A DNA stretch of 37,922 nt, taken from contig RDXM01000111.1 of the NCBI GenBank assembly GCA_004292595.1, positions 1-37,922 of the forward strand, given 5' to 3'. Numbering within the stretch: position 1 is the stretch's first letter; each line of letters begins with the position of its first letter. Of this stretch, positions 1-37,922 are shown piece by piece. A program made the position numbers and the translations under genes. A model generated the notes under the pieces. That model was not told where the DNA came from. It searched no databases and was given only the letters and a program-made list of their open reading frames with translations. This stretch comes from Candidatus Kapaibacterium sp. (lineage in GTDB: Bacteria > Bacteroidota > Ignavibacteria > Kapaibacteriales > UBA4661).

Positions 1-3000
1 GCTGCCGGAATTCCTGTTGCAGTAAACAATTCATGAAAACGACCAGCAGCAGATGTGGCACCGTTCGAAGATGCTTTTTGAAATACAACGGCTTGCCAAG
101 TGCAAACGACGAGCCAGTCTGCGAACCGCTTCCCTGCTTGCTTGCAGCATTTTGAGCCGCCTCAGCTTTCTTCGCAAATACGCCCACATCAATCCACTCG
201 CGCAGCGTTTGTGCGGATTCATTGCCCAAACTGTCGGCATGAACTTTCTTCGCTTGCAGCGTGAGTTTTACGCGGTATTTGCCGTTGTCGAGCTTTTTCA
301 CGCTGGATTCTTCCACTCTGTTTTCATAAAGTGTGATTTTCTCGAACATATCCGAAACCAAGTATTGAAGCGAGTCCGGGACGACCGAGCGAATTTCCGC
401 TACGAACTCTCGCGCCGTTGTGTAGGGCGGTTCTTGGAAGGCAGTTTTTTTGATGTATCGTGCCAACGCCGCATTCAGACTGTCTTCGCCAATATAATCC
501 TTCAGTGCGTACATAATCAGCGAACCTTTGTTGTAATGGATGTAGCCTTGATTTTCCGCAAACATCAAAGGCTGCTCCTTCTTCTTTTCCGTAGAACGCC
601 CACGCAAGTAACGGTCGAGGTCGTAGCGGAGGAAACGTTGCATTACATCGCGTCCGTATTCGTGTTCCAGCACCATGAGCGCGGAGTATTCGGCAAGCGA
701 TTCGGACATAAGTGTCGCGCCCTGCACATTCGCGCCAATGACCTGATGCGCCCACCACTGATGCCCCACCTCATGCGCCGTTACATAAAACGGATAGTCA
801 ATATCTTCGTCAGGGTCTTTGATGCGAGCAATAAAGCCGATTGCCTCCGAATATGGAACGGTATTCGGGAATGATTGCGCGAAACTAGCATAGCGCGGAA
901 ATTCCAAAATCCGCATTTGCCGATGCTGATACGGCGAGAAGTTTTTTGTAAAATACGAGAGCGATTTTTTCACCCCATCAATCATGCGCCGAACGTTGTA
1001 GTCATGCCCTTTGTGGTAATAGACTTCCACTGCCACATCTTGCTGCTTGCCCTCAGGGTCTTTCCAAACATCTTTCGCAATTTCGTATCGCGCTGAGAGG
1101 AACGAATAAAAATTCAAAATTTTGGAATCCATCGCGTAATGGTAGTATTTGCGCCCGTTCTCCGTCCATTCGCGTTGCAAATATCCTGGTGCAATCGCAA
1201 TTTGGTCGGACGACGTGGAAACAGTTGCCTCGAAGCGAATCCAGTCCGCATCGCTCGCAATATACGTGTTCATGCGGGCTTTGGGGTCATCAATAGACGG
1301 CATCCGCTCGCGTTCTTTCAAGCCTTCTTTTTTGCGGTCGTCGTCGTCGCCCAGCTCCATGTCTGAGGTGTAGCCAATATGCGGAAAAGCAAAGCTGTTG
1401 AAAAATGTCCCATTTTCCACGATGTTCGTGCTTGAACCACTATTCACAAACCCCTTTTCTTCATGGCGCATAACAAACGACAATTCGAGTGAATCATTGG
1501 GCTGAAGCGGCACAGCGAGCTTTTGAATGCGATATTGTGTGCGGTAGAGTGTATCAGCAAAGGCGGTGGTATTCGCGGCGGAAAGGCTTGCTGACAAGAG
1601 TTCTGTTGCGTTATCGCCCATGCAAAAAATATGCACGGAATCAAGTGGCTGCCCCGTTTTATTGGTAAGCGTGTACGTTCCTTTTGCAACAGTAATGCGC
1701 GTTTCAGGGAAAATATCAACATTCACTTTTACGCCAGTGATGCGGGGTTGCGATACGCCTTCAAATTTTTTATAGTTTTTCTCAAAGTCCGCTTGCAGCT
1801 TCCGTGCGGTGTCTGGCATTCGGTACGTGTTCAAAATGTTCGTATTGTAAAAAATGTAGCCGCCTAGAGCGACAGTAAGCACAGCAAATCCCGCCGAAAT
1901 CGCCACAAAGCGAGATGTGATGCGACTTTTCGCAATTTCCAATCGCTCGCTCCACGACGTTGCCGTGCCGCGCACCCAGAACAAATACGCAAGCATTCCC
2001 AAAAGAACAGCAAAGGAAGTCCAGTACGAACCGAACCAGAACGCAGGTTTTACCCAGTGTCCGAAGCCATTCATGTCGGAATATTGAAAACTTGGCGCAC
2101 CGCCGAACAAGTACAAATTGTGATTCCAGCGCAAGCCTTCTTGCACAACGGGAATGGCGATAAATACTAGCACCGCGACGATATTTCCCACAAATTTATT
2201 ATTGACGAGCGCGTGAATAAAAAATGCCAAAAGCGTGTATTGCACCATCACTGGCAGAAGCTGCAAAAACATTGCTCTGAAATACAAACCAAATTCGTAA
2301 TTGGTATAGCCTTTAAGAGTTTGCACTATCACGCCTCCAAAGCAAACAGCAGCAATTAAGACGAGTTGCGCCATAAGAACAGCAATCACCTTGCTCCACA
2401 TCGTCATTCCGTGCGGCACATTCAGCGCATCGCTCATTTGGGCGAGGTTGATATTACGCTCTTTCCAGATAACTTCGCCAGTGGAAATACTCATGACGGC
2501 AATCAAAAAGACCATCACATTTCCAAACAGCGTATCAATCATAATGTAGGTGAGCGGATAGACCGACGTACCAAAGATAGAATCCGCACGCCACGCAGAA
2601 ATACTGATGTTCAGCATCCCGATACTACAAATGAGCAGAAATGAACGCCCTTTCACGAGAGAGGAAAAATTGAACCACACTTGCGCAAAAAACTGTTGCA
2701 CACGCTCCTGAAAGCCAGTATCCGTACTTACTTTAGGCATATCAAGCGGCGCAAATTTCATTTCCTCTTCCTCTTTTTCAACAGTTTTTTTTATGCGCGT
2801 AAAGAACTGAAGCGGCTTCGCGCTATACTCAAACGCATACAAACCCGCCATAAACAGCACCACGCCAACGCCCATCCACAAGAGGCGATTCAAGGCAAAA
2901 TCACCTGAAAGCGACATCACAAGCGAGTTTTGCTCCACAACCGTCCAATAGCGCGTAACAAGGCGCGTTGCAGCAATACCAAACGGGTCGGAAAAATTGA

Positions 3001-3613
3001 CAATCGTATCGTTTTGAATATCCGAAAGGAGTGTGCGAGAAATGGAATACGCAACAAGCAGCACCATTCCTTGCACATAGACCGCCATCATGTTGCGCGT
3101 AAAAATACCCACCATAAAAAAGAGTGCGCCAGCGATAAAAACATTCGGCACAATGTATAAGAAAAAAGGCATCAAATACGCATCCAACCTGAACGGCGCA
3201 ATTTTATCCGCCTCCAGCCACGGCATCAGCGTTCCCAGCGCAATTCCCACCAACATCCCCGAATACACAAACAGCATCACTAGATATGCGCCCAGAAACC
3301 GCCCAATAACGTAGCTCAATTTCGACATCGGCGTTGTGTAGAATAGCTCGTGGGTTTTGAACTCGAAATCGCGCAGAATCGAGCTTCCAATCAAGCCCGA
3401 AGTCATTGTCATACCGATAATGGTCATCGTCATTATGGTTTGGTTAATGACGTAGGGCGCATTCTTCATAATTTTCCCCGTCGCACCACCGATTTGGATA
3501 ATATCGGTGGTCATAAAAAGGAAGGTCAAAAGAAGGAGAATGCAGAAAAAAATGTAGGTTTGAGCGCGGCGAAAGCCGTATTTCAGTTCAAAAAGTGCGA
3601 TGTTGAGAAGCAT
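1..3613 (-). CDS. ABC-2 permease / M1 aminopeptidase fusion (3' end outside window)
   Basis: This is an inner-membrane ABC exporter subunit fused to a gluzincin metallopeptidase, a known architecture in this phylum. Read from ATG at 3613 it is open to the window edge, more than 1190 residues. The first ~600 residues contain about 12-13 hydrophobic segments, arranged as two ABC-2-type membrane halves. The C-terminal half is an M1 peptidase domain: HEVGH at residues 947-951 followed by WW and, after 19 residues, the third zinc ligand Glu in SESLAEYSA (about residue 971). Its ATPase partner is probably the gene at 6983-7870. Near positions 80-95 the reading frame appears to shift. The -1 frame continues with FTATGIPAA, as expected shortly before the AGIDP-type ending of this family, and one extra A in the run at ~85-90 would join them. 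No strong Shine-Dalgarno is visible. The family call is firm; transported substrate and peptidase target are unknown. Confidence 0.9.
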   Translation of the reverse strand, partial: MLLNIALFELKYGFRRAQTYIFFCILLLLTFLFMTTDIIQIGGATGKIMKNAPYVINQTIMTMTIIGMTMTSGLIGSSILRDFEFKTHELFYTTPMSKLSYVIGRFLGAYLVMLFVYSGMLVGIALGTLMPWLEADKIAPFRLDAYLMPFFLYIVPNVFIAGALFFMVGIFTRNMMAVYVQGMVLLVAYSISRTLLSDIQNDTIVNFSDPFGIAATRLVTRYWTVVEQNSLVMSLSGDFALNRLLWMGVGVVLFMAGLYAFEYSAKPLQFFTRIKKTVEKEEEEMKFAPLDMPKVSTDTGFQERVQQFFAQVWFNFSSLVKGRSFLLICSIGMLNISISAWRADSIFGTSVYPLTYIMIDTLFGNVMVFLIAVMSISTGEVIWKERNINLAQMSDALNVPHGMTMWSKVIAVLMAQLVLIAAVCFGGVIVQTLKGYTNYEFGLYFRAMFLQLLPVMVQYTLLAFFIHALVNNKFVGNIVAVLVFIAIPVVQEGLRWNHNLYLFGGAPSFQYSDMNGFGHWVKPAFWFGSYWTSFAVLLGMLAYLFWVRGTATSWSERLEIAKSRITSRFVAISAGFAVLTVALGGYIFYNTNILNTYRMPDTARKLQADFEKNYKKFEGVSQPRITGVKVNVDIFPETRITVAKGTYTLTNKTGQPLDSVHIFCMGDNATELLSASLSAANTTAFADTLYRTQYRIQKLAVPLQPNDSLELSFVMRHEEKGFVNSGSSTNIVENGTFFNSFAFPHIGYTSDMELGDDDDRKKEGLKERERMPSIDDPKARMNTYIASDADWIRFEATVSTSSDQIAIAPGYLQREWTENGRKYYHYAMDSKILNFYSFLSARYEIAKDVWKDPEGKQQDVAVEVYYHKGHDYNVRRMIDGVKKSLSYFTKNFSPYQHRQMRILEFPRYASFAQSFPNTVPYSEAIGFIARIKDPDEDIDYPFYVTAHEVGHQWWAHQVIGANVQGATLMSESLAEYSALMVLEHEYGRDVMQRFLRYDLDRYLRGRSTEKKKEQPLMFAENQGYIHYNKGSLIMYALKDYIGEDSLNAALARYIKKTAFQEPPYTTAREFVAEIRSVVPDSLQYLVSDMFEKITLYENRVEESSVKKLDNGKYRVKLTLQAKKVHADSLGNESAQTLREWIDVGVFAKKAEAAQNAASKQGSGSQTGSSFALGKPLYFKKHLRTVPHLLLVVFMNCLLQQEFRQ

Positions 3614-3689
3614 GATTGCTGGGGGTTGTTTCGGGAATGGTTTGTGTGTTTTCGATGCAACGTCAGAGCGTCAAGAATCAACAAACACG

Positions 3690-4559
3690 CTATGAATTGA
3701 GATTCCTTGTTAGTTCTTCCACCACTTCTGGCGGTAATTTCAGGACTTTAGCAACAAACTCTGGCTGCGAGCCGTGAAAGAGCATTGCACGAGCGTTTTC
3801 AAGTGTAGTTATTTTCTCCGTATTTTGCACTGCTTGGACAATGGAGTCCCTAGCATATTCCTTTGCGTATTCCTTCGCATACTGCTGTACGGCAAGGCTT
3901 TCGCCAATGTCGTCGAAAATATCAAGAATGGTGCGAGCGTCGAGCATAGCGCGTATCTCCTCTTTTTGTAAGTGTTTGTATTTGCTGTGGAATAAATCTA
4001 CGAATAATTCCAGAAATTCCTTCTGTTTGGCTGTACCCCGCATGGAAACGACGGTATCGGCAAGTTCATTCACAATCTCGGTATCATCTTTTTGATTGGT
4101 CGGCGTAACGGTGAGCCGCGCCAGAAGCAAGCACGAAAGCTCTTCTGCTGTGAAATCATCGCGCTCAAGTGCCTCCGTTGCTTCATCCAGATAGACGACA
4201 TTCAGCAAACCCGAGCGTACAAGCGGCTCATAGACGGTCGCGCCTGTATCTATGCTGCGCGAGGCGAAGTAAATCACCATGCGAATATCCGTGTACATCG
4301 GCGATTGCAGACGCTTGATGGCAAACGACGCAACTAAGCGGTCGTAAATTTCGGGATTGCGCTGAAACTGCACCTCCGCAACAATGAGCGGCAATTCTGG
4401 CGAAGGCGGCGTGAAAAGCGCATCAACACGAAAGGCTTTTTTTAATTCCTCCGAAGCGCAGATATACTCGCTTGCACGCTCACCGCGCAAACCAGCCAAG
4501 CGCAACGCCAGTATTGGTGCGGTTGCGAAGAGATTGAGATAGAGTGCGTCTGTTTTCAT
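3690..4559 (-). CDS. Rpn / PD-(D/E)XK family protein (DUF2887-like)
   Basis: A 289-residue protein resembling the Rpn/'putative transposase' PD-(D/E)XK nuclease-like family common in cyanobacteria and Bacteroidota. The start MKTDALYLNLF (ATG 4559) matches the family start KTDxxFYxLF; an upstream ATG at 4577 adds six residues. Visible nuclease-core residues are the Asp of RVDALF and the Glu/Gln of VAEVQFQRNPEIYDRL. After the core comes a helical tail with charged repeats (QQYAKEYAKEYARD). Family members are thought to nick DNA or promote recombination; the role here is inferred only from family. It lies between the M13 peptidase gene and the ABC/M1 fusion, 76 bp upstream of the latter, with no obvious functional link to either, and may be a mobile passenger. 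Confidence 0.75.
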   Translation of the reverse strand: MKTDALYLNLFATAPILALRLAGLRGERASEYICASEELKKAFRVDALFTPPSPELPLIVAEVQFQRNPEIYDRLVASFAIKRLQSPMYTDIRMVIYFASRSIDTGATVYEPLVRSGLLNVVYLDEATEALERDDFTAEELSCLLLARLTVTPTNQKDDTEIVNELADTVVSMRGTAKQKEFLELFVDLFHSKYKHLQKEEIRAMLDARTILDIFDDIGESLAVQQYAKEYAKEYARDSIVQAVQNTEKITTLENARAMLFHGSQPEFVAKVLKLPPEVVEELTRNLNS

Positions 4560-4608
4560 ACGATTTTGTTTGAACAAAGAGATAAGTCTCTACACAGCAG
4601 ATAAAATC

Positions 4609-4692
4609 AAGTAGTGGCACAGGCATTCTTGTCTGTGTTTTTCGCCGAGAGCTCTCACTAACACTCACAGACAGGAATGTCTGTGCCACTAT
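4609..4692. repeat. Imperfect inverted repeat with 25-bp arms
   Basis: The arms AGTGGCACAGGCATTCTTGT... and its near reverse complement ...ACAGGAATGTCTGTGCCACT differ at about 2 of 25 positions and are separated by ~30 bases. It sits between the Rpn-like gene and the M13 gene and has no T-run of a terminator. It looks like a dispersed intergenic repeat or a small non-autonomous element. A short similar string (CAGACATTCCTGT) occurs near 28124. Confidence 0.6.
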
Positions 4693-4753
4693 TGAAGTCA
4701 TTTACTCCGTCTCAAAATTCCACCTTTATCCCTTTGCCCTTATCCTTTTGCCT

Positions 4754-6802
4754 TTACCAAATATCCGCGCGTTTTTCCTGCGGAACAAACATCTTATCGC
4801 CCGCTTTAATGCTGAATGCGTTCAAGAACGACGGTAAATTCATAAGCGGTCCATTCACGCGGAAGTACGCGGGTGAATGTGGGTCGGTCTTGATTTGATT
4901 CAACAAATACTCGTCGCGGGCTTTTGTGCGCCAGCCTGTTCCCCAGCCAAGAAAGAAGCGTTGTTCGGGGGTAAAACCATCGCTGTTTTTCGGTTTGCCT
5001 TTTTTCGCCCATGACTTTTCAAGCGCGGTGTAGGCAATCGTAAGTCCACCCAAATCACCGATGTTTTCGCCAAGCGTGAGTTCGCCGTTTACTTTCACCG
5101 AATCTAGCACCGTGAAACTGCTGAATTGATTGACCAGCACTTGCGTCCGCTCGCCGAACTTCTTTTTGTCGTCAGGAGTCCACCAATTTTTGAGGTTACC
5201 GTCAGCATCGAACTGTGAACCTTGGTCGTCGAAGGCGTGCGAAAGCTCATGTCCGATAACGCCGCCGATTGCGCCGTAGTTCACCGCATCGTCCATGGTC
5301 ACATCAAAAAGCGGCGGCTGCAAAATACCTGCGGGGAACGCAATTTCGTTCTTCACGGGCGAATAGTATGCATTCACAGTCGGCGGAGTCATGCCCCATT
5401 CGGTTTTGTCGGTGGGTTTGCCGTATTTGTCCAACATTTCTTTACGGGCAAAGGCGCGGACGTTTTGAAGATTGCCAAAGTAATCATCCGCTGCAATCGC
5501 TACACCCTCGTATTTACGCCATTTGTCGGGATAGCCAATTTTGTAGCCAATCGCATTCAACTTTTTAATTGCCTGTTTTTTCGTTTCATCGCTCATCCAA
5601 GGACGAGTATTGATGCGCTCTACAAATGCCTCGCGGATATTCTCAATCATTTCGCTCATGCGCTTTTTCGCTTCTGGCGTGAATGCTTTCGCAACGTACA
5701 ACTGCCCCAGCGCGTCGCTCAAGCCGCCGTCAATGCCGCTAAGAACGCGCCGCCAGCGTGGTTGCTGCTCTTTTACGCCATTCAAAACAGTTTGGAAAAA
5801 GCGGAAATCTTCTTTTTCAAAATTCGACGACAAACGGTCAGCAAAGGTCGTGGTGATGTGCCATTTGAAGAATGCTCGCCATTCGTCGAAGGTGAAATCG
5901 CCAACGGCTCTGTCCGCCATTGCAACAAACTCAGGATTGCCCACAAGCACCGTGTCTGCGCCCTTCAAGCCGACTGTTTCCAAGTATTTTGCCCAGTTGA
6001 TATTGAATGTCATTTGGTTCAAATCGGCGAGCGATTTTTTGTTGTAGCGTTTTTGCGGATTGCGATTTTCAACGGCAGTGCGCGAGGCTTCCGCAAGACG
6101 CTTCTCAATCGCAAACACCGCTTGCGCACTGCGTTTCGCACTGGCTGTGTCTTCGCCCGTCATCACAAGCATTTTCTCGACGTGCGCCAAAAACTCCTCA
6201 CGAATTTTCACAAAACGCGGCGAGTTTTCAAGGTAGTACGAGCGATTGGGCAAGGACAATCCGCCCGCACCAAGCTGTACGGCGTTTGCAGCACTATTTT
6301 TCGCGTCTGGTCCGACGTACACGCCCAGAAGCGTTCCCACGCCTTGTGTTTGGAGCGTCGCTATCATCATCACAATATCTTCTTTCGACTTGATGCCCTG
6401 CAAGGCAGCAAACATCGGCTCAAGCGGCTTTTTGCCGAGTGCTTCAATGCGCACGGTGTCCATGCCGCTTAGGAACATATCACCGATAAGCTGCTCCGAA
6501 GTTCCCTTTGCTGCTTTCGCGCTTTTCTTGGATGCTCCTTCGATAATTTCCCGCAAAATGGCGCGGTTACGCTCACCAATTTCATTGAATGCGCCCCACC
6601 GCGACTCGTTATCGGGGATTTTCGTTTTTTTCATCCAGCCGCCATTGGCATACATGAAAAAATCATCTTGCGGGCGCACGGCATTATCGAAATTGCTCAT
6701 GTCGAATGAGCCTTGTTTTTGGGCAAATATTGTTTGCGCAAAGGCGATAAAAATGGCTGCAAGCGTTATCAGTGCTTGCTTTGTGGTAGTGTGTGTTTTC
6801 AT
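4754..6802 (-). CDS. M13 family metallopeptidase (neprilysin/PepO-like), secreted
   Basis: A 682-residue zinc endopeptidase of the neprilysin/PepO family, cleaving oligopeptides outside the inner membrane. The start at ATG 6802 gives a clean signal peptide (MKTHTTTKQALITLAAIFIAFAQ then TIFAQ); the open frame extends 32 codons further upstream without a signal. The N-terminal M13 domain begins near FDNAVRPQDDFFMYANGGW, typical of the family. The catalytic site is HELSH at residues 518-522 in IGHELSHAFDDQG, with the third ligand in GENIGDLGG. The chain ends in ADIW, like the conserved C-terminal Trp of M13 enzymes, although the usual Cys is absent. Full length for the family. It lies between an ABC ATPase gene and the Rpn-like gene on the same strand. 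Substrate unknown. Confidence 0.95.
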   Translation of the reverse strand: MKTHTTTKQALITLAAIFIAFAQTIFAQKQGSFDMSNFDNAVRPQDDFFMYANGGWMKKTKIPDNESRWGAFNEIGERNRAILREIIEGASKKSAKAAKGTSEQLIGDMFLSGMDTVRIEALGKKPLEPMFAALQGIKSKEDIVMMIATLQTQGVGTLLGVYVGPDAKNSAANAVQLGAGGLSLPNRSYYLENSPRFVKIREEFLAHVEKMLVMTGEDTASAKRSAQAVFAIEKRLAEASRTAVENRNPQKRYNKKSLADLNQMTFNINWAKYLETVGLKGADTVLVGNPEFVAMADRAVGDFTFDEWRAFFKWHITTTFADRLSSNFEKEDFRFFQTVLNGVKEQQPRWRRVLSGIDGGLSDALGQLYVAKAFTPEAKKRMSEMIENIREAFVERINTRPWMSDETKKQAIKKLNAIGYKIGYPDKWRKYEGVAIAADDYFGNLQNVRAFARKEMLDKYGKPTDKTEWGMTPPTVNAYYSPVKNEIAFPAGILQPPLFDVTMDDAVNYGAIGGVIGHELSHAFDDQGSQFDADGNLKNWWTPDDKKKFGERTQVLVNQFSSFTVLDSVKVNGELTLGENIGDLGGLTIAYTALEKSWAKKGKPKNSDGFTPEQRFFLGWGTGWRTKARDEYLLNQIKTDPHSPAYFRVNGPLMNLPSFLNAFSIKAGDKMFVPQEKRADIW

Positions 6803-6924
6803 AGTGGAATTGATAAGGATGAAAAAGTTTTGCCCGTCCGACGGCTGAGGAGTGCGGAAACGCTGCCGTCGCACGGGTTTCCCGATAATAGTTTGCAATG
6901 TTTGTGCGATTGCTTTCCCGTGAA

Positions 6925-6959
6925 CCCCGTTCTACGCTTCGGAAAGCGTAGGACGGGGC
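6925..6959. repeat. Inverted repeat / hairpin downstream of the ABC ATPase
   Basis: Two 15-base arms (CCCCGTTCTACGCTT and AAGCGTAGGACGGGG) pair with one mismatch around a very short loop, 24-58 bases past the stop of the ATPase gene as read on the minus strand. No T-run follows on that strand, so it is either a non-canonical terminator/RNA-stabilising hairpin or a REP-like repeat. Confidence 0.5.
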
Positions 6960-6982
6960 GGATGAAATTTGCTGATAAAATT

Positions 6983-7870
6983 TTACGCCGCTTTTTTCTC
7001 CGTCAGAGCAATTTGGCGAAAATACACGTCTTCCAACGAAACATCCACCTGTGAAAAGCCGCTTTCCTGCGGCTCTGTTGAGCTGAAGACGTGGATTACA
7101 GGCTTTCCTGCAAAAGGTCGCTTAGAAATAACTTGGAACTCCGCTTCATACCGCGCCAGTGCTGATTTCTCCACCGTTTTGCGCCAAACTTTCCCGCGAA
7201 TATCGCTAATTACTTCTTCTGGCTTGCCCGAAAGCAGCACCTCGCCTTTGTTGATAATTGCCATGCCGTTGCAGAGTTCGCGCACGTCCTCGACAATGTG
7301 CGTGGAGAGAATCACCACAACGTTTTCACCAATTTCACCAAGCAAGTTCAAGAAACGATTGCGCTCTGTTGGGTCAAGTCCTGCGGTTGGCTCGTCCACA
7401 ATTACAAGTTCTGGCTCGCCCACAAGCGCGATTGCTATGCCCAAGCGTTGTTTCATACCGCCAGAGAAGCCGCCGACGTTCTTTTTACGCACGTCGTACA
7501 AATTCGTTTGTTCGAGCAAATACTTCACAATCTCGCTCCGTTGCTTGTTTGCCGTTACGCCCTTCAGCATGGCAAAATGGTCGAGAATCGTTTCGGCGGA
7601 AAGATTTGGATACAAACCAAACTCTTGCGGCAAGTATCCAAGCCGCTTGCGGAGGTCGTCCTTCTGCTCAAAAACGTTGATGTAGCCGAATTGAATAGAG
7701 CCAGAATCCGCATCCTGCAAGGTAGCAATCGTGCGCATGAGCGAGGATTTGCCCGCACCGTTTGGACCCAAAAGCCCAAACATTCCTTTCGGAATATTCA
7801 ACGAAACATTGTTTAAGGCGCGAACACCGTTGGAGTAGGTCTTGGAAACGTTAGAAATGATGAGATCCAT
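6983..7870 (-). CDS. ABC transporter ATP-binding protein (ABC-2/exporter type)
   Basis: A 295-residue nucleotide-binding subunit. Starting at ATG 7870 (MDLIISNVSKTYSNGVRAL) gives a standard ABC N-terminus; the open frame continues 71 codons upstream but runs into a terminator and is not domain-like. Motifs in order: Walker A GPNGAGKS (35-42), Q-loop Gln82 in YLPQEFG, signature FSGGMKQ (135-141), Walker B LVIVDE (155-160) and switch His191 in STHIVEDV. The C-terminal ~80 residues form the tail usual in CcmA/BcrA-type ATPases that partner ABC-2 permeases. In many Bacteroidota this ATPase sits directly beside the ABC-2/M1 fusion; here it is separated from it by two genes. It should energise the permease at 1-3613. 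Confidence 0.92.
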   Translation of the reverse strand: MDLIISNVSKTYSNGVRALNNVSLNIPKGMFGLLGPNGAGKSSLMRTIATLQDADSGSIQFGYINVFEQKDDLRKRLGYLPQEFGLYPNLSAETILDHFAMLKGVTANKQRSEIVKYLLEQTNLYDVRKKNVGGFSGGMKQRLGIAIALVGEPELVIVDEPTAGLDPTERNRFLNLLGEIGENVVVILSTHIVEDVRELCNGMAIINKGEVLLSGKPEEVISDIRGKVWRKTVEKSALARYEAEFQVISKRPFAGKPVIHVFSSTEPQESGFSQVDVSLEDVYFRQIALTEKKAA

Positions 7871-8060
7871 AGCGGAAAGAATGAAAAACAGAGATGAAGT
7901 AATTAGCGGAGAAATATGTTTTATTGAATGAAAAAATGAACGATGAAACAGTTTAAAAGTTACGGAAAAATTACAAACTTTAGGAGAAAATGTGAAGATA
8001 GGATTTGAGAAATAAGCAAAACTCAATGATTTTTGCGTCTCTCGATTCATCTTTGAAAAT

Positions 8061-8098
8061 AAAAAGCCCGTGCTACTTTTCATAACACGGGCTTTTTT
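8061..8098 (-). terminator. Rho-independent terminator of the T9SS protein gene
   Basis: An 11-bp stem, AAAAGCCCGTG / CACGGGCTTTT, with a 13-base loop; read on the minus strand it is followed by TTTTTATTTT. It lies about 40 bases past the stop of the gene ending at 8140 and separates it from the ABC ATPase transcript. Confidence 0.9.
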
Positions 8099-8139
8099 GA
8101 TTCGGGAAGAGAAGAACCCGACGACATATGTATCACATT

Positions 8140-10302
8140 TTAACGAACAACCGTTATTTTTTGTGATGTTGTACCGCGCTCGGTCATAACATTCACAAAA
8201 TAGCTACCAGGCGCAAGATTGCTTGTGTTCAGATTGAACTCATACACACCTGCATTTTGCGCTACATCGTTTGCGACATCCAACACCGATGCACCAAGAA
8301 TGTTTGTAACGCGCACGGTTACTTTGCCTGAAGAAGGAAGGTTGTAGCGGACGGTTACAGCATCGTTTGCTGGAATTGGGAAGGTTGTAAGGCTGAGAGC
8401 GTTGTAATCAAGCGTGTTGGAAGAGCGAACGCTCACGAAGGTGTTGCGCGAGGTTGGCTGCGCAGCCGCATATGGAAAGGAATTCGGGTCGTATTCCGCC
8501 CATGGCAAATCCCAACGGTTTGTGATGGCATCCGTGCCAGTATTGAACGCACCTTGAAAGGGAACGCGGGTAAAGAATGCGTCATCAATACCAACAATGC
8601 TGCTTGCTGGGCGTGTGAACGATGCAGAAGCAAGGAAGCTCGCATTTGCTACGGGACGTGGGTCGAAGCGGCTCGGGCTTTCAAAAGCACGATTCACTTC
8701 GTCGTAATTTTGTACCGAGCCTAATTGATTGGTAACAAGATTATTACGCTCGGTTGCTGTGAACCATGCTGCCGTGAGTGCTGCGGGAATCGGCTCTGGA
8801 GTTGTACCGCCTGGGGTAATGAGTGTTGCACCTTTTACACCATACCATCTGTTGTTACGTACAAGAAGTGAATCCGCAAGCGCAGCAGCACCTGTCCGTG
8901 CGCCTTGCAGCTCGAAACCAGCACGGGGCCAGCCAATAAAGAGCGAGTTTACGATAGATTGGCGAGAGTTACGGCGAATTTGCGCTGCACTACCAAACAA
9001 AGTATTCCACTGACCTACCGCTTGCGCGGTATCCGAAAGTGGACCAATCGCAGTAATATTCGAGAAAATTGCTGATGTAAATGGCTGATTAAACGTACCA
9101 TTTGCATCGTTGTCTGATTCAAACGCTTGCGATGTAGATTGGTCGGCTATTTGCGCACCGCGAATAATCAAACCATACTGAATGCGACCTGAAAAACCGA
9201 AGTCGGTATCGAAGTCGTCATCCACTGCATTTTGCGAAATGAGCCATTTACCATCAACCGAACCGCCAAACCACTCAATACCGTCGTCATTGGCAAACGA
9301 AGATTGCACATAACGGAACACCGTGCGACGACCGACTGCGCCAAGCGTAATACCGTTCAATTCCTCATTCGGGAAAGCAGCAATACCGCCAAATTCTACG
9401 CGGACGTACTCAATCACGCCAGAACTGTCGTTATCATCGGGCGTTGCGCCACCGCCATACCAGCCGCGAACGCGGTTTTCATCGGCAATACCGCCCTCGA
9501 AAGCGAGCAAGTTGCCTGATTGATTCGTGCGAGCGCGACCAGCAATGAGAAGACCACCCCAATCGCCCGCGCGACGCTGACCTTGTGAAGAACGGCTTGT
9601 CAGAACGATAGGCGATTGCGCCGTACCACGTGCAAACAAGATACCGCCGCGATTCACGCACAATGCAGAGTTTTGACCTGCCGTGTCCCCCACAACCACT
9701 GTTCCTGCTTCGATGCGCACAACAGCACCTGAGTCCACGAACACATAGCCATCCAAACCATAGATTTTACGATTAGAAAGTGTGATGGTTGTTCCTGCTG
9801 GAATTGCGCCACGCAAGGTAGAATCAACCGTAATCGGCGGTGCAGGTGGCAAAACGGTGATTGCGCCCGTAACGCCAAAGCGCGTAGAATCGGTTGTTTG
9901 TACAAGGCGAACACGAGCATTTTGTGATTCACGTGGAGCGCGGAAGAGCAAACGCGAAATGCCACGTCCAAACCGTGCGCCTGCACCAGGGCTGACGGAG
10001 CCGCTATCAGTAACAACAAGGTTTTCAAGGCGTTGCGTGGAGGTATTACGCACTTGAATTGTTTCCCAGCTTGTACCGCCATTTGCAGAAAAATCAACCC
10101 GATATTGTGTGCCTACTGGCGACATCGCAATATTCCAGCGAATGGAATAAGTTGTGCCAAGCTGAATCGTTGAAAGTGGCGCATCTGCTGTATTATTGAC
10201 CAAAATAACGTTTGTTGGTTGAGCAAATGCTGGTTGCACAAATGCCGCTCCAAAACAAGCGAAAACCAAAGCGAGAATAAAGATAGTCGCGTATCTACGC
10301 AT
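8140..10302 (-). CDS. T9SS-sorted surface/secreted protein, beta-helix-like
   Basis: A 720-residue exported protein. ATG 10302 is chosen because it gives a signal peptide (MRRYATIFILALVFACFG..., cleavage after PAFA) and a GGAG Shine-Dalgarno eight bases upstream; the frame stays open 22 codons further. Residues ~40-150 look like an Ig-like domain. Residues ~170-560 are rich in short V/I/G/N strands (IEAGTVVVGD, GGILFARGTAQSPIVLTS, GDWGGLLIAG), as in right-handed parallel beta-helix proteins. The last ~80 residues are a type A T9SS sorting domain (FPIPANDAVTVRYNLPSSG ... APGSYFVNVMTERG ... KITVVR). It shares a triple 11-bp upstream box with the TonB receptor at 10609-13488, suggesting that the two act in the same nutrient-acquisition response. 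Ligand unknown. Confidence 0.88.
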   Translation of the reverse strand: MRRYATIFILALVFACFGAAFVQPAFAQPTNVILVNNTADAPLSTIQLGTTYSIRWNIAMSPVGTQYRVDFSANGGTSWETIQVRNTSTQRLENLVVTDSGSVSPGAGARFGRGISRLLFRAPRESQNARVRLVQTTDSTRFGVTGAITVLPPAPPITVDSTLRGAIPAGTTITLSNRKIYGLDGYVFVDSGAVVRIEAGTVVVGDTAGQNSALCVNRGGILFARGTAQSPIVLTSRSSQGQRRAGDWGGLLIAGRARTNQSGNLLAFEGGIADENRVRGWYGGGATPDDNDSSGVIEYVRVEFGGIAAFPNEELNGITLGAVGRRTVFRYVQSSFANDDGIEWFGGSVDGKWLISQNAVDDDFDTDFGFSGRIQYGLIIRGAQIADQSTSQAFESDNDANGTFNQPFTSAIFSNITAIGPLSDTAQAVGQWNTLFGSAAQIRRNSRQSIVNSLFIGWPRAGFELQGARTGAAALADSLLVRNNRWYGVKGATLITPGGTTPEPIPAALTAAWFTATERNNLVTNQLGSVQNYDEVNRAFESPSRFDPRPVANASFLASASFTRPASSIVGIDDAFFTRVPFQGAFNTGTDAITNRWDLPWAEYDPNSFPYAAAQPTSRNTFVSVRSSNTLDYNALSLTTFPIPANDAVTVRYNLPSSGKVTVRVTNILGASVLDVANDVAQNAGVYEFNLNTSNLAPGSYFVNVMTERGTTSQKITVVR

Positions 10303-10369
10303 ACAAACTCCGTAAAGGTGGTGGAAAGGTGAGGTTTTACAAGTAATCACCGCAAAAATACTGCTCAAG

Positions 10370-10397
10370 GTTTACCTAAATATTACGGCAATGTTAA
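10370..10397 (-). promoter_or_regulatory. Triple 11-bp direct-repeat box upstream of the T9SS protein
   Basis: On the minus strand the hexamers TTAACA, GTAATA and GTAAAC start exactly 11 bases apart (plus-strand units at 10392, 10381, 10370), 68-95 bases before the start codon. The spacing of one helical turn is typical of OmpR/PhoB-family operators. The same arrangement occurs at 13572-13599. Confidence 0.6.
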
Positions 10398-10411
10398 ATC
10401 CACATAACACA

Positions 10412-10534
10412 ATAAGGTTGTGGACAGTGATTGATTGAAGATACTTCGACAAGTTCAGCATTGAGGTTTGATGCAGTCTTGACCCTGAGCTTGTCGAAGG
10501 GTTGGGTGTTATCTTTTTATTTCCACAACCTTAT
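10412..10534. mobile_element. MITE-like element with 13-bp terminal inverted repeats (copy A)
   Basis: A 123-bp element bounded by perfect 13-bp inverted repeats ATAAGGTTGTGGA / TCCACAACCTTAT. Inside is an imperfect hairpin, CTTCGACAAGTTCAG (10444-10458) and CTGAGCTTGTCGAAG (10485-10499). There is no coding capacity. It lies between the gene starting at 10302 and the terminator of the TonB receptor gene. A partial relative with the same left end is at 35477-35581. Confidence 0.7.
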
Positions 10535-10540
10535 ACACAA

Positions 10541-10578
10541 AAAAAACCCGTCCAAGTGCTTGTCTTGAACGGGTTTTT
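10541..10578 (-). terminator. Rho-independent terminator of the TonB receptor gene
   Basis: The stem AACCCGT-c-CAAG / CTTG-a-ACGGGTT has a 7-base loop and is followed on the minus strand by a T-rich run. It lies 31 bases past the receptor stop codon. Confidence 0.88.
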
Positions 10579-10608
10579 GAAATTTGAAATTCTTCAGAAC
10601 TATGATTT

Positions 10609-13488
10609 TTACTGAAAACGGTAGCTCATCCCCACTGAAAAGGTACGTCCGCGCAAATTTGACGCGATACGTGTGCCAATTTGCTCCCAGATAAGTTGTT
10701 GATTCAAGAGGTCGCGCACGAGGAATTTCACATCCAACGAACCAAAAGAGTGCATCACAGAAATATCAACGACATCACGCGGAAGCTCGAATACGTGTGG
10801 CGACGCGCCTCCACGAACTTCATACACGCCTAACTGCGCTACCTGCACAATACGCTGACCAAAGCGATTATAGCCAACATTAATATTTGTGCCAATATCG
10901 GGAATGGTGTACGAAAATCCAACGTTGATGCTGTATGGCGACTGTCCCCACATTTGGCGAGTCTCGGAAATGCTTCCCTGCTGTACGGTGAGGCGAGAAT
11001 CAATCAGCGCGACGTTGCCATTGAACATCAGCGATTCTAATGCTGGCGCGATGAATCCAAACGATTTGCGAATTTCCACTTCCGCGCCATAATTGAGTGC
11101 CAAGCCTTGTGCATTCGAGAACGTCCGTGCAATCACGCTTCCAGGTTGGATTGTTTCTTCAATCGCATTTTCAAAGGTTTTGAAGAAGCCGCTCACGGCA
11201 AAGACTTCGCCCGGAGCCATGAACAATTCATAGCGCAAATCGAAGTTATTGATGAGCGAGCGCACAAGATTCGGATTGCCCGCCACGCGGCTCTGCGACT
11301 GGAAGTCAAAGAATGCAAACGGCGCAAATTCCCGCAAGGACGGGCGCGACAAGGTGCGCGTTGCCGAAGCACGAATGTTGGTAGAATTATCAACAATCCA
11401 GACAAGGTGCGCTGAAGGCAAGAAATCTATAAAGCTCGGAGAACGCTGAAGTGGTGCGCCTTGGTCGGTGAAGCTGTTCAAACGCTGGACGTTGCTTTCC
11501 ACGCGCAAGCCGCCGATAGCACGGAATTTTAATTCACCAACTTGAAACGGATAATCGCCCATCACATAGCCAGCGTGTAAGGTTTCATCAGCACTGTACA
11601 CGTCGCTTGGCTTTGAATCTTCAGAAATTCCTAAGCCATCGCCACGAAAGTTTTGCGACGCGAGTAATTGTCCTGGAGATTGCGTTAAATCTACATCGGT
11701 CGGCACATCGCTCAAAATGGCGCGAGCAAGAATAACCGTCAGAGAACGCGCACCAAAGCTACGGTCGCGGCGTTCAAATAAGTACCCAGTTTTTAGTTTC
11801 AAGCCCGATTCAAAGGGAAGCGTAAGATTAAAACTTCCCGTAACCAAATCGTCTGCCAAACCAGAATAGAAGCGACCTGCAACTGTTCCATCGCCTTGCT
11901 GCGTTGCGGGAATATCGGCGCGGAATTGCTCGTTTTGATTACCAAGTTCGCGGGAATAACGCAAACGGCGAAAATCTGGCTCGTCGCGGCGCGACGAAGA
12001 ATAGCCGACACGCCAGTCCAGAAGCGAGTTTCCAAGAAATGTAAACGTGTGTTCGCCGCCTAACTGACCAGAGTACAGGGTTTTCTCAACAAACTGCGCA
12101 CTGTAAAAGCGGCGGTCGCGGTTTTGCCCAACATCAAATCCATCCAAACTAATCACCTCATTGTCCATAGAGCGATTGTAGATGTTTTTGAAGGTAATGG
12201 AAGAATTACCACCAAATTTATAGGCAAGATTTAACAAGCCGCCCCAGCCCGCAGACTGCGTCGCTTGCTGACCATCAGTTTGGAACTGCACTTGTCCGTT
12301 TGCCAAGATACCGTCACGTTCAATGGTGTTAATGCTATATGAGTTATTGTAGTTCAAATTTGCCACAATGCCGATTTCAGAATCATCATCCAACTTAATT
12401 GGTGTGGCAAAAGCAAGACCAATTCCCGCATTCACAGGTGCGCTAATACGCTGTTGATTCCACACACGCCCGTTGAATTTTTGTCCCAATTCAATCCAAT
12501 CGGCAGCACCATTTGCGTCGTTCATATCTCCTGCGCGGCGCAAAAGACCATCCATAGCGCGGCGATTCGTCGGTGTTGTTGCTGGTAACGCACGTGTTCC
12601 GTCGTCGAAGGCAAGCCAGTCGCGGCTGCCGCCCTCATATGTTTGAAATCTCTCGGATTGAAAGGTTACGTTGTCGTTATAGCTTGAGGAAATGCTTGCT
12701 TTGAGGAGAAATTTCTCAGGAAAATCAATAGTGTTAAGTTGCACCAAACCGCCAGCAAAATTGCCCGGAAGGTCAGGTGTGAAGCTCTTTGCAACGTTTG
12801 CATTTTGCAAAAACTCGGCAGGAAACATATCGAAAGCAAAGGCTTTTTTATCGGGTTCAGTCGAAGTGAGAGCCGCGCCGTTGAGCGTTGTATTGCTGTA
12901 GCGTTCGCTCACGCCGCGCACATACACGAACTTATCGCCAACGAGCGTAACTCCTGGAACGCGCTTCAGTGCTTGTCCAGCGTCAGCATCAGGAAGTTTC
13001 TTGATTTCCGCTTCGGTGATTCCATCGCTCACCTGAGCAGCATTCTTGCGCTGCGCAAGGGCGGCAGAAGCATTGTCGTTTACCCGCTTCACCGTTACCA
13101 CCACTTCTTCGGTTTTTTTGACAGAAGAAATCAGAACAACATTTAATTGAACCGTTTCGCCCGCCTTTAGCTCAACATCGCTTACCGTTTTGGACGTAAA
13201 ACCGATGAAGTTGAACTTGAGCGAGTACTTTCCTGCTGCGAGACCCTTAATATTGTACGTACCTTTTACATCGGTGTATGCACCTTTTTTCGTATCCAGC
13301 ACTTGCACCGTTGCACCGCGTAAAATCTCGCCTCCTTCGGCATCGCGGACAGTTCCGCTAATGGTGCCAACATCGGGGGTTTGAGCAAAAACCTTGAAAG
13401 AAAGGAGGTTTACAACACAAATAATTCCGCATAAAATCAAGGCGGAAACGACGGCAAAACGAACAAAAGCGCGTAACGACGGCTGCAT
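10609..13488 (-). CDS. TonB-dependent outer-membrane receptor with carboxypeptidase-like N-terminal domain
   Basis: A 959-residue active-transport receptor. Order of parts: signal peptide (about residues 1-36, ending FKVFAQ); a CarboxypepD_reg-like Ig domain (GTISGTVRDAEGGEILRGATVQV ... GKYSLKFNFIGF); a plug domain (EIKKLPDADAGQALKRVPGV ... YVRGVSERYSNTTLNG ... LPGNFAGGLVQL); and a long beta-barrel ending in the aromatic RTFSVGMSYRFQ. It takes energy from TonB/ExbBD, which are not in the window. The substrate cannot be read from sequence. The upstream triple 11-bp box is shared with the T9SS protein just downstream, and the two genes have separate terminators, so they look like separate members of one regulon. 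Confidence 0.95.
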   Translation of the reverse strand: MQPSLRAFVRFAVVSALILCGIICVVNLLSFKVFAQTPDVGTISGTVRDAEGGEILRGATVQVLDTKKGAYTDVKGTYNIKGLAAGKYSLKFNFIGFTSKTVSDVELKAGETVQLNVVLISSVKKTEEVVVTVKRVNDNASAALAQRKNAAQVSDGITEAEIKKLPDADAGQALKRVPGVTLVGDKFVYVRGVSERYSNTTLNGAALTSTEPDKKAFAFDMFPAEFLQNANVAKSFTPDLPGNFAGGLVQLNTIDFPEKFLLKASISSSYNDNVTFQSERFQTYEGGSRDWLAFDDGTRALPATTPTNRRAMDGLLRRAGDMNDANGAADWIELGQKFNGRVWNQQRISAPVNAGIGLAFATPIKLDDDSEIGIVANLNYNNSYSINTIERDGILANGQVQFQTDGQQATQSAGWGGLLNLAYKFGGNSSITFKNIYNRSMDNEVISLDGFDVGQNRDRRFYSAQFVEKTLYSGQLGGEHTFTFLGNSLLDWRVGYSSSRRDEPDFRRLRYSRELGNQNEQFRADIPATQQGDGTVAGRFYSGLADDLVTGSFNLTLPFESGLKLKTGYLFERRDRSFGARSLTVILARAILSDVPTDVDLTQSPGQLLASQNFRGDGLGISEDSKPSDVYSADETLHAGYVMGDYPFQVGELKFRAIGGLRVESNVQRLNSFTDQGAPLQRSPSFIDFLPSAHLVWIVDNSTNIRASATRTLSRPSLREFAPFAFFDFQSQSRVAGNPNLVRSLINNFDLRYELFMAPGEVFAVSGFFKTFENAIEETIQPGSVIARTFSNAQGLALNYGAEVEIRKSFGFIAPALESLMFNGNVALIDSRLTVQQGSISETRQMWGQSPYSINVGFSYTIPDIGTNINVGYNRFGQRIVQVAQLGVYEVRGGASPHVFELPRDVVDISVMHSFGSLDVKFLVRDLLNQQLIWEQIGTRIASNLRGRTFSVGMSYRFQ

Positions 13489-13571
13489 AAAAGTAATTAT
13501 TGGTGAAAAGAAAGATTTTGGTCAAAAGACTGAATTGACCAGGTTCATCATATGTAAAATTACTTCACAGA

Positions 13572-13599
13572 ATTTACGTATGTGTTACGGCAGTGTTAA
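13572..13599 (-). promoter_or_regulatory. Triple 11-bp direct-repeat box upstream of the TonB receptor
   Basis: On the minus strand TTAACA, GTAACA and GTAAAT start exactly 11 bases apart (plus-strand units at 13594, 13583, 13572), 84-111 bases before the receptor start. The first eleven bases differ by one base from those at 10392 (TTAACAcTGCC versus TTAACAtTGCC). The rest of 13600-13834 is AT-rich, with an AATAATAATGATAATAATAT stretch, and I see no gene in it. Confidence 0.62.
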
Positions 13600-13834
13600 A
13601 TTTTGATAATATCAAAGATTCAAGGATAATGATGGCGGCAGGAAATAATAATGATAATAATATTGATATCGGCAGCCTATTGAATCCTGATTGAACTAGC
13701 TTGCACAGAAAAACCACACTCAAATGCCTCCAAAGCTCGCTCTACCAAAGGCGTACTTAGCTCATGTTTTTGGGAAACTCGCGGCGGCTATGACCGCTCT
13801 AATTTTCAATTTTATTCTCATAACTACTGTAATT

Positions 13835-14263
13835 TCAAAAACTAATAGCTTTTATTGCCGCTTTCCAAGGGAGTAAGGCACATTTGGTGCGAGCTGGAAA
13901 CTGTTTTATACCTTCAAAGGCTCGTAGCGGCGAGTCCTGTGTGATATTGTGCGATGTATCATGCGATGTATTGTGAAGAAAATTCGTGAAAGATTCGATG
14001 AGTTGCTTAATTTCATCAGATGTGCAGCCCTTGAAAGTATCGGTCATCATTGAGGCAGAGGCTTTCATTACCGCGCAGCCATAGCCAATAAATGTGATTT
14101 CCTCGCACAGAGTTGTATTCTCTGAAAAGCGCATCATTACTCGTACTTCATCACCGCAGAGCATATTTAATTCGGTGTGGTCGTGCGTGGCATCCACCAA
14201 AACGCCGTAGTTATGGGGTTTGTTGGAAAGATGAAAAATGATGTCGTGGTAAATGTTTTGCAC
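13835..14263 (-). CDS. sufU: SufU/NifU-like Fe-S cluster scaffold or sulfur acceptor
   Basis: A 142-residue protein of the SufU (IscU-fold) family, which accepts persulfide sulfur from the SufS cysteine desulfurase. All the zinc/active-site ligands of SufU are present: Cys36 and Asp38 in MLCGDEV, Cys63 in GYGCAVMKASASMM, and Cys128 in FPARTKCALLPWKA. Between residues ~97 and 110 there is a His/Ser/Thr-rich insert (HNTSHDTSHNITQD) where SufU proteins usually have a helical linker. No other suf gene is adjacent. The next gene upstream is a receiver protein 45 bp away on the same strand, so the two may be co-transcribed. The gene name is by similarity. Confidence 0.88.
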   Translation of the reverse strand: MQNIYHDIIFHLSNKPHNYGVLVDATHDHTELNMLCGDEVRVMMRFSENTTLCEEITFIGYGCAVMKASASMMTDTFKGCTSDEIKQLIESFTNFLHNTSHDTSHNITQDSPLRAFEGIKQFPARTKCALLPWKAAIKAISF

Positions 14264-14308
14264 ACAATTTTTTTGATTTAGTTTTTATGCAATGTTCAGG
14301 CAGTTAGT

Positions 14309-14677
14309 TCAGGCAGTTATACCCAAATGATATTTTACTACTTCAACAACTTCTTTCATTTGAAACGGTTTTGTAATATAGTCCACTGCACCCAGCTGTA
14401 ATCCCTTTTCACGGTCAGGAACGGTGCTGAGAAAAACAACAGGAATGCTGGGAGCCATGATTTTTAGCACTTGGCAGGTTTTGTAGCCGTTGAGACCTTC
14501 CAAAATAATATCAAGAACAATTAAATCTGGTTTAAAATCTTGCACCAATTTCAGTGCCGCTTCGCCTGAAGATGCTGTAAATACATCGAATCCAGCACCA
14601 GCGAGAATTTGAAACAGAAGTTTCAAACTCATTTCGTGGTCATCAACGACCAAGATAGTTTTTCCATGTTTTTTCAT
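14309..14677 (-). CDS. Single-domain response regulator (CheY-like receiver)
   Basis: A 122-residue receiver domain with no output domain. The acidic pocket is Asp12-Asp13 (VVDDHE), the phospho-acceptor is Asp56 (DLIVLDII), the switch Ser/Thr is at 84-85 (VVFLSTVP), and the conserved Lys103 is in YITKPF. Such proteins pass a phosphate to another protein or act in chemotaxis-like or c-di-GMP circuits. No kinase gene is next to it. It is preceded by moeA (15945-14725, same strand, 47 bp) and followed by the SufU-like gene. The partner cannot be inferred from the sequence. Confidence 0.93.
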   Translation of the reverse strand: MKKHGKTILVVDDHEMSLKLLFQILAGAGFDVFTASSGEAALKLVQDFKPDLIVLDIILEGLNGYKTCQVLKIMAPSIPVVFLSTVPDREKGLQLGAVDYITKPFQMKEVVEVVKYHLGITA

Positions 14678-14724
14678 AATTGCCCTACTTCACACAAGGT
14701 TAAAATGTAATTGATAAATTATCC

Positions 14725-15945
14725 TCAAAGCAGCATCACATCTATTGGTGCACCTTCTTCAAGGGTGGCATCAATATCCAAAAATACAAAACCATCGGCT
14801 TCGGTCAATGAAGTAAGCATAAAAGATTCTTGTTTTTCGAGCGGAATCGCTAAAGGCAGCATCGTTGCTGAGGTTTCTAGCGAAGAGTTTTGCAAAGGAT
14901 ATTCTAAACGTACTCGCAAAAATTCTGCTCGTCCGCCAGCGTTCACGAGGTTTTTGCTCATTCGAGCTTGAAGAATGCGCCAAGCGTGTGTGCGCCCCAG
15001 CATTGATGCAATCACGGGTTGCGCGTAATGAATAAAACACATCAGCGTCGAAACGGAATTGCCTGGCAGCCCGAAAAGCAGCGTATTTTCTCGCTTTGCA
15101 AAGAAGAGTGGCTTGCCTGGCTTTTGGCGTACTCGCCAAAAAATGGTCTCGAAACCCAGTATTTGCGCAGCTTCTTTGATATGGTCGTGTTCGCCCACCG
15201 AAACGCCGCCTGTTGTGCAGATAATATCGCACGTTGCGGCAGCTTCTGAACATACGTCAATACTGGCTTGCAAGCTGTCGGAAACGTGGCGCGTCATTGC
15301 ACAGACTCCGCCGACATTTTCGATTGCGGCTTGAAGCATCGGCGTATTTGCATCGTAAATTTGCCCTGAAAGCAAGGTTTTATGATGGTTCTCAGGTAGA
15401 GCAATAATTTCCGTTCCCGTGGCAATTAAGCCCACACGTGGCGCGGCAAATACGGGCAATTCCGCATAGCCGCACTGCGCCGCAAGCGCGATATGCGCAG
15501 GACGCAGTACCGTGCCAGAACGCAGTATATGTGCGCCTTGCAGGTATTCCGTACCTTGCACCCGAACCCATTGCCCCTTGCGAACAGGCTTTTTGACAAG
15601 AATATTTTTGCCCTGAATTTCAATATCTTCAATCGGAATCACCGTGTCTGCACCATCGGGCAACACCGCGCCAGTACTAATGCGCACGGCATCTCCCTCG
15701 CCAAATATTTGCAAAAAAGGGTTGCCTGCTGCACTTTCGCCAATGAGTTTGTACGTAGCCGCATTCTCTGTACAGCGCACCGTTACGCCATCCATTGCGC
15801 TATTGGTGAAGCGTGGCGAAGGCTCTTTTGCAACAACATCCTCTGCAAGCGTGTATTTATGGGCTTTTGCAAGAGCAAGCATTTCCACTCGTGCTGGTGG
15901 AGTATGCTCTTGAACAAGACGTTTTGCTTCTGAAACTGTTATCAT
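14725..15945 (-). CDS. moeA: Molybdopterin molybdenumtransferase MoeA
   Basis: A 406-residue enzyme that inserts molybdate into adenylylated molybdopterin, the last step of molybdenum-cofactor synthesis. The start at ATG 15945 has a perfect GGAGG five bases upstream; that Shine-Dalgarno spans the stop of moaA, so the two are translationally linked. Family motifs: FTNSAMDGV near residue 45, GAVLPDGADTVIPIED, CTTGGVSVGEHDHIK, and FWRVRQKPGKPLFFA ... FGLPGNSVST. A C-terminal MoeA domain IV-like region follows. Full length. It works with MogA (24956-25489), which makes adenylyl-molybdopterin. Confidence 0.96.
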   Translation of the reverse strand: MITVSEAKRLVQEHTPPARVEMLALAKAHKYTLAEDVVAKEPSPRFTNSAMDGVTVRCTENAATYKLIGESAAGNPFLQIFGEGDAVRISTGAVLPDGADTVIPIEDIEIQGKNILVKKPVRKGQWVRVQGTEYLQGAHILRSGTVLRPAHIALAAQCGYAELPVFAAPRVGLIATGTEIIALPENHHKTLLSGQIYDANTPMLQAAIENVGGVCAMTRHVSDSLQASIDVCSEAAATCDIICTTGGVSVGEHDHIKEAAQILGFETIFWRVRQKPGKPLFFAKRENTLLFGLPGNSVSTLMCFIHYAQPVIASMLGRTHAWRILQARMSKNLVNAGGRAEFLRVRLEYPLQNSSLETSATMLPLAIPLEKQESFMLTSLTEADGFVFLDIDATLEEGAPIDVMLL

Positions 15946-15946
15946 T

Positions 15947-17008
15947 TTACCCTCCAATCGCTGACATAGAATCAAAAAATTCGCCGTGCGCGTGGCTCTG
16001 CTCTTCGGCTTCGATGCCGTCTTTGTGGCGATGCGCGATGCAGTCCAGCAATCGCTCACGAAGCTCGTCATTACTTGCGCCGTCGCGGATAAGCTGCTTT
16101 ACATCCAAGACACCATTGTCGTACAAACAGGTTTTTACAATGCCTTTTGCGGTGAGACGAATACGATTACACGCGCCGCAAAACGTTCGCGAAAAGCCAG
16201 CAATGATGCCGATTCTACCTTTGTACGATGGAACGTGAAAGAGCATTGCCGTCGCTGATTCTGTGCGTCCGGCGCGCTCAAGATTTGGAAAGTGCGAGCG
16301 CAAGTGTGCCTCAATCGCCGCATCATTCCACGCGATTGCAGGACTTGAGTGATTTTTTGCGCCATTAAACGGCATTTCCTCAATAAAGCGCATATCAAAG
16401 CCGTGAAGGCGCGTCAATTCTGCCATTGGAACAATATCTTGTGAATTTTTCCCGTCCATAATCACCGCATTCACAGAAAGAAGAATTTGCGACTCCAACA
16501 GCGCGTGAAACGTAGCATGGACACTGTCAAACTCGTTACGGCGGGTTAATTCGTGGAAACGTTGTTTGTCAAAAGAATCCATGCTAAGATTTACCGAAGC
16601 CACGCCAAGACGCACCAAATCTGGTACTTTATCCGCAATACCAACGCCATTAGTGGTGATATGCACTTCCTCAATGCCAGATATGTGTTTGATGTCACGA
16701 ATAAGTTCCAAAAGATTCGGGCGCAAAAACGGCTCTCCGCCCGTCAAGCGAATTTTCCGTACCCCAAAGCTCGCACAAACACTCACAATGCGTAAAATTT
16801 CTTCATCGGTGAGCAGATGCTTTTGTGCCAGAAAGCGCATATTTTCTGGCATACAGTAGGTGCATCGCAGATTGCATTTATCGGTGAGCGCAAGACGCAA
16901 ATACGTTATCGGGCGACCGTAATTATCCACTGCAAAACTGCCTCCAGCACCGCCTGATTGTTGGTGTGGTGGGGAAATTGAAAGTGGCGACAAAACTGGC
17001 AGTTGCAT
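15947..17008 (-). CDS. moaA: GTP 3',8-cyclase MoaA (radical SAM)
   Basis: A 353-residue radical-SAM enzyme that, with MoaC, converts GTP to cyclic pyranopterin monophosphate. The N-terminal cluster ligands are Cys45, Cys49 and Cys52 (CNLRCTYC). The C-terminal cluster that binds GTP is Cys277, Cys280 and Cys294 (CGACNRIRLTAKGIVKTC). The chain ends in Gly-Gly, as needed for activity in this family. The first gene of a moaA-moeA unit, separated by one base. It is divergent from moeB (start 17057), so promoters for both must lie in the 48-bp gap or inside the genes. moaC, moaD, moaE and mobA are not in the window. Confidence 0.97.
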   Translation of the reverse strand: MQLPVLSPLSISPPHQQSGGAGGSFAVDNYGRPITYLRLALTDKCNLRCTYCMPENMRFLAQKHLLTDEEILRIVSVCASFGVRKIRLTGGEPFLRPNLLELIRDIKHISGIEEVHITTNGVGIADKVPDLVRLGVASVNLSMDSFDKQRFHELTRRNEFDSVHATFHALLESQILLSVNAVIMDGKNSQDIVPMAELTRLHGFDMRFIEEMPFNGAKNHSSPAIAWNDAAIEAHLRSHFPNLERAGRTESATAMLFHVPSYKGRIGIIAGFSRTFCGACNRIRLTAKGIVKTCLYDNGVLDVKQLIRDGASNDELRERLLDCIAHRHKDGIEAEEQSHAHGEFFDSMSAIGG

Positions 17009-17056
17009 AATTTCGATTGAATGATTGCGAGAGATTTGCTAATATAGCGAGAAATT

Positions 17057-18232
17057 ATGCCGTTTTCACGAACTTTTTCGCAGAACATGAGTTCCAGCAT
17101 ACTTCAGCGTTATAGCCGACATCTCCTCTTACCCGAAGTCGGAATGGAGGGGCAAAAACGCCTTTCTACTGCAAAAGTTCTCATCATCGGTGCGGGTGGA
17201 CTTGGCTCGCCAGCAGCTCTATATCTGGCTGCGGCAGGCATTGGAACGCTTGGCATTGTAGATGGCGATGTTGTAGATGAATCAAATTTGCAACGACAAA
17301 TTCTGCACACAACCGCTACCATCGGCAAACGCAAGACGGAATCAGCCATGCAGCAGATTTCGGCACTCAATCCACACGTTTCTGTGCAATGCCACGACAC
17401 AATGCTGAATCGTCAGAACGCCCTTGAAATTTTGTCTTTGTACGATGTTGTTCTAGACGGCACGGATACTTTCGCCACGCGCTATCTCGTGAACGATGCG
17501 TGTTTTTTTCTCAAAAAGCCGCTTGTCTATGGTTCGGTGTATCGATTTGATGGTCAAGTTTCCAGCTTTGATGCTGCTCGTGGTACAGGTTGCTATCGCT
17601 GTTTGTATTCCGCTCCACCGCCGCCAGATCTTGTGCCGAATTGCGCTGAAGGCGGCGTATTAGGCGTACTTCCAGGAATTATTGGTACATTGCAAGCAAC
17701 GGAAGTAATAAAAATTCTGCTTGGCATCGGCGAAGTGCTTTTCGGAAGACTCCTGCTCGCAAACCCCCTTCAGATGGACTTTACAAGCATTTCCTTTCCG
17801 CGCAATTCCGCTTGCCCGCTTTGTGGAAATGCGCCAACTATCACAGAACTACAAGACTATGATTACGAAGCATTTTGCAATCCCATTTCAACAACCGAGC
17901 AGTCCTACACGCCGCACGAACTATCACTTGCAGAGCTTGAAACATTTCACCAACGCACAGAAAACCTTGTTGTGATAGATGTCCGCGAAGCGCATGAACG
18001 CTTACTTTCGCGTATTGAACCAAGTGTGCATATTCCGCTTAGCAATCTCGCAGAACACGTACAAAATCTCGCCACAACAAGCGAAATCGTGCTGTACTGC
18101 GCTTCTGGCAAACGCAGCGCACAAGCCGCATCAATACTTAACTCCCAGCATTTCCAAAATATCTACCATCTACGCGGCGGAATCAATAGTTACCTCCAAA
18201 GCTCATCAGTTCTCAATCTTCCAGAAAAATAA
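17057..18232 (+). CDS. moeB: MoeB/ThiF-type E1 adenylyltransferase with C-terminal rhodanese domain
   Basis: A 391-residue protein that adenylates the C-terminus of a ubiquitin-like sulfur carrier such as MoaD and, through its rhodanese domain, can supply the sulfur. The nucleotide loop GAGGLGS is at 46-52. The zinc Cys pairs are C179/C182 (CYRC) and C253/C256 (CPLC). Cys196 lies in NCAEGGVLG. The rhodanese domain, residues ~285-385, has active Cys348 in the loop CASGKRSA. ATG 17087 (MSSSILQRYSRH) would match the usual family start better; 17057 adds ten residues. It is divergent from moaA. Moco synthesis is the likely role given its neighbours, but a ThiS-directed role is also possible. Confidence 0.92.
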   Translation: MPFSRTFSQNMSSSILQRYSRHLLLPEVGMEGQKRLSTAKVLIIGAGGLGSPAALYLAAAGIGTLGIVDGDVVDESNLQRQILHTTATIGKRKTESAMQQISALNPHVSVQCHDTMLNRQNALEILSLYDVVLDGTDTFATRYLVNDACFFLKKPLVYGSVYRFDGQVSSFDAARGTGCYRCLYSAPPPPDLVPNCAEGGVLGVLPGIIGTLQATEVIKILLGIGEVLFGRLLLANPLQMDFTSISFPRNSACPLCGNAPTITELQDYDYEAFCNPISTTEQSYTPHELSLAELETFHQRTENLVVIDVREAHERLLSRIEPSVHIPLSNLAEHVQNLATTSEIVLYCASGKRSAQAASILNSQHFQNIYHLRGGINSYLQSSSVLNLPEK

Positions 18233-18248
18233 TCAATACAATAGACTG

Positions 18249-18367
18249 TAAGTACTTGACTGAATGTAGTTAAGGATGCTTCGACATGCTCAGCATGAGG
18301 TTGGAAGCGATATTGACCCTGAGCTTGTCGAAGGGTATCATGCAAACTATATTAAGCGAAGTACTTA
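18249..18367. mobile_element. MITE-like element with TAAGTACTT inverted ends (copy B)
   Basis: A 119-bp element with perfect 9-bp inverted ends (TAAGTACTT at 18249, AAGTACTTA ending at 18367). A central hairpin is formed by CTTCGACATGCTCAG (18279-18293) and CTGAGCTTGTCGAAG (18319-18333). Its inner arm ATGCAAACTATATTAAGCG also occurs in copy F (37714-37824). It directly precedes the transposase remnant. Confidence 0.7.
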
Positions 18368-18763
18368 TGAAAAATCGCCTTACCTATACGGATACTGCCA
18401 AGCAACTGCATCGTGTTCTGGCAATGACGGGATTGAAGTCAGAAAAATTTACGGCTTTAGTTCAGCACTGTGAAACGTTGTGGCAACGGAGGATGCAACG
18501 CATCACACTTGAGAATACACCTCGCAACCGTGCCTACAAGCCGCGAAAGAACTCGGTATTGGAAACAACCGAAAACCGCTTGTTGTTTGTGCTGTCCTCC
18601 ATGAAACTCAATCTCTGAGCGTATTGTTGTTGAACACAGCATCGGCGGTGTCAAGGTCTGGCGATGTGCACGCGAGATTTCTCGCTCCACACAATACGAA
18701 CGTCGTGATACTACTTTTTTCATAATCTCAATCTGCGGCGAACAACAAGCAACGATGTAGCTT
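18340..18763 (+). pseudogene. IS5-type transposase remnant with internal deletion
   Basis: Two pieces of one transposase type can be recognised. The first, up to the stop at 18616-18618, reads LAMTGLKSEKFTALVQHCE ... VLETTENRLLFVLSSMK, like the N-terminal helix-turn-helix region of IS5-family DDE transposases. The second, in the next frame from about 18605 to 18763, reads SERIVVEHSIGGVKVWR ... TTFFIISICGEQQATM. This matches the C-terminal part with the last catalytic Glu and the IGGVK motif. The central catalytic region is missing, so the gene cannot be active. The open frame begins in the preceding MITE-like element. Confidence 0.72.
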
Positions 18764-18888
18764 CTGAAATTTTTTTTGGTCATTTGTGGAAATTTTCCGT
18801 ACTTCGCAGTCATTCTCTCTGAATCAAATTTTGCACTGTTTGCCTTTGTCAATTCCTTGTTTTTTTACACTGCTTTTTATCCTTCACC

Positions 18889-19450
18889 ATGACCGAAGAA
18901 CTGCGTAACGAAGCGCAACGCCGCTTGTCCTTGCTCTATTTGGATGCACTATCCAAAGAACTGTTTGTTGTGCAGACCAGCATGTATGAGCATCTGCCCC
19001 CCCCCCGCAATACGCGCCACCACTGCCGCATCAGTCGCCCCAGCGCGGCACTATGCCAGGCGTGGAAAGAAGAGAACCGCAACCACCCTTTTCGCCAACA
19101 TCGCTTGTATTCAAGACAGGTTCAGGTATGCTGGCGGTGGAGTGTGCGAATATCCTCCGCTTTGATGCCGACGGCAAAATACGATACTCCACACCACAAA
19201 GGATGCAAAACCGCGCTTGCTCTTTCACGCTCTTGCCGAGATAGAAGAACGCTTGCGCAACGACCACCGCTTTACGCGGTGTAGCCGCTCGACGATACTC
19301 AATCTCCATCATTGCAAAGGCTGGAAACACGCACAAAAAGACGCGCTTGTCTTGTGTGAAATAGCTGGAAAAGAGCAGGAATACAGCATTTCCCGTACCT
19401 ACAAAGCAGCATTTGTGCGGGCATGGACGGAATTTGTCCAACGGCGATAG
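18889..19450 (+). pseudogene. LytTR-domain regulator, frame broken twice (poly-C tract and A-run)
   Basis: A LytTR DNA-binding protein without a receiver domain, readable only by joining three frames. Frame 1 (from ATG 18889) gives MTEELRNEAQRRLSLLYLDA and a Pro-rich start. After a C10 tract (18977-18986) frame 3 continues with PPQYAPPLPHQSPQRG ... LVFKTGSGMLAVECANILRFDADGK. After AAAA at about 19178, frame 2 continues NTILHTTKDAKPRLLFHAL, then ALAEIEERLRNDHRFTRCSR and TYKAAFVRAWTEFV, ending at 19450. One C fewer and one A more would restore a protein of ~187 residues. The LytTR fold is clear (strand KTGSGMLAVECANILRFDADG; helix EIEERL; RCSRSTILNLHHC). LytTR regulators commonly control peptide (bacteriocin or pheromone) operons, and the GG-leader peptide gene follows. 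It may be phase-variable, decayed or mis-sequenced. Confidence 0.65.
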
Positions 19451-19468
19451 AAAAGAAGAAAAAGCGGT

Positions 19469-19552
19469 GGGCGGTTCATTCCGAAAAACGGGCGGTTTAT
19501 TCCATTGTGTGGGCGGCTCGTACCAAATGCAGGGCAACTCGCGCCATTGCTC
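19469..19552 (+). repeat. Four direct repeats with exact 21-bp period
   Basis: Units GGGCGGTTCATTCC, GGGCGGTTTATTCC, GGGCGGCTCGTACC and GGGCAACTCGCGCC start at 19469, 19490, 19511 and 19532, each followed by seven variable bases. LytTR-family regulators typically bind paired direct repeats with centres ~21 bp apart, so this may be the operator array for the LytTR gene just upstream or for the peptide gene 160 bp downstream. An inverted pair, CCGCCCG (19603) and CGGGCGG (19631), follows in the same gap. Confidence 0.6.
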
Positions 19553-19712
19553 TTGTGGAGGCAGGAAGAATGCTGTAATTTTGTGGCGTGTACAAAGCAC
19601 AACCGCCCGCCACATTCTGCTCACGTGGTACGGGCGGCTGCACAAGGGAAACAAATGCGACTCTGATTCCTGAAGTGCAAATATAACTCTTGTGAGCGGA
19701 AAAACTATTTTT

Positions 19713-19862
19713 ATGGAGTTTTCCGTGATGGAAAAATTCAATAATCTTCCCGTTGTTGAGCTGAATTCAGTTGAACTTTCTTCTTTTGTTGGTGGCGATA
19801 ATACTGCCACAGTTGTTGTTCAAAATCCGAAACCTTTGACTCTGTCTAAGCCACCGCTCTAA
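19713..19862 (+). CDS. Small double-glycine-leader peptide precursor
   Basis: A 49-residue ORF (44 if started at ATG 19728, which has GGAG ten bases upstream). It starts MEFSVMEKFNNLPVVEL and continues NSVELSSFVGG, then the core DNTATVVVQNPKPLTLSKPPL. The ELSSFVGG stretch is a textbook double-glycine leader end (Glu at -8, Leu at -7, Phe at -4, Gly-Gly at -2/-1), the signal cut by C39 peptidases. The predicted 21-residue core has no Cys or Trp, is rich in Thr, Val, Leu, Pro and Lys, and carries about one net positive charge. It has its own terminator, and a C39-containing ABC exporter and HlyD protein follow. It may be a bacteriocin or a signalling peptide; no similarity to a named peptide is recognised. 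Confidence 0.8.
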   Translation: MEFSVMEKFNNLPVVELNSVELSSFVGGDNTATVVVQNPKPLTLSKPPL

Positions 19863-19889
19863 TCAATTTTGAGCAAATATTTAGATAGC

Positions 19890-19938
19890 AACAGCCCTCA
19901 AGATAATTTATGAAATTGCTTTGGGGGCTGTTTTTTTT
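19890..19938 (+). terminator. Terminator/attenuator after the peptide gene
   Basis: Arms AACAGCCCTCAAG (19890-19902) and CTTTGGGGGCTGTT (19919-19932) form a strong stem followed by a run of eight T's. It lies between the peptide gene and the peptidase gene. Some transcripts should end here, giving more peptide than export-machinery mRNA, and the rest read through. Confidence 0.85.
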
Positions 19939-19965
19939 ACAATCACATTCATTCCGATACTCCGA

Positions 19966-21612
19966 ATGCACCTCAATAAACATACACATCCGTTGCTCGT
20001 ATTGATGTTTTATTTTGCTTGCTCAGGTCTTTGCTTCGCTCGAATACAGGACTCAACGACAAGCAAAATAATTGAATCTAGCATTATTGATTCTTTTTTG
20101 CTAAAATACAAGGCAAGCGAAGATACTTTAGCAATACTGCAAAAAGATTTTGATTCAAACACCCGTACTTATGTCGTACTACCCTATTTGATAAATAAAC
20201 ATTGCGTACTCTCAATATATACTCAATTTTTGACCAATGCGCAGGGCGAGTGCTTTTTAGGTTATTTACCTAAAGACGAACAACATCACCGTTTGCTACT
20301 TCATAATCTGACAGCCTCATGCTCACAAAAACAAGCAACGGTTACAGAAATAGATTCTGGGCTGCAATGGCGCATAAAAGCTGCTCCAAATAGTCGTGTG
20401 AGAGTGCATTATCTTATATTCCTTGATTCCTTAACGGCAAATAATCAAGACTATTACAAACCTTTTCCAGCACTCTTTGATAAAACTTACTTTATTCTCA
20501 AAGGTATTTCATTATTTCTTGCGCCAAAAGAGGTCGGGAGCTATCTCGAAAAGCAAACTATGTTTGAGCTTCACTGGCTGAAAAACCCTAACATTCCTCA
20601 ATGGAAGTACGCAAACCGCTTTGGTAACACCAAAGATATTCAGAAATTTCATACCTCATATGATGTGTTTCTGAATACACTGTATTGTGGTGGTAATGCA
20701 GATACTTCAACAAAACACCCTGAATTTAAACTATCGAATGAGGCAGTTGATACAACCTCTGGTATTTCTCTCTTTACACTCGGTGTTTTTACAGACGAAC
20801 GACATAGTATATTTATCAAAGAATTACAGCGTATAATTCAAGCAGAGCGAAAACTTTGGAAAGATACGACACCATTTCATTACCTTTCATGCCTTGCTGG
20901 TGCTGGCTTTGAACGAGAACAAGATGTCATTGCATTTGCGGTTCACGATAGTTTTTTCGGCATCCTCTCTGACCGCATCACCTCTATCAATGGTGCGGTA
21001 AAGTATCTTCTCTCGCATGAAATTATGCACCGTTGGATAGGACCGCCTCAGATTCCCAGCGAGAGTGCATCAGGCTTCGGATTCTGTGCCATTGAGGGAT
21101 TCACCGAATATTTTGCTCGTTTGGTCTTGCTTCAATCACATTCTATCTCCGAACAGGAATATGTGCAAGAATACAACAAAGCTATCGCACTCTATCATGC
21201 GTCCGCACAAAAAAATGCTGTTGCTGATTCCGTCAATACAAACTTTTGGAAAGATTTAACCATCATGCGCATTCCGTACTATCGTGGTGATATTCTTGCC
21301 CATAATTGGAATGCTGAAATCACGCGCCATACCAAAGGAAAATACACCTTTGCTGATGCTTTTCGTTCTATTCGCTCAACACAAAAGCGCATTACCGATA
21401 TAAGTTTTGCAAAATCACTGAAGCCATATATTGGTCGAGACGTGATGCCAGATATTTTGCGGATTATGAAAAAAGGTGCAATGGCGCAACCTGATAAAAA
21501 TGCACTGCCGTTTGCAAGTCTTGAATGGCTCACCATTCCTTCGCCCAATGATAGCACAATAACCGTCAAAGCACCACAATACGTGCTGCGTAGCTCTTTG
21601 CTTCGTCACTAA
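19966..21612 (+). CDS. Secreted gluzincin metallopeptidase (M1/M61-like)
   Basis: A 548-residue protein starting at ATG 19966 with a signal peptide (MHLNKHTHPLLVLMFYFACS, cleavage near CFA). The open frame upstream runs through the terminator and is not coding. The active site is HEIMHRW at residues 351-357. The third zinc ligand is probably Glu377 in AIEGFTEYFARL, 21 residues after the HEXXH, resembling M61 glycyl aminopeptidases and related M1-like 'MA clan' proteins. Residues 1-330 form a beta-rich N-terminal part with no recognised motif. The gene is 27 bp upstream of the PCAT gene and on the same strand as the GG-peptide gene. Possible roles are trimming the exported peptide, degrading it as self-protection, or an unrelated periplasmic function; sequence alone does not decide. 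Confidence 0.82.
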   Translation: MHLNKHTHPLLVLMFYFACSGLCFARIQDSTTSKIIESSIIDSFLLKYKASEDTLAILQKDFDSNTRTYVVLPYLINKHCVLSIYTQFLTNAQGECFLGYLPKDEQHHRLLLHNLTASCSQKQATVTEIDSGLQWRIKAAPNSRVRVHYLIFLDSLTANNQDYYKPFPALFDKTYFILKGISLFLAPKEVGSYLEKQTMFELHWLKNPNIPQWKYANRFGNTKDIQKFHTSYDVFLNTLYCGGNADTSTKHPEFKLSNEAVDTTSGISLFTLGVFTDERHSIFIKELQRIIQAERKLWKDTTPFHYLSCLAGAGFEREQDVIAFAVHDSFFGILSDRITSINGAVKYLLSHEIMHRWIGPPQIPSESASGFGFCAIEGFTEYFARLVLLQSHSISEQEYVQEYNKAIALYHASAQKNAVADSVNTNFWKDLTIMRIPYYRGDILAHNWNAEITRHTKGKYTFADAFRSIRSTQKRITDISFAKSLKPYIGRDVMPDILRIMKKGAMAQPDKNALPFASLEWLTIPSPNDSTITVKAPQYVLRSSLLRH

Positions 21613-21639
21613 TTTGAACAATTATCATTCTGCTTCGTC

Positions 21640-23847
21640 ATGTCCTCCAAACGCCCAATCTGCATCCTCCAACACGACACCAAAGACTGCGGCGCAGCCG
21701 CACTCGCAGCAGTGGCATGGTATCACGGCTTGAAGATGCCGATTTCCACCATTCGCCACTATGCCGCCACGAACCGCACGGGAACAACGGTGCTGGGGCT
21801 TGTCCATGCCGCAGAAAAGCTGGGGTTTATGGCGAAAGGGGTTCGGGCGGAGTGGGATGTACTCCCGAAGCTGCCTTTGCCCGCCATAGCGTATATTTCC
21901 TTGCCGCGTGGGGGACATCATTTTGTGGTGGTCTATGCCTTGCACAAAAAGTATGTGCTGGTCGCCGACCCCGCACGTGGCATGGTAAAAATGCCAATAG
22001 CAGAATTCCGTGCGGCGTGGAGCGGCGTTCTCTTGCTGCTCGCACCCGATGAACATTTTGAAGCAGGCGACAAGCGCGAATCACATCTTGCGCGGTTTCT
22101 CCGCCTTCTGAAACCGCATAAACGCTTGATTGCTGAAGGTATCGTCGCCACGCTTGCCATGACGCTTTTGGGGCTTGCTTCTGCGCTCTTTATGGAGCAT
22201 TTGGTGGATGACGTATTCCAAAACGGCAATGCAAAACTGCTGAACGTGATGGTGATTGGCATGGCACTGATTACGGTATTCAATCTCTTTCTCGGTTGGG
22301 TGCGCCAAGAACTCATGCTGCACGCCGCGCAACGACTGGATTCCACCCTTATTCTCGGCTACTATCGCCATATTCTGCGCCTTCCGCAGGAATTTTTCGA
22401 CACGCGGCGCGTCGGCGAGATTCTCTCCCGTGTGAACGATGCCGCGAAAATCCGCATGATGATTAGCTCTGTGCCACTTTCGCTCGCGGTGGACACGCTC
22501 ATGCTCGTGCTTGCCTCCGTGATGATGTTTCTCTACTCGTGGCAGTTGGCGGTCTTCGCACTTGCGTTTGTACCGTTGTGGGGCGGCGTGGCTGCATTAC
22601 TGCTTGCACCCATTCGCAAAACGCACCGCGCCATGATGGAAGAAAATGCGGAACTGGAATCGCATTTGGTTTCGTCGGTAACAGGCATAAGCACGGTGCG
22701 GAGCTTTGGAGCGCAGGAGGCGCATAACCTTCGTGCAGAACAAGGCTTTGTGCGGCTTCTGAACCTTTCCCGCGACGCAGCCCGCCAAAGCATGATAAGC
22801 CAGACTGCAAGCAGCATGATTTCAGGCTTCGGAACAATAGGCTTGCTCTGGTTCGGCTCAACGCTTGTGCTGGAGAACGCACTCACCGTCGGTGCGCTGA
22901 TGTCCTTCAATACGCTCTTGGGCTATGTGATGTCCTCGTCGGGCAATTTGGTAAACGTGCAGCATACCGTCCAAGATGCGCTTATTGCCGCCGACCGCGT
23001 GTTTGAAATTCTCGCGCTCGAAACCGAAGACCAAACCCACAAAGGCGCATTCACGCTTGAGCGCGAGGAAATCACCACCGCGCAATTTGAAAACATTACC
23101 TTTCGCTATGCCGCCAGACCCGCCATTTTGCACGATGTTTCGTTCACGCTGCCACGCGGCACCATGACAGCGATTGTGGGCGAAAGCGGCTCTGGCAAAA
23201 GTACGATTGCAAAGCTCTTGCAAGGCTTTTACACGCCGAGCGAAGGGCGGATTTTGCTGGGCAATGACGGCGAAATGGTGGATGTACGCGACCTGCATTT
23301 GAGCAGTGTTCGCGGCGCGGTGGCGGCTGTTCCGCAGGATGTGGAGCTTTTTCACGGTTCGGTGATAGCCAACGTCGCGCTTGGCGAGGCATATCCCGAC
23401 GAAAAGCGTGTGCGTAGTATTTGTGCGATGATTGGGGCGGATGGATTTATTCAGGAATTGCCGGAACGCTGGAACACGATTCTTGGGGAATTCGGTGCCG
23501 ACCTCTCTGGCGGGCAACGCCAACGCCTCGCGCTGGCTCGGGGCTTGTACAGACAGCCGCAACTGCTCGTGCTAGACGAGGCGACATCCGCGCTGGACAG
23601 CGAATCAGAATTTGCCGTGCAGCAAGCACTCACGCACCTCCGCGAACAAGGCTTAACCGTGCTGACGATTGCGCACCGCCTCAGCACGATTGCCCGCGCC
23701 GACCAGATTTTAGTGATGGACAAAGGGCGCATTGTCGAGCGCGGAACGCACACGGAATTGCTGATGAAGGAAGGAAAGTATTATGCTCTGTGGATGCGGC
23801 AAACGCTACAAATGAACACGGAGCAATATTTACCACAAACCTCATAA
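21640..23847 (+). CDS. Peptidase-containing ABC transporter (C39 + ABC, PCAT)
   Basis: A 735-residue inner-membrane exporter that cuts double-glycine leaders and exports the core peptide. The N-terminal C39 domain has the oxyanion Gln11, catalytic Cys17 (QHDTKDCGAAAL), His94 (GGHHFVVVYAL) and Asp110 (VADPARG). A six-helix ABC transmembrane domain spans about residues 150-450. The nucleotide-binding domain has Walker A GESGSGKST (514-522), signature LSGGQ (622-626), Walker B LLVLDEATSALD and the switch His in IAHRLST. All catalytic residues of both domains are intact. The HlyD gene follows after 10 bp. The natural substrate is very likely the peptide at 19713-19862, whose leader ends in VGG. 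Confidence 0.97.
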   Translation: MSSKRPICILQHDTKDCGAAALAAVAWYHGLKMPISTIRHYAATNRTGTTVLGLVHAAEKLGFMAKGVRAEWDVLPKLPLPAIAYISLPRGGHHFVVVYALHKKYVLVADPARGMVKMPIAEFRAAWSGVLLLLAPDEHFEAGDKRESHLARFLRLLKPHKRLIAEGIVATLAMTLLGLASALFMEHLVDDVFQNGNAKLLNVMVIGMALITVFNLFLGWVRQELMLHAAQRLDSTLILGYYRHILRLPQEFFDTRRVGEILSRVNDAAKIRMMISSVPLSLAVDTLMLVLASVMMFLYSWQLAVFALAFVPLWGGVAALLLAPIRKTHRAMMEENAELESHLVSSVTGISTVRSFGAQEAHNLRAEQGFVRLLNLSRDAARQSMISQTASSMISGFGTIGLLWFGSTLVLENALTVGALMSFNTLLGYVMSSSGNLVNVQHTVQDALIAADRVFEILALETEDQTHKGAFTLEREEITTAQFENITFRYAARPAILHDVSFTLPRGTMTAIVGESGSGKSTIAKLLQGFYTPSEGRILLGNDGEMVDVRDLHLSSVRGAVAAVPQDVELFHGSVIANVALGEAYPDEKRVRSICAMIGADGFIQELPERWNTILGEFGADLSGGQRQRLALARGLYRQPQLLVLDEATSALDSESEFAVQQALTHLREQGLTVLTIAHRLSTIARADQILVMDKGRIVERGTHTELLMKEGKYYALWMRQTLQMNTEQYLPQTS

Positions 23848-23857
23848 TCACTGACTT

Positions 23858-24913
23858 ATGAATTCTCCTACCATCATCGAAGCCGCCGACGCAAACGATA
23901 CGCTTGTCGCCGCACTTGGCAAACCCGCATCAGCACTGCGCTGGACGTACTACATCATTCTCGGTGTTCTTGCTGCGGCGGTTTGTTGGGCATATTTCAG
24001 CATCGTAGAAATAAGTGTCCATGCGCAAGGTGTGGTGCGCCCTGTGAGCGGTGTTCATGCGGTGCAAAGTAGCGTTGGTGGGTATGTGGAGCGGCTTTTG
24101 GTGAAGGAGAATCAATTTGTACAAAAAGGCGATACGCTGGCAGTGTTGGAAGCCGCATCAATTCAGGAGCAAATCGCACTTGTGCAATCAAAAATTACCC
24201 TTTTGCAGAAAGAGCTTTCCGATGTACGCGCCCTTGCCGAACTTCGCCCAAATTATACCTTTCACTTCCCTACCTTCGGGCGAGAGCGCGAACTCGCCTT
24301 GCAGGAACGCACCGTGCGTGAACAAGAATTGCACACCGCAGAGCAGAAACGCCAGCGTTCAAGCGACCTCTACTTAGAGCGTGAGAAGCAGATATTGTCT
24401 CGCATCCAAGACGAAGAACATCGCCTTGCCGAACTCCGCATTGAACGTGGGCGAACAATCCTTCGCACACCTGCAAACGGCTTTGTTACACAACTTGCAA
24501 TGAAAAGCCCGAATAGCCTGCTTCCTGCTCAGACTTCGCTCTGCACGATTTCCTCTAACGACGGTGCGCAGGTAGAATTTATGCTGCCTGCACGGGATGT
24601 TGGTTTTGTGAGAGAAGGGTTGCGGGTTCGCTATCAAATTGATGCCTTGCCGTTTCAGGAATGGGGCGCGGCAGAGGGACTAATCTCCATGCTTGCGAAG
24701 GATATTTCTCTAGCAAGGGCAGAACAAGAGCGCACACAACTTGCAGGATACAGCGTTATCGGTACGCTTGCAACGCCTCATCTAACCTCGCTTCGCCAGC
24801 AGAAACGCGCCAATATTCAAACAGGAATGACCTGCCGCGCAAGCGTTGTGGTTGCTGAAAAGCGCGTATTATCTATGCTATGGAATAAAACAGTGGCGTA
24901 TTTTGTGTTGTAG
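23858..24913 (+). CDS. HlyD-family periplasmic adaptor (membrane fusion protein)
   Basis: A 351-residue adaptor linking the PCAT exporter to an outer-membrane channel. It has a short cytoplasmic N-terminus, one membrane helix at about residues 30-50 (YYIILGVLAAAVCWAYFSIV), and a lipoyl half (VHAQGVVRPVSGVHAVQSSV ... GYVERLLVKENQFVQKGDTL). A coiled-coil hairpin of ~100 residues (IQEQIALVQSKITLLQKEL ... EKQILSRIQDEEHRLAELRI) is followed by the second lipoyl half (RTILRTPANGFVTQL) and a beta-barrel. It is 10 bp downstream of the PCAT gene and is the last gene of the peptide-export unit; the next gene, mogA, is convergent. No TolC-like partner is in the window. Confidence 0.94.
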   Translation: MNSPTIIEAADANDTLVAALGKPASALRWTYYIILGVLAAAVCWAYFSIVEISVHAQGVVRPVSGVHAVQSSVGGYVERLLVKENQFVQKGDTLAVLEAASIQEQIALVQSKITLLQKELSDVRALAELRPNYTFHFPTFGRERELALQERTVREQELHTAEQKRQRSSDLYLEREKQILSRIQDEEHRLAELRIERGRTILRTPANGFVTQLAMKSPNSLLPAQTSLCTISSNDGAQVEFMLPARDVGFVREGLRVRYQIDALPFQEWGAAEGLISMLAKDISLARAEQERTQLAGYSVIGTLATPHLTSLRQQKRANIQTGMTCRASVVVAEKRVLSMLWNKTVAYFVL

Positions 24914-24955
24914 TGATGTAGCTTTCTTGACGAACTGATGTCCCCAGAAAATACA

Positions 24956-25489
24956 TCATTTCGGGCGAAAAACCTTGATAACATCCTCATTCGCGGTCAA
25001 ATACGCCCCACCGATGAGGTCGAGACAATACGGCACAGCAGGAAACACCGTATCCAAGCACTCGCGTATGGATTTGGGTTTGCCCGGAAGGTTCACCATC
25101 AAGCATTTACCGCGCACTCCGGCTGTTTGGCGGGAAAGAATTGCCGTTGGAACATACTTCAAAGAAACTGCCCGCATTTGTTCGCCAAATCCGGGCAGCA
25201 TTTTCTCGCACACGGCTTCGGTGGCTTCAGGCGTAACGTCGCGCAAGGCAGGTCCCGTGCCGCCTGTGGTAACTATCAAACTACATCCAACATCATCGGC
25301 GAGATATTTGAGCATTTTTTCAATGCTCGCTTGGTCGTCGGAAACGACGTGGTAATGCGGTTTCCACGACGAAGAGAGATATTCGCTCAACGTATCAATA
25401 ATTGCTTTGCCTGAAATATCCTCGTACACGCCAGCACTGGCGCGGTCGGAACAAGTCAAAATACCGATGTTTGCTATGATTTGCGTCAT
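24956..25489 (-). CDS. mog: Molybdopterin adenylyltransferase MogA
   Basis: A 177-residue enzyme that adenylates molybdopterin before MoeA adds molybdate. The family core is present: IGILTCSDRASAGVYEDISG near the N-terminus, LIVTTGGTGPALRDVTPEA around residue 75, and a C-terminal VNLPGKPKSIRECLDTVFP. It belongs to the same pathway as moaA, moeA and moeB but is separated from them by ~6.7 kb of accessory DNA (18249-24913). Its start is 31 bp past the stop of the TonB receptor gene on the same strand, so the two may be one transcript. Confidence 0.95.
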   Translation of the reverse strand: MTQIIANIGILTCSDRASAGVYEDISGKAIIDTLSEYLSSSWKPHYHVVSDDQASIEKMLKYLADDVGCSLIVTTGGTGPALRDVTPEATEAVCEKMLPGFGEQMRAVSLKYVPTAILSRQTAGVRGKCLMVNLPGKPKSIRECLDTVFPAVPYCLDLIGGAYLTANEDVIKVFRPK

Positions 25490-25520
25490 GAATGTTTATC
25501 GAAGGTCGTAGAGTATTGTT

Positions 25521-27761
25521 TTACAACGTGAAAATGAGCGCAATCTGCACCGTTCTTCCGGGCTGAGGTAACAAAGAATTGAAGAAACTATTGCTGCCGC
25601 GCCAAATCCCCGTAGCATCGAATCTGCCTGGTGTTGTGCCAGCACCGCCATCGCGTATTCCCGGATGAAAATACCGTGCATCAAGGAGATTAAAGAGTCG
25701 TACAGACAAGCCAAAGCCTTTTGCGAACAAGTTTTCATACGTAAGCGTGGCATCAAGAGTAAAATACCCATCAATGGAACGTACAGGATTGCTTGCAACG
25801 GGAATACGCTGCCCAATAAAGCGACTGCGCAACGTAATGTTGAAGTCTTCATTGATGTCCGCGCTTGCCCCGATGTACACTTTGTGGTCTGCTAAATCGC
25901 CAATCCGTGCTAAACTATCGGTAATTTGACCGTTGCGAATTTGCTTTTCTTGCGAGGTGATGAAGGAATAATATCCCCACAACGAAAGCTGCTTCAAAAA
26001 ACTAACCTGAATACGGGCTTGTAGATGCACATCTGCGCCCAATACCGTGCGTTCACCAAGATTCTGTGCGCCTCCGACGACATTGACAATCGTGTTTTGG
26101 CTGTTGGCGTTATACACACTCAATGTTGCGCTGAAGTTCGATTGGGTATAGGTGCCGCTTGCTTCGATAGTGTTGGAAAGTTCGGGTTTCAAGCTGGGGT
26201 CGCTGCCTGAACCGCGCCATCCGCCAAACAATACGCGGGGGACAGGCTCTTGAAAGGCTTGTCCGTACATCAGCCGTGCGCCAAAATTGCCAAAATTGCC
26301 GACGTAACTTGCTCGCAAAGTCGTTGCTGCGCCATATGCCGAGTTGTTATCATATCGCAAGCCCGCAATAAAATTATGGCGGTCATTCGAGCCAAAGAGG
26401 TTTTGTAGTTGATATTTTGCTTGAAGATATGCACCATCGTCATTAACAAAAATGCGGTTTTGATACTGCCTGATAGCTGGAACTGGCGGCGGCATGGGAT
26501 AAAGAGTACGCACACTGTCTGGCGAAAGCGATGGACCAAAGTTAATATCATATGCTTTTTGCAAATCACGGCGTTCAAACTTTAGTCCCGCGTTGATAGA
26601 AAGGGCGGGCAAAGGGGTATAGCTGAAGTCTTGGAAGACGGAAAAACTATTGTTCAGTGCTTGCCAGAATGAAACATCAACAACGCGATTACCACGCGCA
26701 TCTCCCTCATATCCTTCCACAAAGTACGAATCATTGCTCACATCGCTTTCGCGGTATCGCAAGAGCGTTGTAGAGCTGAATTTATCAGAAAAATCCTGCA
26801 CGTGCCGAGCGTGGATGCTCCATTGCGGGCGCGACCATATTCCGTTGGGTTGCACTTTGTCGCTTGCATACTCATAGCCATATCCTGTTCGCATGGTGTT
26901 CATCAGGTAACCGATTTCCGTATTCCCGAAGTACATCCGTGCGTCAATACCAGTATTTTGATGCGGCGACGCTGTCCCTGCCAAATTTGGATTGTCCAAT
27001 AATGCGCCCCATAAGCGGCGATTTTTGAGATAGCTCGTTTTTGTATATTCGTAATTTTCTGCGACAACATTATCCGTGATGCCGTAATCAAATCGCCCCG
27101 TTACCGAGACGCGGAAATCTTTGTTTTTGTACATCACATTCATATCCGCCACACGGCTATTGAGCGAACCCGCAAGAAGCTGACCGCGTGAACTGAAACC
27201 AGAAGAATCCCTATCTTTCGAGGTAATGACGTTAATCACTCCCATAAATGCGTTTGGTCCATAGACCGATGAAGCTGGTCCGTACACAACTTCCACACGT
27301 TCAATGTTCGACAGTGGAAGAGACCCCATGCCTTCGGCTTCGTTGAAATACAGATTATTCAGAATGATATTATCCACCATGAGCAAATACGGCGAACCAA
27401 TGGTATTGCGGTAGCCACGCATATAGTTTCTCAAAAAGGCATCGCCGTAGGGGCGAACAACATCCATACCTGGTAGGTCATCTAAAATTTCCCCCAAATT
27501 GGTGTAGCCGCGCTTGAGAATGTCTTGAGAGGTGATTACAATGACCGTCGCTGGTGCATCGGAGAGCTTTTCAGCTTTTTTTGACGCAGAAACAATTTCT
27601 ACATTCAGCAAATCTTCTAACGATAACTCTTCCAGTTGCTTTGGTGGCGATTGTTGTGCCTGAGCAAGAAGAGGTGATGCCGCTATAATACAGCACATCA
27701 AGCTAATACATCTCAGCAAAAAGTAACGCCGAATATGCAATGAGAACCAAAACGTTTTCAT
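25521..27761 (-). CDS. TonB-dependent outer-membrane receptor (BtuB/CirA type)
   Basis: A 746-residue receptor without the extra N-terminal Ig domain of the other receptor. ATG 27761 has GAGG eight bases upstream and gives a signal peptide (MKTFWFSLHIRRYFLLRCIS ... PLLAQAQ). The N-terminus carries LEELSLEDLLNVEIVSASKK, a TonB-box-adjacent segment common in such receptors. The plug is clear (APATVIVITSQDILKRGYTN ... SNIERVEVVYGPASSVYGPN ... INVITSKD), followed by a beta-barrel. The gene is 31 bp upstream of mogA on the same strand. That context might hint at uptake of something linked to molybdenum metabolism, but it is only positional evidence. Confidence 0.94.
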   Translation of the reverse strand: MKTFWFSLHIRRYFLLRCISLMCCIIAASPLLAQAQQSPPKQLEELSLEDLLNVEIVSASKKAEKLSDAPATVIVITSQDILKRGYTNLGEILDDLPGMDVVRPYGDAFLRNYMRGYRNTIGSPYLLMVDNIILNNLYFNEAEGMGSLPLSNIERVEVVYGPASSVYGPNAFMGVINVITSKDRDSSGFSSRGQLLAGSLNSRVADMNVMYKNKDFRVSVTGRFDYGITDNVVAENYEYTKTSYLKNRRLWGALLDNPNLAGTASPHQNTGIDARMYFGNTEIGYLMNTMRTGYGYEYASDKVQPNGIWSRPQWSIHARHVQDFSDKFSSTTLLRYRESDVSNDSYFVEGYEGDARGNRVVDVSFWQALNNSFSVFQDFSYTPLPALSINAGLKFERRDLQKAYDINFGPSLSPDSVRTLYPMPPPVPAIRQYQNRIFVNDDGAYLQAKYQLQNLFGSNDRHNFIAGLRYDNNSAYGAATTLRASYVGNFGNFGARLMYGQAFQEPVPRVLFGGWRGSGSDPSLKPELSNTIEASGTYTQSNFSATLSVYNANSQNTIVNVVGGAQNLGERTVLGADVHLQARIQVSFLKQLSLWGYYSFITSQEKQIRNGQITDSLARIGDLADHKVYIGASADINEDFNITLRSRFIGQRIPVASNPVRSIDGYFTLDATLTYENLFAKGFGLSVRLFNLLDARYFHPGIRDGGAGTTPGRFDATGIWRGSNSFFNSLLPQPGRTVQIALIFTL

Positions 27762-28327
27762 AACTTTTTCCTCTACATAAAGTTTGATAAAATAAACAGT
27801 TGCGTTCTACAAGGAACACTTTAAGAGTTACTTTTTGTGATTGATAGGGTAGGTGAAGGCTGGTGCGCATTTCCACATTCTCGGAAATCGTGATTTCAAG
27901 CGTAACCAAAAAGCCAAACAGAGAAATTTGGAATGTTTATGATGAATAGTGTGCAATGCTTACTGATACAAAATTTTATTTTATCCCTCAAATATAAGTT
28001 TGCATAGAATGATATCTTTTTTAAATTTTTTTTAAATATAATGGCTTTTGCAAAGTGGTAGTTGTGTAGAGCAGAGTATTTGTTTATGTCGAAGCCGCAT
28101 GAAACCTGATTTTGAGGCAGCGCAGACATTCCTGTTTGCGACGGTTGCGAAAGTTCTATGAAATGCTAAAAATCCCCGCACTTTTTTAACCGAAAAAGTA
28201 CTACGGTGGAATTTAGATAGTTTTGTACTGTGGAACAACAAAAATTATTCTCCAACATAAAAAATTCCTTTCGTTCATCGTACACCTGAACCCACCTCAA
28301 AAATAATTTCCTTTTTCGCACAGATGT

Positions 28328-28474
28328 ACTTCGATTGATGGCAAAATGGTGAAAAAAGGCTCGTCCTCGCAGGATATTGATGTTGCAAATGTTGCGCAGG
28401 GTGCGTATTTTCTGACGGTGAGCAAAGGAAATAGAGCGTTTATAGAAAAAATACGTATGCGAATTAAAAGATAA
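28328..28474 (+). pseudogene. Orphan T9SS sorting-domain fragment
   Basis: Forty-eight codons in one frame, TSIDGKMVKKGSSSQDIDVA, NVAQGAYFLTVSKGNRAFIE, then KIRMRIKR and a stop, nearly the same as the end of the sulfatase at 30481-32088 (TSIDGKVVKEGLSLQDIDVA ... GAYFLTVSKENKTFVEKILI). Nothing upstream in this frame is coding, so this is the tail of a lost or rearranged sulfatase-like gene, or a recombined copy of the tail. The rest of 27762-28612 is AT-rich; I recognise no gene in it. Confidence 0.8.
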
Positions 28475-28613
28475 TTTTTGATACTGATGGAAATGATTGG
28501 ACTGATGCGACTGATAAAAAATTGAAGAATAAAGATTTAAAGGGATTCCTTTCCTATCAGTTCACATCTTTTATCTGTGAAAATCAATTCTATACTGAAA
28601 AAGGTTTGTTGCT

Positions 28614-28652
28614 TTAGATGTAGTCCACCTTGAAGGTGGACTACATCTAAAC
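28614..28652. repeat. Perfect long palindrome, copy 1
   Basis: Two 19-base arms (TTTAGATGTAGTCCACCTT / AAGGTGGACTACATCTAAA) around a single G. No T-run follows. A second copy with a compensated base pair lies at 33965-34001. The pair brackets the sigma factor-to-MbnH gene block. Confidence 0.85.
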
Positions 28653-28828
28653 TCCTTCACTTTCCGATATGCAGTTTTTACCCATTTTTAGTATATCACT
28701 TGAATCTGCGTCTAAAAACCAACTACTTAGCGTTTCTTAGAATGGAAATTCTTTCTATTATGTACTGTGCATGATACCTTTTTCTGGATGTTGTACAGTG
28801 TAGTTACTCTACAAATCAAGGAAGAGAT

Positions 28829-28873
28829 ATGCTTTTTACGACACTTTTTTTACAATGTCCAGATTATTGTTAA
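28829..28873 (+). other. Leader ORF overlapping the sigma-factor start
   Basis: An ATG at 28829 has a good Shine-Dalgarno (AAGGAAGAG) and encodes MLFTTLFLQCPDYC. Its stop overlaps the ATG at 28873 (TAATG), so it could couple translation to the sigma gene. Alternatively, one extra T in the T7 run at 28845-28851 would fuse it in frame, making 28829 the true sigma start. Confidence 0.4.
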
Positions 28874-29457
28874 TGGAACGTCTTCACCTCATAAACGACC
28901 TTGCCAAGGGCAGCGAATCTGTACTCAGGGAAATCTATGACGTGTACAAAAACATCGTGTTCAATACCGCTCTGAGCTACCTCAGAGACCGTTCAGAAGC
29001 TGAGGAAATTACGCAAGATGTATTTATTGAAGTCTTTGATTCTGCGAAAAAATTCGAGGGAAAATCGTCGGTGCGGACGTGGGTGTATCGGATAACGGTG
29101 AACAAGTGTTTGGATAGATTGCGGTATTTGAAGCGAAAAAAACGATTTGCACAGGTGCAAAGCCTCTTCAAATCTGGCGGTACAGCACTTCAGTATGATG
29201 TTGCCGATGACGATTTCGAGCATCCGGGAATTGCACTTGACCGCCAAGAAAACGCTAAAATCCTCTTCAAGGCTCTCCAACATTTGCCACAGCAGCAGCA
29301 GACCGCGTTTATCCTTAGTTTCATGGAAGAATTGCCCAGACAAGAAGTTGCTGATGTAATGCAAATTTCCCTAAAAGCTGTTGAATCTTTGCTCCAACGC
29401 GCAAAAGCAAATTTGCGTGTTGCATTGGAGAAATATTATCCAGACCGAAGGAGATAG
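28873..29457 (+). CDS. ECF-type RNA polymerase sigma factor
   Basis: A 194-residue sigma-70 family, extracytoplasmic-function sigma factor (200 residues if ATG 28855 is used). Region 2 is clear (REIYDVYKNIVFNTALSYLR then DRSEAEEITQDVFIEVFDSA and VRTWVYRITVNKCLDRLRYLK), as is region 4 (LQHLPQQQQTAFILSFMEEL then PRQEVADVMQISLKAVESLL, a helix-turn-helix). ATG 28873 overlaps the stop of a small leader ORF with a strong Shine-Dalgarno, whereas 28855 has none. The next gene encodes a small single-helix membrane protein, the usual anti-sigma position. It probably drives the downstream Spy-like/sulfatase/MbnP/MbnH cluster; its signal is unknown. Confidence 0.93.
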   Translation: MERLHLINDLAKGSESVLREIYDVYKNIVFNTALSYLRDRSEAEEITQDVFIEVFDSAKKFEGKSSVRTWVYRITVNKCLDRLRYLKRKKRFAQVQSLFKSGGTALQYDVADDDFEHPGIALDRQENAKILFKALQHLPQQQQTAFILSFMEELPRQEVADVMQISLKAVESLLQRAKANLRVALEKYYPDRRR

Positions 29458-29514
29458 GTGGTTGTAGCGTCTAATGTTTCAATCAACAAAAGCCCATCAT
29501 TAACAACGACATGT

Positions 29515-29832
29515 ATGAGTAACAACAATAAACAAACCGAAAAAGAACAATGGGAAGACGAGATTTTATCAAGTGTTCAGGGTATTCAACGCTCTGAAAC
29601 ACCACCGTTTCTTTTCACGCGAATACAATCACGAATACAATCGCGCTTTCGTGGTGCAGATAATCGCGTTACTGCTCCAACACTTGCCTTGGGCGTTGCC
29701 GCATTTGTAGCACTGTGCTGCGTGAACATTTGGGTTCTTGCTGATTCTGCCATTGCAAACACTTCAAATACAAAGGCACAATCTCTACAAAGCACATCCG
29801 CACTTGAGACGGTGAGTTTTGATTTGTACTAA
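29515..29832 (+). CDS. Probable anti-sigma factor, single membrane helix
   Basis: A 105-residue protein starting MSNNNKQTEKEQWEDEILSS. A GTG at 29458, four bases after AAGGAG and directly behind the sigma stop, would give 124 residues. The cytoplasmic half (WEDEILSSVQGIQRSETPPF then LFTRIQSRIQ) resembles small Bacteroidota proteins encoded right after ECF sigma genes. One hydrophobic helix (LALGVAAFVALCCVNIWVLA, about residues 57-76) is followed by a short external tail. There is no ZAS zinc motif (HxxxCxxC). The role is inferred mainly from position. Confidence 0.7.
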   Translation: MSNNNKQTEKEQWEDEILSSVQGIQRSETPPFLFTRIQSRIQSRFRGADNRVTAPTLALGVAAFVALCCVNIWVLADSAIANTSNTKAQSLQSTSALETVSFDLY

Positions 29833-29885
29833 ATTCCACAATGCTGAAAACAAGCTCAAAATCACGCTTAATACGAGGTACAATA

Positions 29886-30374
29886 ATGAAACGAGAAACC
29901 TTGCTCACACTTGCTGTTGCGGCATTGTTGGTGCTGAATCTTGGTATGATGGCATATCTTTTTATCAGCCGCCGTTCGCCTGAAGAGCGAGAAGGAATGC
30001 CGCAACAAGGCAGAAGGATTGATGAATTGATAATGACGCGACTGCGTTTGAACGAGGCACAGGTAGAACAGTTTAAGGCTCTCAAAAGCGGGCATCGCTC
30101 AGTGCTGGATAGCCTTGATAGCACATATCGTGGCATTTTGGCGCAGTATTTTCAATTAGCTCCGGGGGCAAAGATTGATACTGTGCTGCGGGATTCTTTG
30201 CAACGACGTTTGGAAAACCTTCACGGGCAAAAAATTATTGCAACGGGTCGGCATTTTGCAGACATCAAAAATATCTGTTCGCCTAAGCAACAATCCTTGT
30301 TTGAAGAACTTCTGCCCGAACTTTCCCGCATGATGCTTCAACCGCCCAGACCAAGGCGACGTGAGGGTGAATAG
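29886..30374 (+). CDS. Spy/CpxP-like periplasmic protein (LTXXQ-type, membrane-anchored)
   Basis: A 162-residue protein with one N-terminal membrane anchor or signal (LLTLAAVALL-like stretch LTLAVAALLVLNLGMMAYLF). A helical domain with the family pattern follows: MTRLRLNEAQVEQFKALKSG and later ICSPKQQSLFEELLPELSRM, ending in a PRPRRREGE tail. ATG 29886 has GAGG seven bases upstream; the frame is open 15 codons further. Relatives (Spy, CpxP, CnrX, ZraP) sense envelope stress or metals such as copper, nickel and zinc. Placed after sigma and anti-sigma genes and before the MbnP/MbnH pair, it could be the sensor of this system. Confidence 0.78.
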   Translation: MKRETLLTLAVAALLVLNLGMMAYLFISRRSPEEREGMPQQGRRIDELIMTRLRLNEAQVEQFKALKSGHRSVLDSLDSTYRGILAQYFQLAPGAKIDTVLRDSLQRRLENLHGQKIIATGRHFADIKNICSPKQQSLFEELLPELSRMMLQPPRPRRREGE

Positions 30375-30480
30375 CTCCTGTAAAAAAAATTCTCCGAAGA
30401 GCGAAGGAACTGATTGCGACCTGTCGTCAAAGGTGTTGAAAGAGCAAACCTTTCACAACCTTCACTTCTCCCACTCAACC

Positions 30481-32088
30481 ATGAAAAACTCAATGAAATT
30501 GTTATTCCTCCTCCTTTGCTGTATTGCCTCGTTTGCTCCCGCAAATGCGCAACGCAACGTCATTCTTATCATCGCCGATGATTTGGGAACGGATTATTTG
30601 GGATTCTACGAAGACCGCGCCGATACTGCTCCCATGCCTAACATCCGCAAACTTTTGGCAAGAGGCGTTCGCTTCCAAAACACGATGTCTGCCCCGCTCT
30701 GTTCTCCCACTCGCGCTGGTATTCTCACGGGGCGGTATGGCTTTCGGACGGGCGTGGGAGCGGTCGTGGAAATGGGTACGGTGGGTTCGCTGGACACGGC
30801 AGAAATGACTATTCCTCGTCTGCTGAACCTTTTCGCGCCCTCAGGAATTGCAAAAGCGAACATCGGCAAATGGCATTTGCAATCACCCATGCCAACGTCC
30901 AATCTCATATTCCCGAACAGAATGGGCTACGACCACTATGCGGGCAATTTTTCGGGGCAGCTTGCCAGCTACACAAACTGGTCGAAAGTTACCAACGGTG
31001 TTTCCAGCACAAGCACCGCCTACGCGACCACCGAGACCGCCAACGATGCGATTTCTTGGATAAAAGCACAAAACGCAAAACCGTTTTTTCTCTGGCTTGC
31101 TTTCAATGCGCCACATACGCCGTTCCATTTGCCGCCGACCAACTTGCATTCCTACAAGACGTTAAGCGGCTCTACTGCTGATATTCAAGCAAATCCCAAA
31201 TCGTATTTCAAAGCATCTTTGGAAGCACTTGATACTGAAATTGGGCGGCTCATGGATTCCTTGCAAGCATTGAAAAAGTTGGATAGTACTGATATTATTT
31301 TCATTGGCGACAACGGAAATACGCAGAGCGTTGCGCAAATCACGACGCGCAACCGAGCGAAAGGCACGATTTATCAATATGGCGTGAAAGTTCCGTTTAT
31401 CATTGCCGGACCGTCGGTGATTAACCCGAATAGAGTGAGTGCGGCATTGGTGAATACGGTGGATATTTTCGCAACGGTGCTGGAGTTGTTCGGCTTTGGC
31501 GCATGGCAAACCCGCATTTCTGCATCAAAGCCCGTTGATAGCAAAAGTTTGTTGCCCATTATTCAGAATAGGGCAACAGAGGTACGTCCTTGGGCATTTA
31601 CCGAGATTTTTAGCATCACGCCCGACCTTACAAATGACGGCAAAACTATCCGCAACGCCGCATATAAACTCATTCGCTTCGACAACGGCAATCAAGAATT
31701 TTACAATCTCCTCACCGACCCTAACGAGGCAAGTAATCTGTTTTTACGAACGCTCAGTGCGACGGAACGGGCAAACTACAATTACCTCTGCGGCGAACTC
31801 TCAACGCTCACAGGGACAACAGTCTGCAATACTGCTCTCAGCGTTGAAGAGACACGCGCTGATGATGTACCTCGCATCGCGCCTAATCCCGCTTCTACGG
31901 TTCTTCGTGTTTCGTGGAATGATACTTTGCCCTTTTCATACAAATTTACTTCGATTGATGGAAAAGTGGTGAAAGAAGGCTTATCCTTGCAGGATATTGA
32001 TGTTGCAAATGTTGCGCGGGGTGCGTATTTTCTGACTGTGAGCAAAGAAAATAAGACCTTTGTGGAGAAAATACTCATTCGGAAATAG
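30481..32088 (+). CDS. T9SS-sorted sulfatase (type I, formylglycine-dependent)
   Basis: A 535-residue secreted alkaline-phosphatase-superfamily sulfatase. ATG 30481 starts a signal peptide (MKNSMKLLFLLLCCIASFAP, cleavage ANA/Q). Metal ligands Asp33-Asp34 are in IIADDLGTDYLG. The formylglycine motif Cys74-x-Pro-x-Arg is in APLCSPTRAGILTGRYG, so a maturase (FGE or anSME) is needed; none is in the window. Later metal ligands are in FIGDNGNT. The last ~75 residues are a T9SS type A sorting domain (IAPNPASTVLRVSWND ... ARGAYFLTVSKENKTFVEKI). It ends 13 bp before the MbnP-like gene, so they are probably co-transcribed. The natural sulfate ester is unknown. Confidence 0.93.
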   Translation: MKNSMKLLFLLLCCIASFAPANAQRNVILIIADDLGTDYLGFYEDRADTAPMPNIRKLLARGVRFQNTMSAPLCSPTRAGILTGRYGFRTGVGAVVEMGTVGSLDTAEMTIPRLLNLFAPSGIAKANIGKWHLQSPMPTSNLIFPNRMGYDHYAGNFSGQLASYTNWSKVTNGVSSTSTAYATTETANDAISWIKAQNAKPFFLWLAFNAPHTPFHLPPTNLHSYKTLSGSTADIQANPKSYFKASLEALDTEIGRLMDSLQALKKLDSTDIIFIGDNGNTQSVAQITTRNRAKGTIYQYGVKVPFIIAGPSVINPNRVSAALVNTVDIFATVLELFGFGAWQTRISASKPVDSKSLLPIIQNRATEVRPWAFTEIFSITPDLTNDGKTIRNAAYKLIRFDNGNQEFYNLLTDPNEASNLFLRTLSATERANYNYLCGELSTLTGTTVCNTALSVEETRADDVPRIAPNPASTVLRVSWNDTLPFSYKFTSIDGKVVKEGLSLQDIDVANVARGAYFLTVSKENKTFVEKILIRK

Positions 32089-32101
32089 CGAGGAAATAAG
32101 T

Positions 32102-32848
32102 ATGATACGCCTTTCAATCGCACTTATCATTCTGCACAGCGTGGCTTTCGGTGCGGCATTGGGGCAATCTTTCGCTCAACAACGCCCCTTGAATGCAAAG
32201 ACAAGCGCAAGCACCATTCGCCTTTCCATAATCCCCACCTTTGGCGCAAAACCTATCGTCATCGGGGATTCTGCTTTTCAGGCGAAGGATGCCAACAACA
32301 CGCATATTGACGCACTAAAATTTTACATTTCCCGCATTCAATGTTTGCTCAAAGGCGTAGTGGTGCTGGAAGAAGCGCAGAGTTTTCACCTGATTGATGC
32401 GGCAAAGGAAGCGTCATTCCACCTTACCATTCAAAACAAGCGCGGAGCGAGGTTTGATGGGAAATTTGATGCGGTGCGCTTCCATCTCGGCATTGACAGT
32501 GCGACCAGCGTTTCCGGCGCAATGAGCGGCGACCTCGACCCCACACGAGGGATGTACTGGACGTGGCAAAGTGGGTACATCAACGTCAAGTGCGAGGGCA
32601 AAAGCAACGCTTGTACAGCGCGAAACAACGAGTACCAGTTTCATCTTGGCGGGTACAAGCAGCCGTTTGATTGTCTGCAAACGCTGATGTTTCCTGTATC
32701 GGTGAGCGATACAATTACTATTCAATTCGATGTGGAGAGCTTTTTGAGTAAGATTGATATGAAAAAGTATCATCACTTCATGTCGCCGAGCGCAGATGCA
32801 GTGCGCCTTTCAGCGCGGGCGGCAGAATCTTTTCGTATTGTTCCTTAG
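32102..32848 (+). CDS. MbnP-like periplasmic metal-binding protein
   Basis: A 248-residue exported protein of the MbnP family, known as the copper-binding partner of the dihaem enzyme MbnH, which oxidises a Trp of MbnP to kynurenine. ATG 32102 has GAGGAAAT seven bases upstream; residues 1-26 are a signal peptide (...GQSFA). The family signature is strong: FDAVRFHLGIDSATSVSGAM then DLDPTRGMYWTWQSGYINVKCEG and NEYQFHLGGY. Trp153 and Trp155 are candidate modification sites. Four Cys residues (81, 164, 171, 191) may form disulfides. The MbnH-like gene follows 12 bp downstream. No methanobactin precursor gene is seen, as in the many mbnPH pairs outside methanobactin operons. Confidence 0.87.
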   Translation: MIRLSIALIILHSVAFGAALGQSFAQQRPLNAKTSASTIRLSIIPTFGAKPIVIGDSAFQAKDANNTHIDALKFYISRIQCLLKGVVVLEEAQSFHLIDAAKEASFHLTIQNKRGARFDGKFDAVRFHLGIDSATSVSGAMSGDLDPTRGMYWTWQSGYINVKCEGKSNACTARNNEYQFHLGGYKQPFDCLQTLMFPVSVSDTITIQFDVESFLSKIDMKKYHHFMSPSADAVRLSARAAESFRIVP

Positions 32849-32860
32849 AGGTTGCAAACG

Positions 32861-33916
32861 ATGAAAACGAAGATTGTTTTTTTGCTCTTTTTTGTCGTTA
32901 TTGGCATTGCTGCCACAGCCTTCCGCACGAGCAATGACGCGCTTTTTGCTGTGCCAAAAGGTTGGCAAAAACCCGCGTATAATTTTCAGCAAAACCCATT
33001 AAGCAAGCAGAAAATTGAATTGGGGCGAGCATTATTTTACGACCCGATATTATCCAGAAACGGCATGGTATCGTGTGCTTCGTGCCATTCGCAGTATTCC
33101 GCGTTCACGCACGGCGACCACGCGCTTAGTCATGGCATTCACGACAGCATCGGCACACGGAACGCACCAGCATTGATGAACTTAGCGTGGCAACGAGTAT
33201 TTATGCGGGATGGAGCAATCAATCACTTGGATATGCAAGCACTCGCGCCCATCAGCAATCCGTCGGAAATGGGTGAAAATATTACGCACGTCGTGGCGAA
33301 GATGCAAGCAACCACGATTTATCCACAGCTTTTTGCGGCAGCCTTTGGCGATTCCGTTATTACAGGCGAGCGCACCCTGAAGGCGATTGCACAATTCATG
33401 TTGATTCTGGTATCAAGCAATGCCAAATATGACAGCGTGATGAGGAAACAAGCGGTGTTCACGGCTCAGGAGCGCAAGGGCTATACGTTATTCAAAAAAC
33501 ACTGCGCCACCTGCCATACAGAGCCGCTTTTCACGAATCATCAGTTTATGAATAACGGCTTGCCAGTGGACTCAACATTGCGAGATGTGGGGCGGTTTAG
33601 CGTAACGCAAAACCCTGATGATTCCTTGAAATTCGCCGTTCCAACGCTGCGCAATATCGAATTTTCCTACCCGTATATGCACGACGGACGCTTCAAGCGA
33701 TTGTCTGACGTGCTGCATTATTACACAGCGATTGCCTTGCAAAACCGCACAAAAAACCATACATTGGCGAAAGAATTGCAAACACCCATTATACTTTCTT
33801 CCGATGAAAAGGTTGATTTGACAGCCTTTCTTCTCACGCTGACCGACAGGATATTTCTCTTTAATTCAGCGTTTTCGTTTCCGAGAAATATTGTTTTTGA
33901 GACAGCGAAGGAATAG
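32861..33916 (+). CDS. MbnH-like dihaem cytochrome c peroxidase-family protein
   Basis: A 351-residue exported dihaem protein. ATG 32861 has GAGG eight bases upstream and gives a hydrophobic N-terminus (KIVFLLFFVVIGIAATAF). Haem motifs are CASCH at residues 72-76 and CATCH at 215-219. The conserved region GxALFYDPxLSxNGxxSCASCH is followed by GTRNAPALMNLAWQ and, later, DVGRFSVTQNPDDSLKFAVP and YMHDGRFKRLSDVLHYY, typical of the MauG/CcpA/MbnH superfamily. Being directly behind the MbnP-like gene, it is best read as the enzyme that oxidises a Trp on that protein, rather than as a peroxide detoxifier. Cytochrome c maturation genes are not in the window. Confidence 0.92.
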   Translation: MKTKIVFLLFFVVIGIAATAFRTSNDALFAVPKGWQKPAYNFQQNPLSKQKIELGRALFYDPILSRNGMVSCASCHSQYSAFTHGDHALSHGIHDSIGTRNAPALMNLAWQRVFMRDGAINHLDMQALAPISNPSEMGENITHVVAKMQATTIYPQLFAAAFGDSVITGERTLKAIAQFMLILVSSNAKYDSVMRKQAVFTAQERKGYTLFKKHCATCHTEPLFTNHQFMNNGLPVDSTLRDVGRFSVTQNPDDSLKFAVPTLRNIEFSYPYMHDGRFKRLSDVLHYYTAIALQNRTKNHTLAKELQTPIILSSDEKVDLTAFLLTLTDRIFLFNSAFSFPRNIVFETAKE

Positions 33917-33964
33917 GCGCAAAGCGTCGTCTAATGGGGAATATTATTGAAATACATTGGAAAT

Positions 33965-34001
33965 GAGATGTAGTCCACCTTCAAGGTGGACTACATCTCA
34001 A
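33965..34001. repeat. Perfect long palindrome, copy 2
   Basis: Two 18-base arms (TGAGATGTAGTCCACCTT / AAGGTGGACTACATCTCA) around a single C. Compared with the copy at 28614 one arm pair changes from T:A to G:C in both arms and the loop base from G to C. It lies between the MbnH-like and the YHYH genes. Confidence 0.85.
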
Positions 34002-34067
34002 GCACTAAACTTTTTTCAGATGGTTAGGCAAAAAAATCCATTTCTCCTCATATTATTCAATAGCACT

Positions 34068-35447
34068 ATGAAGAAAACCCTCATTCTCGCAGCGTTTCTG
34101 CTCTCCAGCGCACTTGGCAGCGTCGCAAACGCACAACTCAGCCCAGCAATCACCTCATGGCTCAGGAATACCACCAGAACAGGCACGTACTACGTTTCGG
34201 GCAATCCTACTGCCATATCCAATGGTATTTTGGTGAATTGCCAATCGGTGGAATACTCCGCAAACAGTGTGTATATCAGGGCTACGGGCGTTCCCGCGCA
34301 TCCGACGGGACCGTTTTTAGATAGAAATCCGTCTAATGCCACCAATCAAAATGCCATTTTTCAATTTCCGCTCACTCCAGTGAAAAATACGGGAACGCCA
34401 ACACCGACAACAGGCGGCAATATTGGCGTATTCATCAACGGCGTTGCCCTTTTTGACTACCGCGACGGCGTTGCATGGAATGCAAGCACAAATTCACTCT
34501 GCGGCGGTCCCGGCAACGCGCCGTGCGCGGGCGGAATGAATGCAACGCAGGCATGGAACAGAGATGCAGTCATCGCCGAACGGTCTGGTTTTGACTGCGC
34601 CAAAGCACACCCTGCTATGGGCAATTATCACTATCACCAGAATCCATCAGCGTTCAAGCTCGATTTGAAGGTGATTTCTACCATTTGCAATCTCTACGAT
34701 GCCGAAGGTTTGTACGCGATTGACAGTACGAAACATTCCCCGCTCATCGGCTTTGCATATGACGGATTCCCAATTTATGGTGCATATGCTTTCAGAAACC
34801 TTGACGGAACGGGTGGCATTGTACGCATGAAATCTAGCTACCAACTGCGCAATATCACGCGCCGTACTACCTCGCCAACAGGTGCGGCTGTTACCGCTGG
34901 ACCCGATGTCAGCACAACCTATCCGCTCGGATATTTCCGTGAAGACTATGAGTTCGTCGTACGCGCAGGACAAAATGACTTTTTGGACGAGCATAATGGC
35001 AGATTTTGCGTTACGCCAGAATATCCGCGCGGAATCTACTGCTACTTCGCAACCGTTGATGCAAACTGGAATTCTGCATATCCCTACGTCGTTGGACCAA
35101 CATTCTACGGTGTCTATGCAAACAGAAAAGTAACGGCAATTACGGAAACAATAACACGATTCACAGGCACAACGAGCGTCCGAAGCCAGCTTCAAGAAGG
35201 GTTAGAATTCAATGTTTTTCCCAATCCTTCCAATGAATTTGTTGCTCTTCAAGCACTTGGATTGAACAAAGAAGATGTTAAAGTTGAGCTTTTTGATGTG
35301 TCTGGAAAGCTAGTGCAAAAAAGTATTCTTCGTCAAGGCACGACCACAACCTACCTCGACACCAGAACGCTCTATGCAGGAACATACCTTGTGAAACTCA
35401 CAGGAACAAGCGGTACAACAATGAAAAAATTGGTAATTTCCAAATAG
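34068..35447 (+). CDS. YHYH-domain protein with T9SS sorting domain
   Basis: A 459-residue secreted protein. ATG 34068 starts a signal peptide (MKKTLILAAFLLSSALGSVA, cleavage NA/Q); the frame upstream runs through the palindrome and is not used. The central domain is the YHYH family: MGNYHYHQNPSAF with the motif at residues 187-190, then HSPLIGFAYDGFPIYGAY and DEHNGRFCVTPEYPRGIYCY. The His/Tyr clusters suggest metal binding, but the biochemical role is unknown. The last ~75 residues form a T9SS type A sorting domain (NVFPNPSNEFVALQAL ... YAGTYLVKLTGTSGTTMKK). It follows the MbnP/MbnH pair on the same strand after 150 bp and a palindrome, so it may be transcribed separately. Confidence 0.88.
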   Translation: MKKTLILAAFLLSSALGSVANAQLSPAITSWLRNTTRTGTYYVSGNPTAISNGILVNCQSVEYSANSVYIRATGVPAHPTGPFLDRNPSNATNQNAIFQFPLTPVKNTGTPTPTTGGNIGVFINGVALFDYRDGVAWNASTNSLCGGPGNAPCAGGMNATQAWNRDAVIAERSGFDCAKAHPAMGNYHYHQNPSAFKLDLKVISTICNLYDAEGLYAIDSTKHSPLIGFAYDGFPIYGAYAFRNLDGTGGIVRMKSSYQLRNITRRTTSPTGAAVTAGPDVSTTYPLGYFREDYEFVVRAGQNDFLDEHNGRFCVTPEYPRGIYCYFATVDANWNSAYPYVVGPTFYGVYANRKVTAITETITRFTGTTSVRSQLQEGLEFNVFPNPSNEFVALQALGLNKEDVKVELFDVSGKLVQKSILRQGTTTTYLDTRTLYAGTYLVKLTGTSGTTMKKLVISK

Positions 35448-35476
35448 AAAACTTGCCACTCGTCCCCTTTCGGGCG

Positions 35477-35581
35477 ATAAGGTTGTGGACGGTCATGTGT
35501 TAAAGATGTTTCGATAAGTTCAGCATGAGGTTTTATACGGTTTTCACCCTGAGTTTGTCGAAGGGTTTGGTGTAATCTTTT
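35477..35581. repeat. Partial MITE-like element (copy D)
   Basis: It shares the left end ATAAGGTTGTGGA of copy A (10412-10534) and the hairpin arms TTCGATAAGTTCAG and CTGAGTTTGTCGAAG, with the same flank GGTGTAATCTTTTTA. The right terminal repeat found in copy A is missing here. Confidence 0.65.
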
Positions 35582-35632
35582 TACGTCTAATACCGTTTCG
35601 ATTGTAAAATGAATAGTTTCAATTCTCCGAAA

Positions 35633-35652
35633 CAAGGCAGCATGCTGCCTTG
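35633..35652. repeat. Perfect 20-bp palindrome
   Basis: CAAGGCAGCATGCTGCCTTG is its own reverse complement. It stands alone between two MITE-like copies. There is no T-run, so it is not a usual terminator. Confidence 0.7.
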
Positions 35653-35683
35653 CTCAAATCAAAGTATTCAAAATACAGTCAAA

Positions 35684-35776
35684 ATGATACCCTTCGACAA
35701 GCTCAGGGTCAAAACCGCTTCCGACCTCATGCTGAGCCTGTCGAAGCATCCTCAATTATATTTAGTCACGTACTTA
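35684..35776. repeat. MITE-like element, copy C (one end lost)
   Basis: In inverse orientation it carries hairpin arms CTTCGACAAGCTCAG (35692-35706) and CTGAGCCTGTCGAAG (35732-35746) and the end ACGTACTTA (35768-35776). The other terminal repeat and the ACTATATTAAGCG arm of copies B and F are missing. The following 35777-36007 holds no gene that I recognise. Confidence 0.65.
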
Positions 35777-36060
35777 CAACCTTAAAACCCCGCACAGGTT
35801 ATTGGTGATTGAAACGTAGGGCGAGACATAAACTGTCTTTACAACGATTGGTTCTATCACCTGAAACGGAATAACACTGGTGAAATTATTGCTCTACCAA
35901 ATACATGATTCTCAAATTCAGTAGTAATTATTTTTCACTCGGATCAAGCCCAGTTTTTTTGCTTACACAATCCATCTCTTCTCATTCAATCAAGCCACTG
36001 AACAATTATGAAGAAAAACTACCACTGCATTCTTAGGAATGGCTCAAAAATACATAAATG

Positions 36061-36115
36061 TTTCGACAAGCTCAGCATGAGGAGGTACGCGGTCTTCAGC
36101 CTGAGCTTGCCGAAG
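36061..36115. repeat. Core hairpin repeat, copy E
   Basis: TTCGACAAGCTCAG (36062-36075) and CTGAGCTTGCCGAAG (36101-36115) without recognisable terminal repeats. It lies just upstream of, or inside, the 5' end of the broken gene at 36155-36924. Confidence 0.6.
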
Positions 36116-36154
36116 GCAAGATATCCCATTATTTTTCGAGCGTTCCTTATCACT

Positions 36155-36924
36155 ATGCTACAATGTTGCTGCTATGCAATTTTGTGTGTTCAACCCTTTT
36201 TTGTATTTGCACAGCAAAACGAATCCAATGCCTTACCAGCAATTGCACCAGACCGCCCAGGCGTTGGAGATTATTCAGGAACAGTCGGTAAAGGCTTGGT
36301 ACAACTTGAGTCTGGATTTGGCATTATTTGAGGAAGACCTGATGCGAATGGTAATTTTACAGACCGCTTGATATATCCAACATTACTTGTTCGCTATGGC
36401 ATATTAGATAATCTTGAGCTACGATGTGTGGTCGAATACGATGAACAGCGCATTACCACCCAAGCGGTTCGGCGAGATATTATTGGTTGGTATCCGATTG
36501 ATATTGGTCTCAAAACAACCATCTGCACGGAGGATTCTGTGCGTCCACAGCTTGGTTTGGTAGCAAAATGCACCTTGCCTTTCTTTGGACAGCCCGATTT
36601 TCGTCCGCAGAGTATTGCGCCAACGATTATGCTTATTGCAGATAAAATGCCAATGCTGGTTTTCTTTGGAATGGCAATACAACAGAGTCTGTCGGCTTGC
36701 TGACCTTGAACCTTGATATTACACCATTTGACCAACTGGCATTCTTTGTCGAAATGTATGGCTTTTTCCCTGAGCAGCAGGAAAAAGGATTGGGAATAGA
36801 TATTGGTGCAACCTACCGTATCACCAACAATCTTCAAGTTGATATTTCTGGCGGAATAGGGCTACTAGGAGGCATTGAGGGTGGTTTTGCTAGCGCAGGT
36901 GTGTCGTGGCGGCTTCCGCACTAA
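36155..36924 (+). pseudogene. Outer-membrane transporter-like protein (Phenol_MetA_deg-like), broken
   Basis: A signal peptide (MLQCCCYAILCVQPFFVFAQ) is followed by APDRPGVGDYSGTVGKGLVQ and LESGFGII, then an in-frame TGA at 36329. The same frame goes on with GRPDANGNFTDRLIYPTLLV and IDIGLKTTICTEDSVRPQLG. After AAAA at 36644-36647 the frame shifts to NANAGFLWNGNTTESVGLLT, ending with ISGGIGLLGGIEGGFASAGV and SWRLPH at 36924. The parts together match small beta-barrel 'transporter' proteins (PF13557-like). One A would repair the shift, but the TGA needs a base change. The open frame also extends upstream to 36008 through repeat copy E. Confidence 0.72.
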
Positions 36925-37064
36925 TGAATTTCTACAACAACAAACAAACCTTTTACGAAATAAGGGAGCGTTTACTTTTCAGTTGCTACTCGTTTAGCCA
37001 AACAAGCAGCAACTAATTTTCGACGCTACCCGAAATAGTATTTACTAAAGATATTTTTTCTTGT

Positions 37065-37086
37065 TTATTAAACGCTCGTTTAGTAA
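37065..37086. promoter_or_regulatory. Palindromic operator for the TetR regulator
   Basis: TTATTAAACG-CT-CGTTTAGTAA is a 22-bp palindrome with one mismatch, 35 bases upstream of the TetR start codon. Related half-sites (GCGTTTACTT near 36969, TCGTTTAGCC near 36988) lie upstream. This fits autoregulation. The rest of 36925-37064 shows no gene. Confidence 0.65.
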
Positions 37087-37120
37087 AATTGTATCACATC
37101 AATCACTAAGCGAAAAAACA

Positions 37121-37687
37121 ATGCCCGTCCAAAAGATAACAAAAGAAGAAATTATCACGATTGCAGCAGGAGTTTTTCGTCAGAAAGGCTATCACAATAC
37201 CTCCATGTCCGATCTTGCCGAAGCGTGTGGTTTGACAAAAGGTTTATTTTATCATTACTTCTCAAGCAAGGAAGAACTGATGAAAGCGGTGTTGCAGGGC
37301 GTTCATTTCCATTTTAAGAAGTCATTGTTTGCTCCTGCGTTTGGAAATGCTCTCAGTCCGCAAGAAAAATTGGAGAAATTTCTCGGTAAAGCAAAGCGAC
37401 TTTTTGCAACCGTTGATGGCGGCTGTCTCATGGCGAATACTGCGCTTGAAACGCTTGGCACAAATGTAGAATTTACACCGTTTATTCGTGCTTTTTTTGA
37501 GGATTGGATTAGCGCAATGGCGCATATTTACGAGCATACCTATCAGCCAGAAGTGGCGCGGAAAGTAGCAGAAGAAATCGTACAAGAATTTGAAGGTGCG
37601 GTACTGTTTATGCGCATTTACGGCGAAACACGTTTTATTGATGAAATGCTGAAACGCGCACAGTTACGCTTTGTTCAGCCACATTAA
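37121..37687 (+). CDS. TetR/AcrR family transcriptional regulator
   Basis: A 188-residue repressor. ATG 37121 (MPVQKITKEEIITIAAGVF) gives a standard TetR start; the frame is open back to 37061 through the operator. The DNA-binding helix-turn-helix is at about residues 10-55: ITIAAGVFRQKGYHNTSMSD, LAEACGLTKGLFYHYFSSKE. The ligand-binding half (55-188) has the pattern GGCLMANTALETLG seen in TetR_C-type multidrug/redox regulators such as AcrR/NemR relatives. No target gene lies downstream in the window; the neighbouring upstream gene on the same strand is the broken outer-membrane gene. Confidence 0.93.
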   Translation: MPVQKITKEEIITIAAGVFRQKGYHNTSMSDLAEACGLTKGLFYHYFSSKEELMKAVLQGVHFHFKKSLFAPAFGNALSPQEKLEKFLGKAKRLFATVDGGCLMANTALETLGTNVEFTPFIRAFFEDWISAMAHIYEHTYQPEVARKVAEEIVQEFEGAVLFMRIYGETRFIDEMLKRAQLRFVQPH

Positions 37688-37713
37688 CTTGAGACGTGTC
37701 AAGCAAAACATCA

Positions 37714-37824
37714 TAAGTACGTCAGTACGTCGCTTAATATAGTTTGCATTATACCCTTCAGGGTCAAAACCGCTTCCGACCTCATGCTGAGCCTGTCGAA
37801 GCGTCCTCAACTATAATTTAGTCA
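37714..37824. repeat. MITE-like element, copy F, interrupted by an IS end
   Basis: It starts with TAAGTACGT (37714-37722), followed by the arm CGCTTAATATAGTTTGCAT shared with copy B. It lacks nine bases (GACAAGCTC) of one hairpin arm and stops at TTTAGTCA. In copy C the next bases are CGTACTTA, but here the sequence GGCTTTGTTGCATAAATC begins. Confidence 0.65.
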
Positions 37825-37922
37825 GGCTTTGTTGCATAAATCAGTAAAAAAGTGAGCGATTTGTCGCCCACCCGTGATATGTTTGAGTTACCAACACCAA
37901 TCATATTCACAGTAGCCCAAAT
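37825..37922. mobile_element. Probable IS end (IS5/IS903-like terminal repeat), cut by the window edge
   Basis: GGCTTTGTTGCATAAATC resembles from memory the terminal inverted repeats of IS903/IS1006-type elements, and it begins exactly where MITE copy F is interrupted. The remaining ~80 bases contain no identifiable transposase segment, so the family is tentative. Confidence 0.5.

Follow-up and report, generated by a model that had tools for sequence, protein, structure and literature searches.

The blp locus of Streptococcus pneumoniae, whose LytTR regulator is BlpR and whose exporter is BlpAB, and the bacteroidetocins, which have a double-glycine (GG) leader and a C39 exporter, are among the described systems closest to the locus studied here. 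In blp the bacteriocin cargo is fluid, and recombination has been proposed as the driver (PMC4860687). The pln locus of Lactobacillus plantarum combines LytTR regulators and 9-bp tandem repeats separated by a 12-bp spacer with an ABC exporter for GG-leader peptides and type II CAAX proteases (PMC2714321). Bacteroidetocins are peptide toxins of Bacteroidetes related to class IIa bacteriocins, which we liken to the present locus by description; neither an M61 peptidase nor cargo exchange figures in the accessible part of their description (PMC6671954). In the MfuA/MfuT/MfuP pathway of Myxococcus fulvus, a PCAT (C39 peptidase plus ABC exporter) removes the leader at GG, and the M61 metallopeptidase MfuP acts on the core of a class II lanthipeptide (PMC10885120). 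Among the titles returned by our literature search, none concerned bacteriocins of the group studied here, and the search yielded no paper mentioning 7XYO, a structure discussed below.

We analyzed a window of 37,922 nucleotides from Candidatus Kapaibacterium sp. (genome G000 in the comparisons). An earlier note had listed four genes on one strand, namely a small GG-leader ORF, a secreted-looking M61-like gluzincin, a complete PCAT and a HlyD adaptor, and all four were found where it had placed them (Table 1). The system reaches further upstream than first described, to a LytTR gene and repeats at 18889-19583. The window probably carries an allele of a locus for small secreted peptides whose cargo can be swapped; the locus would be bacteriocin-like and organized like pln and blp, and its GG-leader peptide gene is very probably served by its own adjoining PCAT/HlyD. 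The combination of genes had been thought unfamiliar, but a PCAT and an M61 peptidase in one peptide pathway have already been published, in the case of MfuP (PMC10885120).

Table 1. Features of the putative peptide locus in the window.
Feature	Position	Strand	Basis or remark
LytTR-type regulator gene, three pieces	18889..19450	+	PF04397, 29.1 bits on 19217-19447
LytTR N-terminal piece		+	frame of 18889
LytTR middle piece	19053-19244	+	
LytTR DNA-binding part	19217-19450	+	
Run of 10 C in regulator gene	18997..19006	+	possible phase-variable tract
Tandem repeats GGGCGGYTCNTNCC	19467..19545	+	21-bp spacing exact; three copies are clear, the fourth weaker
Promoter-like TTG-N20-TAnnTTTG	19553..19583	+	shared by 5 of 6 loci in the alignment, absent in L075
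Shine-Dalgarno-like GGAG	19715..19718	+	9 bases 5' of ATG 19728; aligns with sister AGGAG
Precursor, 44 aa	19728..19862	+	G005 homologue with codon-level conservation
Leader MEKFNNLPVVELNSVELSSFVGG, 23 aa	19728-19796	+	part of precursor
Core DNTATVVVQNPKPLTLSKPPL, 21 aa	19797-19859	+	part of precursor; same core with either start
RNA hairpin (13+6 pairs), then U run	19890..19932	+	directly 3' of precursor stop; fold z -3.2
M61-like gluzincin, secreted-looking	19966..21612	+	PF05299, 26.7 bits; alternative TTG start 19921
PCAT, C39 peptidase and ABC exporter, 735 aa	21640..23847	+	PF03412/PF00664/PF00005; best PDB match PCAT1 4ry2, 559.9 bits
HlyD-type periplasmic adaptor, 351 aa	23858..24913	+	HlyD_3, 45.3 bits

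The precursor had been given as 49 residues starting at ATG 19713. The ORF and its GG leader stood, and the start was revised: it is most likely ATG 19728, because the sister genome (G005) has a Shine-Dalgarno-like AGGAG where ATG 19713 falls (TATGGAG in the window). The leader carries V-15, L-12, L-7 and F-4 before GG. The same positions are on record for ComA and LahT leaders; the Phe at -4, although hydrophobic, is outside the residues given there as typical (PMC10885120). From GG to LTLS, 14 of 19 residues are identical in window and sister, and the codons of 12 of these 14 differ silently. The sister, the one genome with a homologous precursor, thus keeps GGDNTATV.V..P..LTLS with nearly all conserved codons changed. 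The outcome that the earlier note named as refuting, a small ORF with no conserved leader or codon constraint in relatives, was therefore not observed. The precursor ORF looks real because its residues are kept while the codons change silently, a pattern that indicates constraint at the protein level. This comparison is between two sequences (G000 and G005); any precursor of G001 lies off that genome's contig. A strict GG-leader pattern fitted one window ORF, where 30 Markov shuffles gave 0.03 on average, and for a loose pattern the figures were one and 0.53; codon-level conservation is the stronger argument, because both patterns were written after the ORF had been seen. The precursor had no Pfam match. 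The exact motif GGDNTATV occurred only in G000 and G005, both among 99 genomes and among 395 genomes of the phylum (own included). These two precursors share the DNTATV core start and have different processing partners. The end of a G008 ORF, SSSGNTATVSIIR, resembles the same core start, which may be chance; it has NG instead of GG at the presumed cut.

The poly-C tract and a run of A one base shorter than in the sister are the places where the LytTR frame of the window breaks. The sister (contig L013) has an open LytTR frame of 132 aa (44.1 bits) on a contig that begins inside the gene, and G007 (L051) has a single ORF of 217 aa (6137-6790; LytTR, 25.1 bits); no receiver domain was detected in these two proteins, the first of which is cut by the contig end. 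Both the G005 and the G002 contig break off at this poly-C tract, no more than ~15 bases from it. The repeats, presumed to be LytTR binding sites, share the 9+12=21-bp period of the PlnC/PlnD sites (PMC2714321). In a scan of 11 genomes (without G007), repeat pairs were found at this locus alone in G000, G005 and G002, with one site in G001 and 0 in the reversed control; a pattern scan of the window's own genome placed the repeats at this locus only. The LytTR gene, frameshifted here, and the presumed tandem sites of 21-bp period before the predicted peptide operon match the organization of pln and blp. The promoter-like pattern, which we read as Bacteroidota-type -33/-7, has a background in the window of ~0.02 per strand and 300 bases, and a sigma-70 consensus scan gave nothing at that site. 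The hairpin after the precursor is a possible partial terminator or attenuator. Hairpins of differing sequence stand at the corresponding place in G005 (z -5.0), G002 (z -2.7) and G008 (z -6.1), and none was found in the G024 interval tested, so that 4 of 5 intervals have one 3' of the precursor. A simple terminator scan did not list the hairpin of the window.

Comparison with the sister contig by blastn (E 1e-4) gave matches over the left shoulder (19017-19722; 86% DNA identity), the PCAT (21638-23806; 92.7%) and the MoCF gene (24956-25490; 91%), and none over the 1.9 kb of cargo at 19723-21637. Of 13 genomes, 4 had left-shoulder DNA, and these 4 all belong to this genus. GC fractions of cargo and PCAT were 0.40 and 0.56 in G000, 0.37 and 0.56 in G005, 0.40 and 0.53 in G001, and 0.42-0.43 and 0.54 in G002. 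The share of codons changed at identical residues is far higher in the precursor (12/14) than in the PCAT (116/691), HlyD (77/320) or the flanking MoCF gene (39/172), suggesting that the cargo diverged long before its flanks; such early separation is what cassette exchange would predict. Taken together, the data point to exchangeable cargo between a fixed regulator and exporter, the G000/G005 pair being the clear case.

In the sister, the slot is filled by a precursor related to that of the window, together with an E1-like enzyme and an alpha/beta hydrolase. The claim that no modification enzyme lies nearby consequently applies to the window allele (29 ORFs or pieces scanned against Pfam) and fails for that of the sister. 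The ThiF-fold protein of G005 matched MccB (66.4 bits), PaaA (47.2) and ThiF (31.7); PADLOC returned weak E1 matches only for it and left the sister's hydrolase and the M61 protein unmatched. A likeness to microcin C and pantocin A thus exists for the G005 allele only, whose precursor, unlike theirs, has a GG leader and adjoins a PCAT. A review from 2025 on ThiF-like enzymes in RiPP biosynthesis uses none of the terms 'double glycine', 'PCAT' and 'C39' in its main text (PMC12250964). The G002 precursor resembled Bacteriocin_IIc below the Pfam cut-off (E 0.0016; 18.9 bits, cut-off 27.1), and in G008 a GG peptide gene occurs along with an Rce1-like gene, the peptide genes of this genome lying 3' of the PCAT, outside the slot that precedes it. 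PCAT and HlyD frames are both open in three of the eight genus genomes (G000, G005 and G001); the PCAT frame of G002 ends before LSGGQ, remnants occur in G006 and G007, and G003 and G004 gave no match at E 1e-10. A simple empty site in G003 was considered and rejected: its moeB, moaA and MoCF homologues lie near each other in a different order, and insertion could not be shown for that reason.

The M61 assignment held, as the PF05299 score exceeds the cut-off of 22 bits, HEIMH lies at 21016 and the next Glu follows 21 residues past the motif. The signal peptide was judged by eye, and an AlphaFold model from a two-row alignment was too poor for use (mean pLDDT, 34.1). A search of 395 genomes across the phylum with a three-row alignment gave matches in 34, own included. 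Flanks, short where a contig ends, were fetched for the 11 strongest matches outside the genus, which are all those with E <1e-30, the weaker matches having E 4e-14 to 1e-6. These flanks contained no PCAT, only two unrelated ABC ATPases with 24-27% identity, and no ORF fitting the GG-leader pattern, and the homologues elsewhere look stand-alone. Several of the 11 adjoin similar genes, of which the one tested is Peptidase_M16. We considered the M61 peptidase as a conserved core part and rejected this, as its slot is occupied in G005 by the E1-like enzyme and hydrolase and in G002 by other genes. We read it as variable cargo, because other slots hold other enzymes and its strongest extra-genus homologues have no PCAT in the fetched flanks. 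The idea of precursor, M61 peptidase and PCAT as a defined unit is thereby left unsupported.

The PCAT, for its part, proved as complete as had been claimed. Peptidase_C39 (124.9 bits), ABC_membrane (178.5) and ABC_tran (103.7) were all recognized, C17, H94 and D110 are present, and the ABC motifs are intact (GESGSGKS 514, LSGGQ 622, LLVLDEA 642 and AHRL 678). Compared with the sister, HlyD has lost 35 residues in frame at one place (24373/24374), presumably within the coiled-coil hairpin; all 5 relatives in the alignment have the missing stretch.

We propose that the LytTR regulator at the left edge binds the repeats just 3' of its own gene and drives the promoter there. The transcript would open with the GG-leader precursor, and the hairpin would let part of transcription pass to the accessory gene, PCAT and HlyD, in that order, giving much precursor and less exporter. 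The C39 domain would cleave after GG, and the resulting 21-residue peptide would leave the cell through PCAT, HlyD and a TolC-type channel encoded elsewhere. Outside the cytoplasm, the M61-like peptidase might act on the freed peptide, as a second maturation cut or for self-protection. The peptide would most likely act on competitors in the manner of a bacteriocin or microcin, and recombination would swap the A+T-rich cargo in relatives, which retain the shoulders and the exporter. Compared with pln and blp, the window has a Gram-negative host and a HlyD adaptor, the two LytTR relatives scanned show no receiver domain, and its cargo includes M61 or, in the sister, E1-like enzymes.

The bacteriocin-type neighbors in the G002, G008 and G005 alleles would favor a bacteriocin-like, swappable-cargo locus. 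Against it count the sub-cut-off Bacteriocin_IIc match, the lack of a Pfam match for the window precursor, and the lack of a histidine kinase among 29 scanned ORFs or pieces of the window and of a recognizable pheromone or immunity gene, as do the possible decay of this copy, the few intact loci in the genus and the G008 peptide genes outside the slot. Decay taken further would make the locus a relic, non-functional in this genome, which is rather unlikely and would be compatible with our preferred explanation for the ancestors. The LytTR frameshifts, the HlyD deletion and the remnants in G006, G007 and G009 argue for it, but the reading frames of precursor, M61 peptidase and PCAT are all open, the PCAT is 96% identical to that of the sister, and the single A and the poly-C length can be effects of assembly or phase variation.

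It is unlikely that the exported Cys-free peptide is an autoinducer or pheromone feeding back on the LytTR regulator rather than a toxin. Its gene adjoins the LytTR gene and the presumed sites, its core is short and Pro-rich, and GG peptides are used for communication as well as for competition (PMC7018657). On the other hand, a Pfam scan of 29 ORFs or pieces from the window recognized no histidine kinase, neither of the two LytTR proteins analyzed gave a receiver domain (one being cut by the contig end), and unlike cargo, including E1-like and glycine-rich alleles, suits weapons better than a dedicated signal. The resemblance to the Mfu pathway raises another reading, in which an enzyme encoded elsewhere in the genome modifies the core and the M61 peptidase acts on the product as MfuP does. 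The only PDB match of the window peptidase is the 'Aminopeptidase M61' 7xyo (38.8 bits), which we take to come from M. fulvus, an organism of a different phylum. The published PCAT and M61 pair, with M61 cutting a modified core (PMC10885120), the MccB/PaaA-like enzyme next to the related G005 precursor and a weak likeness of the window leader to the rSAM-modified family TIGR04149 (13.7 bits, cut-off 25) are in its favor. We nevertheless hold it to be quite improbable: the Pfam scan of the window ORFs returned no such enzyme, no LanM-type gene and, as the sole radical-SAM match, a MoaA-like protein, the core has no Cys and hence no lanthionine, and, unlike in the Mfu pathway, M61 is not kept with PCAT among relatives of the locus.

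Returning to the swappable-cargo locus, we tentatively suggest, at somewhat less than even confidence, a Gram-negative cassette system in which interchangeable peptide chemistries share a single LytTR-controlled promoter and a single PCAT/HlyD exporter. In one, a Pro-rich peptide would stay unmodified and be paired with a secreted M61 peptidase; in another, a related peptide would go with an MccB/PaaA-like E1 enzyme, making a ThiF-type RiPP that has a GG leader and is exported by PCAT; the third would be a class II-like peptide rich in glycine. The poly-C tract could switch the whole locus on or off. The copy in this genome may be decaying, with its LytTR gene frameshifted and its HlyD 35 residues short, and the peptide is perhaps an antimicrobial. 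Close relatives retain the control region and exporter, with the peptide and helper enzymes apparently swapped. If our explanation is true, blp-type cargo exchange, known from Gram-positive bacteria, would also occur in an uncultured Bacteroidota lineage, and one promoter and exporter would tolerate very different peptide chemistries. It would add a second case of an M61 peptidase tied to a PCAT-exported peptide, and the alleles would offer natural experiments in which near-identical exporters and related precursors are combined with different processing enzymes, one of them E1-like and associated with a GG leader.

The precursor, M61-like, PCAT and HlyD genes all lie on the + strand where the earlier note had placed them, and its description of the PCAT as complete held (C17, H94 and D110; Walker A at 514, LSGGQ at 622, Walker B at 642). 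Its best solved relative in a PDB search was PCAT1 (4ry2, 559.9 bits). The M61-like protein, whose N terminus resembles a signal peptide by eye, carries HEIMH followed by a glutamate 21 further residues on. It scored 26.7 bits against Pfam M61 (cut-off 22), and the only PDB hit with E up to 1 was the M61 aminopeptidase 7xyo (38.8 bits). The adaptor protein matches HlyD_3.

Comparisons among relatives suggest that the locus is a slot for swappable cargo, lying between the LytTR gene with its adjoining repeats and the PCAT. The sister locus, in genome G005 (L013, JAAFIV010000057, 'Ignavibacteria bacterium'), has a PCAT 96% identical to that of the window. In a blastn comparison of the two, the alignment stopped 5 bases 5' of the precursor start and resumed 2 bases 5' of the PCAT start, with HlyD aligning in two pieces (see the table). 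In place of M61, the sister locus encodes a ThiF-fold protein (93.3 bits against Pfam ThiF), with MccB (66.4 bits) and PaaA (47.2) as top PDB matches above ThiF (31.7), and an alpha/beta hydrolase unrelated in sequence to M61. The G001 locus (L014) comprises M61, an RDD membrane protein, a PCAT 79% identical to ours and HlyD; its contig ends before any precursor, which, if present, lies off the contig. In G002, two secreted-looking proteins come after the LytTR gene, then a precursor that matches Bacteriocin_IIc weakly (18.9 bits, E 0.0016, below the cut-off of 27.1), a further protein and a PCAT with a frame that stops before LSGGQ. G008, which belongs to another genus, carries a single GG peptide gene (partly N), a similar ORF with NG and an Rce1-like gene, the peptide and Rce1-like genes being 3' of the PCAT and not in the slot before it. 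In the four alleles measured, the cargo was A+T-rich, with a GC content of 0.37-0.43 versus 0.53-0.56 for the PCAT.

Coordinates of the features discussed
Feature	Sequence	Positions	Remark
Region with flanking molybdenum-cofactor genes	window	14309-17008	
Stand-alone receiver-domain protein	window	14309-14677	with the molybdenum-cofactor genes
Ten-C run, LytTR gene	window	18997-19006	frame break
Aligned to L013	window	19017-19722	86%
No alignment to L013	window	19723-21637	blastn, E 1e-4
Aligned to L013	window	21638-23806	92.7%
Aligned to L013, MoCF	window	24956-25490	91%
Sulfatase, MbnP, MauG-type cytochrome c peroxidase and YHYH genes	window	30361-35447	in a row; Por secretion tails on two proteins
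PCAT-HlyD slot	L013	5183-6244	YafQ, RelB-like (below cut-off), HicA, HicB-like
PCAT-HlyD slot	L014	4491-5186	YafQ, RelB-like
Precursors	L044 (G024)	5913-6582	three tandem genes, same core
Precursor	L047 (G016)	5787-5954	similar to those of G024

A second variable slot, between PCAT and HlyD, holds toxin-antitoxin genes in L013 and L014 and only 10 bases in the window. G002 has a second copy of the slot's shoulder (L064, G002:C468), after which a transposase gene (DDE_Tnp_1) occupies the expected cargo position. MoeA, MoaA-like, MoeB-rhodanese and MoCF genes flank the locus.

The precursor most likely starts at ATG 19728, because the sister locus has AGGAG at the place of ATG 19713, the start proposed earlier. 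In its leader, hydrophobic residues occupy positions -4, -7, -12 and -15, which PMC10885120 lists for ComA. The sister precursor (69 aa) has a leader ending in GG, then DNTATVSVGSPARLTLS. From GG to LTLS, 14 of 19 residues are identical, with silent differences in 12 of those 14 codons, in keeping with the codon constraint that the earlier note looked for in relatives, in one sequence pair. Over the aligned precursors, codons changed at 15 of 18 identical residues; the same count gave 116/691 for PCAT, 77/320 for HlyD and 39/172 for MoCF. Silent change being far commoner in the precursor, this one pair suggests protein-level constraint on the peptide and a divergence of the two precursors long before that of the genes around them. 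The exact GGDNTATV motif occurred in no genome besides those of window and sister among 99 relatives and 395 genomes of the phylum. More distant PCAT relatives in G024 and G016 have other precursors, with leaders ending in IDAG and cores ending near TIWSF. The second PCAT of the window's genome (L002, G000:C6), 32% identical and adjoining an AhpC/TSA-type thioredoxin-like protein, is a separate peptide system; G007:C61 (L055) has a similar neighbourhood.

M61 itself is cargo. The earlier note had read precursor, peptidase and PCAT as one system, a reading not supported by the 11 strongest M61 homologues outside the genus: the flanking stretches examined contained neither a PCAT nor a GG-leader ORF. 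In a set of 99 genomes that included the window's own, M61 matches were found only in G000, G001, G006 and, weakly, G015; in the phylum, 34 of 395 genomes had one. M61 would act after export of the peptide, given its apparent signal peptide and the precedent of MfuP, an M61 peptidase described in PMC10885120 as acting on the core of a lanthipeptide that a PCAT processes. Its cut might mature the peptide or, with about equal probability, destroy it for self-protection.

The LytTR gene sits before the cargo slot; its open version in G007 encodes 217 aa, with LytTR as sole Pfam match. Tandem repeats with an exact 21-bp spacing lie directly 3' of it in G000, G005, G002 and G007. In a scan of 11 genomes not including G007 (up to 3 mismatches), G000, G005 and G002 had repeat pairs at this locus alone, each as three overlapping matches; G001 had one, preceding a lipoprotein-like gene, and the reversed pattern, used as a control, gave no match. 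At G001:C256 (L075), the LytTR/repeat module precedes this lipoprotein-like gene together with a protein of 251 aa, with no GG peptide seen. A TTG-N20/21-TAnnTT(T/C)G element, which resembles the Bacteroidota promoter consensus, lies 3' of the repeats in five of six loci examined; a sigma-70 scan found nothing there. Hairpins follow the precursor stop in G000 (z -3.2), G005 (-5.0), G002 (-2.7) and G008 (-6.1), each of different sequence, and none was found between the tandem precursor copies of G024. Such a hairpin would serve as a partial terminator, yielding a high precursor-to-exporter ratio.

The locus resembles the pln/blp bacteriocin loci, as described in PMC2714321 and PMC4860687, in its LytTR gene, 21-bp sites, GG peptides, PCAT and variable cargo; the PlnC/PlnD sites, in which 12 bp separate the 9-bp repeats, have the same period (PMC2714321). 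However, we do not assign it to them, since the 29 window ORFs or pieces scanned included no kinase and we recognised no pheromone. PCAT and M61 also occur together in the Mfu pathway, whose lanthipeptide features the locus lacks. No counterpart of the GG-leader/E1-like pairing of G005 was found in the literature searched, which excluded most subscription papers; in the main text of a 2025 review on ThiF-like RiPP enzymes (PMC12250964), the terms 'double glycine', 'PCAT' and 'C39' were absent.

The window copy is itself altered. Its LytTR gene has two frame breaks, one at a ten-C run and the other at an A run that has lost one base relative to L013 or lacks it through misassembly. The G005 and G002 contigs both break off at this C run, consistent with either length variation within the population or assembly trouble; phase variation at this run is possible. 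HlyD lacks 35 residues present in five of five relatives, by position probably the coiled-coil hairpin's tip, the part of HlyD-type adaptors that contacts the TolC channel. G003 and G004 had no match at E 1e-10, and remnants were found in G006, G007 and G009. A high rate of decay and replacement would fit a locus involved in competition.
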